A stretch of 64,000 nucleotides of DNA, taken from Betaproteobacteria bacterium HGW-Betaproteobacteria-7. Its GTDB lineage: Bacteria > Pseudomonadota > Gammaproteobacteria > Burkholderiales > Rhodocyclaceae. The stretch spans positions 1 to 64,000 of the forward strand of contig PHCE01000005.1 in assembly GCA_002840765.1 (NCBI GenBank), in the 5' to 3' direction. Position 1 is the first letter of the stretch. The number at the start of each line of letters is the position of its first letter. Shown piece by piece: positions 1-64,000 of the stretch. The translations under genes and the position numbers were made by a program. The notes under the pieces are model-generated. The model was not told the DNA's origin. It ran no database searches and saw only the letters and a list, made by a program, of their open reading frames with translations.

Positions 1-99
1 TTCTCGCTCGAAGGCAACACCGGCAAGGCTTTCCATACCCGCTCACGCCTGTTCACCGACAGCGAATGGGCCGAACTGCAGGCCGCTGGCCTGGTTTGA
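1..99 (+). CDS. C-terminal end of an unidentified protein (truncated by window edge)
   Basis: An open frame enters from the left edge in frame 1 and stops with TGA at 97-99. It gives 32 residues ending in EWAELQAAGLV. The tail is too short and too generic for a family assignment. It sits only 17 bases before the start of the cytochrome c gene, so the two are probably cotranscribed. If the locus carries a qhpR-type regulator or an aldehyde dehydrogenase it could be this gene or lie further left, but nothing visible supports either. Confidence 0.5.
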   Translation, partial: FSLEGNTGKAFHTRSRLFTDSEWAELQAAGLV

Positions 100-116
100 C
101 ACCGCAAGGAATGTTC

Positions 117-452
117 ATGAAAAAATATTTTGCTACCTGTGCGCTTTCGCTGATTGCTGCCGTTCTCTCTATCGCCCCCGTGTCCGTCGAGGCTAATGAG
201 CCAACCCGGATTCTCCGGAGAGCAAATTGCTTTGTTTGCCACTCCGTCGAAAGCAAGCGTATCGGCCCAGCCTATAAGGATGTCGCGGCCAGGTATCAAG
301 GCGATGACAGTATGCCGGCGAAATTATTCGACAAAGTGCGGAAAGGTGGCGCGGGGAACTGGGGAGATGTCGCGATGAGTCCGCACCCGAGCGAAACAAT
401 TAGCGATGATGATCTCAAGGCAATCATCCATTGGATTCTGTCCCGGAAGTAA
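117..452 (+). CDS. Small periplasmic monoheme cytochrome c (c551/c8 type)
   Basis: The 111-residue protein has a signal peptide (basic MKKY start, hydrophobic stretch, cleavage near VEA at residues 24-26). One heme site CFVCH lies at residues 38-42, and M87 in VAMSPHP is the likely distal ligand. Length and layout fit class I cytochrome c551/c552. The start at 117 is preferred over the in-frame ATG at 111 because AAGGA at 106-110 is well spaced only for 117. The gene precedes the amine dehydrogenase operon by 427 bases. By context it is a candidate electron acceptor for that enzyme; QHNDH is known to reduce small c-type cytochromes or azurin. The electron-acceptor role is inference. Confidence 0.85.
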   Translation: MKKYFATCALSLIAAVLSIAPVSVEANEPTRILRRANCFVCHSVESKRIGPAYKDVAARYQGDDSMPAKLFDKVRKGGAGNWGDVAMSPHPSETISDDDLKAIIHWILSRK

Positions 453-879
453 CAAAGAGCGCAAAAAGTACGTCATCAGCATTTTCCAAAGTGCCTGCAC
501 AAGACTGATCAGATCGACCGGAAACTCTGCAATCGGGCCAGGCCAATCGCAGCAGCAAACCTCTGCTCTGCACTACTCCCGAATTTCATCGCGCTATTGG
601 CAGCGACAACCGTCGCTGGATCGATATGGCGCCCCCCCCATTGCTTACACATCACCAGTAAGCGGCGCGAAATTCCCTTCTCGGGCGATGTTGTTATGAA
701 CCGATCTCCGAAGTGGCCGAATATTGATAGTTCGACCCGCTTTCGCGGCCGTTTCGCGATAGTTCGCCGAAGTTACTCCTCCTACTATCTCTCTCTGCTG
801 ATCCAGCAAGCTTTCCGCCGGCGAAATGAAATGGGTTCGTCATGTGCGGGATTCCCACCACCTATCGGAGGATTGATTA
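453..879 (+). promoter_or_regulatory. Intergenic control region upstream of the amine dehydrogenase operon
   Basis: No convincing gene is present in these 427 bases; the open frames across it lack start signals and family resemblance. The 3' half holds a 9-base direct repeat GATAGTTCG at 726-734 and 758-766, 32 bases apart (about three helical turns). A -10-like TACTAT lies at 783-788, so the downstream copy covers the expected -35 position. This is the layout of class II activation by AraC-type proteins, and QHNDH operons in other bacteria are controlled by an AraC-type activator, QhpR. TTTCGCG is also repeated at 741-747 and 752-758. The strong ribosome site CGGAGGA precedes qhpA. The regulatory reading is inference. 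Confidence 0.45.
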
Positions 880-2490
880 ATGAAAAAAAAGCACATGGCG
901 CGGGGGACTGGCGCCCTGGTGTTGGTTACCGGGCTGGCGATATCGGCTATCGGCAACCCGGCTCATGCGGCGCTTTCGGGTCAAGCGCTGGTTAATAGCA
1001 AATGTGCGACATGCCATGAGGCAAAGACCGACCAGCACTGGACACGGATCGGTGAAAGCCGTCGCACGCCCGAAGGATGGGACATGACCGTGGCGCGAAT
1101 GACTTTCGCCCACGGCGTGAAACTCTCCTCGGAAGAACGTGGTGCCGTCGTCAAATACCTGGCGGACACCTATGGTCTGGCACCGGACGAAACAGCGGAC
1201 CATCGCTACATCATCGAGCGGACACCCAGTGTCGTTGAGCATCCCGAAAGCAAACCGATCGGTGACACCTGCGCGCGTTGCCATTCCTATGGACGCATCG
1301 CGGTTCAACGACGTACCGAAGATGACTGGCGCAAGCTGGTTCATTTCCATGTCGGACAGTTCCCGGCCATCGAGATTCAGGCGGGTGGCCGCGACCGCAA
1401 TTGGTTCGAAATTGCAACGGGCGACGTTGCGAAGGAATTGGGCAAGGTGTACGGCTACGACACTGCGAGCTGGAAGCAGTGGCAAGCCCAGAAGCACGCG
1501 GATGCGAGTGGCGTCTGGCGGCTGGTCGGAAATCGTCCCGGCGTAGGCGCTTACGAAGGAAAAGCGACGATCGCCAGGACCGGCGACGACCGCTATTCCG
1601 TGGCCATGGTGATGCGCTACGAAAACGGTTCGGAGGAGTCCGCGAAGGGTTCCGCCATCGTTTACACGGGGCACGAATGGCGCGCAACGCTGAAACAGGG
1701 CGGCCGCGACATTCACCAGGTGTTCAGCCTGGGAGCGAACGGGGCCGAACTGAATGGTCGCTGGTTCGAAGCGAATAACGACGCAGTTGGTGGAACCATG
1801 CGGGCGGTTCGGGCTGACAAGGGAGTTCCTGCGTCAGTGCTTTCAGTTCAGCCTGCCATGGTCCGCGCGGGGATGCGGACAACGCTGGCAATCAACGGCG
1901 TCGGGCTGAACGGAGAGGTCAACCTCGGTCGCGGCGTCAAAGTCATCAAGCTTGTCGAGCAATCGGCTGAGCGCATCGTGGCCGAGGTGGAAGTCGCCAA
2001 GGATGTGGCGAGCAGTTCCCGCGACGTGCAGGTTGGGCGTGCAAGCGGAGCCGGCCTGCTGAAGCTCTACAAGCAGATCGACTACGTGAAGGTCCTTCCC
2101 CAGCATCCGATGGCGCGCGTCGGCGGCAATGGCGGCTCCCAGCCAAAAGTACCGGCGCAATTGGAAGCCATCGCCTGGGCTGCCGGGCCGGATGGCAAAC
2201 CGGGCACCGCCGATGACATCCGCCTGGGTGCAGTTCCCGCTGCCTGGTCCGTCGACAACCTGAACAAGATGGCTGCTGAGATGCAGGACACGAAATTCGC
2301 CGGCCGTATCGAACAAACCGGCCTCTTCGTGCCCAACGGCGCCGGCCCCAACGCGGAGCGAAAGTACAAGACCAACAATGCCGGCGAGCTGAAAGTCACG
2401 GCGACGGTCAAGGATGGTTCGCGGATGGTCAAGGCGAGCGCGCCACTGATCGTGACGGTTCAACGCTTCAATGATCCCCCGATCCGCTGA
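880..2490 (+). CDS. qhpA: Quinohemoprotein amine dehydrogenase alpha subunit (diheme)
   Basis: The 536-residue periplasmic subunit carries both hemes of QHNDH, which oxidises primary amines to aldehydes and passes electrons from the gamma-subunit CTQ cofactor to an external acceptor. A signal peptide (residues 1-30, ending AHA) is followed by heme motifs CATCH at 42-46 and CARCH at 131-135. The rest, after about residue 170, is predicted beta-rich and matches the three beta-barrel domains of the known alpha subunit. The length is close to that of the Paracoccus and Pseudomonas proteins. The start has a strong CGGAGGA Shine-Dalgarno sequence. It is the first gene of the cluster; qhpD starts 25 bases after its stop. 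Confidence 0.95.
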   Translation: MKKKHMARGTGALVLVTGLAISAIGNPAHAALSGQALVNSKCATCHEAKTDQHWTRIGESRRTPEGWDMTVARMTFAHGVKLSSEERGAVVKYLADTYGLAPDETADHRYIIERTPSVVEHPESKPIGDTCARCHSYGRIAVQRRTEDDWRKLVHFHVGQFPAIEIQAGGRDRNWFEIATGDVAKELGKVYGYDTASWKQWQAQKHADASGVWRLVGNRPGVGAYEGKATIARTGDDRYSVAMVMRYENGSEESAKGSAIVYTGHEWRATLKQGGRDIHQVFSLGANGAELNGRWFEANNDAVGGTMRAVRADKGVPASVLSVQPAMVRAGMRTTLAINGVGLNGEVNLGRGVKVIKLVEQSAERIVAEVEVAKDVASSSRDVQVGRASGAGLLKLYKQIDYVKVLPQHPMARVGGNGGSQPKVPAQLEAIAWAAGPDGKPGTADDIRLGAVPAAWSVDNLNKMAAEMQDTKFAGRIEQTGLFVPNGAGPNAERKYKTNNAGELKVTATVKDGSRMVKASAPLIVTVQRFNDPPIR

Positions 2491-2515
2491 CGCAGATAGG
2501 CCAGAGGAGACGCCA

Positions 2516-3958
2516 ATGTCTGAAGCCAATCTGCTTTACGTCGATGCCAACGCGTTCCATGACGTTGCGGTGAAAGGGCGCCGGGTGCTGCTGCACGTGC
2601 CGAGTACGGGGATTTTCGATCTCGACGAAGTAACGGGTGAGGTTCTGGATTTCGTCCGGCCACGTTCGAGCGTCAGTTTCGACGATCTGCAGGCACGCTT
2701 CCTGGATCGGGGTGCGCCGAACCTGATCGCCGATGCCATCGAGGACCTGAAGTCGCTGGGTGTCCTGCGCAGCGCGCCGGCCATTCCCGATCACGGGCCC
2801 GGGATCAGCGTCAGCGAGTTTCCGCTCAGTACGATCGTGCTCAACGTCAATACCGGCTGCAATCTGAGCTGCACGTATTGCTACAAGGAGGATCTGACGA
2901 CGCCGTCGAAGGGCGACAAGCTCAGCCTGGAAAAAGCCAGGCAGGGTATCGAGCTGCTGCTGCGCGAAGGGGCCAGGCGGGAGCGCGTCAACGTGGTGTT
3001 CTTCGGCGGCGAGCCGCTGACCAATATGCCGTTGATCCGCGCCGTCACCGAGTACGCCGAGCAGCGCTGCCGTGAAGAAGGCAAGTCCCTGGACCTGTCC
3101 TTGACCACCAATGCGACCTTGTTGACGGAAGACATTGTCGACTACTTCCAGGCGCACCGTTTCGGCATCTCGATCAGCATGGATGGCCCCCAGGCCATCC
3201 ATGACAAGCGCCGGAAGACCATCGGCGGCAAGGGAACCTACGAGGTCGTGGCGGCGAAGAGCCGGATGCTGCTGGCGCGCTACACAGCACGGCCGGTCGG
3301 CGCCCGCGTCACCTTGACCGCGGGTTACTCCGACGTGGCGGCGATCCATCACCACCTGAAGAACGAGATCGGTTTCGCCGAGGTCGGTTTCGCGCCGGTC
3401 ACCAGCAATCCGGTCGAAGTCTTCAATCTGGTGGGCGATGAACTGCGCGCGGTGTTCGAGGCGATGAAATCCCTGGGAAGGGAATACGTTGCCGCGGCCA
3501 TCACCGGAGAAAACATCGGTTTCTCCAACATGCACCAGTTGCTGAGCGATCTCTACGAGGGGCGCCGGAAGGCGTTGCCGTGCGGCGCCGGCGTTGGGCT
3601 GCTGGCGGTGGATCACAAGGGGGACTTGAACCTTTGCCACCGTTTCACCGGGTCCGAATTGCCGATCTTCGGCAATGTCGAGTCCGGCATCGCCAAGGCG
3701 GAACTCGGCGCCTTCATGGAAAAAGCTCTGGATCGCTCGGAACGCGGTTGCTCCACCTGCCGCATCCGAAACCTTTGCTCGGGCGGCTGCTACCACGAGT
3801 CGTATGCCAATTTCAGTGATCCCCATTCGCCCGTCTATCACTACTGCGACCTGTTGAGGGAGTGGGTGGATTTCGGCATCGAAGCCTATCTGGAAATCCT
3901 CCAGAAAAACCCTGCTTTCCTTCACCGTCATGTCGCCAACAGGAGTTCTGAATTATGA
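2516..3958 (+). CDS. qhpD: Radical SAM peptide-modifying enzyme that forms Cys-to-Asp/Glu thioether crosslinks in QhpC
   Basis: The 480-residue protein has the radical SAM cluster motif CX3CX2C at C115, C119 and C122 (CNLSCTYC). A C-terminal SPASM-type region with multiple cysteines ([12 protein letters not shown] and a later C before the end) should bind auxiliary Fe-S clusters. QhpD is known to make the three intrapeptidyl thioether bonds between Cys and Asp/Glu methylene carbons in the gamma subunit, acting in the cytoplasm before export. ATG at 2516, with AGAGGAGA upstream, is chosen over in-frame upstream starts that overlap qhpA. Its stop overlaps the qhpC start (ATGA), which fits coupled synthesis of enzyme and substrate. 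Confidence 0.95.
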
Positions 3959-4275
3959 AAAATATCAAGCCGCTGAATCGTAAGGCCCACCAGATCGAAA
4001 CCGCTCCGACCGAGGAAGCCGCCGAAAAGGTGGTGGCCATGTCGGCCGCCGTTGCCGGATGTTCAACCACGTTCGATCCGGGCTGGGAACTCGACCCCTT
4101 CATGGGCGTGGCAGGACTTTGCCAGCCGATGGAGGCCGATCTCTATGGTTGCTCGGATCCTTGCTGGTGGCCTGCCCAGGTCCCCGACACGCTGCACAAC
4201 TACCCGAAATGGAACGAGGGTCGTGACGATGCGGCACGCGACTGGCAGTCGCTGCAAAGCGTCTTTCCCAAGTGA
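3955..4275 (+). CDS. qhpC: Amine dehydrogenase gamma subunit precursor (CTQ cofactor peptide)
   Basis: The 106-residue precursor is post-translationally modified into the catalytic subunit. With the mature chain taken to begin at S30, the residues known for QHNDH fall exactly in register. Thioether pairs are C36-E45 (7-16), C56-D62 (27-33) and C70-D78 (41-49); C66 and W72 (37-43) form cysteine tryptophylquinone. The first 29 residues are a charged leader rather than a Sec signal, as expected for a peptide processed by QhpD, QhpG and QhpE and exported by QhpF. The start overlaps the qhpD stop, and AGGAG lies upstream. Identification rests on the full set of modified residues. Confidence 0.97.
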
Positions 4276-4313
4276 TGCACCGGGTCACACCACCAAATCA
4301 GAGGAATTTTCAA

Positions 4314-5429
4314 ATGCTGACAAAGAACAAGTTAACTACCGCGTGTCTGGCCAATGCCACCGCCGCCGCATTGCTCACCCTGTATTCGGCCGGCGTGTTG
4401 GCAAAGGACTACATCGTCACCACCGCCCGCCCCGACGTCCTGTTCGTGGTGGACGCCAAGGAGCGCAAGGTCGTCAAGACCCACAAAATCCCGAACACGT
4501 CGATGGGCAACAGCCCGATCACGGTCGTGCCGTCGCGCGATGGCAAGGTGGCGTACATCATCCATAACCGCTGGGAGACGGTCTCGGGGATCGACCTGGA
4601 AAATGGCAAGGAGGTTTTCCGGGCCGAACTGTCGGAAGGTGAAGACCTTCGCGGCAAGGCCGTCTTTGCCATGGACCTGAGCCCCGACGGCAAGGAACTC
4701 GCCGTCTTCGTCAATCCCACCCGCCTGCTGCCAGGCGAATACCAGGTGCTGGACCCCTACATCGCGATCTACCGTACCGATGCGGGCACCGACGCCAAGC
4801 CTGAGCGCAAGTTGCCGTCGCCTCGCCGGGTGTCGACACTCGCCTATTCGGCGAAAGGCGACACCCTTTACACCTTCAGTTGGGAGATGCTCAAGCTCGA
4901 TCCAAAGACTGGTGCGGTGAAGGGCCAACACCCCTGGCGTAGCTGGAAGGAGCCCAACCGGGGCGAGCCGGACACGCTGGCCATCTGGCCGCAGTGGGAG
5001 CAGACCAACATCTTCGCCACGCCGTACTACAAAGTGGCCACTGACAAGGAGGCTGGCGATCCGGCTGCGTTGCGTGCGGGTATCTGGGCGCTCGACCTGG
5101 AAAAGGACACCGTCAGCTTCAAGGAATTCGAGGACGCTTCGGTGGTGCTCTTCTCGTCGGCGGTCAATCCGGTCCGGCGCAATGAGGTGTACACGGTCTA
5201 TACGCAATTGACGCGCACCGACATGAAGACCGGCAAGATGGACCGCGTCGATCTCGATCACACCTACTACGACGTGAACGTGTCGAGCGACGGCAGCGAG
5301 TTGTACATCGGCGGCACGCAGGGCGACATCGCGGTCTACGACAGCAAGAGCCTGAAACGCATCGGCAACATCCGGACGCCTGGCGGTGGCGATCAGGTGT
5401 TGAGTTCGCTGCGGATCTTCAAGCGCTGA
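4314..5429 (+). CDS. qhpB: Quinohemoprotein amine dehydrogenase beta subunit (beta propeller)
   Basis: The 371-residue protein has a signal peptide ending near GVLA (about residue 30). The mature part repeats short blades rich in Gly, Asp and Val (DVLFVVDAKERKVV, YIGGTQGDIAVYD), as in the seven-bladed propeller of QHNDH beta that supports the active site with gamma. ATG at 4314 follows GAGGAA with good spacing. An in-frame ATG at 4272 overlapping the qhpC end would add 14 residues ahead of the signal peptide and has no ribosome site. It lies between qhpC and qhpF, the usual order. Confidence 0.93.
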   Translation: MLTKNKLTTACLANATAAALLTLYSAGVLAKDYIVTTARPDVLFVVDAKERKVVKTHKIPNTSMGNSPITVVPSRDGKVAYIIHNRWETVSGIDLENGKEVFRAELSEGEDLRGKAVFAMDLSPDGKELAVFVNPTRLLPGEYQVLDPYIAIYRTDAGTDAKPERKLPSPRRVSTLAYSAKGDTLYTFSWEMLKLDPKTGAVKGQHPWRSWKEPNRGEPDTLAIWPQWEQTNIFATPYYKVATDKEAGDPAALRAGIWALDLEKDTVSFKEFEDASVVLFSSAVNPVRRNEVYTVYTQLTRTDMKTGKMDRVDLDHTYYDVNVSSDGSELYIGGTQGDIAVYDSKSLKRIGNIRTPGGGDQVLSSLRIFKR

Positions 5430-5436
5430 TTCGCCC

Positions 5437-7164
5437 ATGAGCGCAGAAGCAATCCGGCTTCCTGCCACGGTACCGAACGCGGTGCCGGCGGTTCGGGGCA
5501 TCAGAGATAAAGGCAGCCTGGGTCATTGGCTATGGTCCTTCATCCGCCCTGAACTGCCGGCATACGCGGCCGTGCTTCTGCTCTCCTTTCTTGCCGTAGC
5601 CGCTGGCCTGGCGCAGCCCTACCTGACCAAGACCTTGATCGATGAGGGCATCCTCGCCCATGATCGAACGGTCACCATGGCCACCGGCGGCTGGATGGTC
5701 GCGTTGGCATTTGGCGCCTTGCTCATCGGCTTTACCTGCCGGCGCATTCATGTCGCCGCCTCGGCGCGCTTGTTGCACCGGCTGCGCGAATCCCTGTTTT
5801 CGCACCTGCTGACCCTGTCGCCGGCGGTCTTTTCCCGCACCCGCCAAGGCGATCTGCTGGCCAGGCTGGAGGGTGATCTCGGTGAGGTGCAGCGTTTCTG
5901 TATCGATGCCGCCTTGTCGGCCATCAACTCGCTGCTGACGCTGATCGGCACGGTCGCCCTGCTCGGGCTGTGGAGTCCGCGGCTGGCTTTGTTCCTCGCC
6001 GCCCTGCTGACGGTCAATACCCTGGTGCTGGGCTGGGTGAGGCCGCGCATCGAAAACCTCTCGATCAGGGCGCGGGAAGCCGGCGTCGAGGTATCGAGCT
6101 TCCTCGTCGAAAAACTGGCGGCGGTACGCTGCATCCAGACCCACGTGGCCGAGGTGCGCGAAGGCGAGCAGTTGCGCAGCCTGCAAGACGCGGTACGCGA
6201 GCGCATGCTGGCCTTGCAACTGGTCGGCTACATCGGCGGGGCATTTCCGAACCTCGTGCTGTCGCTGGCGGTGATCGGCATCTTCGTCGGCGGCAGTCTG
6301 GCGATGACGGGCGTTGATGCATTGAGCCTCGGCACCTTGGTGGCTTTTGCCAGTTGCGTCCAGCGCGCCAGCGCGCCGGTGCATACCCTGATGGGGCTTT
6401 ATCTGCAATGGCAGCGGGTCAAGGTGGGCCTTGCGCGGGTGGCCGAACTGCACGCGCTAAGCCCGGCGCTGCCCATTCCCGCAGCCAGGCAGCAGGCCAG
6501 CGGTCCGGCGGGCGACATCGTCGCCGAAAACCTGGCTTTCACCTATCCCGGCAGCGACCGGGAAGCCGTATCGGGACTGAATTTCACCATTACCGCCGGC
6601 AGTAAGGTCTGGCTGCGGGGCGATTCGGGCAGCGGCAAGTCTACGTTCATCGATCTGCTGCACCGCCATTTCGCGCCGACGCGGGGCAGCCTGCGCCTTG
6701 GCGGGATCGAAGTGCGCGACCTCGATCCCGGAGTGCTGCGCCGACAGGTGGTGGTGGTCTCCCAGGAGGCAGTGCTCTTCGCCGGCTCGCTGGCTGACAA
6801 CATCCGTTACGGTCGCCCAGATGCCGAACCGGCAGCGGTGGCGCAAGCGGCCCGAGCGGCCGGCGTGTTCGAATTCGCCAGCCGCCTTCCTGAAGGTCTC
6901 GATACGCCGGTCGGCCCGCGTGGCGCCACATTGTCCGGTGGCGAACGGCAACGCGTAGCCCTGGCTCGCGCCCTGCTGATGGCGCCATCGGTCTTGGTGG
7001 TGGACGAAGGCACCTCGTCACTTGATGGGGCGCTGGAACAACGGACCCTGCAGGCGATCGATGCCTTGCTGCCACGGGCGACGCGGATCGTGGTTAGCCA
7101 CCGGGCTCTCGATGCGGCGGCCTTTGAACAGGTCGTCGATATGTCACGGAGCGCCGTATCTTGA
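5437..7164 (+). CDS. qhpF: ABC exporter for the modified gamma subunit
   Basis: The 575-residue half-transporter has an N-terminal six-helix membrane domain (about residues 35-325) and a C-terminal ATPase. Walker A GDSGSGKST is at 395-403, signature LSGGERQ at 499-505, Walker B VLVVDEG follows and a switch His lies near VVSHRA. It probably acts as a homodimer. In QHNDH systems QhpF carries the crosslinked QhpC across the inner membrane. It starts 7 bases after qhpB, and its stop overlaps the TTG start of qhpE. The family could export other peptides; operon position decides the assignment. Confidence 0.92.
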   Translation: MSAEAIRLPATVPNAVPAVRGIRDKGSLGHWLWSFIRPELPAYAAVLLLSFLAVAAGLAQPYLTKTLIDEGILAHDRTVTMATGGWMVALAFGALLIGFTCRRIHVAASARLLHRLRESLFSHLLTLSPAVFSRTRQGDLLARLEGDLGEVQRFCIDAALSAINSLLTLIGTVALLGLWSPRLALFLAALLTVNTLVLGWVRPRIENLSIRAREAGVEVSSFLVEKLAAVRCIQTHVAEVREGEQLRSLQDAVRERMLALQLVGYIGGAFPNLVLSLAVIGIFVGGSLAMTGVDALSLGTLVAFASCVQRASAPVHTLMGLYLQWQRVKVGLARVAELHALSPALPIPAARQQASGPAGDIVAENLAFTYPGSDREAVSGLNFTITAGSKVWLRGDSGSGKSTFIDLLHRHFAPTRGSLRLGGIEVRDLDPGVLRRQVVVVSQEAVLFAGSLADNIRYGRPDAEPAAVAQAARAAGVFEFASRLPEGLDTPVGPRGATLSGGERQRVALARALLMAPSVLVVDEGTSSLDGALEQRTLQAIDALLPRATRIVVSHRALDAAAFEQVVDMSRSAVS

Positions 7165-7808
7165 AGCGGGCCCGGGTCGGCCTCATCGACAGCGCGCTGG
7201 GCCAGGCTTTCGACGCCTCCGTGCTAGCCGCACATTCCTTTGCCGGAGCTTGCGATGAACGTTTCGAACATGGCGAACAGATCGCGGCTTGCGTGCTGCA
7301 ACACTGTCCGTCCGCCCGCCTGCTGGTGGCCAGCGTGCTCGACCGACGGCGCGAAGGCCGCGTCGATGCAGTGGTGGACGGCCTGGCCTGGCTGGTCGAT
7401 GAGGGCGCACAAGTCATCAACATGAGCTTTGGCATGCCGCAGTTCAGCCCGCGCCTCGCGCAGGCTTGCCGTGCCGCCGCCGAGGCTGGCGTCGTACTCG
7501 TCGCTGCGGCCCCGGCCCGGGGCGATGCCGCCTTTCCTGCTGCTTTTGGCGACTGCATCGGCGTGAGCGGCGATGCACGCTGCGCGCCGGGCGAAGTCTC
7601 CTGGCTGGCGACCGGGGCGGCGGATTTCGGCACACATCCCTTTCTCGAGCCGGGCGATCCTCGCCGTGGCGGCGGTGCCAGCATTGCCAGCGCGCGCCTG
7701 AGCGGTTTGCTGGCGGCTTGGCTCGAAGCGGGCATGAAAGCCTCGGCATTGCGGGCCGAGCTGGAGCGCCGGGCGCGCTACGTCGGCCCGGAACGGCGCC
7801 ATGGGTGA
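7161..7808 (+). CDS. qhpE: Subtilisin-like leader peptidase of QhpC
   Basis: The 215-residue protein is a compact subtilisin fold with no signal peptide. The triad is visible: D10 in GLIDS, H37 in EHGEQ and S174 in GASIA. QhpE is known to remove the QhpC leader after crosslinking, in the cytoplasm. The start is TTG at 7161, overlapping the qhpF stop; no ATG fits the N-terminal Asp motif. Its stop overlaps the next gene by 8 bases, so translation is probably coupled. Lack of a signal peptide and small size separate it from secreted subtilases. Confidence 0.9.
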   Translation: MKRARVGLIDSALGQAFDASVLAAHSFAGACDERFEHGEQIAACVLQHCPSARLLVASVLDRRREGRVDAVVDGLAWLVDEGAQVINMSFGMPQFSPRLAQACRAAAEAGVVLVAAAPARGDAAFPAAFGDCIGVSGDARCAPGEVSWLATGAADFGTHPFLEPGDPRRGGGASIASARLSGLLAAWLEAGMKASALRAELERRARYVGPERRHG

Positions 7809-9948
7809 ACGTACGGTGTGGGTAGCGGCGTTGGCTGCGGCACTACTGTGCGCAGCATTTCCGTCCATCGGCAATGGTGTGGTTTTTGTCGCCGGTTTCT
7901 GCACGCTCGCGGCGGGCCTGTTTCCCGGGTGGCGCCTATCCCTGACGCGGCACGCGGCGGCCTTGCTGTCAGGGGCGCTGCTCGGCTTGGCCGCGCTGCT
8001 ACTCGGCGACCGTTTCGAGGTGCGCTACGTGTGGCTCTACAGCGGCGCCGAACTGCCGCTGTATTTGAAGCTCGGCAACCTGTGGGGCGGCGACGAAGGC
8101 ACGACGCTGCTGCTGGCCGCATTTTGTACAAGTCTCGTGGCGGTCAACCGCGTGGTGCCCTGGCGCTTCGATGTCACCGCCCTGATCGGAGCCGCCCTGG
8201 CGTTGACCGCCGCCTGGCTGGGGCCATTTTCTGCGACACCCGCAGAGTGGCTGGCCGGGGCCGCGTCTCAGGGGATGAACGCCCATCTGATGAATATCTG
8301 GATGCTGGCCCATGCTCCACTGGTGCTGGCCGCCTATGCGTGGACGCTGGCCCTGGCCTCGCCAGCACTCGCCGCGCTCGCTGGCGATCAGGCCATTTGG
8401 CCCGAGGTGGCGCTGGCACATGCGCGGCGAGCCTGGGCGCTGCTGACAGCCGGCATCGGCTTCGGCATGGTTTGGGCGTTCGAGGACGCGATGTACGGGC
8501 AGGTTTGGCACTGGGATCCGGTACAGACAGCGGTGTTCGCCGTGTGGTGCCTGCTCGGCGCGCATCTGCACGGCATCGCCGGCTGGCGGGTGGGGCGCCC
8601 GGTCTGGCGATGGATGCCGTTGGCGGCGTTGCTGGCCGCGGTAATGACGCTGGTGGCAATGGGCGTCACCCGCAACGAGGTGCTGGCAAGCTCGCACCGT
8701 TACGTGGGGGCTACGGCCTCGCCGATGTACTTTTGCCTGGCGGCGATTCTTGTGTTGGCAGGGGGCGTCATGGCCTGGTATGGGCGTCGGGTGGCACCGC
8801 TACCGCAGCGCGTGGTCCCGGCTGCCTGGGGGCTGCGCCTCACGCAGTTTGTTTTCATTGCGTTGGGTCTGCTCGCCGCCGGTCATCTGGCATGGGCTTA
8901 CCTCGCCAGTGTCCTGGGCTGGCCGCGGCCGGAAGACCTGAAACCGTTCTTCGAGACGCTCGACAATTGGCGGCGCGGCCGCGAATTGCCCGCATTGCGC
9001 GCTGCCTTCGCCCAGTGGGACATCGACGGCTATGCGCTTGCCGGTGTCGCGCTTTACCTCTTGATCGGTATTGGGCTGGTCGGCGGTTGGTTCTTCTGTG
9101 GGCGCCTGACGCGGCGGCTCGGTTGGCTGACGCTGGCGCTCGCGGCCATCGTCTGTGCCGTTACGTGGATCGAAGGCGGGCCGCTCACCCGGGACTACAT
9201 GGGCGAGGGGGTGTTGTCGCAACGCATCGTCGCGGTGTTGCCGCGTATCGATGCGGCGCTGGTGGCCGGTGCCTACCTTGCGCTCGGCGTCATTGCCTGG
9301 AGCGTCTTTACGGCACGCAGAACTGCCAGCAAGGGCTACGTGCTCTCGTTGGGCCTGGTGCATCTGGGGGCGGTGATTGCGCTTTGGGGTGCCTTGCTGG
9401 CTACGGCTCTGAACGGTTATTCCCAGCGGCTGATCGAGTTGTCCGATGCGTGGCAGGACACCGCTCACGGTTATGCCTTCCGCGTGACTTCGCTGGCGGT
9501 GGAGCGGGCGGCGGACGGCGGACGGACGAAGGGGGCCGGGAGTTTTCGGGCGCTGGCCCAGGTTGAGTTGAAGAGCCCGTCGCAAAGCGTCGTCAGCGGC
9601 CAGACGCTGTACCGCGATGCGCGTAGCGCCGTCGAAGGTTACAGCGGGCCGGTGCGCCAGATCTGCGAAGTGCTCGATTATCGCTACGCCCGCTATGCCA
9701 ATACGCCCGGCTATGTGCTGCATCCCTTCATTGACCGTGGCTGGGCGCGCGACGTGCAGTTGTGGGTATCCAGCGCGGCGGCGGTGGCGGCGCTCGAAGG
9801 CGGGCCGCAGGCGTCGCAGGCCCTCGTCGTACTGCGCGTCTTTCCCTTTGCATCGCTGCTCTGGCTTGGCCTGGCCCTGGCTTCCACTGGCGCACTGTGG
9901 TTCGCCACGCGCCGGCCCAGGCACGGCCACATCAAGGAGGTTTCATGA
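7801..9948 (+). CDS. CcmF/NrfE-like cytochrome c heme lyase inside the amine dehydrogenase operon
   Basis: The 715-residue integral membrane protein has about 14-15 predicted helices. A WGG box lies at W95 (WGGDEGTTLL), and a heme-handling tryptophan-rich loop at 236-240 (WHWDP, followed by VQTAVF) corresponds to the WWD domain of CcmF (WxWDPVEN). A large periplasmic loop near residues 540-675 resembles the CcmF C-terminal domain, including the DVQLWVS strand where CcmF has DLYVSLG. CcmF attaches heme to apocytochrome c CXXCH sites. The only c-type cytochromes in this cluster are QhpA (two hemes) and the upstream monoheme protein, so dedicated service to QhpA is the natural inference. The sequence is divergent from general CcmF, and no other ccm gene is nearby. 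It overlaps both qhpE and qhpG. Confidence 0.8.
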   Translation: MGERTVWVAALAAALLCAAFPSIGNGVVFVAGFCTLAAGLFPGWRLSLTRHAAALLSGALLGLAALLLGDRFEVRYVWLYSGAELPLYLKLGNLWGGDEGTTLLLAAFCTSLVAVNRVVPWRFDVTALIGAALALTAAWLGPFSATPAEWLAGAASQGMNAHLMNIWMLAHAPLVLAAYAWTLALASPALAALAGDQAIWPEVALAHARRAWALLTAGIGFGMVWAFEDAMYGQVWHWDPVQTAVFAVWCLLGAHLHGIAGWRVGRPVWRWMPLAALLAAVMTLVAMGVTRNEVLASSHRYVGATASPMYFCLAAILVLAGGVMAWYGRRVAPLPQRVVPAAWGLRLTQFVFIALGLLAAGHLAWAYLASVLGWPRPEDLKPFFETLDNWRRGRELPALRAAFAQWDIDGYALAGVALYLLIGIGLVGGWFFCGRLTRRLGWLTLALAAIVCAVTWIEGGPLTRDYMGEGVLSQRIVAVLPRIDAALVAGAYLALGVIAWSVFTARRTASKGYVLSLGLVHLGAVIALWGALLATALNGYSQRLIELSDAWQDTAHGYAFRVTSLAVERAADGGRTKGAGSFRALAQVELKSPSQSVVSGQTLYRDARSAVEGYSGPVRQICEVLDYRYARYANTPGYVLHPFIDRGWARDVQLWVSSAAAVAALEGGPQASQALVVLRVFPFASLLWLGLALASTGALWFATRRPRHGHIKEVS

Positions 9949-11279
9949 AACAGATCGTCATCCTGGGCGCCGGCCCGGCGGCATCTTTCCTCGCGCTGTC
10001 CCTGCTCAGGGCCGGTCATGCCCCGCTGATGATTGGCCAATGGCGCCGAAAGCCTGCCGTGGAAGGGCTGTCCCTAAGGGTCGTCGAGGCATTGGAGCGC
10101 CACGGGTGTGCTGGCGCGCTTTCGCTGTTGGGTCCGCGCTGGCGCCGAATCTCCGCCTGGAATGGCGAAGAAATCGAAATGAACGGCGAATTCGTCGTCG
10201 AGCGGGTGGCTTTCGACAAGGCTTTGGCAGCTGACGTAGGCGCTGCCGGCATCACCATCCATGAGGGACGTGTGGCGGGGATCGGCCGTGACGCGGACGG
10301 CGTCCGCACCATTGCGTGGACCGATGCCTCCGGGCAATGGCGGCATACCCGCGCCGACCTGGTCGCCGAATGCCGAGGGCATGCTGCGCCGCGGTCGCTG
10401 CCGGATGTCCATAGTGGCGCCATGTTGGTGTCGCTTGGGCGCAGTTTCGCGGGCGCCCGCCCGCAGCCACGCACGACCTTCGCTGAATCCTTCGCCCATG
10501 GCTGGGCCTGGGGCGCAGTGGACGGGCAAGGCCGGGCGCACATCCAGACCGTGGTGGCTGCCGATAGGGTGAAACGCTACGGCGGCGATCTGGAAGTCAC
10601 TCACACAGCCAATCTGAAGTATCTCGACCGCCTGCTGGCGCATTTCGGTAGAGAAATACAACCGAGCGGCCCGGCGCGGGCGCGTGGCATCCAGCCGGCG
10701 CTGCGCGGCGGCGTTGCCCAGGAGGATTATCTGCGTGTCGGGGATGCCGCCTATACCGGTGACCCGCTGTCCGGCCACGGCATCTTCGAAGCGGCCTCGG
10801 GCGCAATCGCCGCTGTGCCGGTGATCAACACGCTGCTCAAGCGCCCGGATGACGGAGCGCTGGCGCTGCGCTATTTCGCGGAGCGGGCGGAGACGGTGTA
10901 TTTCTCCCGCATCAAAGCCGCGCGTCAGCACTATGCCGAAGAGACGCAGTGGCCCGATTCGGAGTTTTGGCGGCGAGCATGTGCGGGTGCCCCTGAAGAA
11001 TCTGGCAAGCAGCCAGGTCAAGCAAAATTTGACATCCGGCCTGTCGTTGAGGGTGGATTCATCATCCCGCGCCGCGTTGTCATCAGCGAAGAACACCCTC
11101 GTGGAGTGCGCTTCATCGATGGGGTCGACCTGGGACTCATTGATGAGCGCCTGCGCACTTCACCAAAAATAGATATCACCACGTTCAGCAGAGAGCTGAG
11201 CGCCCCCGCGGAGTCGATCCTGCGCGCATTGCGATGGCTGCAAACGCGCCACCTCGCTCCTCAGCACGTGGCGCAGTAA
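9945..11279 (+). CDS. qhpG: FAD monooxygenase that hydroxylates the CTQ precursor tryptophan
   Basis: The 444-residue flavoprotein has a Rossmann dinucleotide motif GAGPAA at residues 8-13 and a second FAD motif GDAAYTGDPLSGHG in the middle, as in tryptophan halogenase-like and group A monooxygenases. QhpG is known to dihydroxylate the QhpC tryptophan that becomes the quinone. AAGGAGG precedes the ATG, which overlaps the heme-lyase stop (ATGA). The region after about residue 350 is less conserved-looking and slightly lower in GC. A weak stem (GCGCCAC at 11246-11252 with GTGGCGC at 11268-11274) lies at its 3' end, 11 bases before a T run. Confidence 0.92.
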   Translation: MKQIVILGAGPAASFLALSLLRAGHAPLMIGQWRRKPAVEGLSLRVVEALERHGCAGALSLLGPRWRRISAWNGEEIEMNGEFVVERVAFDKALAADVGAAGITIHEGRVAGIGRDADGVRTIAWTDASGQWRHTRADLVAECRGHAAPRSLPDVHSGAMLVSLGRSFAGARPQPRTTFAESFAHGWAWGAVDGQGRAHIQTVVAADRVKRYGGDLEVTHTANLKYLDRLLAHFGREIQPSGPARARGIQPALRGGVAQEDYLRVGDAAYTGDPLSGHGIFEAASGAIAAVPVINTLLKRPDDGALALRYFAERAETVYFSRIKAARQHYAEETQWPDSEFWRRACAGAPEESGKQPGQAKFDIRPVVEGGFIIPRRVVISEEHPRGVRFIDGVDLGLIDERLRTSPKIDITTFSRELSAPAESILRALRWLQTRHLAPQHVAQ

Positions 11280-11322
11280 TCAGAGTTTTTTCACCACCAC
11301 CAAGGAAAGAGGAGTCAATCAA

Positions 11323-12108
11323 ATGAAAAAAAATGTACTCAAGGCATGGATTACCGTGCTCGCCGCGCTGCTGGCTGCAGTAAACGTTGTCCACGCCGAG
11401 GAAGCGCCAGCACCTGCATATTCCATTAGCGCCAATGTTGGGTTGTTTTCGCAGTACGTCTTCCGCGGCATTTCCTACACACAGGAGAAGCCTGCAGTCC
11501 AGGGAGGGTTCGATCTCGCCCATCAGAGTGGACTCTACTTGGGAATATGGGGGACTAACGTCAGCGACGCTGCACTGAACAATGCGGTTGGCGAGATTGA
11601 CATATACGGCGGTTATGCAAACACGGTGGGCGATGTCACCTATGACTTGGGCTTCCTTCAGTTCATCTTTCCTAACGGCCAAATAAACGGAACCGACGAA
11701 AAATACGACACGCTGGAACTGAGCGCCGCACTAACCTGGAAGTTCTTGAACGTGAAGTACTCGCACACAGTAACGGACTATTTCGGGATTAATGACAATT
11801 CGTTGGGGCTAGGCCGTGGAGGGTCAAAGGGATCGAATTACATCGAAGGTAATCTTGCCTACGAGTTTCTGCCAAGCTGGAAGGGTTTGATCCACGTGGG
11901 ACGTCAGCATGTTCGCAACTATGATGAATATGACTTCACTGACTGGAAAGTCGGGGTCACAAAAGACTTTGCCGGCGGCTGGCAAGCCGGGATAGCCTGG
12001 ATCACCACGAACGCCGACAAGCAGTTGTATACGGTGTGCGACGGCAATAGCCGGTGCAAGGACACTGGAGCCAATAAGTGGCTTGTCCACGTTAAGCGGA
12101 CGTTCTGA
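11323..12108 (+). CDS. TorF-family putative outer-membrane protein
   Basis: The 261-residue protein has a signal peptide ending VHAEE. The mature part begins with an aromatic strand pattern (SISANVGLFSQYVFRGISYTQ) characteristic of the TorF/TIGR02001 family, with alternating beta strands and a terminal aromatic F. Such proteins are predicted small beta barrels of unknown substrate. It is 43 bases behind qhpG with a good AAAGAGGAG site, so it may be the last gene of the operon. A role in amine uptake is only a guess. GC content is lower than in the genes to its right. Confidence 0.75.
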   Translation: MKKNVLKAWITVLAALLAAVNVVHAEEAPAPAYSISANVGLFSQYVFRGISYTQEKPAVQGGFDLAHQSGLYLGIWGTNVSDAALNNAVGEIDIYGGYANTVGDVTYDLGFLQFIFPNGQINGTDEKYDTLELSAALTWKFLNVKYSHTVTDYFGINDNSLGLGRGGSKGSNYIEGNLAYEFLPSWKGLIHVGRQHVRNYDEYDFTDWKVGVTKDFAGGWQAGIAWITTNADKQLYTVCDGNSRCKDTGANKWLVHVKRTF

Positions 12109-12121
12109 CCGCCAAGGTATT

Positions 12122-12178
12122 CGGGGCTCGACGGATCGGTTTCATGGAGTTCATGCCGAACCGAAAGGTTGAGCCCCG
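12122..12178 (+). terminator. Nested hairpin between the qhp cluster and pyrD
   Basis: An outer stem CGGGGCTC (12122-12129) pairs perfectly with GAGCCCCG (12171-12178), and an inner stem TCGGTT (12136-12141) pairs with AACCGA (12159-12164). No T run follows on either strand, so this is a strong structured end rather than a classic intrinsic terminator. It marks the border between the accessory cluster and core genes. Confidence 0.4.
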
Positions 12179-12271
12179 TGGCTGGCGAAAGAGTGGCTGT
12201 ACGCCAAGTGCTGGATTAGGGGTTGACCACAGGTCACAGAGGGCCGCGATGCGCTAAAATCGCGCCCCATC

Positions 12272-13318
12272 ATGCTCTATCCCCTCATCCGCAAGTTCTT
12301 TTTCGCCCTCGACGCTGAAACCGCGCACGGCATCGGCCTGAAAGGCATCGACTTTCTCAACGCCACCGGCTTCGCCGGGCTGCTGGCCAAGCCGGTAATG
12401 CCCTGCCCGGTCGAGGTCATGGGTCTCAAGTTCCCCAATCCGGTCGGCCTGGCTGCCGGTCTGGACAAGAACGGCGACCACATTGACGGTCTGGCCCGGC
12501 TCGGCTTCGGTTTCCTCGAGATCGGCACGATCACGCCACGGCCGCAGGATGGCAACCCGCGCCCGCGCCTGTTCCGCATTCCGGAAGCGCAGGGCATCAT
12601 CAACCGGATGGGCTTCAACAACGCCGGCGTGGACAAGTTGCTGGAGAACGTCCGCCGCGCCGAATTCCCCAGGAAGGGCGGCATCCTCGGCATCAACATC
12701 GGCAAGAACGCGACGACGCCAATCGACAAGGCGGCCGACGACTACCTGATCTGCCTGGAGAAGGTCTACAACGACGCCAGCTACGTGGCGGTCAACATCT
12801 CCTCGCCGAATACCAAGAACCTGCGCGAACTCCAGAAGGACGAGGCGCTCGACGACCTGCTGGCGCAACTGAAGGCCAAGCAGACGGAACTGGCGGAGAG
12901 CTACGGCAAATACGTGCCGATGGCGCTGAAAATCGCCCCCGATCTCGACGACGCGCAAGTCACCGCAATCGCCGATGCGCTGCGCCGGCATCGCTTCGAC
13001 GCGGTGATCGCCACCAACACGACGCTCGCCCGCGACGATGTCGACACTCTGCCGAACGGCAACGAAACGGGCGGCCTCTCCGGCGCCCCAGTCTTTGCCA
13101 AATCGACCGCCGTCCTGAAGAAACTGTCCGCGGCACTGGCCGGCGAACTGCCGATCATCGGCGTCGGCGGCATCATGGGCGGCGAGGATGCGGCCGAGAA
13201 GATCCGCGCCGGCGCCAGCCTGGTGCAGTTCTACAGCGGCTTCATCTACCGCGGCCCGGATCTGGTGGCCGAAGTGGCGGAAACGCTGGCCCATGTCATG
13301 AAGCGAAAAACCGCTTAA
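12272..13318 (+). CDS. pyrD: Dihydroorotate dehydrogenase (quinone), class 2
   Basis: The 348-residue membrane-associated flavoenzyme oxidises dihydroorotate to orotate with quinone in pyrimidine synthesis. It has the N-terminal helical extension of class 2 ([16 protein letters not shown]), the active-site segment [14 protein letters not shown] with the catalytic Ser, and the FMN phosphate-binding [19 protein letters not shown]. Length is normal. A TAAAAT -10-like box at 12255-12260 sits only about 12 bases before the ATG and there is no clear Shine-Dalgarno sequence, so the transcript may be nearly leaderless. Confidence 0.97.
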
Positions 13319-13337
13319 GGCCACAACCGGCGCGCAG

Positions 13338-13366
13338 TTGTTAGGCCGCCGGCAAAGCCCGATAAT
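13338..13366 (+). promoter_or_regulatory. Candidate promoter of the rnf operon
   Basis: TTGTTA at 13338-13343 and GATAAT at 13361-13366 are separated by 17 bases, a good sigma70-type match in the short gap between pyrD and rnfA. It would start transcription near 13373, about 20 bases before the rnfA ATG. Confidence 0.55.
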
Positions 13367-13392
13367 ACGCGCCTCTGCTCTCTCCCCAATCC

Positions 13393-13977
13393 ATGAGCCA
13401 CTATCTCTTCATCCTTGTCGGCGCGGTGCTGGTCAACAACGTCGTGCTGGTCAAGATGCTCGGCCTGTGCCCGTTCATGGGTGTTTCCAAGAAACTGGAA
13501 ACGGCTTACGGCATGGGCGCCGCCACCACCTTCGTGCTGACGCTGGCCACCGGCGCCAGCTACATCATCGACCAGTACCTGCTACTGCCTTTCGGCCTGG
13601 AATACCTGCGCGCGCTGTCCTTCATCGTCACCATCGCCGCCATCGTCCAGCTGACTGAAATGGTCATCGCCAAGACCTCGCCGACCCTGCAGCAGACGCT
13701 GGGCATCTACCTGCCGCTGATCACCACCAATTGCGCCGTGCTCGGCGTGCCGCTGCTCAACATCGCCGGCGGCCACAATTTCGTCGAGTCGCTGCTCTTC
13801 GGCGCCGGCAGCGCCGTCGGTTTCTCGCTGGTACTGATACTGTTTGCCGGCATCCGCGAGCGTGTCGAATGTGCCGACGTACCGGTGTACTTCCGCGGAT
13901 CGGCCATCGCCATGGTCACCGCCGGCCTGATGGCCCTCGCCTTCATGGGCTTCGCCGGCCTGGACAAGTATCAGTGA
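13393..13977 (+). CDS. rnfA: Rnf complex membrane subunit A
   Basis: The 194-residue protein has six predicted transmembrane helices and no soluble domain. The [16 protein letters not shown] segment near residue 20 holds the Cys now linked to the membrane-embedded Fe-S cluster shared with RnfE. It is an inner-membrane subunit of the ion-translocating ferredoxin:NAD oxidoreductase. It is first of six contiguous rnf genes, followed after 4 bases by rnfB. Confidence 0.97.
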
Positions 13978-13981
13978 TCCC

Positions 13982-14545
13982 ATGGACATCCTGACTGCCA
14001 TTGCCATCATGGCCCTCGGCGCCGTTGTGCTCGGCGCCGCGCTCGGTTTCGCTGCGATCAAGTTCAAGGTCGAGGGCGATCCCCTGGTCGAGAAAATCGA
14101 AGCCATCCTGCCGCAGACGCAGTGCGGCCAGTGCGGTTTCCCCGGCTGCAAGCCCTATGCCGAGGCCATCGCCAAGGGTGATGTGGACATCAACCTGTGC
14201 CCACCGGGCGGCATGGAAGGCGTGCAGCGCCTCGCCGACCTGCTCGGCCGCGAGGTCAAGCCGCTGGAAGCCGAGGAAAAGCCGAAGCAGGTGGCGATCA
14301 TCGACGAGAACACCTGCATCGGCTGCACGCTGTGCATCCAGGCCTGTCCGGTCGATGCCATCGTCGGCGCCGCCAAACAGATGCACACCATCATCGCCGG
14401 CCAGTGCACCGGCTGCGAACTGTGCCTGCCGCCCTGCCCGGTCGAGTGCATCCGCATGGAAACCATCGGTGAAACACTCGATAACTGGAAATGGAAATAC
14501 CCGGTGGTCGGCATCAAGGCCGTGCCGTTAAAGGACGCCGCCTGA
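13982..14545 (+). CDS. rnfB: Rnf complex ferredoxin subunit B
   Basis: The 187-residue protein has one N-terminal membrane helix. A four-Cys cluster motif follows (CGQCGFPGC and a later C), then two 4Fe-4S motifs, [12 protein letters not shown] and [12 protein letters not shown]. It passes electrons within the Rnf complex on the cytoplasmic face. The stop overlaps the rnfC start by one base (TGATG). Confidence 0.97.
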
Positions 14546-16284
14546 TGTTGAACCTGTTCAAATTCTGGGGTGGCATCAAGCCGCCCAGCCACAAGACGGA
14601 ATCGAACCAGCATCCGATCGGCGTCGCACCGCTGCCGTCGCACCTGATCGTGCCGCTGCACCAGAGCATCGGCGGCACGCCGAAGCCAGTGGTGCAGGCC
14701 GGCGACAAGGTGTTAAAAGGCCAGTTGATCGGCGAGGCCGACGGCTGGATTTCCGCCGCCGTGCACGCGCCGACTTCCGGCACCGTGCGCGAGGTCGCCA
14801 TGCATGTGCGGCCGCATCCGTCCGGCCTCGATTCGCTGTGCGTGGTCATTGACCCCGACGGCCGCGATGAATGGATCGCCCGCACCCCGCTTGATCTGGC
14901 GACCACCGCCCCGGCCGACGTCTTCGCCCACCTGCAACGCTCCGGCGTGGTCGGCCTTGGCGGTGCCGGCTTCCCGGCCCACGGCAAACTGACGCCGGCG
15001 CCGAATGTGCCAATGGACGAGCTGATCATCAACGGCGCCGAGTGCGAGCCCTACATTACCTGCGACGACCTGCTGATGCGCGAGCGGGCCGACGAGATCA
15101 TCCGCGGCATCGCCCTCTTCCGCGATCTGCTGCAGCCGAAGAAGGTGCTGATCGGCATCGAGGACAACAAGCCGGAAGCGGTGGCCGCGATGACCGCCGC
15201 TGTCGCTGCCCGCGGCGAGAACTTCGCCGTCGTCGCCGTGCCGACCCGCTACCCGGCCGGCGGCGCCAAGCAATTGATCCGCGTGCTGACCGGCAAGGAA
15301 GTCCCCGGGTCGATGCGCTCGACGGCCGAGATGGGCGTCCAGGTTTTCAACGTCGCTACCGCCTACACCGCCTGGCGTGCCGTCGCCCATGGCGAACCGG
15401 TCATTTCGCGCGTGGTCACGCTGACCGGCAATGTCGCCGAGCCGCGCAACTACGAAGTGCTGATCGGCACGCCGATGGACGAGTTGCTCAAGCTCGCCCG
15501 GCCACACCCGGATACCAACGGCATCCTGATGGGCGGCCCGATGATGGGCTTCTTGGTGCCCAATCGCCAGGTGCCGGTAGTCAAGACCACCAACTGCCTG
15601 ATCGCCCATTCGGAACGCCTGTTCCCGCCGAAGGCGCCGGAGATGCCCTGCATCCGCTGCGGCGCATGCGCCACGGTCTGCCCGCACGAACTGCAGCCCT
15701 TCGAGATGTACTGGTACGCGCGCGCCAAGAACTTCGGCAAGACGCAGGAATACGACATCTTCGACTGCATCGAGTGCGGCTGCTGTTCCTACGTCTGCCC
15801 GTCACGCATTCCGCTGGTCCAGTACTTCCGCTTCGCCAAGAGCGAGATCTGGGCACGCGAGCGCGAAAAGAAGGCGGCCGAGGAAGCCAAGGCCCGTTTC
15901 GAGTTCAAGCAGTTCCGCGACGAGCGCGAAAAGGCCGAGAAGGCCGAGAAGCTGGCCAAAGCCGCCGCCGCTCAGGCGGCCAAGAAGGCAGCGGAAGCGG
16001 CGGCAGCCGCTGCCGCACCGGCCGGCGACGCACCCGCCACGGTAGCGGCCACCGACGCCCCGGCTCCAGCAAGCGCCGCCGATGCCGACAAGGCCGCCAA
16101 GATGGCCACCATCCAGGCCGCCATGGAGCGCGCCAAGGCGCAACGGGAAGCCGCGCAGCCAAAGAATATCGAGGCGCTGAAGCCGGACCAGCAACGTGAG
16201 CTGGCCGAGATCGAAGCCCGTCGCCAGGCTGCCGGTATTGCCGATGCCCCGGCAAGCGCCACTCAGGAAACGAAAGCCGAATGA
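14545..16284 (+). CDS. rnfC: Rnf complex NADH-binding subunit C
   Basis: The 579-residue peripheral subunit carries the NAD(H)/FMN-binding fold, with a glycine-rich GLGGAGFPAHGK loop near residue 135. Two 4Fe-4S motifs follow (CIRCGACATVCPHE and CIECGCCSYVCPS). The last about 140 residues are a Lys/Ala/Glu-rich helix-forming tail common in proteobacterial RnfC and variable in length. ATG at 14545 overlaps the rnfB stop; an in-frame upstream ATG lies within rnfB and is not needed. It overlaps rnfD by 4 bases. Confidence 0.97.
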   Translation: MLNLFKFWGGIKPPSHKTESNQHPIGVAPLPSHLIVPLHQSIGGTPKPVVQAGDKVLKGQLIGEADGWISAAVHAPTSGTVREVAMHVRPHPSGLDSLCVVIDPDGRDEWIARTPLDLATTAPADVFAHLQRSGVVGLGGAGFPAHGKLTPAPNVPMDELIINGAECEPYITCDDLLMRERADEIIRGIALFRDLLQPKKVLIGIEDNKPEAVAAMTAAVAARGENFAVVAVPTRYPAGGAKQLIRVLTGKEVPGSMRSTAEMGVQVFNVATAYTAWRAVAHGEPVISRVVTLTGNVAEPRNYEVLIGTPMDELLKLARPHPDTNGILMGGPMMGFLVPNRQVPVVKTTNCLIAHSERLFPPKAPEMPCIRCGACATVCPHELQPFEMYWYARAKNFGKTQEYDIFDCIECGCCSYVCPSRIPLVQYFRFAKSEIWAREREKKAAEEAKARFEFKQFRDEREKAEKAEKLAKAAAAQAAKKAAEAAAAAAAPAGDAPATVAATDAPAPASAADADKAAKMATIQAAMERAKAQREAAQPKNIEALKPDQQRELAEIEARRQAAGIADAPASATQETKAE

Positions 16285-17300
16285 TTTTTGCTCCCTCGCC
16301 CTTCCTGCTCAAGGACGTCAGTGTCAGCCAGGTGATGACCCAGGTCTGCGTCGCCCTGATTCCGGGCATTGCCGCCTACGCCTGGTTGGTCGGTCCGGCC
16401 ATCCTGGTCCAGCTGGTCATCGCCACCTTCGCCGCCCTGTTCGCCGAAGCGGCGATGCTCAAGCTGCGCGGCAAGCCGCTGGCGCTGTTCCTCTCCGACG
16501 GCTCGGCCATCGTCACCGCCTGGCTGATCGCCCTCACCTTCCCGCCGCTGGCGCCGTGGTGGATGGTGTTCACCGGCACCATCTTCGCCATCGTCTTCGC
16601 CAAGCACCTCTATGGCGGTCTTGGCCAGAACCCCTTCAACCCGGCGATGGTCGCCTTCGCCGTCTGCATCGTCTCCTTCCCGGCCTTGATGTCGCAATGG
16701 CCGGCCGTCGGCCTGGAACTGCGCCTGGTCGACCAGATCGACATCATCTTCGGCCTTGCTCCGCGCGTCGATGCGCTGACCAGCGCGACGCCGCTCGACG
16801 CGATGAAGACCGCCCTGCGCATGGGCGACGGCAATTTCGACATCGCCCAGTTGCTGGCCAACCAGGATATCTACGGCAACTTCGCCGGCCGTGGCTGGGA
16901 GTGGGTGGCCGCCGGCTACCTGATCGGCGGCTTGTGGCTGTGGCATCGCCGCGTCATCTCCTGGCAGGTGCCGGTAGCCTTCATCGGCTCACTGACGCTG
17001 ATCTCGGGCGCGCTCTGGCTGTACAACCCGGCGGCCTTCGCCAACCCGATATTCCATCTGTTCTCCGGCGGCACGCTGCTCGGTGCCTTCTTCATCGCCA
17101 CTGACCCGGTTTCCGGCTGCACGACGCCGCGCGGCAAGCTGATCTTCGGCGCCGGCGCCGGCCTGCTCGCCTACATCATCCGCGTCTTCGGCGGCTTTCC
17201 CGATGGCGTCGCCTTCGCCGTGCTGCTGATGAACCTCAGCGCCCCGGTCATCGACCTGCTGACCCAGCCGGCCATCTTCGGCATGAAGGGCAAAAAATGA
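16281..17300 (+). CDS. rnfD: Rnf complex membrane flavoprotein subunit D
   Basis: The 339-residue protein has about ten membrane helices and the covalent FMN attachment segment DPVSGCTTPRGK, where a Thr is flavinylated. It belongs to the NqrB/RnfD family. Start and stop overlap rnfC and rnfG by 4 bases each. Confidence 0.96.
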   Translation: MIFAPSPFLLKDVSVSQVMTQVCVALIPGIAAYAWLVGPAILVQLVIATFAALFAEAAMLKLRGKPLALFLSDGSAIVTAWLIALTFPPLAPWWMVFTGTIFAIVFAKHLYGGLGQNPFNPAMVAFAVCIVSFPALMSQWPAVGLELRLVDQIDIIFGLAPRVDALTSATPLDAMKTALRMGDGNFDIAQLLANQDIYGNFAGRGWEWVAAGYLIGGLWLWHRRVISWQVPVAFIGSLTLISGALWLYNPAAFANPIFHLFSGGTLLGAFFIATDPVSGCTTPRGKLIFGAGAGLLAYIIRVFGGFPDGVAFAVLLMNLSAPVIDLLTQPAIFGMKGKK

Positions 17301-17965
17301 GCAGTGCGCCGAAGGAATTCGCTGCCCCGGCGATGGCCGCCCGCACCGCGGCCACCCTCTTCGTCTTCGTCGTCATCTTCACCGGCCTGCTGTCCACCGT
17401 CTACAAATGGACCCGGCCAGTGATCGAAGCCACCGCCCGCGAGGAACGCCTGCGCCTGCTCAACGAAGTCCTGCCCGCCGCCGAATACGACAATGATCCG
17501 GTCGCTGAGGCGCGGACGCTGCCGCCGACGGCAGAACTCGGCCTGAAGGAGCCAAGCACTTTCTACCCCGCCCGCCGGGCCGGCCAGCCGGCCGCCGTCA
17601 TCTTCGAGGCCAGCGCGCCGGATGGCTACGCCGGGCGCATTCGCCTGCTCATCGCCATCCGTGCCGACGGCACCGTCGCCGGCGTGCGCGTCACTCAGCA
17701 CAAGGAAACGCCGGGCCTCGGCGACTACATCGAGCCGAAGAAGGACCGCAACAAGACGCGCCCGTGGATCACCCAGTTCAACGGCCTGGCATTGGCAACA
17801 ACCGAAGACAAGGCCTGGCGTGTGATCAAGGACGGCGGCCGCATCGACTACTACGCCGGAGCGACCATCAGCCCGCGTGCCATTGCCCGTGCCGTGCACA
17901 AGGCGGCACGCTGGTACGACGCCCATCGCCAACAACTGTTCTCCCCTGACGGAGGCAAACCATGA
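17297..17965 (+). CDS. rnfG: Rnf complex flavoprotein subunit G
   Basis: The 222-residue protein has one N-terminal membrane helix and a periplasmic FMN-binding domain. The segment YYAGATISPRAIARAV near residue 190 carries the Thr that takes covalent FMN, and HKETPGLGD is the other conserved box. It overlaps rnfE by 4 bases. Confidence 0.96.
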   Translation: MSSAPKEFAAPAMAARTAATLFVFVVIFTGLLSTVYKWTRPVIEATAREERLRLLNEVLPAAEYDNDPVAEARTLPPTAELGLKEPSTFYPARRAGQPAAVIFEASAPDGYAGRIRLLIAIRADGTVAGVRVTQHKETPGLGDYIEPKKDRNKTRPWITQFNGLALATTEDKAWRVIKDGGRIDYYAGATISPRAIARAVHKAARWYDAHRQQLFSPDGGKP

Positions 17966-18657
17966 TCACCCGTCACGAACTGACCAACATCGCCCGCAAT
18001 GGCCTGTGGAAGCAGAACAGCTCGTTGGTCCAGTTGCTCGGCCTGTGCCCACTGCTGGCGGTGACAACCAATGCGGTCAACGGCATCATGCTGTCGCTGG
18101 CGACGATCATCGTCATGGCCGTCGCCAACATCGCCGTCGCCTCGTTGCGCAACCTAATTCCGCACGAAATCCGCATCCCGGTCTTCATCCTCATCGTCGC
18201 CGCCCTGGTCACCGTCGTCGACCTGATGTTCAACGCCAACCTGCACGAGTTGTACGTCGTGCTCGGCATCTTCATTCCGCTGATCGTCACCAACTGCATC
18301 GTGCTCGCCCGCGTCGAGGCCTTCGCCGCCAAGAACCCGCCGCTGCATTCGACGCTCGACGGCATCTTCATGGGCCTCGGCATGCTGTGGACCCTGGCCC
18401 TGCTCGGCGGCATGCGCGAACTGCTCGGTGCCGGCACGCTGTTCGGCGGCATCGACATGGTTTTCCCCAGCCTGCAGCCAATCCAGCTGCTGCCGGAAAG
18501 CTATCCCGGCTTCCTGCTCGGTTTGCTGCCGCCCGGCGCCTTCATCCTGCTCGGCTGCATGATCGCCTGGAAGAACTGGATGGACGCCCGTGCTGCCGCC
18601 CGCGCCCGCGACAAGGGCAATGCCCCGGCAGCGCCGGCACCGGCAACGGCTGCCTGA
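17962..18657 (+). CDS. rnfE: Rnf complex membrane subunit E
   Basis: The 231-residue protein with six helices is the inverted-topology partner of RnfA. It has the QLLGLCPLLAVTTNAVNG box whose Cys corresponds to that of RnfA. The C-terminal tail is Ala/Pro rich. It is the last rnf gene; no rnfH follows. Confidence 0.96.
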   Translation: MITRHELTNIARNGLWKQNSSLVQLLGLCPLLAVTTNAVNGIMLSLATIIVMAVANIAVASLRNLIPHEIRIPVFILIVAALVTVVDLMFNANLHELYVVLGIFIPLIVTNCIVLARVEAFAAKNPPLHSTLDGIFMGLGMLWTLALLGGMRELLGAGTLFGGIDMVFPSLQPIQLLPESYPGFLLGLLPPGAFILLGCMIAWKNWMDARAAARARDKGNAPAAPAPATAA

Positions 18658-18665
18658 CCCCGCCC

Positions 18666-19739
18666 TTGCAAGTCGCAGACATCCGCCGCTTCCTGCGCGA
18701 GCGGGGCGCCCGCCCGGTGCACGAGGAGCGCGTTCTGCGCGCCTGGACGACCGCCCAACCGCTCGATGCTGGCCCGCGCCGGAAGGCCGCCGCCGATTTT
18801 CTGCCGCTCGCCCTGCGCCGCGACCTGCCGGCCCTCAGCGAGCAACTGGCCGGCCTGGCCCGCATCCGTTCCGAGCACCCCGGCGCCGATGGCTCGGCCC
18901 GCCTGTTGGTCGATCTGAGCGACGGGCAGACGGTGGAAAGCGTGCTCCTGCCGCGTGATGGCGTCTGCGTGTCGACCCAGGTTGGTTGCGCCGTTGCCTG
19001 TCAGTTCTGCATGACCGGCCGTGATGGCCTGCTGCGTCAGCTGGGCAGCGCCGAGATCGTCGCCCAGGTGGTGCATGCCCGCGCCCGGCGCCTGGTACGG
19101 CGGGTCGTCTTCATGGGCATGGGTGAGCCGGCGCACAATCTCGACAACGTGCTGGAAGCGATTGATCTGCTCGGCACCTCCGGTGGCCTCGGCCACAAGA
19201 ACCTGGTTTTCTCGACTGTCGGCGATCGCCGCGTCTTCGAGCGCCTGCCGCAGCAGACGGTCAAACCGGCCCTGGCGCTGTCGCTGCACAGTACCGACGG
19301 CGAACTACGGGCCCGCCTGCTGCCCAATGCGCCGCGCATCGATCCGGCAGAACTGGTCGAACTGGGCGAGGCTTATGCCCGCAGCGTCGGCTATCCGATC
19401 CAGTATCAATGGACGCTGCTCGCCGGCGTCAATGACAGCGAGGCCGAAATGGATGCCATCGCCCGCCTGCTGACTGGCAAGTACGCGATGATGAACCTGA
19501 TTCCCTTCAACCCGGTCGAAGGCAGCGGCTTCGACCGCCCCTCGGCGGAACGTGCCGCGGCGCTGGCGGAGAGCTTGAATCGCCGGCGCATCCTGACCCG
19601 TCTGCGCCAGTCGGCCGGCCAGGATGTCGAGGGCGCCTGCGGTCAGCTACGGGCCCGACTGGCCACCGGGATCAGCGTCGAATCGCTGAAATCAGGCCGC
19701 CGCGCCAGCCAACGGCAGGCAGCCGGCAACAGCCAATAG
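18666..19739 (+). CDS. RlmN/Cfr-family radical SAM RNA methyltransferase (second copy)
   Basis: The 357-residue protein has the full RlmN/Cfr layout: an N-terminal accessory domain, the radical SAM motif at C108, C112 and C115 (CAVACQFC), FMGMGEP, the SLHST box and a late ACGQL with C325 as the likely methyl-carrying Cys. RlmN adds a C2 methyl to A2503 of 23S rRNA and A37 of some tRNAs; Cfr acts on C8. A canonical rlmN is at 56167-57261 and is clearly different in sequence, so this is a paralogue with unassigned target. The start is probably TTG at 18666, 8 bases after rnfE; no ATG precedes the conserved region outside rnfE. Confidence 0.85.
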   Translation: MQVADIRRFLRERGARPVHEERVLRAWTTAQPLDAGPRRKAAADFLPLALRRDLPALSEQLAGLARIRSEHPGADGSARLLVDLSDGQTVESVLLPRDGVCVSTQVGCAVACQFCMTGRDGLLRQLGSAEIVAQVVHARARRLVRRVVFMGMGEPAHNLDNVLEAIDLLGTSGGLGHKNLVFSTVGDRRVFERLPQQTVKPALALSLHSTDGELRARLLPNAPRIDPAELVELGEAYARSVGYPIQYQWTLLAGVNDSEAEMDAIARLLTGKYAMMNLIPFNPVEGSGFDRPSAERAAALAESLNRRRILTRLRQSAGQDVEGACGQLRARLATGISVESLKSGRRASQRQAAGNSQ

Positions 19740-22298
19740 GCGACCGAGCTCGGCGGCCGGCTGTGGCTTGCCGAACAGGAAGCCCTGGAACTGGTCGCAG
19801 CCGTGCCGGCGCAGGTAGTCACGCTGGCACTCGGTTTCGACGCCTTCGGCGACCACGGCCAGGTCCAGCTGATGAGCCATGGCGATGATGGCCGAGGCCA
19901 GCCTGACCTGCTCGCCGTCCTCGTCGATCTCGCAGACGAAGCTGCGGTCGATCTTCAGCACCTGCACCGGGAACTGCTTGAGGTAGCTGAGCGACGAGTA
20001 GCCGGTACCGAAATCGTCAATGGCAACATTGACCTGCATCCGCCGCAGGCTGTCAAGAACCAGCGTCGCCCGGCTGGCGTTGCGCATGAGCAGCGACTCG
20101 GTCAGCTCCAGTTCGAGCAGGCTGGCCGGCAGGCCGAATTCGGCCAGAGCCCGGGCGACAACCTGCGGCAGATCGTGGGCGAACTGGTGGGCGGAGATAT
20201 TGACGGCCACCGGCACCGGCAGCAAACCGGCATCCAGCCACACCCGCTGCTGAGCGCAGACGGTGCGGATTGCCCATTCGCCGAAGACGTTGATCATGCC
20301 GTTCTCTTCCGCCATCGGGATGAACACCGTCGGCGGCACCAGACCCCGCTCGTGGTGATTCCAGCGCATCAACGCCTCGGCGCCGACCAGCTGACCGCTG
20401 ATGGCATCAACCTTCGGCTGGTAGTACATGACCAGTTCGTCACGTTCGAGCGCGCCGTAGAGGTCGTTCTCGAGCAGCAGTTCGCCGAGGGAAGCAGTAT
20501 TGATTTCCGAGGAGAAGAAACGGAAAGTGTTGCGCCCTTCTTCCTTGGCCCGGTACATCGCCGCATCGGCCTTGCGCAACAGTTCCGAGACCGTCTGCCC
20601 GTCGTCCGGATAGAGGGCGATGCCGGCGCTGCCGCTGACCGTCAGCTCATGGCCGGCGAGCAGGTAGGGCTGACAGAGGGCCGCCAGCATCTTGCGCGTC
20701 ACGTGCATGGCATCCTGGCGATGTTCCAGCTCCGGCAGGACGACGACGAATTCGTCACCGCCCTGGCGCGACAGGGTATCGGTATCGCGCAGCACCGACA
20801 GGCCGCGCTGCGCCGCCTGGACCAGTAACTGGTCGCCGACATCGTGGCCGAGGGTGTCGTTGATATTCTTGAAACGATCGAGATCGATGAAGACCAGGGC
20901 CATCGGCCGGCTGCTGCGCTTCGACTTGAGCATCGCCTGGCCAACCCGGTCCTCGAGCAGCAGACGGTTGGGCAGTCCGGTCAAGACATCGTGATGCGCC
21001 ATGTGATGGATGCGCGCCTCGCTCTGCTTGCGCTCGGAGATATCGTTGAAGATGCCGATGTAGTGCGTGACGGCGCCCTGCTCGTCGCGCACCGCGGAAA
21101 TCGACAGCCACTCGGGAAAGATGCCACCATCCTTGCGGCGGTTCCAGATCTCGCCCTGCCACTGGCCGTTGGCCAGCAACTGGTTCCACATCTCGCGATA
21201 GTAGTCCGGTCCCTGCTGTCCGGAATTGAGGATGGCCGGCGTGCGGCCGATGACATCCCCGGGCTGGTAGCCGGAAATCACCGTAAACGCCGGATTGACC
21301 GCGACGATGCGGGCGTCGGCATCGGTGATCGTCATGCCCTCAGTGGCATTGGTGAATACCGTGGCATAAAGGCGCAACTCGCCCTCGGCACGGCGCTGCG
21401 CCTCGTAGCGCTCGGCCAGGTGGTGGTGAGCCGCGGCCAGCTTGCGCCGGTCACGCTCGAAGCGCAGCAGGGCATAGACGGCATAGGCCAGCAGCAGCAG
21501 GGTGACGAAATAGAGCAGCAGGCGGAAGTAGCCGGCCATGCGCAGTGAGGCTTCATGTCCCTCGATGTAGACCCGGGTCACGTCCTCCAGCAGGCTGGCC
21601 GACGACGAGCGCATGATGCCTTCGACCAGACGGTTAACCTCCTGGCGGTGGCCGATGATCAGTTCGGCATGGACCAGCAGTTGGTTGACCGACAACGGAC
21701 CGGCGACCTGGAGGCGCTGCCGGCGCAGGCTGTTAAGTTCGCCCAGCAGTTGCTCTTCGCTGTTGACCAGGACGCCGCGGGAAAGCGCCAGAACACGCCG
21801 AACCAGGCGCTCCAGTTCCAGCAGTCGCTGCCCGGCGGGTTGGCGCAGCACGACTTCCGCCGCTTGCGGGAAATAGATCTCCGAATTGCGCAGAATCGAA
21901 TTGCTGCGTTTGAAACGATCGACGTTGTCGGCCTTCTCGCGCTGGCTGGCAATCAGGCGCTCGACCAGCGGCCGCAGTTGCGCCTGGGTGTCGTCCGGCA
22001 AGGTCCCCGGAATGCGCCGCAGCGATGCTTCCTCGGCGCGGATTTGGTCGACATGACGAACCAGCAGGTCGTAGTTGCGCAGCAAGTCGGCATGACTGGC
22101 CAGGACGGCCGAATTCAGCTCGACATCGGCCTGCTGTACTCGGCGTAGCGACTGCAGGTATTCATAATGCACTTCCGGCGAGATCTCCTCGGCGCGCGTG
22201 AACAACCAGAACAGCAATCCGATCAGGACGGCAAAAGCCACCGTCGGCCTTATCAACCGACTTCGTTCGCGCTCGCCGCCGGGCGTGTTTGCGTTCAT
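19692..22298 (-). CDS. Membrane GGDEF-EAL protein with periplasmic helical sensor and PAS domain
   Basis: The 868-residue protein starts with a membrane helix (about 20-38). A roughly 220-residue all-helical extracytoplasmic region follows, resembling the DAHL double four-helix sensor type (HYEYLQSLRR, LLRNYDLLVRHVDQI), then a second helix near residue 260. PAS spans about 300-420, GGDEF is at 513-517 and EAL at 641-643. Both active motifs are intact (RQGGDEF; EALMRWNH), so it could make and break cyclic di-GMP. Its ATG overlaps the stop of the upstream diheme peroxidase gene, so the two are one unit. Its 3' end overlaps the convergent RlmN-like gene by 48 bases. Confidence 0.9.
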   Translation of the reverse strand: MNANTPGGERERSRLIRPTVAFAVLIGLLFWLFTRAEEISPEVHYEYLQSLRRVQQADVELNSAVLASHADLLRNYDLLVRHVDQIRAEEASLRRIPGTLPDDTQAQLRPLVERLIASQREKADNVDRFKRSNSILRNSEIYFPQAAEVVLRQPAGQRLLELERLVRRVLALSRGVLVNSEEQLLGELNSLRRQRLQVAGPLSVNQLLVHAELIIGHRQEVNRLVEGIMRSSSASLLEDVTRVYIEGHEASLRMAGYFRLLLYFVTLLLLAYAVYALLRFERDRRKLAAAHHHLAERYEAQRRAEGELRLYATVFTNATEGMTITDADARIVAVNPAFTVISGYQPGDVIGRTPAILNSGQQGPDYYREMWNQLLANGQWQGEIWNRRKDGGIFPEWLSISAVRDEQGAVTHYIGIFNDISERKQSEARIHHMAHHDVLTGLPNRLLLEDRVGQAMLKSKRSSRPMALVFIDLDRFKNINDTLGHDVGDQLLVQAAQRGLSVLRDTDTLSRQGGDEFVVVLPELEHRQDAMHVTRKMLAALCQPYLLAGHELTVSGSAGIALYPDDGQTVSELLRKADAAMYRAKEEGRNTFRFFSSEINTASLGELLLENDLYGALERDELVMYYQPKVDAISGQLVGAEALMRWNHHERGLVPPTVFIPMAEENGMINVFGEWAIRTVCAQQRVWLDAGLLPVPVAVNISAHQFAHDLPQVVARALAEFGLPASLLELELTESLLMRNASRATLVLDSLRRMQVNVAIDDFGTGYSSLSYLKQFPVQVLKIDRSFVCEIDEDGEQVRLASAIIAMAHQLDLAVVAEGVETECQRDYLRRHGCDQFQGFLFGKPQPAAELGRLLAVAGCLPLAGAAA

Positions 22299-23320
22299 CG
22301 CTGGTTGCTCCCCGGCAACTCGCCATCCAGCGTGCCGAGAAAGGCGACGATGGCCTCTACATCGTCAGCGGAAAGTTCGCGGCCCAACTGGTAGCGCGCC
22401 ATGATCAGCACCGCCTGCTCGAGTGTTGCGGCCGAGCCATCGTGGAAATACGGCGCCGTGCGGGCGACGTTACGCAAGCTGGGCACCTTGAAGACATGAC
22501 GGTCCTCCTCGCGCCCGGTAATGGCATAACGTCCGAGGTCGGCTTCGCTGACGCTGCGCCCGGCAAAATAATCGCCGAGCACACCAAACTTCTGGAACAT
22601 GTTGCCGCCGAGCAGCATCCCCTGATGGCAGCTGACGCAACCATATTCGGCAAACCGCCGATAGCCTTGCTCTTCAAGGCGGGTCAGCGCCTGACGGTCG
22701 CCGCGCAGATAGCGATCGAAGGGGGAATTGACGGTGACCAGCGAGCGTTCGAAGGTGGCGATGGCATCGAGCAGATTGTCTGCCGTCAATCCATCGCCAT
22801 ACAGGCGCCGGAATTCGGCCACCAGTTTTTCATCCTGGCCGAGACGTGAGAGAACCTGCGACCAGGTGGCGCCCATTTCGATCGGATTCTGGATCGGCCC
22901 TGCGGCCTGCTCCTCCAGCGTCGCGGCACGGCCATTCCAGAACTGGGCAACGTTGTAGGCACTGTTGAGGATGGTCGGTGCATTGATGTTACCGAGAGCC
23001 CCGCCGATACCGACCGAGAAGCGCTGACCATCGACACCGCCGGCCGCCAGATTGTGGCAATTGGCACAGGCGACTGAAAGGTCGGCGGACAGTCGGGCGT
23101 CATGGAACAGGCGCTCGCCGAGGGCGACACGCCCGGGGTCGAGTCCTTGCACCGGCAACAGCGGCAGGATGGGCGACAGGAGATCACCCGACATCATCTG
23201 CGGCGTGGCAAGCGTACGCGCTGGCGAGGGCTGCGGACGACCCAGCAACTGCCAGGCGACAAAGCAGGCCAGCAGGATCAGCGCCAAAGCGGCAGAAAGC
23301 CGAAATCCAACAAAATTCAT
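22295..23320 (-). CDS. Diheme cytochrome c peroxidase (CcpA/MauG family)
   Basis: The 341-residue protein has an N-terminal membrane anchor or uncleaved signal (residues 8-26), heme sites CANCH at 85-89 and CVSCH at 228-232, and the typical FWNGRAATLEEQAAGPI and NPIEMG segments of bacterial cytochrome c peroxidases. The family reduces hydrogen peroxide with electrons from small cytochromes in the periplasm. The late SLRNVARTAPYFHDG segment is also typical. The gene overlaps the GGDEF-EAL gene by 4 bases (ATGA). Confidence 0.92.
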   Translation of the reverse strand: MNFVGFRLSAALALILLACFVAWQLLGRPQPSPARTLATPQMMSGDLLSPILPLLPVQGLDPGRVALGERLFHDARLSADLSVACANCHNLAAGGVDGQRFSVGIGGALGNINAPTILNSAYNVAQFWNGRAATLEEQAAGPIQNPIEMGATWSQVLSRLGQDEKLVAEFRRLYGDGLTADNLLDAIATFERSLVTVNSPFDRYLRGDRQALTRLEEQGYRRFAEYGCVSCHQGMLLGGNMFQKFGVLGDYFAGRSVSEADLGRYAITGREEDRHVFKVPSLRNVARTAPYFHDGSAATLEQAVLIMARYQLGRELSADDVEAIVAFLGTLDGELPGSNQR

Positions 23321-23407
23321 GAACGGATTATGCCCTGATTGCCCAGGCCTCGCCGCCCGGCTCAGCGAAATTGCCGAGGCGCCGCTCTGATATCTCTGGC
23401 AGCACCT

Positions 23408-24808
23408 TCACGGCGCCATCACTGCACGATTCTTGCCCGCCCCCTTGGCCCGATAGCTGGCTTCATCAGCCCGCCGCATCAGGCTCGCTCCGCTGTCTCC
23501 GGCACGGTACTCGGCGACGCCGATGCTGACGGTGCAGCGCATCTCCCGGCCATCGGCCGTCTGCGTTCGTTCGGCAGCAAAAGTGCTGCACAGGCGCTCG
23601 GCCAGAGCATAGGCAGCCTCGCCGCCGGCTTCCGGCAGGAGCGCGACAAACTCCTCGCCGCCATAGCGGTAGGCGCTGTCGGTGCGGCGCAGGCATAACC
23701 GGATGACGGCAGCCAGCGACTGCAGTACGCGATCGCCTTCAAGGTGGCCATAACTGTCGTTGATGCCCTTGAAATTGTCGCAATCGAGTACCAGCAGCGA
23801 AAAGGTACGGCCATAGCGGGTGGCGCGTTCCAGTTCGGACTGCAAGCGCTCCTGCAGGTAACGCGAATTGAACAGGCCGGTCAGCGGATCGGTCAGACTC
23901 AGCCGGCGATAACGCTCTTCACTCTCGCGCAGTGCTTCCTCGGCCCGTCGCCGTTCGCTGACGTCCTGCAGCGTCTCGATCGCTCCCATCACCTCACCAC
24001 GGGCATTGCGCAGGGGCGCCGCGGTAAAGAACAACCAACGCCCGCCTTCGCCGAAATGGGGAAAAAAATCCTCAGCCTCGTAGGCGCCGTGAACCAGCAG
24101 CGAAGGACGGAATCGTCCGTGATAGAGACGGTCGATGACCCCCTCGCTGGCACTGTCGAGCACCAGGTCGGCCATGATCGGGCGCGCCGAAGGGTAGAAC
24201 GCCTGCCACTGGTGGTTGGTACCGATCATGTCGCCGGCCAGCTGGCCGGTCAGTATCTCGCAGGCATGATTCCAGTGGGTCAGGCGGTGCGCGGCATCGA
24301 TGACCAGAGTGGCTACCGGGGTGCCATCGACGATTTGGGCCAGGCAGGCCTCGTTGTCGCGCAGGGCAAATTCGGCCAGACGGCGCTCGGTGACGTCCTG
24401 CAGGGTTTCGATGGCGCCGATGATCTCGCCGTTGGCATCGCGGATCGCCGCCGCCGTGAAATACAGCCAACGGCCGCCGCTACCGAAACCGGGGAAGAAA
24501 TCTTCGGCCTCCCAGGCGCCTTCGATCAGCGCCGAGCGCCGATATTTGCCCGGATAGAACTGGCCGACCTCTCCCTCCAGGGCACGGTCGACAATGAGGT
24601 CGGCGAGGATCGGCCGCCGTTCGCGATAGAAGGCCTGCCACTGTTCGCTGCGCCCGATCATCTCGCCGGCCGCCACGCCGGTCAGCTGAACACAGGCACG
24701 ATTCCAGTGGGTAACGCGATGCTGGGCATTGATGACGATGGTAGCAACCGGATTACCCTCGACCAGTTGCGACAGACCAACGTTTTCTTCTTGAGGCGTC
24801 AGTGGCAT
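23408..24808 (-). CDS. Diguanylate cyclase with two duplicated PAS domains
   Basis: The 466-residue soluble protein has PAS 1 (about residues 17-150), PAS 2 (about 150-280) and a GGDEF domain with GGEEF at 383-387, an active variant. The two PAS domains are near copies (GNPVATIVIN and GTPVATLVID starts, shared AEDFFP and GAIETLQDV ends), so they arose by internal duplication. The start at 24808 has AAGGAGG 8 bases upstream; a longer frame reaching 24988 would run over the divergent nth start and is rejected. An RXXD inhibitory site is not obvious. Confidence 0.9.
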   Translation of the reverse strand: MPLTPQEENVGLSQLVEGNPVATIVINAQHRVTHWNRACVQLTGVAAGEMIGRSEQWQAFYRERRPILADLIVDRALEGEVGQFYPGKYRRSALIEGAWEAEDFFPGFGSGGRWLYFTAAAIRDANGEIIGAIETLQDVTERRLAEFALRDNEACLAQIVDGTPVATLVIDAAHRLTHWNHACEILTGQLAGDMIGTNHQWQAFYPSARPIMADLVLDSASEGVIDRLYHGRFRPSLLVHGAYEAEDFFPHFGEGGRWLFFTAAPLRNARGEVMGAIETLQDVSERRRAEEALRESEERYRRLSLTDPLTGLFNSRYLQERLQSELERATRYGRTFSLLVLDCDNFKGINDSYGHLEGDRVLQSLAAVIRLCLRRTDSAYRYGGEEFVALLPEAGGEAAYALAERLCSTFAAERTQTADGREMRCTVSIGVAEYRAGDSGASLMRRADEASYRAKGAGKNRAVMAP

Positions 24809-24900
24809 GGGGACCGCCTCCTTCTCTGTAGGGTGGGACGCTGTTTCGTACAATATCGCGTATTCTCCATCGCCTGACAATCCGTCGCTCCGCCCCCATC

Positions 24901-25533
24901 GTGAAAAAAGCAAGCATCGCGCAGTTTTACAGCCGGCTGCAGGAAGCCAATCCCAGCCCGCGCACCGAACTGAACTACGCCTCGCCATTTCAGTTGCTGG
25001 TTGCCGTCATCCTCTCCGCGCAGGCGACCGACGTCAGCGTCAACAAGGCAACGGCCCGTCTCTTTCCCCTTGCTCCGACACCTGAAGCCATGCTCGCCCT
25101 CGGCGTCGAAGGCCTCGCCGAGTACATCCGTACCATCGGCCTCTATCGCAGCAAGGCGAAGAACGTCATCGCCACCTGCCAGTTGCTGCTCGAGCGCCAT
25201 GGCGGCGAGGTGCCGGCCGACCGGGCGGCCCTCGAAGCACTTCCCGGTGTTGGCCGGAAGACCGCCAACGTCGTCCTCAATACCGCCTTCGGCCAGCCGA
25301 CGATTGCTGTCGACACACACATTTTCCGCCTCGGCAACCGGACCGGCCTGGCCCCCGGCAAGACGGTGCTGGAAGTCGAGGAAAAGCTGCTCCGCGCCAC
25401 CCCGCCGGAATTTCGCCGCGACGCCCACCATTGGCTGATCCTGCACGGCCGCTACGTGTGCAAGGCGCGCCGTCCGGAATGCGCGCGCTGCGTCGTCATC
25501 GACCTGTGCAACTTCCGCGGCAAGACGGCATGA
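24901..25533 (+). CDS. nth: Endonuclease III (DNA glycosylase/AP lyase)
   Basis: The 210-residue protein has the helix-hairpin-helix LPGVGRKTANVV, the catalytic Lys (AQATDVSVNKAT region) and Asp (VDTHIFR), and a C-terminal 4Fe-4S loop with spacing C-X6-C-X2-C-X5-C. It excises oxidised pyrimidines in base-excision repair. The start is GTG at 24901. The stop overlaps the FIST gene start (ATGA). Confidence 0.97.
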   Translation: MKKASIAQFYSRLQEANPSPRTELNYASPFQLLVAVILSAQATDVSVNKATARLFPLAPTPEAMLALGVEGLAEYIRTIGLYRSKAKNVIATCQLLLERHGGEVPADRAALEALPGVGRKTANVVLNTAFGQPTIAVDTHIFRLGNRTGLAPGKTVLEVEEKLLRATPPEFRRDAHHWLILHGRYVCKARRPECARCVVIDLCNFRGKTA

Positions 25534-26540
25534 AAGTCGCCAGCGGCTTCGCCAGCGCCCCGCAGGCGAGCAGGGAACTGGCCGAACAGGCTGTGACCTC
25601 GGCCCTTGCCGCGGCTGACCTGAAGCAGGCCAACCACGTCCTGCTCCTGCTCAGCCGGGAGTTTTCCCGCCATGCCGCCGAAGCCATCCGGGCCGCCGCG
25701 CGTACCGCCGGCTGCCTGCAGGTCAGCGGCTGCACGGCCAGCGGCCTGCTGACGGAGGCCGGCTGGCTGCTTGACCAACCCGCCGCCGTGGCCCTGGTCA
25801 TCGGCGACCTGGCAGCGGCGACGACAACCGCGACGCCGACGATCTCCTTCTGCGGCCGCCCGACGCTCCCGGTGGACTGGCAGAACGACCGGACACGTGC
25901 CGGCCTGCTGGAAACCGATGCGCTTACTTGGTCGCATGGGCGGCTGACCGCCAGCGCCTGCGCCGAAACCACCCTGCCCGGATTGAGCGGCAGGGTCATC
26001 AGGGCTGGTGGCCAGCGCCTGCTCTACAGCCAGCTCACTGTCGATACCTGTAGCGCTTACGAACTGCGTCGGGTGGCCGGCCTGTCGGCGGTCGACAGCC
26101 TGCGCCGCGCCCTGCCGGCGGAAGCGCGCGACACCATGCCGCTGCACCGGCTGTCGGTGATGACCGATGCCGATGCCCCGCCCATAGCCATCCTCGCGGC
26201 CCATGCCGACGGCTCGCTGACCCTGGCCAGCGCCCTGACCGAGGGGCAGCAGATCGCGTGGGCCATGCGCCAGCCGCTCGCCGCCGAGGAGGAGATGCGC
26301 CGGTTACTGAGCGCGGAGAGCGCCGCTCCGCCCGCCTTCGCCCTGATGTTTTCCTGCATCGGTCGCGGCCCCCTGTTCTACGGCAACGAGGACCGGGATC
26401 TGCACACCTTCCGCCAGCACTTTCCCGGCGTGCCGCTGCTCGGCGCCTACGGGGGCGGGCAGATCGCCCCGACACCGGCCGGCAATCGGCTCTATCACAA
26501 CACCGCAATCACCCTGCTTTATCGGAGTCATCATGTTTAA
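25530..26540 (+). CDS. FIST-domain sensory protein
   Basis: The 336-residue protein has FIST_N and FIST_C domains (GCTASGLLTEAG near residue 70; FALMFSCIGRGPLFYG and LLGAYGGGQIAP near the end). FIST domains are thought to bind small ligands such as amino acids, and often occur with signalling proteins. No membrane segment or output domain is present. It starts inside the nth stop and overlaps the DUF1841 gene by 8 bases. Confidence 0.88.
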   Translation: MKVASGFASAPQASRELAEQAVTSALAAADLKQANHVLLLLSREFSRHAAEAIRAAARTAGCLQVSGCTASGLLTEAGWLLDQPAAVALVIGDLAAATTTATPTISFCGRPTLPVDWQNDRTRAGLLETDALTWSHGRLTASACAETTLPGLSGRVIRAGGQRLLYSQLTVDTCSAYELRRVAGLSAVDSLRRALPAEARDTMPLHRLSVMTDADAPPIAILAAHADGSLTLASALTEGQQIAWAMRQPLAAEEEMRRLLSAESAAPPAFALMFSCIGRGPLFYGNEDRDLHTFRQHFPGVPLLGAYGGGQIAPTPAGNRLYHNTAITLLYRSHHV

Positions 26541-26964
26541 TCCCTCACGCGAACAGGTCCGCCGCTTCTTCTGCGATGCCTGGCGCAAGCACCAGGAACG
26601 CCTGCCCCTGGTCGGCGCCGAAGTGGCAGCCGCCGACCTGGCTGCCCGCCATCCCGAGTACCATTTTCTGCTGGCCGATGCCGACGGCGCACTGGACAAG
26701 GAATGGACGCCCGAGAGCGGCGAGATGAACCCGTTTCTCCATCTCTCGCTGCATCTGGCCATCCACGAACAATTGAGCATCGACCAGCCGCCCGGCATCC
26801 GCGCCGCCTTCGAACGTTTGGTCGCGCGCCTGGATCGCCACGATGCTGAACACGTCCTCCTCGAGAAGCTGGCGGAAACGGTCTGGCAGGCTCAACGCAG
26901 CGGCGGCCAGCTCGATGCTGAAGCCTATGTCGAAGCCGTACGCCGCGCCGGTGGCCTGACGTAA
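26533..26964 (+). CDS. DUF1841 family protein
   Basis: The 143-residue soluble protein matches the DUF1841 pattern: MFNPSREQVRRFF start, a central NPFLHLSLHLAIHEQ block and a C-terminal helix. Function is unknown. The family is common in beta- and gammaproteobacteria and is usually a single small gene. Translation is probably coupled to the FIST gene. Confidence 0.88.
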   Translation: MFNPSREQVRRFFCDAWRKHQERLPLVGAEVAAADLAARHPEYHFLLADADGALDKEWTPESGEMNPFLHLSLHLAIHEQLSIDQPPGIRAAFERLVARLDRHDAEHVLLEKLAETVWQAQRSGGQLDAEAYVEAVRRAGGLT

Positions 26965-26995
26965 ACTTGAACACCGAACCAGCAGAGATCGCCCG

Positions 26996-27652
26996 ATGCA
27001 ACGTCGAAGTGCCCTAAAAAACCTCGCCGCCCTGGCAGTCACCCACGGCCTGGGCTTCTGGCAGGCCGCCCAGGCTGCTGGCGTACTCCTGCCGCCGCCC
27101 GGCTTCTACCGTCTGCACGGCGATGTCCGCCTCAACGACCAGCCGGCGCGCCAAGGAATGCTGATCAGCCCGGGCGACACCGTCACCACCGGTGCCGACG
27201 GCGAGGCGATCTACATCATCGGCAAGGATGTCTATCTGCAACGCGATCGCTCGATTGTCAGCATCACCGGTGATGCCGTGAAGAGCGGCTTGCGCATCAT
27301 CACCGGCAAGCTGCTCTCGGTATTCGGCAAGGGAGCTCGGCAACTCAGGGTACCGACCGCAACCATCGGCATACGCGGCACGGCCTGCTATATCGAGGCG
27401 ACTGACGAGCAGGTCTATTTCTGTCTGTGTTACGGCACCGTGGATATCGTCGCCGCCCATGATCCATCACAGAGGGCAACGGTCACCACCCGTTACCACG
27501 ACTCCCCGTTCAACCTGAGCGCCAGCTGTGCCTTCCTGCAGCCGGCACCGGTGATCAATCACAGCGATGCCGAACTGATCCTGCTCGAAAGCCTGGTTGG
27601 CCGCGTGCCGCCCTTCCAGGAACTGATGGGTTCCTACACAACCCGCTACTAG
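26996..27652 (+). CDS. Exported FecR-domain protein
   Basis: The 218-residue protein has a signal peptide with twin Arg (MQRRSALKNLAALAV), possibly Tat type. A FecR-like beta domain follows (GDTVTTGADGEAIYIIG, VPTATIGIRGTACYIE). Unlike true FecR it has no cytoplasmic anti-sigma part, and no sigma factor or TonB receptor is nearby. Its function is unknown. It is convergent with, and overlaps by 4 bases, the MBL gene. Confidence 0.8.
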   Translation: MQRRSALKNLAALAVTHGLGFWQAAQAAGVLLPPPGFYRLHGDVRLNDQPARQGMLISPGDTVTTGADGEAIYIIGKDVYLQRDRSIVSITGDAVKSGLRIITGKLLSVFGKGARQLRVPTATIGIRGTACYIEATDEQVYFCLCYGTVDIVAAHDPSQRATVTTRYHDSPFNLSASCAFLQPAPVINHSDAELILLESLVGRVPPFQELMGSYTTRY

Positions 27653-28422
27653 CTCGGCAGCCGGTAGTGGTCCTGGGTCATCAGATCAACGCCGCACTCC
27701 AGGCCTTCGACCCAGGCGATGAAATCGCCAACCGCCTGCTTGCCGACAAAGCGGCTGCCGTGTTGGGGGACGATCTGCTCGATGTCGAGCTGGCGCACCA
27801 TGTTGCCCCAGAAGCGGCAAACCTTGCGCGAGACGATGTAACGCCGGTGGAAGCCTTCCATGTGCCGGACATGACTGGCGAAATCAGTCACTGGCTCGGC
27901 CGCCTGCGCATGCGGCACCAGGGAGGCGCCGAGGTCACCGGTGAAGAGAATCTTGGCCACCGGATCGTAGAACTGGAAATTGCCTTCGGCGTGCATGAAG
28001 TGCGCCGGCACCGCGAACAGCTTGCAGTTGCCGAGGCGGATCACCGTTCCCGGGTCGGGAATGCCGAGAATGCGGTCGGAAACGTCCTTGCCGGTAGTGA
28101 AATGCGGCACGAAGCGGGTCCACAGACTGGAGATCATCACCTTGCAATGCGAGGCGACGAACCACTTGTTGACCGAAGCGATGATGTCGGGGTCCGGATG
28201 CGAAGCCAGGATGTAGTCGAGATCCTTGGACGAAAAATACTTCTGCATATCCATCAACAGACCGGTGTAGGTCATGTTGCCGCCCGGATCGATCAGCGCG
28301 CCATGCCCGTTGTCGACTACCAGGAACTGATTGCTCTGCACTGCACCGGCGGCTGAATCATCCACCAGATCGTAGAAGGCATGGACGATGTGCACACCGT
28401 CATTGAACAATTCAACGGCCAT
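27649..28422 (-). CDS. Flavodiiron-type metallo-beta-lactamase-fold protein (ODP-like)
   Basis: The 257-residue protein is a stand-alone MBL domain related to the diiron half of flavodiiron proteins. Likely metal ligands are H75, D77, D79, H144, D163 and H221 (SHPDPD, MHAEGN, TGDLG, PQHGS). The HxDxD set is the flavodiiron rather than hydrolase form. No flavodoxin or rubredoxin domain follows. Such ODP proteins can bind oxygen and act as redox sensors. Promoter and partners are not evident. Confidence 0.82.
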   Translation of the reverse strand: MAVELFNDGVHIVHAFYDLVDDSAAGAVQSNQFLVVDNGHGALIDPGGNMTYTGLLMDMQKYFSSKDLDYILASHPDPDIIASVNKWFVASHCKVMISSLWTRFVPHFTTGKDVSDRILGIPDPGTVIRLGNCKLFAVPAHFMHAEGNFQFYDPVAKILFTGDLGASLVPHAQAAEPVTDFASHVRHMEGFHRRYIVSRKVCRFWGNMVRQLDIEQIVPQHGSRFVGKQAVGDFIAWVEGLECGVDLMTQDHYRLPS

Positions 28423-28475
28423 AAGACCCCCTGCATAAGGAAGCTGAGGATTATCCTCGGGCTAGTTCTTTTTGA

Positions 28476-28799
28476 CTAGTCCGCGCCGGCCTTGACGTGC
28501 TTTTCACCATCCCGGCTCTGACTACCCAGCGTCAGCTCGCTGTTCTCGCTGAGGGCGAAGAAAAAGGCGTCAACCGCCTGTGGCTCGCCAGAGGCGGCGA
28601 AGGTCGTCTGGCCGCAGGCACACTGGCCGACCCAGATCGCCTCAATACCGCGCAATCCACGGGTGCTGACCGGGTGGATGTCGGTGACGTCGGCGCTGCA
28701 GCCGTTGCAGACCAGCTTTTCCGGTCGCGTCGCGGCAATCTTGGCCTGTGCCTGGGCAACGCGTTCGGCCTGAGTTCCTCGTGATTTAGCCTGACCCAT
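28476..28799 (-). CDS. Small Cys-motif protein of unknown function
   Basis: The 107-residue protein has a basic N-terminal helix and two cysteine pairs, C31-x2-C34 and C60-x-C62 (CACGQTTF), suggesting one structural zinc. No family is recognised. The start has a GGAGAT-like site upstream. It stands alone between the MBL gene and the divergent DUF599 gene. Confidence 0.7.
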   Translation of the reverse strand: MGQAKSRGTQAERVAQAQAKIAATRPEKLVCNGCSADVTDIHPVSTRGLRGIEAIWVGQCACGQTTFAASGEPQAVDAFFFALSENSELTLGSQSRDGEKHVKAGAD

Positions 28800-28909
28800 G
28801 TCGATCTCCTGTTCGCTGAAAAGCGGCGAGGATAGCCGCCGCGCCGCCCGCTGTCGAATGCCGGCGGCCGCCGCTACTCGCCCTCCCGGCCTTGTGGCAC
28901 ACTGCCGCC

Positions 28910-29602
28910 ATGCATGCCTTCCCCCATCTTGCCGTCATTGACTGGATCGCCCTCGCCATCTTCATCGCCAGTTGGAGTGGCTATGCCTGGTTCTCAGAAC
29001 ACAGCCGCCTGGCCGAATCCGGACTGATCGGCACCAGTCACCGCTACCGCCTGCTGTGGGCCTACCGCATGCTCGAACGCGACATGCGGGTCACCGATTC
29101 GACGCTGATCGGCAATCTGGTCAACAGCGTCACCTTCTACGCCAACACCACGATCTACATCATCGCCGGCCTGGTCGCCGTGCTCGGCGCCTCGGACAAG
29201 CTGATCGGCATCACTGCCGACCTGCCCTTTGCCGGCGACGGCAGCCGCGAACTGCTCGAAATCAAGCTGATGCTGGTGCTCGCCTCTTTCGTCTTCGCCT
29301 ATTTCAAATTCACCTGGGCGCTGCGCCAGTTCAACCTGCTCTCCATCCTGGTCGGCGCTGCCCCGCTGGGCAAGAGCGGCGAGCCGGGCATCGACAGCTA
29401 TGCCAAGCGCCTGGCCGGTGCCAACAACCTGGCTGGCGACGATTTCAACCGCGGCATCCGCGCCTACTACTTCGGCCTCGCTGCCGCCGGCTGGATGCTC
29501 CATCCGTTGGTCCTGGCCGGGCTTGCCATCGGCGTCCTGATCGTCCTCTACCGCCGCGACTACAGCTCGGCGGCGCTTGCCATCCTGCGCGAAGACAGCT
29601 GA
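28910..29602 (+). CDS. DUF599 inner-membrane protein
   Basis: The 230-residue protein has four or five predicted helices and the family start IDWIALAIFIASWSGYAWF. Function is unknown. ATG at 28910 is preferred over an in-frame TTG at 28892. It is followed after 3 bases by rarD, so they form one unit. Confidence 0.85.
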   Translation: MHAFPHLAVIDWIALAIFIASWSGYAWFSEHSRLAESGLIGTSHRYRLLWAYRMLERDMRVTDSTLIGNLVNSVTFYANTTIYIIAGLVAVLGASDKLIGITADLPFAGDGSRELLEIKLMLVLASFVFAYFKFTWALRQFNLLSILVGAAPLGKSGEPGIDSYAKRLAGANNLAGDDFNRGIRAYYFGLAAAGWMLHPLVLAGLAIGVLIVLYRRDYSSAALAILREDS

Positions 29603-29605
29603 GCA

Positions 29606-30493
29606 ATGGCCACTGCACCGAACCCGGCGGGCCTCGCCTATGGCCTGATCGCCTATTGCATCTGGGGCTTTTTCCCGCTCTATTTCCACCAGCTGGCGCA
29701 TGTCTCGCCGATGGACATCCTGAGCAACCGGGCGGCCTGGGCCTTCGTCTTTGTCGGCCTGTTGCTGACGTTGCGCGGGCGCTGGCACCAGGTGCGCGCC
29801 GTCTTCCTTACACCACGGCATTTGGCCAGCCTGGCGCTGGCGGCGCTGCTGGTCGGCAGCAACTGGCTGGTCTTCCTGTGGGCTGTGGCCAACCAACAGG
29901 TGGTTGCCTCCAGCCTCGGCTACTTCCTGACCCCACTGGTCAATGTGCTGCTCGGTCTGCTGGTACTCAAGGAACGCCTCAACCGCCTCGAATGGATTGC
30001 TGTGGCACTGGCCGTCGTTGCCATCGGCAACGAGATCATCGCCCTCGGTAGCCTGCCCTGGGTCTCGCTGTTCCTCGCCGCCACCTTCGGCACCTACGGA
30101 CTGGTGCGCAAACAAGTGCCGGTCGATGCCATCTCCGGACTGTGGCTGGAAACCCTGGCCATGCTGCCGGTATGCCTGCTCTATGCGCTGTGGATGGCCC
30201 AGTCGGGACATGCTGTGTTTGCCGGCGGCGACCTGTCCACCAATGCCCTGCTGGCCGGCGCCGGGGTGCTGACGGCGCTGCCGCTGATGGCCTTCGCCGC
30301 GGCCACACAGCGGCTCGACCTGGCCACTGTTGGCATGCTGATGTACATCAATCCGACCCTGCAGTTCGTAACCGCCATCTGGGTCTTCGGCGAGCCACTG
30401 CAGACGGCCCGGCTATTCAGCTTTGCACTGATCTGGTGCGGCCTCTTCGTCTTCAGCTGGAGCGCCTGGCGCAAGTACCGCGCCGCTGGTTGA
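29606..30493 (+). CDS. rarD: RarD-type EamA permease
   Basis: The 295-residue inner-membrane protein has ten predicted helices in two EamA repeats. It matches RarD by GLAYGLIAYCIWGFFPLYF at the start and SNWLVFLWAVANQQVVASSLGYF in the middle. The transported substrate of RarD is not established. It ends 9 bases before the convergent tetR-type gene. Confidence 0.93.
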   Translation: MATAPNPAGLAYGLIAYCIWGFFPLYFHQLAHVSPMDILSNRAAWAFVFVGLLLTLRGRWHQVRAVFLTPRHLASLALAALLVGSNWLVFLWAVANQQVVASSLGYFLTPLVNVLLGLLVLKERLNRLEWIAVALAVVAIGNEIIALGSLPWVSLFLAATFGTYGLVRKQVPVDAISGLWLETLAMLPVCLLYALWMAQSGHAVFAGGDLSTNALLAGAGVLTALPLMAFAAATQRLDLATVGMLMYINPTLQFVTAIWVFGEPLQTARLFSFALIWCGLFVFSWSAWRKYRAAG

Positions 30494-30502
30494 AACTGTC
30501 GT

Positions 30503-31129
30503 TCAGCGTACCTGGGCGCGACGCAACGCCATGTGCAGCGAGATCATCTCGGGAATCCGCCGGTCGAGGTCGGAGCCCTTCTGGCAGCCCAGCATCAGGT
30601 GCAGCAGACCGCTGGTGAAGGCCCAGGTATCGCGCGCCATGTGCAGCGCATCGAGCCCGGCGCGCAAGGTGCCGCGTTCGACCGCCGCCTGGTAGCGGGA
30701 TTCGATCTTCTCCAGGAAGGCGTAGGCCGGTTTGCCGACCTCTTGCTGGATGCTGGCGAACTCGTCGACGTACTCGCAGCGCGAGATCATGATTTCAAAG
30801 ACTTCGCGCACCACCGGACAGTCGTCGAGAACGCGGAAAAACTCCTGCAACGAGGCCTCGATGGCATCGAGCGGATCGGCGAAGGTCTCGGAGAACAGCA
30901 ACGCATCGGTGCGCTCGATCATCGGCGCAAAGACATCCTCGCGCATGGCGAAGAACAATTCGGCCTTGTCCTGGAAATGCCAGTAGATAGCGCCGCGGGT
31001 GACGCCCGCATCCTTGGCGATCTTCTCCAGCGTCGACCGGCCGACGCCACACTGGTGAAATACCCGGCGCGCAGACTCGATAATGTCCTTGCGCGTTTTC
31101 TCCGCTTCTTCCTTGGTTTTTCTGACCAT
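30503..31129 (-). CDS. acrR: TetR-family repressor of the adjacent RND efflux operon (AcrR/TtgR type)
   Basis: The 208-residue protein has the AcrR-type helix-turn-helix at about residues 10-55 (TLEKIAKDAGVTRGAIYWHFQDKAELF) and a C-terminal ligand-binding helical domain. It is divergent from the efflux genes, with an AcrR-like palindrome in the shared gap. It should repress acrAB-oprM and itself until a drug or similar ligand binds. Confidence 0.92.
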   Translation of the reverse strand: MVRKTKEEAEKTRKDIIESARRVFHQCGVGRSTLEKIAKDAGVTRGAIYWHFQDKAELFFAMREDVFAPMIERTDALLFSETFADPLDAIEASLQEFFRVLDDCPVVREVFEIMISRCEYVDEFASIQQEVGKPAYAFLEKIESRYQAAVERGTLRAGLDALHMARDTWAFTSGLLHLMLGCQKGSDLDRRIPEMISLHMALRRAQVR

Positions 31130-31192
31130 AAAACTCTTCCTCCGCCGCCCCTGGCGCGCATCTTAAGTCACCGCCAATCGCGATGCCAAGCT

Positions 31193-31220
31193 TTTACATA
31201 CATCCTCGTTTGTATATACT
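31193..31220 (+). promoter_or_regulatory. Efflux operon promoter with overlapping AcrR-type operator
   Basis: TTTACA at 31193-31198 and TATACT at 31215-31220 with a 16-base spacer form a good promoter toward acrA. A 24-base palindrome from 31195 to 31218 covers it: TACATACA on the left faces TGTATATA on the right, with 8 of the outer 9 positions symmetric. The size and TACATACA arm match the E. coli acrR operator as I remember it. Binding would block the polymerase site directly. Confidence 0.75.
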
Positions 31221-31251
31221 ACGCCGATAATTTTCCCCGGAGTACTTCACG

Positions 31252-32388
31252 ATGCCTGCCAACCGGTCACCGCTATCCGCCTTTTCGACCCTTTTCGCCG
31301 TCTCGGCGCTCAGCCTGGTCATGCTGGCCGGCTGTTCCGACAGCAAGCCGGCGGGGCCGCCGGCCATGGGTCCATTGCCGGTCAGTGTGCTCGAAGTCCA
31401 GCCGCAGCGCGTGCCGTCCTCGGTCGAAGTCATGGCGCAAACCGAAGGCGCCCGCGAAACCGAAGTGCGCGCCCGCGTCGGCGGCATCCTGATCAAGCGC
31501 CTCTTTCAGGAAGGGGAAACGGTCAAGGCCGGCCAGCCATTATTCCAGATCGACCGCTCAACCTATGAAATCGCCGTCGCCGATGCCAAGGCCCGGGCCG
31601 ACCAGACGGAACGCGAACTGAAGCGGATGAAGACGCTGATCGAAGCCAAAGCGATCAGCCAGAAGAACCACGATGACGCGCTTTCGGCCAACGAGATCGC
31701 CCAGGCGGCCCTGCGCCAGGCCCAGCTCAACCTGTCGTGGACCACCGTCAGCGCCCCGGTCGGCGGCGTCACCGGGCGGGCGGTTAAATCCGAAGGCAAC
31801 CTGATCTCGGTCGGCGACGACAGCCTGCTGACCTCGATCTCGCAGAGCAATCCGATCTGGGTCCGCTTCAGCCTCGGCGACAGCGACCTGCTCAAACTCG
31901 ATGGCGGCCGGGTCAGCGACAAGAACGTCAGCGGCGTCCAGCTGGTCCTTGCCGACGGCACGCTCTATGAAAAACCCGGCAAGCTGAATTTCACCGCCAG
32001 CACCATCGACACGACACTCGGCACGCAAGCCCTGCGCGCCGAGTTCGACAATGCCGGCGGCCGCCTGCTGCCCGGCCAGTTCGTCCGCATTCGCCTGCTC
32101 ACCGGCGAACGCGATGGCGTCTTCCTGGTACCGCAGTCAGCCATCATGCAGACCGAACAAGGCCCCTTGGTCATGCTCGCCGACGCCGAGAACAAGGTCG
32201 CCCCGCGCCCGATCCAGGTCGCCGAGTGGCTCGGCCGCAACTGGGTGGTCACCGGCGGTCTGCAGGCCGGCGACCGCGTCATCGTCGACAACCTGATGAA
32301 ACTGCGCCCCGGCGCCCCGGTGGCGCCGAAAGCGCCGGCAACCCCGGGCGCTCCCGCGGCTCCTGCCGCCGCGGCCGGCAAGTCCTGA
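31252..32388 (+). CDS. acrA: RND efflux periplasmic adaptor (membrane fusion lipoprotein)
   Basis: The 378-residue protein has a lipoprotein signal with lipobox LAGC near residue 27. Barrel-sandwich halves (VRARVGGILIKRLFQEGETVKAGQPLFQID; VSAPVGGVTGRAV) flank a short coiled-coil hairpin. The C-terminal tail is Ala/Pro rich. It links AcrB to the outer-membrane channel. acrB starts 9 bases after its stop. Confidence 0.95.
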   Translation: MPANRSPLSAFSTLFAVSALSLVMLAGCSDSKPAGPPAMGPLPVSVLEVQPQRVPSSVEVMAQTEGARETEVRARVGGILIKRLFQEGETVKAGQPLFQIDRSTYEIAVADAKARADQTERELKRMKTLIEAKAISQKNHDDALSANEIAQAALRQAQLNLSWTTVSAPVGGVTGRAVKSEGNLISVGDDSLLTSISQSNPIWVRFSLGDSDLLKLDGGRVSDKNVSGVQLVLADGTLYEKPGKLNFTASTIDTTLGTQALRAEFDNAGGRLLPGQFVRIRLLTGERDGVFLVPQSAIMQTEQGPLVMLADAENKVAPRPIQVAEWLGRNWVVTGGLQAGDRVIVDNLMKLRPGAPVAPKAPATPGAPAAPAAAAGKS

Positions 32389-32397
32389 GGCACGAGC

Positions 32398-35300
32398 ATG
32401 TCGAAATTCTTCATTAACCGGCCGATCTTCGCTTCGGTCATCTCCATCATCATCGTCATCGCCGGCCTGGTCGCCGCGCAGGTGCTGCCGATCGCCCAGT
32501 ATCCGCAGATCGCGCCGCCGACGGTACTGATCACCGCCAGCTACCCGGGCGCTTCGGCCGAAACGCTGGCCCGCACCGTCGCCGCGCCGATCGAGGAACA
32601 GCTGAACGGGGTCGAGAACCTGGCCTATTTCACCTCCTCGTCCTCGGCCAATGGTTCGGTGACGATTACCGCCACCTTCGATGTCGGTACCGATGTCGAT
32701 GCCGCCACGGTCAATGTCAACAACCGGGTCAAGGCCGCCGAGCCGCGCCTGCCCGAGGAAGTACGGCGCAATGGCGTGATCGTCCAGAAGCGATCGAACG
32801 ACATCCTGCAGGTGGTGGCGCTGAAATCGGACCAGGGGCGCTACAGCACGCTGTTCCTCTCCAACTACGCCAGCCTGAACATTGTCGATGAGCTGAAGCG
32901 GGTCAAGGGCGTCGGCGACGTCTCCATCTTCGGTGCCCAGGACTACTCGATGCGTATCTGGCTGAAGCCGGACCGCATGGCCCAGCTGAAGCTGACACCG
33001 AGCGACATTGCTGCGGCCGTGCGCGCCCAGAACGCCCAGAATGCGGCCGGCAAGATCGGCCAGGAACCGGCGCCGAACGACCAGATGCTGGCTTTTACGG
33101 TCACCGCCAAAGGCCGCCTGCTGACGCCGGAGGAATTCGGCAACATCGTCATTCGCGCCGGTGGCCCGAACGGCGTGCTGCGCCTCAAGGACGTCGCCCG
33201 CATCGAACTCGGCGCCTACAGCTACGATCAGTCGGTCACGCTGGACGGCCAGCCGACCATCGGCATGGGCGTCTTCCTGCAGACCGGCGCCAACGCGCTG
33301 GAAGTCTCGGCCGCCACCACCGCCCGCCTCAACGAGCTGAAGAAGAAGTTCCCCGAGGGCATGGACTACGTCATTCCCTTCGACACGACGCGCTTCGTCT
33401 CGGCCTCGATCAGTGAAGTCGTCAAGACGCTGATCGAAGCGGCGCTGCTGGTCATCGCCGTGGTCTATATCTTCCTGCAGAGCTGGCGGGCGACGCTGAT
33501 CCCGATGGTCGCCGTACCGATCTCGCTGATCGGTACCTTCGCCGGCCTGTGGCTGTTCGGCTTCTCGATCAACACGCTGACCCTGTTCGCCATGGTGCTG
33601 GCCATCGGCATCGTCGTCGACGACGCGATCGTCGTGCTGGAGAACGTCGAGCGACTGATGGCTGAAGAGAAGCTGCCGCCCAAGCAGGCGGCGATCAAGG
33701 CCATGAGCCAGGTGCAGACGGCCTTGGTGGCCATCGTCCTGGTCCTGGTTTCAGTGTTCATTCCGGTCGCCTTTCTCGGCGGCATCGCCGGCCAGCTGTA
33801 CAAGCAGTTCGCCGTCACCGTCGCCGTCGCCGTGGTGCTCTCCGGCGTCGTCGCGCTGACCCTGACGCCGGCGCTGTGCGCCCTGCTGCTCAAGGCCCAG
33901 CACACCGAACACAAGCTGTTCCGACCGTTCAACCGGATGTTCGAGCGGCTGACCAACAACTATGTGCGCACGGTCAGCTTCACGCTCAAGCACGGCATCG
34001 TCGGTGCCCTGATCTTCGTCGCCGTGATCGGCGTCAGCACGTTGTTCTTCCGCGTCATTCCCGGCAGTTTCGTGCCGGCCGAGGACCAGGGTTACCTGAT
34101 CTCGGCGCTGATGCTGCCGGATGGCGCGACCTTGAAGCGCACCGCCGCCACCGGTGACGGCATGCGCCAGATGATCGCTGCCGACCCGGCAGTCAAGCAC
34201 ACCTTCGTCGTTTCCGGTTTCGACCTGATCGGCGGCGGCAACAAGCCGAACGCCGGCACCATCTTCATCCCGCTAAAGGATTGGAGCGAGCGCGAGGCCA
34301 AGGCGCAGGACCTGGCCGGCAAGTTCATGGGCATCGGCATGATGCAGCCGGACGGCATGGGCCTGGTCTTCAACCCGCCGCCGATCATGGGCCTCGGCAC
34401 CGCCGGCGGCTTCGAGGTCTATGTGCAGAACCGCGTGGACGGCGACACGCGCAAGCTCAACGAGGTGGTTCAGACGTTCATCGCCGAGTTGCAGAAACAT
34501 CCTGAATTCACCCGCGTCTCGACCTTCTTCCGGCCGACCGTGCCGCAACTGTTCGTCGAAGTCGATGAGCCGAAGGCACTGTCGCTCGGCATTCCGCTGG
34601 CCGAGGTATACACGACGCTGCAAAGCACCATGGGCGCGCTCTACGTCAATGACTTCAACAAGGCTGGCCGGGTCTATCGCGTGCAGTTGCAGGCCGAGGC
34701 CAGTTACCGGATGCGGCCCGAGGACATCGGCAAGGTCTATGTGCGCAGTGCGACTAGCGGCGCGATGATCCCATTGTCGGCGATCAGCACGGTCAAGAAT
34801 GTCGTCGGCCCGGAACAGGTCGAGCGCTTCAACGGCTTCGTCGCCGCCAAGCTGATGGGCGACTCGAAACCCGGCATCAGTTCCGGCGACGCCATCCGCA
34901 TCGTCGAGGAAGTGGCCGCGTCGACCCTGCCAGCCGGCTACGAGATCGCCTGGACCGGCCAGGCCTATCAGGAAAAGGGTACGGCCGGTTCCTCGATGCA
35001 GGCTTTCGCCTTCGCCATCATCATGGTTTTCCTGATCCTCGCCGCCCAGTACGAGAAGTGGTCGCTGCCGCTGGCCGTCGTCATGGCCGTGCCCTTCGCG
35101 CTGATGGGGGCGCTGACGGCGATCTGGCTACGCGGCATGCCGAACGACATCTACTTCCAGATCGGTCTGGTGGTGCTGATCGGCCTGGCTTCGAAGAATG
35201 CCATCCTGATCGTCGAATTTGCCGCCCAGAAGTACGCCGAGGGCATGAGCGCGACGGAAGCGGCGCTGGTTGCTGCCCGCCTGCGTCTGCGGCCGATCAT

Positions 35301-35517
35301 CATGACCTCGCTGGCCTTCGTGCTCGGCGTCTTCCCGCTGGTCAAAGCCACCGGCGCCGGCGCCGCCGCCCGGCAGTCGATGGGCACCGGCGTCTTCGGC
35401 GGGATGATCGCCGCCACCTTCATCGCCACCATTTTCATACCGCTGTTCTTCAAGTGGCTCGAGCGCGGCAAACAGATCGACCCTACACACCTCGACGCCG
35501 AGGAGGAAAAGGCATGA
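32398..35517 (+). CDS. acrB: RND efflux pump, HAE1 family
   Basis: The 1039-residue inner-membrane proton antiporter has twelve membrane helices and two large periplasmic loops. The proton-relay Asp pair lies in AIGIVVDDAIVVLENVE, and the matching Lys should be in the later helix region. The N-terminus FFINRPIFASVISI is the family signature. It exports hydrophobic drugs, dyes or similar compounds. It overlaps oprM by 4 bases. Confidence 0.97.
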   Translation: MSKFFINRPIFASVISIIIVIAGLVAAQVLPIAQYPQIAPPTVLITASYPGASAETLARTVAAPIEEQLNGVENLAYFTSSSSANGSVTITATFDVGTDVDAATVNVNNRVKAAEPRLPEEVRRNGVIVQKRSNDILQVVALKSDQGRYSTLFLSNYASLNIVDELKRVKGVGDVSIFGAQDYSMRIWLKPDRMAQLKLTPSDIAAAVRAQNAQNAAGKIGQEPAPNDQMLAFTVTAKGRLLTPEEFGNIVIRAGGPNGVLRLKDVARIELGAYSYDQSVTLDGQPTIGMGVFLQTGANALEVSAATTARLNELKKKFPEGMDYVIPFDTTRFVSASISEVVKTLIEAALLVIAVVYIFLQSWRATLIPMVAVPISLIGTFAGLWLFGFSINTLTLFAMVLAIGIVVDDAIVVLENVERLMAEEKLPPKQAAIKAMSQVQTALVAIVLVLVSVFIPVAFLGGIAGQLYKQFAVTVAVAVVLSGVVALTLTPALCALLLKAQHTEHKLFRPFNRMFERLTNNYVRTVSFTLKHGIVGALIFVAVIGVSTLFFRVIPGSFVPAEDQGYLISALMLPDGATLKRTAATGDGMRQMIAADPAVKHTFVVSGFDLIGGGNKPNAGTIFIPLKDWSEREAKAQDLAGKFMGIGMMQPDGMGLVFNPPPIMGLGTAGGFEVYVQNRVDGDTRKLNEVVQTFIAELQKHPEFTRVSTFFRPTVPQLFVEVDEPKALSLGIPLAEVYTTLQSTMGALYVNDFNKAGRVYRVQLQAEASYRMRPEDIGKVYVRSATSGAMIPLSAISTVKNVVGPEQVERFNGFVAAKLMGDSKPGISSGDAIRIVEEVAASTLPAGYEIAWTGQAYQEKGTAGSSMQAFAFAIIMVFLILAAQYEKWSLPLAVVMAVPFALMGALTAIWLRGMPNDIYFQIGLVVLIGLASKNAILIVEFAAQKYAEGMSATEAALVAARLRLRPIIMTSLAFVLGVFPLVKATGAGAAARQSMGTGVFGGMIAATFIATIFIPLFFKWLERGKQIDPTHLDAEEEKA

Positions 35518-36953
35518 TGACCCGCCTCACGCCGCTCGCCCTGGCGCTGCTGCTCACCGGCTGCAGCGTCGGCCCCGACTACCTGCGACCGAGCAACTGG
35601 CTGCCGACTGCCTTCAGCAGCGCCGCCCCTATGCCGGAAACAGTCAATCCGGCCGTCGAAGCCCGCTGGTGGACGCTGTTCGCCGACGCCACGCTGAACG
35701 ACCTGGTCGACCAGGCGCAGCGCGACAACGCCGATCTGCGGACGGCCATCGCCCGCGTCGAACAGGCCGATGCCGCCGCCCGCGAGGCCGGCGCCTACTT
35801 CTTCCCGGCCATCGACGGCGAGGCCGGTGGCAGCAACAGTAAATTGAGCACGAAGACCGCCACCTGGTCGGCCAATTCGCCAGAAATCCTGCGCACGCGC
35901 AGTGCGGCGCTGACCACCTCGTATGAAATCGACGTTTGGGGCCGCGTCCGGCGCAGCAACGAAGCCGCCCGCGCGAACTTGCTGGCCAGCCGCTACGGCC
36001 GTGACGCTATCCGCCTGTCGGTGGCCGGTCTGGTCAGCAACACCTACCTGAACCTGCGCGCCCTCGACGCCCGCCTGGTCCTCACCCAGGAATCGCTGCG
36101 CAGCCGCCAGGATAGCGCCCGCCTGGTCAAGGCCCAGGTCGATGCCGGCCAGGTGTCGCCGCTCGACCAGTACCAGGCCGACGGCGCATTGGCCGCGCTC
36201 CAGGCGCAACTGGCCGAACTGCGCCGCGACCGAGCACTGGCCGAGCACCAGCTGGCACTGCTGACCGGCAATCCGCAACTGACGATCGCCGCCGGCGACC
36301 TGCGGCAAGTTCCCCTGCCGCCGCTACCGCCAAGCGGCCTGCCGGCCGATCTGGTCGATAGCCGGCCGGACATCCGCCAGGCCGAGCAGCAGCTGATCGC
36401 CGCCAATGCCAACATCGGCGTCGCCAAGGCCGGCTATTACCCGAAGTTCTCGCTGACCGGCAGCCTGGGCAGCGAGAGCAAGACGCTGTCCGACCTTTTC
36501 AGCGCCGGCACCGGCACCTGGTCGCTCGGCCTCGGTCTGCTCATGCCGATCCTCGACTTCGGCCGCACCACGGCGCGTGTCGACCAAGCCAAGGCAATCA
36601 ACGAACAATCGCTGATCGCCTGGCAGAACGCGCTGCAGACCGCCTACAAGGAAGTCCGCGACGCGCTGGTCCGACTACGCGAGGACGGCGAAGCCGAGAA
36701 GGCGCAGCAGATCCGCGTCGATAATGCGCAACAGGCGCTGGCGATCGCCAACACGCGCTACGAAGCCGGCTATACCGGTTACCTGGAGGTCCTGGAAGCC
36801 CAGCGCACCAGTAACGACGCGCTGCAGGCGATGATCGTCAGCCGCCAGGCGCGGCTGAGCGCGTCGGTCGATCTGTTCAAGGCGCTCGGCGGCGGCTGGC
36901 GCGACGAGATCACGGACAAAGCCACGGCGCCGGCAACCGACGGCGCCTCCTGA
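35514..36953 (+). CDS. oprM: Outer-membrane efflux channel lipoprotein (OprM/NodT family)
   Basis: The 479-residue protein has a lipobox LLTGC at about residues 13-17, then SVGPDYLRP, typical for this family. Two OEP repeats follow (DNADLRTAIARVEQADAAAREA and the later NANIGVAKAGYYPKFSLTGS). It forms the trimeric exit duct of the AcrAB system. AGGAGG at 35501-35506 supports the ATG at 35514; 35517 is equally possible. Confidence 0.96.
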   Translation: MMTRLTPLALALLLTGCSVGPDYLRPSNWLPTAFSSAAPMPETVNPAVEARWWTLFADATLNDLVDQAQRDNADLRTAIARVEQADAAAREAGAYFFPAIDGEAGGSNSKLSTKTATWSANSPEILRTRSAALTTSYEIDVWGRVRRSNEAARANLLASRYGRDAIRLSVAGLVSNTYLNLRALDARLVLTQESLRSRQDSARLVKAQVDAGQVSPLDQYQADGALAALQAQLAELRRDRALAEHQLALLTGNPQLTIAAGDLRQVPLPPLPPSGLPADLVDSRPDIRQAEQQLIAANANIGVAKAGYYPKFSLTGSLGSESKTLSDLFSAGTGTWSLGLGLLMPILDFGRTTARVDQAKAINEQSLIAWQNALQTAYKEVRDALVRLREDGEAEKAQQIRVDNAQQALAIANTRYEAGYTGYLEVLEAQRTSNDALQAMIVSRQARLSASVDLFKALGGGWRDEITDKATAPATDGAS

Positions 36954-36970
36954 CCCCAGCCCCGGCCGCC

Positions 36971-37858
36971 CTAACCGGCGGCCGGCCGCAGCCCTGGTTG
37001 GCGCCGGGCAAGCAGCTCGTTGCCAACCAGGGCGGCCAGCACCAAACCGCCACCCAACAGCACGCTGGCCGTCGGCGTCTCACCGGCGCCGAGCCAGGCC
37101 CAAGCAACGCCGAAAATGACTTCAAGCAGCGTCAGCAGCGAGATTTCAGGCGCTGGCAGTTCGCGCGTCAGGCGCACCATCAGCAGGCAGGGCACGGCCA
37201 GTTGCACGACACCGAGCAGCGCCAGCAGGCTCAGATCATGACCCGAGGCCTGCAGCGGCCAAGCCAGCGGCAAGGTGAGCGCCGCGGAAAGGACGGCGCC
37301 AATCAGCACCGCTGGCAACATGTCGACGGCCACCGTCGCGTCCTTGCCGACCTTCTGCAGCACCGTCAAATTGACCGCGCCGGCAAGTGGCACAGCGCAG
37401 GCGACCAGCGAACCGAGCAACGCACCCTCGCCCGCCTGGTTGCCGAACATCCAACCGATGCCGGCGCCGGCGACGACGATCGCCAGCCAGGTCCGCGCCG
37501 GAAGCCGATGGCCGAGCAGGAAGCGCGACAGCAGCGCCGTCAGCAGCGGCGCGATGGCCATCGTTACCAGCACGTTGGCCACTGAAGTCAGCGTCAGGGC
37601 GACCATGAAGGCGGTGTACATGACCGCCCAGCAGACTCCTGAAATCCATACAGCCCGACCCGCGCTCAGCAGCCCGCGCCACAGCCCGAAACCGCGCCAC
37701 CAGGTCAGAACGACAATCAACGCCAACGCGTTGAAGGCGCTGCGCCAGAAGGTGACTTCGAAGCTGCGCGCCGCATCGAGATGGCGAGTGACCACGCCGG
37801 CCATGCTCCACAGCAGGGTGACCAGGATCATCAGCGCCACGGCGCGGCGGTGCGTCAT
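36971..37858 (-). CDS. EamA/DMT-superfamily permease
   Basis: The 295-residue inner-membrane protein has ten predicted helices in two EamA halves (ILVTLLWSMAGVVTRHLD; later LTLLEVIFGVAWAWLGAGE). The substrate is unknown. The start at 37858 (MTHRRAVAL) is chosen because upstream in-frame sequence lies inside rlmB and is not hydrophobic. It follows rlmB by 7 bases on the same strand. Confidence 0.88.
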   Translation of the reverse strand: MTHRRAVALMILVTLLWSMAGVVTRHLDAARSFEVTFWRSAFNALALIVVLTWWRGFGLWRGLLSAGRAVWISGVCWAVMYTAFMVALTLTSVANVLVTMAIAPLLTALLSRFLLGHRLPARTWLAIVVAGAGIGWMFGNQAGEGALLGSLVACAVPLAGAVNLTVLQKVGKDATVAVDMLPAVLIGAVLSAALTLPLAWPLQASGHDLSLLALLGVVQLAVPCLLMVRLTRELPAPEISLLTLLEVIFGVAWAWLGAGETPTASVLLGGGLVLAALVGNELLARRQPGLRPAAG

Positions 37859-37865
37859 CGGCCGC

Positions 37866-38597
37866 TCAGTTACGGCGGCGACGGGCTTCGTACAGGCAGA
37901 CGCCGGCAGCCACGGAAACGTTGAGGCTTTCCACACTGCCATGCATCGGAATGCGCACCAGCTGGTCGCAGGTCTCCCGCGTCAGCCGGCGCATGCCCTC
38001 GCCTTCGGCACCCAGCACCCAGGCCGTGGCCTGTGGCCAGTCGGCGGCGTAAAGATCCTTGTCGGCTTCTCCAGCGGTGCCGATCACCCAGATCTCGCGC
38101 TCCTGCAATTCGCGCAGCGTCCGCGCCAGATTGGTCACCATCACATAGGGCACCGTCTCCGCCGCGCCGCTGGCCGTCTTGGCGGCCACGTCGGTTAGGC
38201 CGACGGCGCGGTCCTTCGGCGCGATCACGGCATGGACGCCGGCAGCATCGGCGACGCGCAGGCAGGCGCCGAGATTGCGCGGATCGGTGATGCCGTCGAG
38301 CACCAGCAGGAAGGCTGGTTCCTCCAGCGTATCGAGCACGTCATCGAGATGGGCCAGCTTGCGACTACCCTCGATACGAGCGATGACGCCCTGGTGGCGG
38401 GCATCCGGCGCCATGCCGTCGAGACGCTTGCCATCGGCGGCAATGATGCGCACCCCCTGCAGTTCAGCATGGGCGAGCAGGTCGCGGGCGCGCGCGTCCT
38501 GGCGCGTCGCATCGACATAAATTTCCTTGAGCGCCGCCGGGTCGTGGCGCAGCTTGGCGGTGACGGCATGGAAGCCGTAAATCAGGCGGGAGGACAT
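37866..38597 (-). CDS. rlmB: 23S rRNA 2'-O-methyltransferase (G2251), SpoU/TrmH family
   Basis: The 243-residue protein has an N-terminal RNA-binding domain ([14 protein letters not shown]) and a knotted SPOUT domain with the three family motifs ([45 protein letters not shown]). It methylates G2251 of 23S rRNA. Length is normal. In many relatives rlmB is beside rnr, as nearly here. Confidence 0.95.
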
Positions 38598-38674
38598 GGC
38601 AGCTTTCGCGAAAACGAGGGGCGGATTTTAACGCAGCCACCAGGCGCTGGCTCGCCAGCCCCGCCTGGCATGCC

Positions 38675-39223
38675 CTAGTCGCAGGCCAAGGTCGCTTGCC
38701 GCAGAGATGATCCATCGCGCTCAAGCCAGCGCACCAGCAAAATATCGTGCAAGGCAATGTGATTGCCAACCCAGCGCATCAGCAAGGCATCCAGTTCACG
38801 AATCAGCACCACCGTCGTCATGCGGTCGAGGGCGGCGACGATTTCCTGAACCTTGCCGGAAATGGCGGCATGGTCTTCCATGTGCGCCTGGCAAACTTCA
38901 CGATCGACCAGCAGCATCAGGGAATCACGCATGATTTCGTCTTCCGTCCGGAAATGCTCAAGGATGAAAGCCAGCAAATCACCCAGCATCGACACCAGGG
39001 TGCCCTCGCAGTGCTGGCGACGATCCTGATCACAATGGCCACAGTGCTGGAAACGCAGCTGATCGACGCAGACCCGGCGCAGGTTGGCGATACTGCTGAG
39101 CAACAGGCCGTGCTCAGCATCAAGATGTGGATGCCCGGTCAGCAACTCCGGCGGCAGTTCGGGAAGCGAAGCACCAGCAAAACAATCAGCGATTGGTATC
39201 GCCTGGACCTCCTGATCCGCCAT
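38675..39223 (-). CDS. Bacteriohemerythrin
   Basis: The roughly 182-residue protein is a single hemerythrin domain with a Cys-rich insert. Likely diiron ligands, counted from the upstream in-frame ATG at 39238, are H43, H95, E99, H119, H123, H160 and D165 (AEH, HFRTE, HMEDH, HIALHD). The insert HCGHCDQDRRQHC near residues 65-77 adds three Cys and is unusual. The protein binds oxygen reversibly and may store or sense it. The start at 39223 has GGGG upstream and leaves room for the promoter; the ATG at 39238 is an alternative. Confidence 0.85.
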   Translation of the reverse strand: MADQEVQAIPIADCFAGASLPELPPELLTGHPHLDAEHGLLLSSIANLRRVCVDQLRFQHCGHCDQDRRQHCEGTLVSMLGDLLAFILEHFRTEDEIMRDSLMLLVDREVCQAHMEDHAAISGKVQEIVAALDRMTTVVLIRELDALLMRWVGNHIALHDILLVRWLERDGSSLRQATLACD

Positions 39224-39254
39224 CACAACCCCACACATGTCATATCAAGCCGGA

Positions 39255-39283
39255 ATTATACTGCGTGAAAATGTTCGATCTAA
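39255..39283 (-). promoter_or_regulatory. Candidate promoter of the bacteriohemerythrin gene
   Basis: On the minus strand a perfect TATAAT -10 (complement of 39255-39260) lies 17 bases after TTAGAT (complement of 39278-39283). It would start transcription near 39249, about 26 bases before the preferred ATG. Confidence 0.5.
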
Positions 39284-39375
39284 CGACTTAATAGAATCCG
39301 GCCTTCCGCAAGGTCAGCAGCGCCATCCGGCTTGCCGCCCGGCCAGACCAGTGCCTGCCCGGGCAGAGCGGCTGG

Positions 39376-41721
39376 TCATCTGCGGCGAGCTGGTTTTTTC
39401 GTCACCGACTTGGCAGACTTCCCCGAGGGCTCTTTGGCCGGTTGCCGCTCACTCACATTTTTCTTCGCCGAAACGGCCTCTCCATCGCTCCGGCGCGGTG
39501 CCGCGCCAGTCCGTCCGGGAGAGCGTCGGGCACTGCTACCCTTGTCATCGTTGACCAGGACAAAATCGATCTTGTTGCTTTCCAGATCGGCCCTGACCAG
39601 GCGGACCCGCACCCGGTCGCCGAGGCGATAGCGCTTGCCGCTACGCTCGCCGAGCATCTGGTGCTTGATGTTGTCAAACTGGAAATAGTCCTCGCCCAGT
39701 TCCGAGACATGCACCAGGCCTTCGATGTAGATCGTATCCAGAGCAACGAAGATGCCAAAGCCAGTCACCGCCGAAATGGTGCCATCGAACTCCTCGCCGA
39801 TGCGCTCCTTCATGAAGAAGCACTTCAGCCAGTTCTCGACGTCGCGCGTCGCCTCATCGGCCCGCCGCTCGGTGGCCGAACACTGCAGGCCGATATCGTC
39901 CCATTCGCTGACCGGAGTATAGGTTTCACCCGCCAGCACCGCCTTGATCGCCCGATGCACCAGCAGGTCGGGATAACGGCGAATGGGTGAGGTGAAGTGC
40001 GTGTAGTGCTCGTAGGCCAGGCCGAAGTGGCCGACGTTGTCGGGGCTATACATGGCCTGCCTCAGCGAGCGCAGCATGACTGTCTGCAGCAACTGGAAAT
40101 CCGGGCGCTGCTTGACCTGCTCGAGCAGGATCGCGTAATCCTTGGCCCGTGGATCGTCACCGCCACCCAGAGCAAGCCCGAACTCACCGAGAAAGGCCCG
40201 CAGGTTCTTCAGCTTTTCGTCGGAGGGGGCCGCATGCACGCGGTACAGGCAGGTCTGCTTGTGCGCGGCGAGGAAATCCGAGGCGCAGACGTTGGCCGCC
40301 AACATGCATTCCTCGATCAACCGATGCGCATCATTGCGCACCACCGGCACGATGTTCTCGATCTTGCCGTCGGCATTGAACAGCATCTGCGTCTCGGTCG
40401 TTTCGAAATCAATCGCCCCGCGCGCCGAGCGCTGCTTGTGCAGCGCCTGGAAGAGCTTGTAGAGATCCTTGACGTGCGGTAGGACAGCTTTGTGCTCGTC
40501 GGTCGCCGGCTTGGCCTCAGCCGACAGCCACGACCACACCAGGTTGTAGGTCAGTCGGGCATGCGAACGGAAGACTGCTGGATAGAAGCGATAGTCGCCG
40601 ATCTTCCCGGCAGCACTGATCTCCATGTCGCAAACCATGGCCAGGCGCTCAACCTCGGGGTTCAGCGAACAGATGCCGTTGGACAGCTTCTCCGGCAGCA
40701 TGGGAATGACCCGGCGCGGGAAATAGACGGAATTGCCGCGCTCCAGCGCTTCCTTGTCGAGCGCCATGCCCGGCCGGACGTAATGCGACACGTCGGCGAT
40801 AGCCACCACCAGACGCCAGCCGCGCCCCTTCTTCTCGCAATAGACGGCATCGTCGAAATCGCGCGCCGTCTCGCCGTCGATGGTCACCAGCGGCAGTGCA
40901 CGCAAATCCTCGCGGCCGGCCAGATCGGCCTTCCTGACCTTGTCCGCCAACGCCTTGTTTTCCTCCAGCGCCTTCTTGGAAAACTCAAAAGGCAGATCGT
41001 GCTTACGCAGCGCGATCTCGATCTCCATGCCCGGATCGGCGTAATTACCGAGCACCTCGATGACACGCCCGATCGGCTGGGAAAACTTGCTCGGCTGCTC
41101 GATGATCTCGACCATCACCACCTGGCCTGACTCGATTTTCAGCTTGGCCTTCTTCTCCGGCGGCACCAGGATGTCCTGGGCGATACGGCGATTCTCCGGG
41201 ACGACGAAGACCACGCCATGCTCAACGAAAACGCGGCCGACAACACGCGTATTAACCCGTTCGGTAACCTCGACGATGCTGCCTTCCGGCCGCCCCTTGC
41301 GATCGATACCCATGACCCGGACCAGCGCCCGGTCGCCGTGCAGGACCTTGCCCATCTGGTGCTGATCAAGAAAAATATCGGCGCTGCCATCGTCCGGCAC
41401 CAGGAAACCATAACCGTCCGGATGACCCTGGATCCTGCCGGCCGTCAGGCTGGCCCGTTCGGGCAGGATGTAGGCGCCCTTACGGTTGCGCAACAACTGC
41501 CCCTCCCTTTCCATGGCGCCAAGACGGCGCTGGAACATGTCGCGTTCGCTTTCGGCAATATCGAGCAGGGCGCTCAGTTCGGCGAAGCCGAGTGGCCGCC
41601 CCTCATCGGCCAGTATCCGGGAAACGTATTCACGTGAAGGGAGCGGTGCATCGTAACGAACGGACTCGCGTTCGAAGAAGGGGTCGGCACGGCGAATTTT
41701 TGACAGTTTTTTTATTGACAT
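39376..41721 (-). CDS. rnr: Ribonuclease R
   Basis: The 781-residue 3'-5' exoribonuclease degrades structured RNA. Domains in order are an N-terminal winged-helix-like region, two cold-shock domains (GRIQGHPDGYGFLVPDDG), the RNB catalytic domain with DGETARDFDDAV, an S1 domain (GTISAVTGFGIFVALD) and a Lys/Arg-rich tail. The start MSIKKLSK at 41721 is the family-like start. In-frame sequence further upstream runs through the tRNA gene on the other strand and is not coding. The start codon overlaps the -35 box of the divergent tRNA promoter. Confidence 0.96.
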   Translation of the reverse strand: MSIKKLSKIRRADPFFERESVRYDAPLPSREYVSRILADEGRPLGFAELSALLDIAESERDMFQRRLGAMEREGQLLRNRKGAYILPERASLTAGRIQGHPDGYGFLVPDDGSADIFLDQHQMGKVLHGDRALVRVMGIDRKGRPEGSIVEVTERVNTRVVGRVFVEHGVVFVVPENRRIAQDILVPPEKKAKLKIESGQVVMVEIIEQPSKFSQPIGRVIEVLGNYADPGMEIEIALRKHDLPFEFSKKALEENKALADKVRKADLAGREDLRALPLVTIDGETARDFDDAVYCEKKGRGWRLVVAIADVSHYVRPGMALDKEALERGNSVYFPRRVIPMLPEKLSNGICSLNPEVERLAMVCDMEISAAGKIGDYRFYPAVFRSHARLTYNLVWSWLSAEAKPATDEHKAVLPHVKDLYKLFQALHKQRSARGAIDFETTETQMLFNADGKIENIVPVVRNDAHRLIEECMLAANVCASDFLAAHKQTCLYRVHAAPSDEKLKNLRAFLGEFGLALGGGDDPRAKDYAILLEQVKQRPDFQLLQTVMLRSLRQAMYSPDNVGHFGLAYEHYTHFTSPIRRYPDLLVHRAIKAVLAGETYTPVSEWDDIGLQCSATERRADEATRDVENWLKCFFMKERIGEEFDGTISAVTGFGIFVALDTIYIEGLVHVSELGEDYFQFDNIKHQMLGERSGKRYRLGDRVRVRLVRADLESNKIDFVLVNDDKGSSARRSPGRTGAAPRRSDGEAVSAKKNVSERQPAKEPSGKSAKSVTKKPARRR

Positions 41722-41742
41722 CTCTTTTTCTTTCTCTATAAT
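41715..41742 (+). promoter_or_regulatory. Consensus promoter of the tRNA-Leu gene
   Basis: A perfect TTGACA at 41715-41720 and a perfect TATAAT at 41737-41742 are separated by 16 bases. Transcription would begin about 12 bases before the tRNA. The -35 hexamer overlaps the first codon of the divergent rnr gene. Confidence 0.85.
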
Positions 41743-41761
41743 GGCGGCTCTTCGCACCTGT

Positions 41762-41839
<78 letters not shown>

Positions 41840-41847
41840 GCGATTTT

Positions 41848-41881
41848 GAATGAAGGCCTTGTCTTGACAAGGCCTTCATTC
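41848..41881 (+). terminator. Terminator-like hairpin after the tRNA
   Basis: A perfect 16-base inverted repeat GAATGAAGGCCTTGTC (41848-41863) pairs with 41866-41881 across a two-base gap. Only a short T-rich stretch follows. It lies 9 bases after the tRNA CCA end and probably stops or processes the transcript. Confidence 0.7.
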
Positions 41882-42022
41882 ATTTCCGGCGAGCCAAACC
41901 GAAGGGCCGCATTGTCTCACAGACAGCGTCTCCACGGTCTTAACATTTGTTAACACTTGGTTGCAGCATCGCCGTTGGCGCCTGGTTATTCTGGTCTCGT
42001 ACCCCAACCAGCGAGGCCTATC

Positions 42023-42403
42023 ATGAACAAGACCACCAGCCTTCTCGTCGCCACCACTCTGGGCATCGCCCTGGTCGGCAATGCCCAGGCCAGAGACCGC
42101 GACGATCGGCGCCATGCTTACGACCATCGTCCGCCGCACTACCAGAAATTCAACCATCACCGACATCATGCTCCGCGCGTCATCCATCGCCACCACCGTG
42201 ACTGGGTCGGCCCGGCCGCCCTGATCGCCCTGACCGGCGTCGCCGTTGGCGCCGCCGTCAGCTACCTGCCGCCGGCGCCCCGGGTCATCTACGCCGCCCC
42301 GCCGCCCACCTCAGGCAACTGGTATTACTGCGGCTCCTCAGGTCAGTACTACCCGTATACCAACGCCTGTCCGGAAGGCTGGCAGGCGGTCGCACCGCGC
42401 TGA
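42023..42403 (+). CDS. Small His-rich periplasmic protein
   Basis: The 126-residue protein has a signal peptide ending NAQA (about residue 23). A segment very rich in His and Arg follows (HRPPHYQKFNHHRHHAP), then a Gly/Ala hydrophobic stretch and a C-terminal WYYCGSSGQYYPY...CPEGWQ box. This box is shared by a set of uncharacterised proteobacterial envelope proteins. Metal binding is plausible from the His content but unproven. The gene is monocistronic and ends at a strong hairpin. Confidence 0.75.
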   Translation: MNKTTSLLVATTLGIALVGNAQARDRDDRRHAYDHRPPHYQKFNHHRHHAPRVIHRHHRDWVGPAALIALTGVAVGAAVSYLPPAPRVIYAAPPPTSGNWYYCGSSGQYYPYTNACPEGWQAVAPR

Positions 42404-42409
42404 AACGAC

Positions 42410-42432
42410 AACGGGCCCGCAAAGGGCCCGTT
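42410..42432. terminator. Bidirectional hairpin between convergent genes
   Basis: AACGGGCCC (42410-42418) pairs perfectly with GGGCCCGTT (42424-42432) around the loop GCAAA. It lies between the convergent His-rich protein gene and purA and could serve both. No T run is present. Confidence 0.6.
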
Positions 42433-42452
42433 GGTTGGCGGGGTACGCTGAC

Positions 42453-43760
42453 TCAGTTGAAGGGATGGTCCTTCAGAATGGTTTCGTCGCGTTCCGGCCC
42501 GGTGGACACGATGGCGATTGGCACCTCGCAGAGCTCCTCGAGGCGATTCAGGTAGGCTTGGGCATTGACCGGCAAGTCTTCCCAGCGCTTGACGCGGAAA
42601 GTCGTTCCTTCCCAACCCTGCATCGTTTCGTAGATCGGCTCGCAGCGGGCCACGTCGTCGGCCCCAATCGGCAACAGATCGATGACTTTGTCACCCAGCC
42701 GGTAGCCGGTGCAGATCTTGATTTCCTTGAGGCCATCGAGGACATCGAGCTTGGTGATGCACAGCCCGGTGAGACCGTTGATGCGAGCCGAACGGCGCAG
42801 CAGGGCGGCATCGAACCAGCCGCAACGGCGCTTGCGCCCGGTCACCGTACCGAACTCCTTGCCGACCGAGAACATCTGGTGGCCCGGCGTACCTTCGGTA
42901 TCGATATCCAGTTCGCTGGGGAAGGGACCGCCACCGACGCGCGTGCAATAGGCTTTGGTGATGCCCAGCACGTAATGCAGCATGCCCGGGCCGATGCCGG
43001 CACCCGCCGCCGCCTGGCCGGCGACGCAATTGGACGAGGTGACGAAGGGGTAGGTGCCATGGTCGATATCGAGCAGCGTGCCCTGGGCACCTTCGAACAG
43101 CATGTTGTGGCCAGCCTTGTTGGCATCGTACAGCGCCGCCGAGACGTCGACGACGAGCGGTTTGATTTGCTCGGCATCGGCCATCGCCTGATCGTAGACC
43201 ATCTGGAAGTCGACCGGGTCGGCCTTGAAATACTGGGTCAGCACGAAGTTGTGGTATTCGAGGACTTCCTTCAGCTTCTCGGCGAAGCGCTCGGGATGGA
43301 ACAGGTCATACACGCGCAGGCCGCGCCGCGACACCTTGTCCTCGTAGGTCGGACCAATACCTTTGCCGGTCGTACCGATCTTCTGGTCACCAGCCTTGGC
43401 CGCCTCACGTGCCTTGTCGATGGCCGAGTGGTACGGCAGGATGAGCGGGCAGCCCGGGCTGATCTTGAGGCGCGAGCGGACGTCGATGCCACCCTTCTCC
43501 AATTCGGCAATTTCGCCAATCAGGTGATGAATGTCGAGGACAACACCATTGCCGATATAGCAGTCAACGCCGTCACGGACGATGCCCGAGGGCACCAGAT
43601 TTAGCTTGTAGACGTTTTCACCGACGACCAGTGTATGACCGGCGTTGTGCCCACCCTGAAAACGGACGACCCCCTTGGCATGATCGGTCAGCCAATCGAC
43701 GATCTTGCCTTTTCCTTCGTCGCCCCACTGGGTGCCGACGACGATGACATTCTTGGCCAT
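42453..43760 (-). CDS. purA: Adenylosuccinate synthetase
   Basis: The 435-residue cytoplasmic enzyme joins IMP and aspartate with GTP in AMP synthesis. The N-terminal GTP loop [17 protein letters not shown] and the NAGHTLVVG and [13 protein letters not shown] segments are intact. Length is normal. It is the last gene of the long minus-strand chain, 3 bases after hisZ. Confidence 0.98.
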
Positions 43761-43763
43761 TTA

Positions 43764-44918
43764 TTAATCCTCTTGTATTGCTTCAATAATCCAGTGCTCG
43801 CCGACCCGTGCCAGCTTGCGGTCGCAGAACGGCCCTTCGCAGGCGGCTTCGCCCGGCAGCAGTTCGACGACAATTTCGCCCTGAGTGCGCAGCGCCGCGA
43901 TATGCGCTGCCAGTTCCCGGTCGGTACCGGCATGCGGCGCCAGGACCGCAGCGGCCACACGTGCCGGCGGCAGCAGGCGGGCGATTTCACGTAAATCCAT
44001 CGAGAAGCCGGTGGCCGGACGGGCCCGGCCGAAGGTCCGGCCAGCGCCGTCATAGCGACCGCCAAGGGCGATTGCCGCGGGATAGCCCGGGCAATAGGCG
44101 GCGAAAACCACGCCGTTGTGATAGTGGTAGCCGCGCAGATCGGAAAGATCAACTGACAGCGGCAGATCGGACGCCTCGGCAAAGATGTGACGCAAGCTAT
44201 CGAGGGCAGCAACGACGGCTGGCAGATCCGGCAGCAGAGCGTAGGCCTGGTCGACGATCTCCGGGCCGCCATAGAGTTGCGGCAGGGCGAGCAGCGCCTC
44301 GCGCCACGGCGTAGCGACATCGGCACACGCCTCTTCCAGGCCCGGCACGTCCTTGGTCTGCAGCAGGCTGAGCAGATTGTCTTCGGCTTCCTTGGGCAAT
44401 CCGGCCGCCTCGGCCAGGGCACGGAAAATACCGACATGACCGAGATCGATACGCGCCAGCGGCAACTTGATCGCGGCAAAGGAACCGGCCAGCAGGCGAA
44501 TGATGTCGAGATCAGCCTCGATACCGGCATAGCCGTATAGCTCAGCACCGATCTGCACTGGCTCGCGGCCGGCGGAAACCGTCGCCGGCAGCGTATGCAG
44601 CACGTTGCCGCAATAGCACAGTCGAGTCACGCCCTGATGGTTGAGCAGATGGGCGTCGATGCGCGCCGCCTGCGGCGTGATGTCGGCACGCACACCCATG
44701 GTCCGCCCGGAGAGCTGGTCGACCAGTTTGAAGGTGCGCAGGTTGAGATCCTGGCCAGCTCCGGTCAGCAGCGACTCGAGATACTCGAGCATCGGCGGCA
44801 TGACGTATTCGAAGCCACGCAAACGGAAGTGGTCGAGAAAGTCTCGACGCAGTTTCTCGATGCGCGCAGCCTCGGCCGGCAGCGCATCGGCAATGTGTTC
44901 GGGTAACAGCCAGTTCAT
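43764..44918 (-). CDS. hisZ: ATP phosphoribosyltransferase regulatory subunit
   Basis: The 384-residue protein resembles histidyl-tRNA synthetase ([32 protein letters not shown]) but lacks the anticodon-binding domain. HisZ pairs with short-form HisG to control histidine synthesis. True hisS is separately present at 51955. The start at 44918 (MNWLLPEH) is chosen over an upstream in-frame start that runs through the DUF2065 gene. Confidence 0.95.
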
Positions 44919-45100
44919 GAAAAGATCAGGATGAGGACGAGGCCGATCAGCATTGAGGTCAGCCCGACAAAGCGGATCTGCCCGTCCGAAAATTGAATGA
45001 GGCGGCGAAAGGTCTCGCGCCATGCAGCCGGTGCGATGAAAGGCATAGCCCCTTCAAGCACCAGCATCAAGGCAAAGGCCAGCAGCAGGGTGGTGGTCAT
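44915..45100 (-). CDS. DUF2065 small membrane protein
   Basis: The 61-residue protein has two hydrophobic helices ([35 protein letters not shown]). DUF2065 proteins of unknown function usually lie between hflC and hisZ/purA, as here. It overlaps hflC and hisZ by 4 bases each. Confidence 0.9.
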
Positions 45101-45984
45101 TTAGCCTTGTCGCCACCCCGCCCGGTGCTCTTCATGTATTTGAAGAAATCGGAACTGGGGTCGACGACCAGCATATCGCTCTTATTGGTAAAGCTGGCGC
45201 GATAGGCTTCGAGGCTACGATAAAAGGCGTAAAACTCGGGGCTCTGGTTGAAGGCCGCAGCATAGATCGCGGAAGCCTTGCCGTCGCCCTCGCCCTTGAT
45301 CTTCTGCGCATCGCGGTAGGCGTCGGCAATGATCACTTCGCGTTGGCGATCGGCGTCGGCGCGAATCTTTTCCGCCTCAGCCGAACCTTCAGAACGCAGC
45401 TCGTTGGCAACGCGTTTGCGCTCGGCCTCCATCCGGCGATACACCGCATCGCTGACCTCGGTCGGCAACTCAACGCGCTTCAGACGCACATCGACAATCT
45501 CGACACCAATCCGCCGGGCATCGACATCGGCCTTGACGCGCATCTGCTCCATGATCTTGTCGCGCTCGCCGGACACCACATCATGCACGGTACGCTTGCC
45601 GAACTCTTCGCGCAGGCCGGCGTTAACCGTCTGGTTCAGGCGCGTCCTGGCCCGCTCCTCGTCGCCGCCGACCGAGATGTAGTACAGGCTGGGATCGACG
45701 ATGCGCCACTTGATGTAGGAATCGACCAGGACATTCTTCTTCTCGGAGGTAATGAAGCGCTCGGCCTCATTGTTGTCCAGCGTCAGGATACGCTTTTCGA
45801 AATAGCGCACGTTCTGAATCATCGGAATCTTGAAATTCAGACCCGGTTCGCTGATTACCCGCTTGACTTCACCCAACTGGAAGACGAGCGCGTACAGCCG
45901 CTGATCAACGGTATACATAGACATCGCCAGGACCACCAACACGGTGGCGACGATGAAACCCAAGACATTCAGACGCGAGCTCAT
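45097..45984 (-). CDS. hflC: HflC, SPFH membrane protein that modulates FtsH
   Basis: The 295-residue protein has an N-terminal membrane helix (VLGFIVATVLVVLAMSMYTV), an SPFH/band-7 domain in the periplasm and a long helix rich in Arg/Glu/Ala (RRMEAERKRVANELRSEGSAEAEKIRA). It forms a large cage with HflK around FtsH. Its start touches the hflK stop. Confidence 0.97.
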   Translation of the reverse strand: MSSRLNVLGFIVATVLVVLAMSMYTVDQRLYALVFQLGEVKRVISEPGLNFKIPMIQNVRYFEKRILTLDNNEAERFITSEKKNVLVDSYIKWRIVDPSLYYISVGGDEERARTRLNQTVNAGLREEFGKRTVHDVVSGERDKIMEQMRVKADVDARRIGVEIVDVRLKRVELPTEVSDAVYRRMEAERKRVANELRSEGSAEAEKIRADADRQREVIIADAYRDAQKIKGEGDGKASAIYAAAFNQSPEFYAFYRSLEAYRASFTNKSDMLVVDPSSDFFKYMKSTGRGGDKAK

Positions 45985-47264
45985 TAACGACTCTCCCGAT
46001 CACGCGAGCGCAACGAGCCCGACGAATTGTTACCCAGCGAGCGCTCCAGTTGCGGCGGCACGTCCGACGACGAGGCTGGCCCCGAGCGCGGCAGCAGCGC
46101 GGCCTCACCGGATGCCGCCTGGGCAGCAGGCACGGCGCCAGCGGCCTGCATCATCAGCTTGTCGAGCGGTAGATAAAGCAGATTACCCTGCCCCTTCGCG
46201 TCGATCAGGACCTTGCTGGTGTTGGCATAAACTTGCTGCATAGTTTCCAAATAGAGACGCTGGCGCGTCACTTCCGGCGCCTTGGCGTACTCGACCTGAA
46301 TCTGGCGGAAGCGCGAAGAGTCACCCTCGGCGGTAGCGATCACCCGTTGCCGATGGCCGTTCGCCTCTTCGAGGAGGCGGGCCGCCGTACCCTTGGCCTT
46401 GGGAATGACGTCGTTGGCATAGGCCTGGCCTTCGTTCTTCTGCCGCTCGCGATCCTGACCAGCCTTTACCGCGTCGTCAAAGGCAGCCTGCACCTGTTCC
46501 GGTGGCTGGGCGTTCTGCATCGTCACCTTGGAAATCAGGATGCCACTCTTGTAGCGATCGAGAATTTCCTGCATCAACTGGGCGGCATTGGTGGCGATCT
46601 GCTCGCGGCCTTCATAGAGCACGAAGTTCATCTGGCTCTTGCCGACGATCTCACGTACTGCCGATTCGGCGGCGCCCATAACCGCCTCGTCCGGATGACG
46701 ATTGTTGAACGAATACTCGACCGGATCCTTGAGGATGTACTGAACGGCAAACTGGATGTTCACAATGTTTTCATCATCGGTCAGCATCAACGCCTCGTTC
46801 AGCACCTTGTTGCGTTCACTGCCGCGATAACCGATCTCCAAGGTGCGCACGCCAGACAGATTGACCAGCTCATGCGACTGGAAGGGAAACGGGAAACGCC
46901 AGCGCAGGCCAGGTTCCGTCGACTCTTTGTAGCTGCCGAACTGCAGCACGATGCCGCGTTGCGACGCGTCGACAATGTAGAAGCCGGAAGCCAGCCAGAT
47001 GACGACAACCAGACCGGCCAGCAAGCCAATGCCGCCACCGAGGAATTTCGGATTGAATTCGATATTCGGCATGCGCGGTCCGTCACCACCGCCATTGCCG
47101 CCACCGCCGCCCTTTTTTCCGAGCATGCCGGAGAGCTTGCGGTTGAAATCGCGCCATAGTTCTTCCAGATCCGGAGGACCATCATTGGGCCGGCGCGGGC
47201 CGCCACCAGGCTTGTCGCCGTCGTCGCCGCCACGATTACCCCATTGGTTATCGTTGAGCGACAT
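45984..47264 (-). CDS. hflK: HflK, SPFH membrane protein that modulates FtsH
   Basis: The 426-residue protein has a Gly/Asp/Pro-rich cytoplasmic N-terminus (GNRGGDDGDKPGGGPRRP), a membrane helix near residue 75, an SPFH domain and a Gln/Ala-rich C-terminus. It is the partner of HflC. The start MSLNDNQWG at 47264 is the conserved one; an ATG eight codons earlier is possible. Confidence 0.96.
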   Translation of the reverse strand: MSLNDNQWGNRGGDDGDKPGGGPRRPNDGPPDLEELWRDFNRKLSGMLGKKGGGGGNGGGDGPRMPNIEFNPKFLGGGIGLLAGLVVVIWLASGFYIVDASQRGIVLQFGSYKESTEPGLRWRFPFPFQSHELVNLSGVRTLEIGYRGSERNKVLNEALMLTDDENIVNIQFAVQYILKDPVEYSFNNRHPDEAVMGAAESAVREIVGKSQMNFVLYEGREQIATNAAQLMQEILDRYKSGILISKVTMQNAQPPEQVQAAFDDAVKAGQDRERQKNEGQAYANDVIPKAKGTAARLLEEANGHRQRVIATAEGDSSRFRQIQVEYAKAPEVTRQRLYLETMQQVYANTSKVLIDAKGQGNLLYLPLDKLMMQAAGAVPAAQAASGEAALLPRSGPASSSDVPPQLERSLGNNSSGSLRSRDRESR

Positions 47265-47303
47265 GAAAATACCGAGCGTAGGAATCATGGTTTCGGAATT
47301 CTT

Positions 47304-48464
47304 CTATTGGATGAAATCGTGTTGTGCTTCTTGCGCCGCCTCGGCTCTTGCCTTGCGGCGCGCCTCGGACTTGACCAGAGCATACTCGGCCAGTGACTCG
47401 CGCAGCAAATCGAGGCCTTCTCCCGAGCGCGCACTGAGGCGAACGCGCGCGATATTACCATACTCGTCGCGCTCGACTCCCGGCGCCGCCTCGGTGAGGT
47501 CGATCTTGTTCCAGACAATCAACTGCCTGAGGTGTTCCGCACCGATTTCGGCGAGCACCTTGTTAACCTCGAACATTTGCTCTTCGCGGGCATGGTTGGC
47601 GCTATCAACGACGTGCAGCAGGATGTCGGCATCAATCGCCGCCTCCAGGGTGGCGTGAAAGGCGTCCACCAGCGAGTGCGGCAGCTCACGGATGAAACCG
47701 ACGGTGTCGGAAATGACGATATTGCCGCCACCACCGACCCACAGCTTGCGCGAGGTCGTGTCCAGCGTCGCGAACAACTGGTCGGCCGCATAGACACCGG
47801 CGTGAGTCAGCGCATTGAATAGTGTGGACTTGCCGGCATTGGTATAACCGACGATGGATACATTGAGCACATCGCCGCGCATGCGCGACCGGCGCTGCAC
47901 GCTGCGCTGACGGGAAAGCTTGGTCAGCCGCTCCTTGAGCAGCTTGACGCGCTTGCCGAGCAAACGGCGGTCAGTTTCCAGCTGGGTTTCGCCAGGGCCG
48001 CGCAGACCAATACCGCCGCGCTGCCGCTCGAGGTGGGTCCAGCCACGCACCAGGCGGGTGGACAGGTGCTCAAGCTGCGCCAGTTCGACCTGCAGCTTGC
48101 CCTCGGCGCTAGCCGCACGCAGAGCGAAGATATCGAGAATGAGGCTGGTTCGATCAATCACGCGACATTTGAGTTCGCGTTCGAGATTGCGTTCCTGTGC
48201 CGGTGACAATTCATGGTTGAAAATCACCAGATCGGCCTCGCCTGCCGCCAGCATGGCGGCAATTTCCTGCACCTTGCCCTTGCCAGCAAAGGTTTTCGGA
48301 TCTGGACTGGCGCGAGCGCCAAAAACCTCGGCGACGACCACGCCGCCGGCCGATTCAGTCAGCAGGCGAAGCTCTTCCAGTTGATCAGCCAGATCGGGCT
48401 GACCGAAATCGAGCTGAACGATCACCGCCCGCTCGCCGGCGGCAGGCCGTTCAATCATCGGCAA
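47304..48464 (-). CDS. hflX: Ribosome-associated GTPase HflX
   Basis: The 386-residue protein has an N-terminal HflX domain with a glycine-rich linker (RQRGGIGLRGPGETQLETDRR), then a G domain with GYTNAGKSTLF, DTVGF and NKID. HflX splits stalled 70S ribosomes under stress. It lies between hfq and hflK as usual. Confidence 0.96.
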   Translation of the reverse strand: MPMIERPAAGERAVIVQLDFGQPDLADQLEELRLLTESAGGVVVAEVFGARASPDPKTFAGKGKVQEIAAMLAAGEADLVIFNHELSPAQERNLERELKCRVIDRTSLILDIFALRAASAEGKLQVELAQLEHLSTRLVRGWTHLERQRGGIGLRGPGETQLETDRRLLGKRVKLLKERLTKLSRQRSVQRRSRMRGDVLNVSIVGYTNAGKSTLFNALTHAGVYAADQLFATLDTTSRKLWVGGGGNIVISDTVGFIRELPHSLVDAFHATLEAAIDADILLHVVDSANHAREEQMFEVNKVLAEIGAEHLRQLIVWNKIDLTEAAPGVERDEYGNIARVRLSARSGEGLDLLRESLAEYALVKSEARRKARAEAAQEAQHDFIQ

Positions 48465-48484
48465 ATCCTGAGGGGAGAAGCAGC

Positions 48485-48505
48485 GGCCCGCCGCTTCGGC
48501 GGGCC
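48485..48505. terminator. GC-rich hairpin between hfq and hflX
   Basis: GGCCCGCC (48485-48492) pairs perfectly with GGCGGGCC (48498-48505) around GCTTC. It sits 13 bases beyond the hfq stop with no T run, so it more likely stabilises the hfq mRNA end or reduces readthrough into hflX than ends transcription. Confidence 0.5.
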
Positions 48506-48518
48506 TTCGGGCCGGGGA

Positions 48519-48758
48519 TTATTGCTCCGCCGCCTGATCTTGTTGCAGGTTGACCGGGCGCGCCGGCACAACCGTCGAGATGGCATGCTTGTAGACCATC
48601 TGCGTTACCGTGTTCTTCAGCAGTACGACGTACTGATCGAAGGATTCAACCTGGCCCTGCAGTTTGATCCCGTTCACCAGGTAAATTGAAACGGGAACAT
48701 GCTCGCGGCGGAGAGCGTTGAGAAAGGGGTCTTGTAAGAGTTGCCCTTTATTGCTCAT
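48519..48758 (-). CDS. hfq: RNA chaperone Hfq
   Basis: The 79-residue protein has the Sm1 motif ([20 protein letters not shown]) and Sm2 ([12 protein letters not shown]), with the proximal-face residues Q, D and YKH intact and a short C-terminal tail. It is a hexameric chaperone for small RNAs. An 80-base gap to der may hold its own promoter, but none stands out. Confidence 0.98.
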
Positions 48759-48838
48759 GGTGTGGACTCCATGTGTGTTGTTATGAGTTGGCTAATGTAC
48801 AGAAAATTAACCAGGGGTGCCAAAGTATTTGGCGGGAG

Positions 48839-50170
48839 CTACTTCCGTTCCTTGTCGGCGAACGGATTCTTGCTGGTGACGAACTGGATGCGTAGCGGCG
48901 TCCCATGCAATTTGAAGGCTTCGCGGAAGGTATGTTCGAGATAGCGGCGATAACTATCGCCGATCTGGTCGACCGCGTTGCCATGAACGACGATGATCGG
49001 CGGGTTTGAACCACCCTGGTGCGCGTAGCGCGGTTTCGGCCGGAACACGCCATGCTTTGGCGGTGCCTGCTTGGCCACTGCGTCGGCCAACACACGGGCC
49101 AGTCGCGGCGTGGACATCTTGGTCATGGCGGCGGCATAGGCGCTATCGACCGAGCGGAACATTGTAGACAGACCGATGTTGTCGCGCGCCGAAATGAAAT
49201 GAAACTTGGCGAAATCGAGAAACTTCAGCTTGCGCTGCAGGATCAGGCGAGTCTGCTCGCGAACATAGGAGTCAAGGCCGTCCCACTTATTGACGGCGAC
49301 CACCAGGGCCCGTCCCGATTGGACGATGAAATCGGCGATGTGAGCATCCTGATCGGAAACATCAGCCTGAGCATCGACCATCAGGATAACGACGTTGGCA
49401 TCTTCAATCGCCTGCAGCGTCTTGACCACCGAGAATTTCTCGATCGACTCGAAGACCTTGCCGCGCTTGCGCATGCCGGCTGTGTCGATGAGCACGTACT
49501 GACGGCCGCCGCGCTCGAAATCGATCTCGATGGAATCACGCGTGGTTCCCGGCGCATCAAAGGCGATCACCCGCTCCTCACCGAGCAGGGTGTTGATCAG
49601 CGTTGACTTGCCAACATTCGGCCGGCCGACGATGGCAACGCGGATCGCTGTCGACGGCGCCTCTTCCTCCTCCGGTTCTGGAAAAGTTTCCAGGGCCAGA
49701 TCTACCAGGCCACGCACGCCTTCACCATGGGCGGCGGAAATGGCATACGGTTCGCCGAGCCCGAGTTCGTGAAATTCGGCTTCGACCATACCGTGGTTCA
49801 TGCCCTCGGCTTTGTTGACAGCGACGATGACCGGCCGGTCGATGCGCCGCAGCTTGTTGGCAATTTCCTTGTCGTGCGGCGTCAGGCCGGTGCGGCCATC
49901 GACGACGAAAACGACGGCATCGGCTTCGGCGATGGCTTGCTCTGTCTGGCGCGCCATTTCATGGAGGATGCCCTCCTTGATCAGCGGCTCGAAACCGCCG
50001 GTATCGACGACCAGATAGGGTTTCTTGCCCAGCTTGCCATGGCCGTAGTGACGATCGCGGGTCAGGCCCGGCATGTCGGCGACGATGGCGTCGCGCGAAC
50101 GCGTCAGGCGGTTGAACAGCGTGGATTTGCCGACATTGGGTCGGCCGACCAGGACGAGCGTAGGTTTCAT
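48839..50170 (-). CDS. der: Ribosome assembly GTPase Der (EngA)
   Basis: The 443-residue protein has two tandem G domains, each with [17 protein letters not shown] and NK.D motifs, plus a C-terminal KH-like domain. It is needed for 50S subunit maturation. It overlaps bamB by 4 bases. Confidence 0.98.
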
Positions 50171-51312
50171 TGCGCCTCGATTACGCTGACGTCGCCGCCA
50201 GCGGTTTGCACCAGAAAGTTGGAGCCCAGCAATCGCACGGGGCTGCGTACCGGCGTGCCGTCGGTCTTGTGGCGGCCGACAAAGCTGCCATCTTCACGCG
50301 ACAGGAAATGGACATAACCCTCGCCATCGGCGACGGCCACCAGTCCACCGCGAACAGCCGGGCCGGAAACCCGGCGGTTGAGCAGCTTGTCCTGCTTCCA
50401 CAGGCTGCTGCCAGTCAGGCGGTCAAGTGCATGTACGGCGCCCTTGTCGTCGGTGACAAAGAGATAGCGGCCGTCAAGTACGAGGCCGCTGGTCGAGGAC
50501 ATTTCCCGCGACCAGACCAGAGCACCGCCCTGCCCCATGTCGAAACAGGCAACGCGCCCCTGGAAGGCCACGGCGCAGATCTGCGTCCCATCCACAGCCG
50601 GCTGGGCGACGACATCCGCCACCCGGTCGAGTTCGGTGGCGCCCTTGGGTTGCGCCACCGGGCCTTCCCAGACCGGCGCCCCATTCTGCAGGGAGAGGGC
50701 GACGAGACGACCGCCCGGGAAACCGACGAACAAGAAACGATCAGCAAAAACCGGCGAGCCGGCACCGCGGATGGATAGCGTCGGCATCGCCCGCTGGTAC
50801 ACCCACTTGCGGCCGCCATCATTGGCATCGAGCAGGAAGATCCGGTTATCGCCGCTGCGTACGGCCACACCGTCATCACCAATGACCGGCGCGGCGAGCA
50901 CTTCGCTGCTGACCTTGCCCTGCCAGAGAGCTTTGCCATCGGCCGCTGCATACGCCATGACATCACCCTTGGGAGTACCGACGACGACCAGGCGATCGTT
51001 GGCGGCGACGCCAGCGGACAGGGCATGGCCGGTGGATATCTTCCAGACGGTATTACCGCCTTCAAGTCGGCGGATCGTACCGTCCTGGCCAGCGACGAAA
51101 ACGGCATCACCGACAACCGCCGGAACGAAGGTGTAATCTCTGGCCTTGCCGGCGCTCGCCGTCCACAAGCTGCGGGTGGCTACCGTCGGTGTGAAGGCAG
51201 TCAGAGGTTTGACCGTGCTCGCCTTGGCAAAGGGATTGATGGCATCAATCGCCGCACAGCCGGCAGTCAGCAGGCCGGCGGTAGCGATCAGCAGAATCAG
51301 GCGCGGCGGCAT
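50167..51312 (-). CDS. bamB: Outer-membrane assembly lipoprotein BamB
   Basis: The 381-residue protein has a lipobox LTAGC near residue 18. An eight-bladed propeller made of PQQ-like repeats follows ([48 protein letters not shown]). It is part of the BAM complex at the periplasmic face of the outer membrane. It shares its first base with the yfgM stop. Confidence 0.96.
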
Positions 51313-51950
51313 CAGGCGGCCCCACCCAGACTGTCGAGTTTCTGCTGCAGCAAGTCACGACCGGCGCCGCCGGCATCGCCGATCTTGTCGATGGCGGCCT
51401 GGTAGGCGGCACGGGCTTCCGGCTTCTTGCCCTGGGCAAGCAGAATGTCGCCGCGCAATTCCTGATAGCGGGCGGCGAATGCCGGGGCTGGCGCCGCCTC
51501 GAGCTGTTTCAGCGCTTCATCGTACTGCGCTTCGTCAAGTTGCACGGCGGCCAGACGCAGACGGGCAAGATCGCGAATTTCCTCACGGGCATTGTCAGCA
51601 GCCCAGGCAAGCTGCGATTTGGCCGTTTTCAGATCCCCCGTCTCGAACGAATGGCGGGCGGCAAGCAACGCGCCGAGCGCTGCGTAGCTGGTGCTGCCGT
51701 GCTTGGCCACCAGTTCGCCTGCCGTCGCCTTGATCTTCTGGGCATCGCCAGCAGCCACTGCCTGTTCGAGTACGGCAAAGACAGCCGAGGCCTGCGCCGC
51801 CTGGTTGTTTTTGTACCAGCCCCAGCCCTGCCAGCCGACGACGGCAATGCAGACCGCCGTAATCACGCCGGTGACCAGGTTGCCGTACATTTTCCACCAG
51901 GTTTTCAGGGTCTCTATTTGTTCCTGTTCTTCGAGGTCGTAATGGGCCAT
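51312..51950 (-). CDS. yfgM: YfgM-type membrane-anchored TPR protein
   Basis: The 212-residue protein has a short cytoplasmic start, one membrane helix (VTGVITAVCIAVVGWQGWGWY, split here by its Trp residues) and periplasmic TPR-like helices (DILLAQGKKPEARAAYQAAID). YfgM is linked to SecYEG and periplasmic chaperones. It lies between hisS and bamB, its normal place. Confidence 0.92.
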   Translation of the reverse strand: MAHYDLEEQEQIETLKTWWKMYGNLVTGVITAVCIAVVGWQGWGWYKNNQAAQASAVFAVLEQAVAAGDAQKIKATAGELVAKHGSTSYAALGALLAARHSFETGDLKTAKSQLAWAADNAREEIRDLARLRLAAVQLDEAQYDEALKQLEAAPAPAFAARYQELRGDILLAQGKKPEARAAYQAAIDKIGDAGGAGRDLLQQKLDSLGGAA

Positions 51951-51954
51951 CTGC

Positions 51955-53244
51955 TTATTCCTCTTCGTCCGAATCGATCAATTGGTCGATGATGGCCTCG
52001 GCCAGTTCATCAACTTTCAGTTTTTTCTGGGCGACGCCTTCGGCGCGCAAATATTTCAGTTGTGCCTCGCCGGTGGCTGCCTCGTCGTCACCGATGATCA
52101 CGGCGAAGGCAGCACCGCTGCCGTCGGCCTTCTTCATCTGCGATTTGAAGGAGCCGCCGCCGCAATGTAGCAATACATCGACGCCCTGGTCGCGCAAACC
52201 CTCGGCGACACGGAAAGCCAAACGGGCAGCGTCATCGCCCTGATGCACGAGATAGACGTCCGGCGCCGGGGCCGCCGGTTCGCCGCCGGAGTCCTTGATC
52301 AGCGCGATCAGCCGTTCGACGCCCATGGCGAAACCACAGGCCGGCGTCGGCTTGCCGCCGAGTTGCTCGACCAGACCGTCGTAACGGCCACCGGCGCAGA
52401 CCGTACCTTGGGCGCCGAGCTTGTCGGTGACCCATTCGAAGACGGTCAAGTTGTAGTAATCGAGACCGCGCACCAGACGGGGGTTGATGGTAAAGGGTAC
52501 ACCGGCATCGCGCAGCACGCGCTGGACGCCCTCGAAATGGCCCAGCGACTCGGCCCCGAGATAGTCGATCAGCTTCGGTGCGGCAGCGCACAGATCCTGC
52601 ATCGCCGGGTTTTTGGTATCGAGGATGCGCAGCGGGTTGGTGTACAGGCGGCGCTTGGCATCTTCGTCGAGCAGTTCCGCATGTTCCTCGAAGTAGGCGA
52701 TCAAGGCCGCCCGATGCTGGGCACGTTCTTCCGCCTGACCGAGGCTGTTTAGCTGCAGGGCGATGCCCTCAAGGCCGAGGTCGCCCCACAGGCGGGCGCC
52801 CATCAGGATCATTTCGGCATCAATGTCCGGTCCGGCGATGCCGAAGGATTCGACACCGACCTGATGGAATTGGCGGTAACGCCCCTTTTGCGGCCGTTCA
52901 TGGCGGAACATCTGGCCGATGTAGTAGAGGCGCTGCGTCTGGCGGGCGGCCAGGTTGTGTTCGATGACGGCGCGCACGCAGCCGGCCGTGCCTTCCGGGC
53001 GCAGCGTCAGGGCTTCGCCGTTGAGGCCGTCGATGAAGGAATACATCTCCTTTTCGACGATGTCGGTGACTTCACCGATGGCGCGCTTGAACAGCGGTGT
53101 CGGCTCGACGATGGGCATGCGAATCGGCCGGTAGCCGTAGCCTTTCAGCCAGGCCCGGATGGTGTCTTCGAACAGTTCCCAGAAGGAGGCTTCGTCGGGC
53201 AGGATGTCGTTCATCCCGCGTACGGCCTGCAATGCTTGACTCAT
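51955..53244 (-). CDS. hisS: Histidyl-tRNA synthetase
   Basis: The 429-residue class II synthetase has motif 1 and 2 regions ([36 protein letters not shown]), HisA motif (LVRGLDYYN) and a C-terminal anticodon-binding domain. The start [16 protein letters not shown] at 53244 overlaps the ispG stop; longer in-frame sequence belongs to ispG on the same strand in another frame. Confidence 0.98.
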
Positions 53245-54470
53245 GCTTGGATTTTTTTCTTGTAGGTGCGCTGGACGTAGCGCTCGATGATGTCCTTGAA
53301 TTCGGCAGCGATATGGTCGCCCTTCAAGGTGACGGTCTTCTGACCATCCTCGAAGACCGGCGCCGACGGCGCTTCGCCGGTCCCCGGCAACGAAATGCCG
53401 ATGTTGGCGTGCTTCGATTCGCCCGGGCCATTGACGATGCAGCCCATGACGGCCAGCGTCATGTTCTCGGCACCGTCGTACTGCAGCTTCCATTCCGGCA
53501 TGCGCGCGCGGACGAAATCCTGTACCTCGCCAGCCAGCTCCTGGAACAAGGTCGAGGTCGTCCGACCACAGCCCGGGCAGGCCGCGACCATTGGCGTAAA
53601 GGCGCGCAGGCCCATGGTCTGCAGAATTTCCTGGGCGACGATGACTTCCTGGGCGCGCGAACCGTTCGGCTCCGGCGTCAACGAAATGCGGATAGTGTCG
53701 CCGATACCTTCCTGCAGCAGCACCGACAGGGCGGCGGTCGAGGCGACGATGCCCTTGGAGCCCATGCCGGCCTCGGTCAGCCCAAGGTGCAGCGCGTAGT
53801 CGGCGCGTTTGGCCAGTTCGCGGTAGATGGCGATCAGATCCTGGACGCTGGAAACCTTGCAGGAGAGGATGATCTTCTCGCCGGCCAGGCCAACTTCCTC
53901 GGCCTTCGCCGCCGACTCGAGCGCCGAGGTGACCATGGCGTGACGCATCATTTCGCTGGCATCGAGCGGCTCCGCCCGGCGGCTGTTCTCGTCCATGATC
54001 CGTGCCAGCAGTTCCTGGTCGAGGCTACCCCAGTTGACGCCTATGCGCACCGGCCTGTCGTATTTGCAAGCCAGTTCGATCATCTGCGCGAACTGCTCGT
54101 CCTTCTTCTTGCCGAAGCCGACGTTGCCCGGATTGATCCGGTACTTGGCCAGCGCCTCGGCACAGGCCGGCTCGCCGGCCAGCAAGCGATGGCCGTTGTA
54201 ATGAAAGTCGCCGATCAGCGGCACGTTGCAGTTCATCTTGTCCAGATGATCGCGGATCTTCGGCACGGCGGCAGCGGCTTCCGGCGAATTGACGGTGATG
54301 CGCACCAGTTCAGAGCCGGCACGGGCCAGTTCGGCGCACTGGATGGCGGTGGCCAGGTAGTCGACGGTATCGGTATTGGTCATCGACTGAATGACCACCG
54401 GCGCATCGCCACCGATCCGCACATGGGCGATCGAGGTTGCCCGGGTCGGACGCTTGCTTACGGCACTCAC
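53241..54470 (-). CDS. ispG: 4-hydroxy-3-methylbut-2-enyl diphosphate synthase
   Basis: The 409-residue Fe-S enzyme of the MEP isoprenoid pathway has a TIM-barrel start ([17 protein letters not shown]). The C-terminal cluster cysteines lie in ACPGCGRTT and [10 protein letters not shown]. Length is the proteobacterial form. It starts 3 bases after the rodZ-like stop. Confidence 0.98.
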
Positions 54471-54473
54471 GCC

Positions 54474-55376
54474 TTACTCCAGAACCAGACGGGCGACATC
54501 GCCCTTGGTATGCGGTGTCAAGTCTACGGCCTTGCCCTGCCAGAACAGGCGAACGCCTGGTGCAAAGCCGATGACCAGCGACAGCGGGGCAGCGCCGGCC
54601 AGCAACTGTTCGCTGCCGGCAGCGAGACGCTGCGAGAAGATCAGGCGGTTGTCGCGATCACGCACTTCCAGCCACGACTCCTTGTCGAAGACGAAACGCA
54701 TTTGATCACTGGCAGCAGCTGTCGTCCCGGCAGTGAGCGGAGCGGCAATGGGCGCCACCGCTGCGCTGGCAGCCGTCTCCTCGCTGGCTGGAAGCACGGC
54801 CTGCGGACTGATGATCTGCTGCGGCGTGGCGCCGGGCGGAAAGGCCGGCTCAGCCACCGGGGTAACCAACGGCGCCACCGGCTCCTCTTGGCGCGCCAGG
54901 GAGTCGAGCAAGCTCTGGGCACTGTCGCGCAGACCAGAAAGGTCACCCGGCATCAGGAAATAGGCAAGAGCCGCCAGGGCGACCAGCGCGCCACCGGAAA
55001 AGATCACCGCTCGATCACGCTTCCGACCAGGGTTGCCGGCAGGCGGCATCGCCCCCTGTTGCGCGGCGGGGACGACCAGGCCACTGACAGGCTTCTCCAG
55101 CACCTTATCCAACTGCGCCATCAACGGCGCCGCATCCAGGCCAAGCAGGCGTGCGTAATTGCGCACGAAACCGCGGATGAAGGTCTGCCCAGGTAGGGCC
55201 TGCCAGTCCCCGCTCTCCAGAGCCTCAACCTGGCGAACACCCAGTTTCAATGCCTGAGCGACATCGACGACAGCCAGTCCGCGGGACTGACGGGCGGCCG
55301 CCAATTGCTCGCCGACCGAGGGCATCATTGCCGCCGGCTCTTCTGCCATGGATACAGGCTCGTTCGCGTCACTCAT
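54474..55376 (-). CDS. rodZ: RodZ-like cytoskeletal membrane protein
   Basis: The 300-residue protein has a cytoplasmic helix-turn-helix domain at about 20-90 (VVDVAQALKLGVRQVEALESGDW), one membrane helix near 125-140 and a Pro/Ala linker. A periplasmic DUF4115 domain ends it (SWLEVRDRDNRLIFSQ). RodZ links MreB to the envelope and sets rod shape. It overlaps pilW by 4 bases. Confidence 0.93.
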   Translation of the reverse strand: MSDANEPVSMAEEPAAMMPSVGEQLAAARQSRGLAVVDVAQALKLGVRQVEALESGDWQALPGQTFIRGFVRNYARLLGLDAAPLMAQLDKVLEKPVSGLVVPAAQQGAMPPAGNPGRKRDRAVIFSGGALVALAALAYFLMPGDLSGLRDSAQSLLDSLARQEEPVAPLVTPVAEPAFPPGATPQQIISPQAVLPASEETAASAAVAPIAAPLTAGTTAAASDQMRFVFDKESWLEVRDRDNRLIFSQRLAAGSEQLLAGAAPLSLVIGFAPGVRLFWQGKAVDLTPHTKGDVARLVLE

Positions 55377-56170
55377 TCAAAATTACCCTTGAGGAATTCC
55401 TGATATTCGGCCGAGCTCGGATGGCGACCGCGCAACTGGGCAGCGAACCCACCCTCGGCTTGCCGGTTGCCGAGCTTGCGTTCAAGCCTGATGGCTAGCC
55501 ACAGCGCCTCGGCCGTCGGCGATTCCATCTGTTTCAGGACATCGTTCATGTAAACGCGCGACTCTTCGAGATTGCCACGCAAATATAAAAGTTTGGCCAA
55601 CTGCAGGCGGGCGGTAAGGCCGCCATCGCGCGACAGTTGCAGGGCCTGCAGCAGATAATGCTGGGCTCCGTCGAGATCGCCCGACTTCATGGCGCAGGAG
55701 CCGGCATTAGTGTAGGCGACTGCGGGCGTCTCGTAGAGCGGGCTCTTCAAGGCGTTGAGAAAATAGACGATGGATTGGCGCGCCTTGCCGCTATCGCAGA
55801 GGAACCAGCCATAGTTGTTATTGACTTCCGGATCGTCCGGGGCGATGTTCAGCGCCCGCTGGAAATCACTCTCCGCCTTGGCATTCTCCTTGAGCGATCC
55901 ATAGACCAAGCCCCGCACGCTGTAGGCCTGGTGGAAAGATGAATCGGCGTTCAGGGCAGTCGCCAGATGATCCAGCGCGACAGCGGGATTGCCGGCCTGA
56001 AAGTAGGCGGCGCCAAGTTCGGTATGTATCTTCGCCCGATTGCGCGGATCGCCGCTTGCCGAGCCAGCGCGGTCGTTCGGCGACATCTCGTAAAGCTGCG
56101 TCTGGGCGGCGGCAATGCAGGTGACGCCGAGCAGGATGCCGGCAACGCCAGCCCTCAGTGAAAGGTTCAT
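55373..56170 (-). CDS. pilW: Type IV pilus biogenesis TPR protein PilW/PilF
   Basis: The 265-residue protein has a signal peptide ([23 protein letters not shown]) and about six TPR repeats ([22 protein letters not shown] and following). It helps secretin assembly for type IV pili; the pilotin form is usually a lipoprotein, but a lipobox is not clear here. The start at 56170 overlaps the rlmN stop. Confidence 0.9.
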
Positions 56171-57261
56171 GGCCTTGTCTCCTCTTTCAGGATGATCGTC
56201 TTGGCGGCGGTACGCCGCGTTCTGTCCAGCACCTGCCCCGCCAGTTGCCCGCAAGCGGCGTCGATATCGTCACCGCGCGTCTTGCGTGTCGTGGTGACGA
56301 TGCCGGCCTGCATCAGGATATCGGCAAAGCGGCGCACCCGTTCCGCTGGCGAGCGCTTGAACGGCGAGCCGGGGAAGGGATTAAAGGGAATCAGGTTGAA
56401 CTTGCACGGCACCGTGCGCACTAGCGCCAGCAGTTCGCGGGCGTGGGCATCGCTATCGTTGATGCCGTCGAGCATCACGTACTCGAAGGTGATGAAGTCG
56501 CGCGGCGCCTTTTCCAGGTAACGCCGGCAGGCGGCCATCAGTTCGGCCAGCGGGTACTTCTGGTTGATCGGCACCAGTTCGTCGCGCAACCGGTCGTTCG
56601 GCGCGTGCAACGACACTGCTAGAGCCACCGGGCATTCCTCGCGCAGGCGGTCCATGACCGGCACCAGGCCGGAGGTGGATACGGTGACGCGACGGCGCGA
56701 CAGGCCGTAGGCGTTGTCGTCGAGCATCAGCTTCAAGGCGGCAACGGAATTTTCGAAATTGGCCAGCGGCTCGCCCATGCCCATCAGCACGACATTGGAA
56801 ATCAGCCGTTCGTCGCCATGCACGGCGCCAAGGGCCTTATTGGCCTGCCAGACCTGGCCGATGATTTCCGCCACCGTCAGGTTGCGGTTGAAACCCTGCT
56901 TGCCGGTCGAGCAGAAGGCGCAGTCGAGCGCACACCCGGCCTGGGTGGAGACGCACAACGTGCCGCGGTCCTCTTCGGGAATGAACACCGTTTCGACGGC
57001 ATTACCGTTGCCGACGTCGATCAGGAATTTGCGCGTGCCGTCGTCCGACAGCTTGTCGGAAACGACTGTGGGCGGCCGCACAACGGCCTTCACCTTGAGC
57101 TTTTCGCGCAGGCTTTTGGCGATATCGGTCATGGCGTCAAAATCGGCCACACCGGAACGATGAATCCAGCGCAAAACCTGGCGGGCGCGGAAGGGCTTTT
57201 CGCCCTGCGCGGCAAACCAGGAAGTCAGGCTGTCGCCATCGAGATCAAGAAGATTCTGCAT
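56167..57261 (-). CDS. rlmN: Dual-specificity 23S rRNA/tRNA adenine-C2 methyltransferase RlmN
   Basis: The 364-residue radical SAM enzyme has CALDCAFC as cluster motif, [25 protein letters not shown], the VSLHAPND box and the late AACGQLAG Cys. It methylates A2503 of 23S rRNA and A37 of tRNAs. The flanking genes ndk and pilW confirm that this is the orthologous copy. Confidence 0.98.
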
Positions 57262-57330
57262 CTAGTTAGGATCGAGGATCGAGCTGCCAGCAATTAGCCA
57301 GGCGACTCGACCCTTATCGCTAGCAGCTAA

Positions 57331-57759
57331 TTAGCGGCCAGCGTAGACGTTCATGCCCGGGAAGAAGAAGGCGATTTCCACGGCAGCAGTTTCGGCGGCA
57401 TCGGAACCATGCACAGCATTGGCGTCGATCGACTCGGCGAAATCGGCGCGGATGGTGCCGGCGTCGGCCTTCTTCGGGTCGGTGGCACCCATCAGTTCAC
57501 GGTTCTTGGCAACGGCGCCCTCGCCTTCCAGCACCTGGATCATGACCGGGCCGGAGGTCATGAAGGAGACCAGATCCTTGAAGAAGGGGCGCTCCTTGTG
57601 CACGGCGTAGAACTGACCGGCTTCCTGCTCGGACAACCAGGCCATCTTGGAAGCGATGACCTTCAGGCCATTGGTTTCGAAACGGGAGTAGATCTTGCCG
57701 ATAACGTTCTTGGCGACGGCGTCGGGTTTGATGATGGAGAGGGTGCGTTCGATAGCCAT
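57331..57759 (-). CDS. ndk: Nucleoside diphosphate kinase
   Basis: The 142-residue enzyme has the phosphorylated His in NAVHGSDA and the [12 protein letters not shown] start. It balances nucleoside triphosphates. It is separated from rlmN by about 70 bases holding only weak repeats. Confidence 0.98.
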
Positions 57760-57850
57760 TTAATTGCTCCGCAAAAAGCTAGACAGTTGAAAAACGGGCA
57801 ATTTTAGCAGATTCAAAGACTGCACGCCCGCCTTGCTTCATGGCGGCAAG

Positions 57851-58525
57851 TCAGCCCTGCTTGTGAGCGGCGGCCTGCAGCAACGGGTCGCGCAGCAAGC
57901 CAAAATGGCGCGGCGCAACATACTGCAGGAGCTCCTTGCCGTCCTCGTCGACAACGATATCGAGTCCCTGCCGTGGATAAAGCAGATGCACCCGCTTTTC
58001 CGATACCTGGACGCGCTCCTCCGGCTGACCAAAGCGCTGGACGACCGTCGCTTCGTCGAGATTGACCGTCGGGATGACGGCGAGGGCCTTTACCGGCAGC
58101 CGGTCTAGCTGCGCCAGATCGTCCGGATGCAGGGTGATCTTGCGCGTCGTGCTTTCCATGTGTTTGGCCTTCAGCGCCCGCTCGCGCATGGCATTCACCG
58201 CATCCTGCTCAAGGTCGATGGTGACCACCATCTTGGCCAATACGAAGCCCAGCGCCACCTGTGAATAATAGGCTTCGATCATCCCCACTTCCTCGGGCTG
58301 GGCAATGATCGCCACTTCCAGTTCGTTGCCCAGCACCGCCTTGACATCCGCCAGTGTGCTGACCCCGGGCTGCAGACCGAACACCTTGCTGCCACCTTGG
58401 CCGTCGATTTCGATTTGCCAGGGCAGATTACGCTCGGGATCGGTACCGTCACCGGGCGTTGGGATCAGGAAGGGGATGATCAGCGCGACGAGAATGAAGC
58501 CGATCAAATAGAGAGCAAATTTCAT
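57851..58525 (-). CDS. Membrane-anchored protein of unknown function
   Basis: The 224-residue protein has one N-terminal membrane helix (FALYLIGFILVALIIPFLI) and a mainly alpha/beta soluble part with no recognised domain (LQPGVSTLADVKAVLGNELEVAI; TVNLDEATVVQRFGQPEERVQ). The VSTLADVKAVLG and ATVVQRFGQP pieces recall repeat halves of SmpA/BamE-like folds, but this is uncertain. It stands alone upstream of ndk. Confidence 0.75.
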   Translation of the reverse strand: MKFALYLIGFILVALIIPFLIPTPGDGTDPERNLPWQIEIDGQGGSKVFGLQPGVSTLADVKAVLGNELEVAIIAQPEEVGMIEAYYSQVALGFVLAKMVVTIDLEQDAVNAMRERALKAKHMESTTRKITLHPDDLAQLDRLPVKALAVIPTVNLDEATVVQRFGQPEERVQVSEKRVHLLYPRQGLDIVVDEDGKELLQYVAPRHFGLLRDPLLQAAAHKQG

Positions 58526-58583
58526 GCGGAAACCTTGGACTAAACGAGGGGCGATTGTGCCACAGCCATTCCCGTCAAAAATG

Positions 58584-58616
58584 AAAAAGGCCGCGCCCGA
58601 TTTCCCGGACGCGGCC
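58584..58616 (-). terminator. Intrinsic terminator after dctM
   Basis: Read on the minus strand, a stem made from 58610-58616 (CGCGGCC) and 58589-58595 (GGCCGCG), plus further GC pairs inside, is followed at once by a run of five T (58584-58588). It lies 20 bases beyond the dctM stop. Confidence 0.85.
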
Positions 58617-58636
58617 CTTGCAGGGTCAAACTCCCT

Positions 58637-59920
58637 TTACATCATGCCGAGCGTGCGCGGCAACCAGAGCGAGATTTCCGGGATGTAGGTGATGAAGATC
58701 AGGAAGACCAGCATCGAATACAGCCAGGGCAGGACGGCCTTCGACATCTCGGTCAGGCCGGTGCGGGTGATACCGCTGGCGACGAAGAGGTTGAGACCGA
58801 CCGGCGGCGTGATCATGCCGATTTCCATGTTCACCGTGATGATGATGCCGAAGTGGATCGGATCGATACCGAGGGCCACGGCGACCGGGAACAGGATCGG
58901 CGCCAGGATCAGGATGATCGACGACGGCTCCATGAAGTTGCCGGCAACCAGCAGCAGGATGTTGACGATGACCAGGAAGCCGATCGGACCGAGGCCCAGA
59001 TGGATGATCCAGTCAGCGATACCCTGCGGAATCTGCTCCGAGGTCAGGATGAACGAGAACAGGATGGCGCTGGCGATGATGAACAGCAACATCGAGCTCA
59101 TGTTGGCCGAGTCGATCAGCACCTTGGGAATCTGCTTGAAGGTCAGATCCTTGTACACGAACACCGCGATGAAGAAAGCGTAGACCGCCGACATGGCCGC
59201 CGCTTCGGTCGGCGTGAACATGCCGGAGTAGATCCCGCCCATAACCACGACGATCAGCATCAACCCCCAGAAAGCTTCGCGGAAAGCCGCGAAGCGCTTG
59301 CCCCAGCTCGCCTTCGGCAGGCGCGGATAGCCGCCCTTGCGGGCCTGCCACCAGGTCGTCACACCCAGCGTCAGCGCCAGCAGCAGACCCGGCACAACAC
59401 CCGCCATGAACAGGGCGCCGACTGAGGAGTTGGTCGTCACCGCGTACATCACCATGACGATGGACGGCGGAATCAGGATGCCCAGACCACCGGCCGAAGC
59501 GACGACACCGGCCGAAAAGTTCATCGGAAAGCCTTGCTTGAGCATGGCCGGGATCAGGATCGAGCCGATCGCCACCACGGTCGCCGGCGAAGAACCGGAA
59601 ACCGCCGCGAACAGCGCACAGGCGAGCACTGCCGACATGCCCAGACCACCGGTCAGATGACCAACCATCGAAGTGGCGAAGTTGATCATACGCTTGGCGA
59701 CGCCACCGTGGGTCAGGAAGTTGCCGGCGAGGATGAAGAACGGAATCGCCATGATTTCGAACTTCTCGATGCCGGTGAACATCTTGAGTGCCACCGAGGC
59801 GATCGGTGTGTCGGTAAAGGCAAACATGAAGCCGAGCACGGTAAGGCCGAGGGCCACACCGATCGGCATGCCAACCACCATCAGGGTGAGGAGTAGGCCA
59901 AAGATAATGAGTGCGCTCAT
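58637..59920 (-). CDS. dctM: TRAP transporter large permease DctM
   Basis: The 427-residue inner-membrane protein has about twelve helices and family segments IPFFILAGNFLTHGGVAKRM and GGLGILIPPSIVMVMYA. It is the sodium-coupled transport subunit for C4-dicarboxylates. It starts 3 bases after dctQ. Confidence 0.96.
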   Translation of the reverse strand: MSALIIFGLLLTLMVVGMPIGVALGLTVLGFMFAFTDTPIASVALKMFTGIEKFEIMAIPFFILAGNFLTHGGVAKRMINFATSMVGHLTGGLGMSAVLACALFAAVSGSSPATVVAIGSILIPAMLKQGFPMNFSAGVVASAGGLGILIPPSIVMVMYAVTTNSSVGALFMAGVVPGLLLALTLGVTTWWQARKGGYPRLPKASWGKRFAAFREAFWGLMLIVVVMGGIYSGMFTPTEAAAMSAVYAFFIAVFVYKDLTFKQIPKVLIDSANMSSMLLFIIASAILFSFILTSEQIPQGIADWIIHLGLGPIGFLVIVNILLLVAGNFMEPSSIILILAPILFPVAVALGIDPIHFGIIITVNMEIGMITPPVGLNLFVASGITRTGLTEMSKAVLPWLYSMLVFLIFITYIPEISLWLPRTLGMM

Positions 59921-59923
59921 GGC

Positions 59924-60637
59924 TTATTTCTCCTCTTTCTTGTCATCGGCGGGATGTTGTTTCTCCCACTCGCGCTCGCTCAGGCCGGCATGCGCATGTT
60001 CGCGCTGCTCGGCGATTTCGATGGCCTCGCCCAGCACCAGAACCTCGCCCTCTTCCAGACCTTCGACATGACCGTGGTCATGCGTCGGCAGTTCGCCGGT
60101 ACTACCGAACTTGATCATTACCTGGATGAAGCGGAAACACATCAGGAAGGAACCCAGCGGAATGGCGGAATACACCATCCAGGTCGGCCATTCCAGATCG
60201 GGCGTCGTCGGCCCCTCGAAATGCTCGCCGACATCCATGCCAAACGCTGTCAGGGTCTGGTAGGCCATGCCGTTTTCCCAGACAAACATGGCGCCGAAAA
60301 TACCAATGACGCCGGTAAACAGCACACCGCAGATCAGCCCGAGCTGGATCATGAAGGCCCGCGGCTTGTTGGTCAGCTTGTTGATCAACAGGTCGACACC
60401 AACGTGGATGCCGGTGCGCACGCCATAGGCAGCACCAAACTTCGCCATCCAGACAAACAGAATGATGCAGAACTCCTGCGCCCAGCCCATGTTCAGGCTG
60501 AGCAGCCAATCTTGTACGCCGGGGATGGCGAATCCGGTGCCATAGCGATGCAGCACCGAGATGAAGATGACCACCGTTGCCACCGCCATCAGCGAGGCAA
60601 TGATGAACTCTTCGAGCCGGTCTATTATTTTTCCCAT
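59924..60637 (-). CDS. dctQ: TRAP transporter small permease DctQ
   Basis: The 237-residue protein has four helices and the WAQEFCIILFVWMAKFGAAYGVR block of the DctQ family. The C-terminal tail is longer than usual and rich in His and Glu (EGEVLVLGEAIEIAEQREHAH). AAGGAGAGG precedes the ATG. It lies after a hairpin that separates it from dctP. Confidence 0.94.
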   Translation of the reverse strand: MGKIIDRLEEFIIASLMAVATVVIFISVLHRYGTGFAIPGVQDWLLSLNMGWAQEFCIILFVWMAKFGAAYGVRTGIHVGVDLLINKLTNKPRAFMIQLGLICGVLFTGVIGIFGAMFVWENGMAYQTLTAFGMDVGEHFEGPTTPDLEWPTWMVYSAIPLGSFLMCFRFIQVMIKFGSTGELPTHDHGHVEGLEEGEVLVLGEAIEIAEQREHAHAGLSEREWEKQHPADDKKEEK

Positions 60638-60652
60638 TTACCCTCTCCTTGC

Positions 60653-60690
60653 AAAAACGCCCGCTGCGACAACATGTGCAACAGCGGGCG
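60653..60690 (-). terminator. Terminator-like hairpin between dctP and dctQ
   Basis: Arms CGCCCGCTG and CAGCGGGCG (60658-60666 and 60682-60690) pair perfectly over 9 bases with a 15-base loop. On the minus strand the hairpin is followed directly by TTTTT (60653-60657). It should end part of the dctP transcripts, so dctP would be made in excess over dctQM. Confidence 0.8.
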
Positions 60691-60708
60691 TCAGAGGTTT
60701 GCAGTTAA

Positions 60709-61713
60709 TTACAACTTGTTCGGATTGAAACCAGTAGCCTGATAGACGGCGTCGATGGTTTGCTTGCCGATGCGGCTTTCCATCTTCTTGTGCACCGGCA
60801 CCAGGGCCTTCTTGAACTCGCTACGCTCAGCGGCGGTCGGCGTGTAGACCTGGGTCTTGCCGCTCTTGCGCACGTTCTCCAGCGAGGTGTCGTTCTCGAC
60901 CTTGGCGATCTGGTTGGCGTAGCGGGTTGCCTGGACCATGGCTTCGTCGAGTTGCTGGCGAACATCAGCCGGCAGGCCGTCCCAGAACTTCTTGTTGACG
61001 ATCACCGCATAGCCCAGATAGCCATGCTCGGTCAGCGTCAGATGCTTCTGCACTTCATGCATCTTCTGCGTGTAGAGATTGGAGATCGGGTTCTCGGTGC
61101 CATCGACGACGCCGGTCTGCAGCGCCTGGTAGACCTCGGAGAAAGCCATCACCTGCGGCAGGGCGTTGAGGGCACGAATCTGCTCCTCGAGCACCTTGGA
61201 CGACTGGATGCGCAGCTTCTTGCCCTTCAGGTCAGCCGGCACCTTGATCGGCGTATTTGCCGAGAAGGACTTGAAACCGTTGTCCCAGAAAGCCAGGCCA
61301 CTGATGCCCTTGGGCTCCAGCTTGGCGAGCAGGCTCTTGCCGACCGGGCCGGTGGTGACCTTGTGCAGGTCAGCGTAGCTATCGAACATGAAAGGCAGGT
61401 CGAAGACTTCGAAATCGCGCACGCCGAGCGGGCCGAACTTGGCCAGTGACGGAGCCAGCATATGGACGGCGCCGAGTTGCAACGCTTCCATTTCTTCCTT
61501 GTCCTTGTACAACGTCGAGTTGGCATAGACCTCGACCTTGACCTTGCCCTTGGTCAGTTCGGCAGCCTTCTGGGCAAAGAAATCTGCAGCCTTGCCCTTG
61601 GGCGTGTCGTTGGCAACGACGTGGCTAAACTTGATGACGATGGGTTGCTGCGCATAGGCGCCCAGCGAGAGGGCACCAGCAAACAGTGCGACCAGCAGTT
61701 TGGATACTTTCAT
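60709..61713 (-). CDS. dctP: TRAP transporter periplasmic C4-dicarboxylate-binding protein DctP
   Basis: The 334-residue protein has a signal peptide ending AYAQ and the DctP fold (IKFSHVVANDTPKGKAADFF; LRIQSSKVLEEQIRALNALPQVMAFSEVYQALQTGVVDG). The conserved Arg in the KLRIQSS region should bind the carboxylate. It is first in dctPQM with a strong GGAGGAG site. Confidence 0.96.
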   Translation of the reverse strand: MKVSKLLVALFAGALSLGAYAQQPIVIKFSHVVANDTPKGKAADFFAQKAAELTKGKVKVEVYANSTLYKDKEEMEALQLGAVHMLAPSLAKFGPLGVRDFEVFDLPFMFDSYADLHKVTTGPVGKSLLAKLEPKGISGLAFWDNGFKSFSANTPIKVPADLKGKKLRIQSSKVLEEQIRALNALPQVMAFSEVYQALQTGVVDGTENPISNLYTQKMHEVQKHLTLTEHGYLGYAVIVNKKFWDGLPADVRQQLDEAMVQATRYANQIAKVENDTSLENVRKSGKTQVYTPTAAERSEFKKALVPVHKKMESRIGKQTIDAVYQATGFNPNKL

Positions 61714-61794
61714 GTTTTCTCCTCCAGAGTTGACGTCGCCAGTGTGGAAATTGCGACTGGGTGAAATTATTACGAAGTAGGCAACGCCTGCGTA

Positions 61795-61810
61795 TTGTGG
61801 ATTTCCACAA
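61795..61810. promoter_or_regulatory. Palindromic candidate operator between dctP and dctS
   Basis: TTGTGGA (61795-61801) and TCCACAA (61804-61810) form a perfect 7+2+7 palindrome in the divergent gap. A related half-site TGTGGAAAT lies near 61744. It lies about 80 bases before the dctP start, fitting a binding site for the DctR-type regulator encoded beside it. The regulatory role is inference. Confidence 0.55.
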
Positions 61811-61875
61811 GTGACCGCTCCTCACCTCCTCCGCCATGAAAACACCCTGCCACCCCGTGGTGTAGGATGCCAGCC

Positions 61876-63861
61876 ATGAGCGAACGCCGTCCCGTCACTT
61901 CCAGCAGCGCCCGCCGCATGCGCCTCTTGCTCGCCCTGCCCAAGCTGGGCATCGTGCTCCTGCTGGCCGCCCTGCTCTCGCTGCTCTGGTTGCTGCAACG
62001 CAATGAAGCCGAGGAAGAACGCAGCGCTCTGATCAAGGATGTGCTGTGGCTGGAGCAGAACATGCGCTTCCATCTGAACGGCAACGAGGAGCAACTGCAG
62101 CAACTGGCCGTCGACCTGGCGAGCCAGTCGACAACGGATCAACTATTCCGGACGCGTGCCGCCCACATGCTGAAGACCCGACCGGAAATCGCCAGCCTGC
62201 TCTGGCTCGACGGCTCCCGGCGCACCATTGATGAGCTACCCAGCCATTCGCAGCCCGAACAGGAATTCGAATCCACGCTGCCGCCGATCGCCGCGAAATA
62301 CTTCGAAATCGCCAGCCGCCTCGGCAAACCGGTTTACAGCGATCCCTATTTCGCCACCTCTGGCCGCGCCCACGTCGCACTACTCGCGCCAGTGATCCGC
62401 GAGCGCCAGCTAAGCAGCATGCTGGTCGCCATCTATCCGCTTGATTCACTGCTCGGCAACCTCGTTCCCTGGTGGTTCACCGAGAAATACCGGGTGGCCA
62501 TCGTCGATGGCAACGACATCCAGTTCGCGACAAAAACCAACATTGAAGGCAGCACCAGCCAGACTTACCAGATTCCGCTCGAGCCGCCCGGTTACGGCCT
62601 GCAACTCAAGGTCAGCAGCTACCCCAGCCCGGGTAATTCGCTGCAGCGCCTGCTCACCTTCGCCATAGTCATTCTAGGCGCCGGGGTTTTCTCGAGTCTG
62701 TGGATGGTGCGCGACCTGATGCGCAAGCGTTCATTAGCCGAGGAGGCGCTGCGCGCCGAACACGCTTTCCGCACGGCCATGGAGGATTCACTGACCGTCG
62801 GCATGCGGGCCCGCGACCTGGTGGGTTGCATCACCTACGTCAATCCGGCCTTCTGCAAGATGACCGGGTTCAGTAGCGAAGAACTGGTCGGCCGCCTACC
62901 TCCCATGCCCTATTGGGTGCCGGAACAGATCGAGGAAACCTTCGCCATCCACCGCACCGTACTAGCCGGCAATGCACCGGCCGACGGCTTCGAACTCACC
63001 TTGCGCCGCAAAAACGGCGAACGTTTCCAGGCCCTGATCTACGAAGCCAGGCTGATTGATGGCAATGGCCAGCACACCGGCTGGATGGCCTCGATGCTCG
63101 ATATCACCGAGCGCAAGGCGGCCGAGGAACTGGCCCGCCAGCAGCAGGAGCAGCTGCAATTCACCGCCCGCCTGGTGACCATGGGCGAAATGGCGTCGAC
63201 CCTGGCGCACGAACTGAACCAGCCGCTGGCGGCGATCGCCAGCTACAACACCGGTTGCCTGAACCTGCTTGAGCGGCCCGATTGCCGCCCCGCCGAGATC
63301 CAGCCAGCCTTGCAGAAACTCGGCGTGCAGGCCCAGCGGGCCGGCCGCATCATTCGTCGGGTGCACGATTTCGTGCGCAAGAGCGAACCCAAGCGCGCGC
63401 CCTGCAATCTTGGCGAGGTGATCGAGGATTGCCTGGGCTTCGTCGAGGCCGACGCCCGCAAGAAGCATGTTCACATCGAGTGCACCCTACCCGCACTGCC
63501 GCCGATCCCCGCGGACCGCCTGATGCTCGAACAGGTACTGCTCAACCTGATCCGCAACGCCATGGACGCAATGGAAGAGACCCCGGAGAAGGAACGCCAG
63601 CTACGCATCGCCATAGAAACTGGCGCCAGCGAACTGCGCATCAGCGTCACCGACCAGGGTTGCGGCATCCACCCCGACATCCGCGACAAACTGTTCTCCG
63701 CCTTCTTCACCACCAAGCCCGAAGGCATGGGTGTTGGCCTGTCAATCTGCCGCTCGATCATTGAATTCCATCGCGGACGCCTGTGGGCTGAGGACAATGC
63801 CGACTCGGCAACAGGTAGCGGTACGATCTTCATCTTCACGCTGCCCCTGGAAGCCACATGA
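61876..63861 (+). CDS. dctS: Sensor histidine kinase, DctS type
   Basis: The 661-residue protein has a membrane helix (about 18-38), a roughly 220-residue periplasmic sensor and a second helix (about 255-275). PAS follows at about 300-420. HisKA carries its H-box at H445 (HELNQPLAAIASYN) and HATPase has LNLIRNAMDAM, DQGCG and GMGVGLSI. This is the DctS/FixL class. It is divergent from dctPQM and overlaps the regulator gene by 4 bases. TAGGA supports ATG 61876; an ATG three codons earlier is possible. Confidence 0.93.
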   Translation: MSERRPVTSSSARRMRLLLALPKLGIVLLLAALLSLLWLLQRNEAEEERSALIKDVLWLEQNMRFHLNGNEEQLQQLAVDLASQSTTDQLFRTRAAHMLKTRPEIASLLWLDGSRRTIDELPSHSQPEQEFESTLPPIAAKYFEIASRLGKPVYSDPYFATSGRAHVALLAPVIRERQLSSMLVAIYPLDSLLGNLVPWWFTEKYRVAIVDGNDIQFATKTNIEGSTSQTYQIPLEPPGYGLQLKVSSYPSPGNSLQRLLTFAIVILGAGVFSSLWMVRDLMRKRSLAEEALRAEHAFRTAMEDSLTVGMRARDLVGCITYVNPAFCKMTGFSSEELVGRLPPMPYWVPEQIEETFAIHRTVLAGNAPADGFELTLRRKNGERFQALIYEARLIDGNGQHTGWMASMLDITERKAAEELARQQQEQLQFTARLVTMGEMASTLAHELNQPLAAIASYNTGCLNLLERPDCRPAEIQPALQKLGVQAQRAGRIIRRVHDFVRKSEPKRAPCNLGEVIEDCLGFVEADARKKHVHIECTLPALPPIPADRLMLEQVLLNLIRNAMDAMEETPEKERQLRIAIETGASELRISVTDQGCGIHPDIRDKLFSAFFTTKPEGMGVGLSICRSIIEFHRGRLWAEDNADSATGSGTIFIFTLPLEAT

Positions 63862-64000
63862 ATACACCCAAGGCCCACCTGGTCGACGATGACGAAGCCA
63901 TCCGCGACGCCCTGTCGTGGCTGCTCCAGTCGCGCGGTATCCCATTCGCCGCTTACGCCTCGGCCGAGGACTTCCTCGCCGCCTGGTCCCCCGCCCTGGC
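63858..64000 (+). CDS. dctR: Response regulator, DctR/FixJ type (truncated by window edge)
   Basis: Only the first 47 residues are present. The receiver start HLVDDDEAIRDALSWLLQSRG with acidic DDD and the AYASAEDFL piece is typical of FixJ/TodT/DctR regulators with a LuxR-type output. The ATG overlaps the dctS stop. It should activate dctPQM in response to external dicarboxylates. Confidence 0.88.
   Translation, partial: MNTPKAHLVDDDEAIRDALSWLLQSRGIPFAAYASAEDFLAAWSPAL

Follow-up and report, generated by a model that had tools for sequence, protein, structure and literature searches.

The DNA analyzed here, which we call the window, is a stretch of 64,000 nucleotides from Betaproteobacteria bacterium HGW-Betaproteobacteria-7 (contig PHCE01000005.1), and it contains an operon for quinohemoprotein amine dehydrogenase (QHNDH) with the gene order qhpA, D, C, B, F, E, X, G (Table 1). 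The window's qhpA, D, C, B, E and G genes all exceed curated NCBIfam cut-offs. X, the name used here for the gene between qhpE and qhpG, is intact, with 715 codons in a frame that is open throughout. The earlier note on this DNA had described a CcmF-like gene overlapping both qhpE and qhpG, and this is indeed observed, with an 8-base overlap with qhpE and a 4-base overlap with qhpG in which the sequence ATGA holds the stop codon of X and the start codon of qhpG. The known qhp set is given as qhpABCDEFGR in PMC7876137, the name 'qhpX' appears once, undefined, in the plasmid table of a Methyloversatilis paper (PMC5023235), and a full-text search, with most subscription papers outside its reach, returned no paper linking quinohemoprotein amine dehydrogenase to CcmF or to a heme lyase. 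As for the surroundings of the operon, a putative porin gene of the TorF/Gcw_chp type lies just downstream of qhpG, and its relatives are found beside the qhp genes at numerous loci of Thauera, Azoarcus and Methyloversatilis; a row of genes that by eye resemble an Rnf electron-transport complex lies downstream of pyrD.

Table 1. Features of the window discussed in the text, with positions counted from its first nucleotide.
Feature	Positions	Strand	Basis
Small c-type cytochrome upstream of qhpA	66..452	+	
qhpA, alpha subunit with two ordinary CXXCH motifs, presumed target of X	880..2490	+	TIGR03908, 728.6 bits, over cut-off
qhpD, radical SAM thioether maturase of QhpC	2471..3958	+	TIGR03906, 804 bits, over cut-off
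qhpC, gamma subunit (CTQ carrier)	3955..4275	+	NF037958, 163 bits, over cut-off
qhpB, beta subunit	4272..5429	+	TIGR03907, 502 bits, over cut-off
qhpF, ABC exporter	5437..7164	+	ABC_membrane and ABC_tran; named by position and PMC7876137
qhpE, subtilisin-like protease	7161..7808	+	NF049966, 215 bits, over cut-off
X, CcmF-fold WWD heme-handling protein, 715 aa	7801..9948	+	roles by homology
qhpG, flavin Trp hydroxylase	9945..11279	+	NF049967, 391 bits, over cut-off
TorF/Gcw_chp putative porin	11323..12108	+	
Rnf-like electron-transport complex, gene row	13393..18657	+	named by eye

X is matched by the Pfam WWD heme-handling model Cytochrom_C_asm (47.2 bits against a cut-off of 29.9), as are 11 of the 11 members of X set A1 at E <= 0.01, and among the fold relatives ranked by Foldseek it shows a structural match to CcmF over nearly its whole length. 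The cut-off of the CcmF/NrfE heme lyase model TIGR00353 is missed by a wide margin (64.6 bits against 569.05), and the other ten X genes of a 199-genome family sample score between 48 and 72 bits with this model. X had been described as divergent from CcmF despite keeping the WHWDP loop, which is in line with these scores and with a loop that reads WHWDPVQ at residues 236-242, where Gln242 stands in the place of the essential Glu. A quick tree of 103 rows, with long stems and the root not inferred, places 49 X sequences on one side of a branch with an SH-aLRT of 100 and 53 CcmF together with E. coli NrfE on the other, which supports a standing of X separate from both CcmF and NrfE; the second CcmF of the window's genome (contig C28) falls inside the CcmF clade and X falls outside it. 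Forty-two columns are invariant among the 49 X sequences. With CcmF and NrfE as the two other lineages, X could make up the third within the System I heme-ligase fold, as part of what is currently the best explanation, in which it is a dedicated maturation factor acting on the heme of QhpA and whose chances as a whole we put at about even.

The separate ccm operon that the earlier note had proposed to look for is present in the window's genome as one row of ccmA, B, C, E, F, ccmG/dsbE-type and ccmH/nrfF-type genes on contig C10, with a second ccmF, G, H-type set on contig C28 (the CcmH-type genes match only the NrfF model, below its cut-off). The two orthodox CcmF proteins score 785 and 772 on the CcmF/NrfE model. 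Because the ccmABCEFGH row and the second ccmFGH-type set coexist with X, X is not the only CcmF of its genome. Each of the 11 X genomes in the family sample also has a CcmF distinct from X, as do 29 of 29 other genomes searched (22 over the cut-off and seven as partial matches), CcmE was found in 29 of the 29 QhpA genomes of the family sample, and one X-less genome of that sample (G183) showed no CcmF. Family resemblance is all that speaks for X being the ordinary or only CcmF of its genome, or a decayed copy; this is ruled out by the two orthodox CcmF genes, the separate clade, the 42 invariant columns and the open frame, and we give it hardly any credence. The tree that the earlier note had named as its own refutation, with X as the only, ordinary CcmF, was accordingly not obtained. 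The presence of a general ccm system would also fit X being extra capacity, a protein of CcmF-equivalent chemistry and no special specificity that is co-induced against a burst of di-heme QhpA swamping the general system, and so would the ordinary CXXCH motifs of QhpA and the absence of X from many QhpA genomes. However, a deep separate clade and invariant differences in the active loop exceed the needs of a spare copy, and a real spare copy in the same genome, that of the C28 set, has a CcmF that groups with CcmF; we hold extra capacity to be improbable. The C28 set itself (L006, G000:C28) adjoins a ResB/CcsA-like pair, recognized by eye, and a long protein rich in CXXCH motifs, which suggests that this neighborhood is another private heme-attachment set in the window's genome.

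The occurrence of X follows that of QhpA. X is found in 11 and QhpA in 29 of the 199 genomes of the family sample, all 11 X genomes are within the 29, and in 11 of 11 the two genes share a contig at a distance of 343 to 7962 bases. A phylum sample of 398 genomes, in which two candidates for X were scored per genome, contains X in three and QhpA in seven, with all three X genomes among the seven (the window's genome is counted in both samples). When named records were scanned, 57 X loci were identified in records titled Thauera, Azoarcus, Methyloversatilis, Pseudomonas, Emcibacter, Magnetospirillum and others, including many metagenome assemblies, with QhpA beside X in 44 of the loci and some Qhp gene in 45. 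For 12 of the 13 remaining X loci a whole-genome search located QhpA elsewhere in the genome; overall this search found QhpA in 22 of 23 genomes, a set without the L114 genome, and the one miss is a 1.5-Mb assembly. The position of X varies, being after qhpE, before qhpA, after qhpB, after a U32 gene or after qhpD. Judged by its linkage to and co-occurrence with QhpA, X belongs with the qhp gene set, and the dedication to qhp that had been suggested for it is upheld by this distribution. X is probably an unrecognised part of the quinohemoprotein amine dehydrogenase assembly line and is a candidate addition to the qhp gene set that is absent from the Paracoccus plasmid locus examined.

The Emcibacter-type records (L115, L117, L118, L119, L121, L122, L123, L127 and L133) have X in one constant chromosomal neighborhood, with qhpADCB beside it in only two of the nine loci. 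In the other seven there is no qhp gene in the stretch around X, where some of the stretches are short and that of L127 starts inside X. That Emcibacterales keep X without qhp was considered and rejected, as six of the seven genomes have QhpA elsewhere and the seventh is the 1.5-Mb assembly.

QhpA is also found without X. Eighteen of the 29 QhpA genomes in the family sample, many of them drafts, show no X at E <= 1e-30; one of these, G169, is uninformative because its QhpA contigs end where X would lie, and it was left out of the states on the QhpA tree. In the DNA examined from G100 and G103, each genome carries two QhpA operons, of which one includes X and the other lacks it. No X was found at E <= 1e-10 among the plasmids of PLSDB, of which 27 records hold QhpA (the search covered plasmids, with the strains' chromosomes outside it), and the Paracoccus pantotrophus plasmid operon has the order A, D, C, B, E, F, accompanied by a regulator and a QhpG match, with X not found. 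On a quick QhpA tree X needs six state changes, at least five of them forced by starred branches, as compared to 19.5 in shuffles, where the sampling is biased towards X because X was the query that retrieved 57 of the loci. There are some conflicts between the tree of X and that of QhpA: the X of Thauera falls together with those of Azoarcus and Methyloversatilis, unlike most Thauera QhpA, which group nearer the Pseudomonas type. X seems to be tied to the qhp system rather than to one QhpA type.

A separate observation concerns the genes for Trp hydroxylation in qhp loci. Within 3.5 kb, 29 of 51 qhp loci have QhpG only, 14 have a UbiU-like U32 gene only, eight have neither and none has both (Fisher test, 2.5e-7, ignoring kinship). 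The U32 loci without QhpG near qhpE/F are L048, L050, L051, L053, L054, L064, L066, L068-L072, L131 and L134. The UbiU-like Peptidase_U32 gene has nine near-invariant Cys in 24, scores 73 bits with the UbiU model against a cut-off of 440 and is accompanied by a partner gene in 11 of the 14 loci; it is a candidate that may perform an oxygen-independent hydroxylation of the CTQ Trp. QhpG and U32 are both present farther apart in L058, L060 and L079, QhpG is elsewhere in the genome in G044 and G167, and QhpG is over its cut-off in 15 of 29. One QhpA clade (L073, L074, L075, L076 and L077) has neither QhpG nor the UbiU-like gene in the loci examined, with a stray match to the U32 partner gene at the edge of L074, and in G103 (L076) QhpG sits with the genome's other operon.

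QhpA is the only c-type cytochrome that recurs near X. Its two motifs are ordinary CXXCH, as the earlier note had stated, and are so whether X is present or absent, and odd heme motifs in the QhpA of X operons are therefore rejected. There is likewise no tell-tale QhpA column for X among 591 columns, none of which agrees in four or five of five hand-picked contrasts and five of which agree in three. The earlier note's explanation for a private lyase, the timing of heme insertion relative to gamma-subunit docking, would thus have no counterpart in a QhpA sequence feature and is a conjecture. Other CXXCH ORFs occur within 9 kb in 15 of 68 X loci (some genomes are included twice, e.g. L052/L081, L056/L085, L060/L090 and L065/L116); nine of the 15 are QhpD, an Fe-S enzyme, two belong to an unrelated cluster, two are the small cytochrome of the window and L078, and two are a protein of L082/L083. 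By this census we rejected the idea that X serves another recurrent nearby cytochrome. The small c-type cytochrome upstream of qhpA, which is otherwise near X only in L078, is a possible electron acceptor. Its presence would agree with X being a private ligase or heme carrier for a different cytochrome, for instance the one that accepts electrons from the amine dehydrogenase, with the link to qhp arising from shared physiology. Yet among the 68 loci that cytochrome is near X only in the window and L078, and a two-CXXCH protein only in L082/L083, so that unlinked targets are the form in which this idea could still hold, and we judge it distinctly improbable. Regarding partners, a tblastn search at E <= 1e-3 with nine CcmG, CcmH, CcmI, NrfF and NrfG proteins gave no match in any of the 68 X loci, where 40 of the loci extend at least 5 kb on both sides, and its one weak match is in L072, a locus without X. 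A partner motif scan with passing controls gave eight matches, which we read as shadow-frame chance.

Residues were compared between 53 CcmF and 49 X sequences, the latter being 67 sequences reduced to 50 at 88% identity, minus the partial L127. The four heme-ligand His of CcmF, which we take to be positions 173, 261, 303 and 491 of the E. coli protein (all four are His in its sequence), are kept in 49 of 49 X as H171 and H299 for the P-heme and H257 and H521 for the TM b-heme. W212 and W249, the counterparts of the electron-relay Trp pair, are kept in all 49 as well, as are W225 and D239. The Trp pair has been proposed as an electron relay in CcmF in PMC10663686, and the names TM-His and P-His are taken from PMC10746174. 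The position of E. coli CcmF E246 is Gln242 in 49 of 49 X, whereas Glu occupies it in all 53 CcmF as well as in E. coli NrfE and five of five CcsA; it is also not Glu in E. coli CcmC, a protein that does not act as a cytochrome c synthase. W229 and E246 are reported to be absolutely required for CcmF synthase under Ala and Cys substitution (mBio 2023, PMC10746174), a required Glu counterpart is also reported there for CcsBA, and X has the W229 counterpart in 49 of 49 and lacks E246. Newly invariant in X (49 of 49) are His237, which is F241 in E. coli CcmF, and His162, which is L164, and Cys622 in the C-terminal domain is its sole invariant cysteine; all three are periplasmic as judged by alignment to CcmF. 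The invariance of the WHWDPVQ loop is partly the result of selection because the named-record scan searched with the peptides WHWDPVQ and TAGIGFGM, where 16 of 56 translated loci contain both peptides, 40 WHWDPVQ only and none TAGIGFGM only. WHWDPVQ is also present in loci found free of any pattern, namely 10 of 10 from the family search and two of two other genomes from the phylum search. Since the WWD acid that CcmF and CcsBA are reported to need is replaced in X by an invariant Q, nature supplies an E-to-Q variant with which the role of this acid in heme ligation can be tested.

The change from Glu to Gln leaves open a role for X other than ligation, such as a redox finishing of the CTQ cofactor. 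X would then have kept the two-heme electron wire of CcmF and lost ligation, and would take part in QHNDH assembly as a redox partner in the membrane, for instance by performing or draining the last step on the periplasmic side, in which dihydroxy-Trp is oxidized to the CTQ quinone. Such a role would account for Gln replacing Glu in every X while the redox and heme-ligand residues stay, for the appearance of His162, His237 and Cys622 on the periplasmic side and for CcmG/H/I-like partners not being found in the 68 X loci; E. coli CcmC would offer a parallel in a protein without Glu that is not a synthase, and the last CTQ oxidation is without an assigned enzyme in PMC7876137, where the QhpA hemes are only proposed for it. 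Genomes and operons without X must nevertheless perform the same oxidation, Gln could still support ligation and a contact with QhpC would be conjectural, and we consider a redox role of this kind unlikely. Even less should be staked on its fullest version, with X as the first CcmF-fold protein that is no longer a cytochrome c synthase and that, with Gln for the essential Glu and with His162, His237 and Cys622 added, uses the wire to finish the CTQ of the exported gamma subunit.

The reading that we prefer, although we see it as evenly balanced between right and wrong, is that X is a dedicated QHNDH maturation factor that draws on the general Ccm pathway and puts heme on QhpA. Beyond what was computed for X (its fold, retained ligand residues, operon overlap, co-occurrence with QhpA and coexistence with general ccm genes), we infer heme binding, CcmE as donor, QhpA as acceptor and ligation itself. 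X would reside in the inner membrane and hold a b-heme by His257 and His521, from which electrons would pass by Trp212 and Trp249 to a second heme held by His171 and His299 at the periplasmic WWD loop. This second heme would most likely be taken from the cell's general CcmE, thiol reduction would be provided by the general CcmG/CcmH or by X's own Cys622, and X would most likely ligate the heme onto the CXXCH sites of QhpA under amine induction. Ligation by X is opposed by the finding that changing E246 to Ala or Cys abolishes E. coli CcmF synthase (PMC10746174), given Gln in 49 of 49 X, and also by NrfE and SirE, which serve odd motifs with a CcmH-like partner, whereas QhpA is ordinary and the 68 loci gave no partner. 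Dedication to QhpA is in turn opposed by X not being found in 18 of the 29 QhpA genomes or in the plasmid operon of Paracoccus, by the lack of a QhpA column that tracks X and by the operons of both kinds in G100 and G103. Mainly because Gln is invariant at the essential Glu, we do not call X a lyase outright. Thus, of the private heme lyase that the earlier note had proposed, the private part stands by distribution, whereas a working lyase is put in doubt by Gln in place of the required Glu in every X examined. Should X prove to be a ligase, a CcmF paralog would serve as private enzyme for an ordinary CXXCH target, and private ligases would then not be only about odd motifs.

Compared with known systems, X shares its fold with CcmF (E. 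coli; T. thermophilus 6zmq), with which it has 20% identity in a profile alignment. It differs from CcmF in having Gln, His and His for CcmF E246, F241 and L164, in not keeping CcmF W236 and W239, in an extra segment near residues 391-413, in a longer C-terminal domain with the invariant Cys622, and in its neighborhood, where ccmG/H/I-like genes were not found in the 68 loci. E. coli NrfE, the ligase for the CXXCK heme of NrfA, is like X a CcmF paralog inside the operon of its target enzyme; however, NrfE keeps the Glu, groups with CcmF, is accompanied by NrfFG and acts on an odd motif (PMC12285233). SirE of Shewanella oneidensis, the ligase for SirA, is like X a second CcmF-type protein beside a general CcmF and is required for one enzyme (PMC6976685). 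Unlike X, it has an atypical CX12NKGCH target site and has SirF, SirG and SirH in its cluster, a distinction drawn from the description in PMC6976685. Neither a CcmH-like partner, in the 68 X loci, nor an atypical target motif of the NrfE/SirE type was found for X. Among System II proteins, CcsA of CcsA/CcsBA is smaller than X and keeps the Glu in the five of five compared, and Wolinella CcsA1 and NrfI are set beside X by their published descriptions only.
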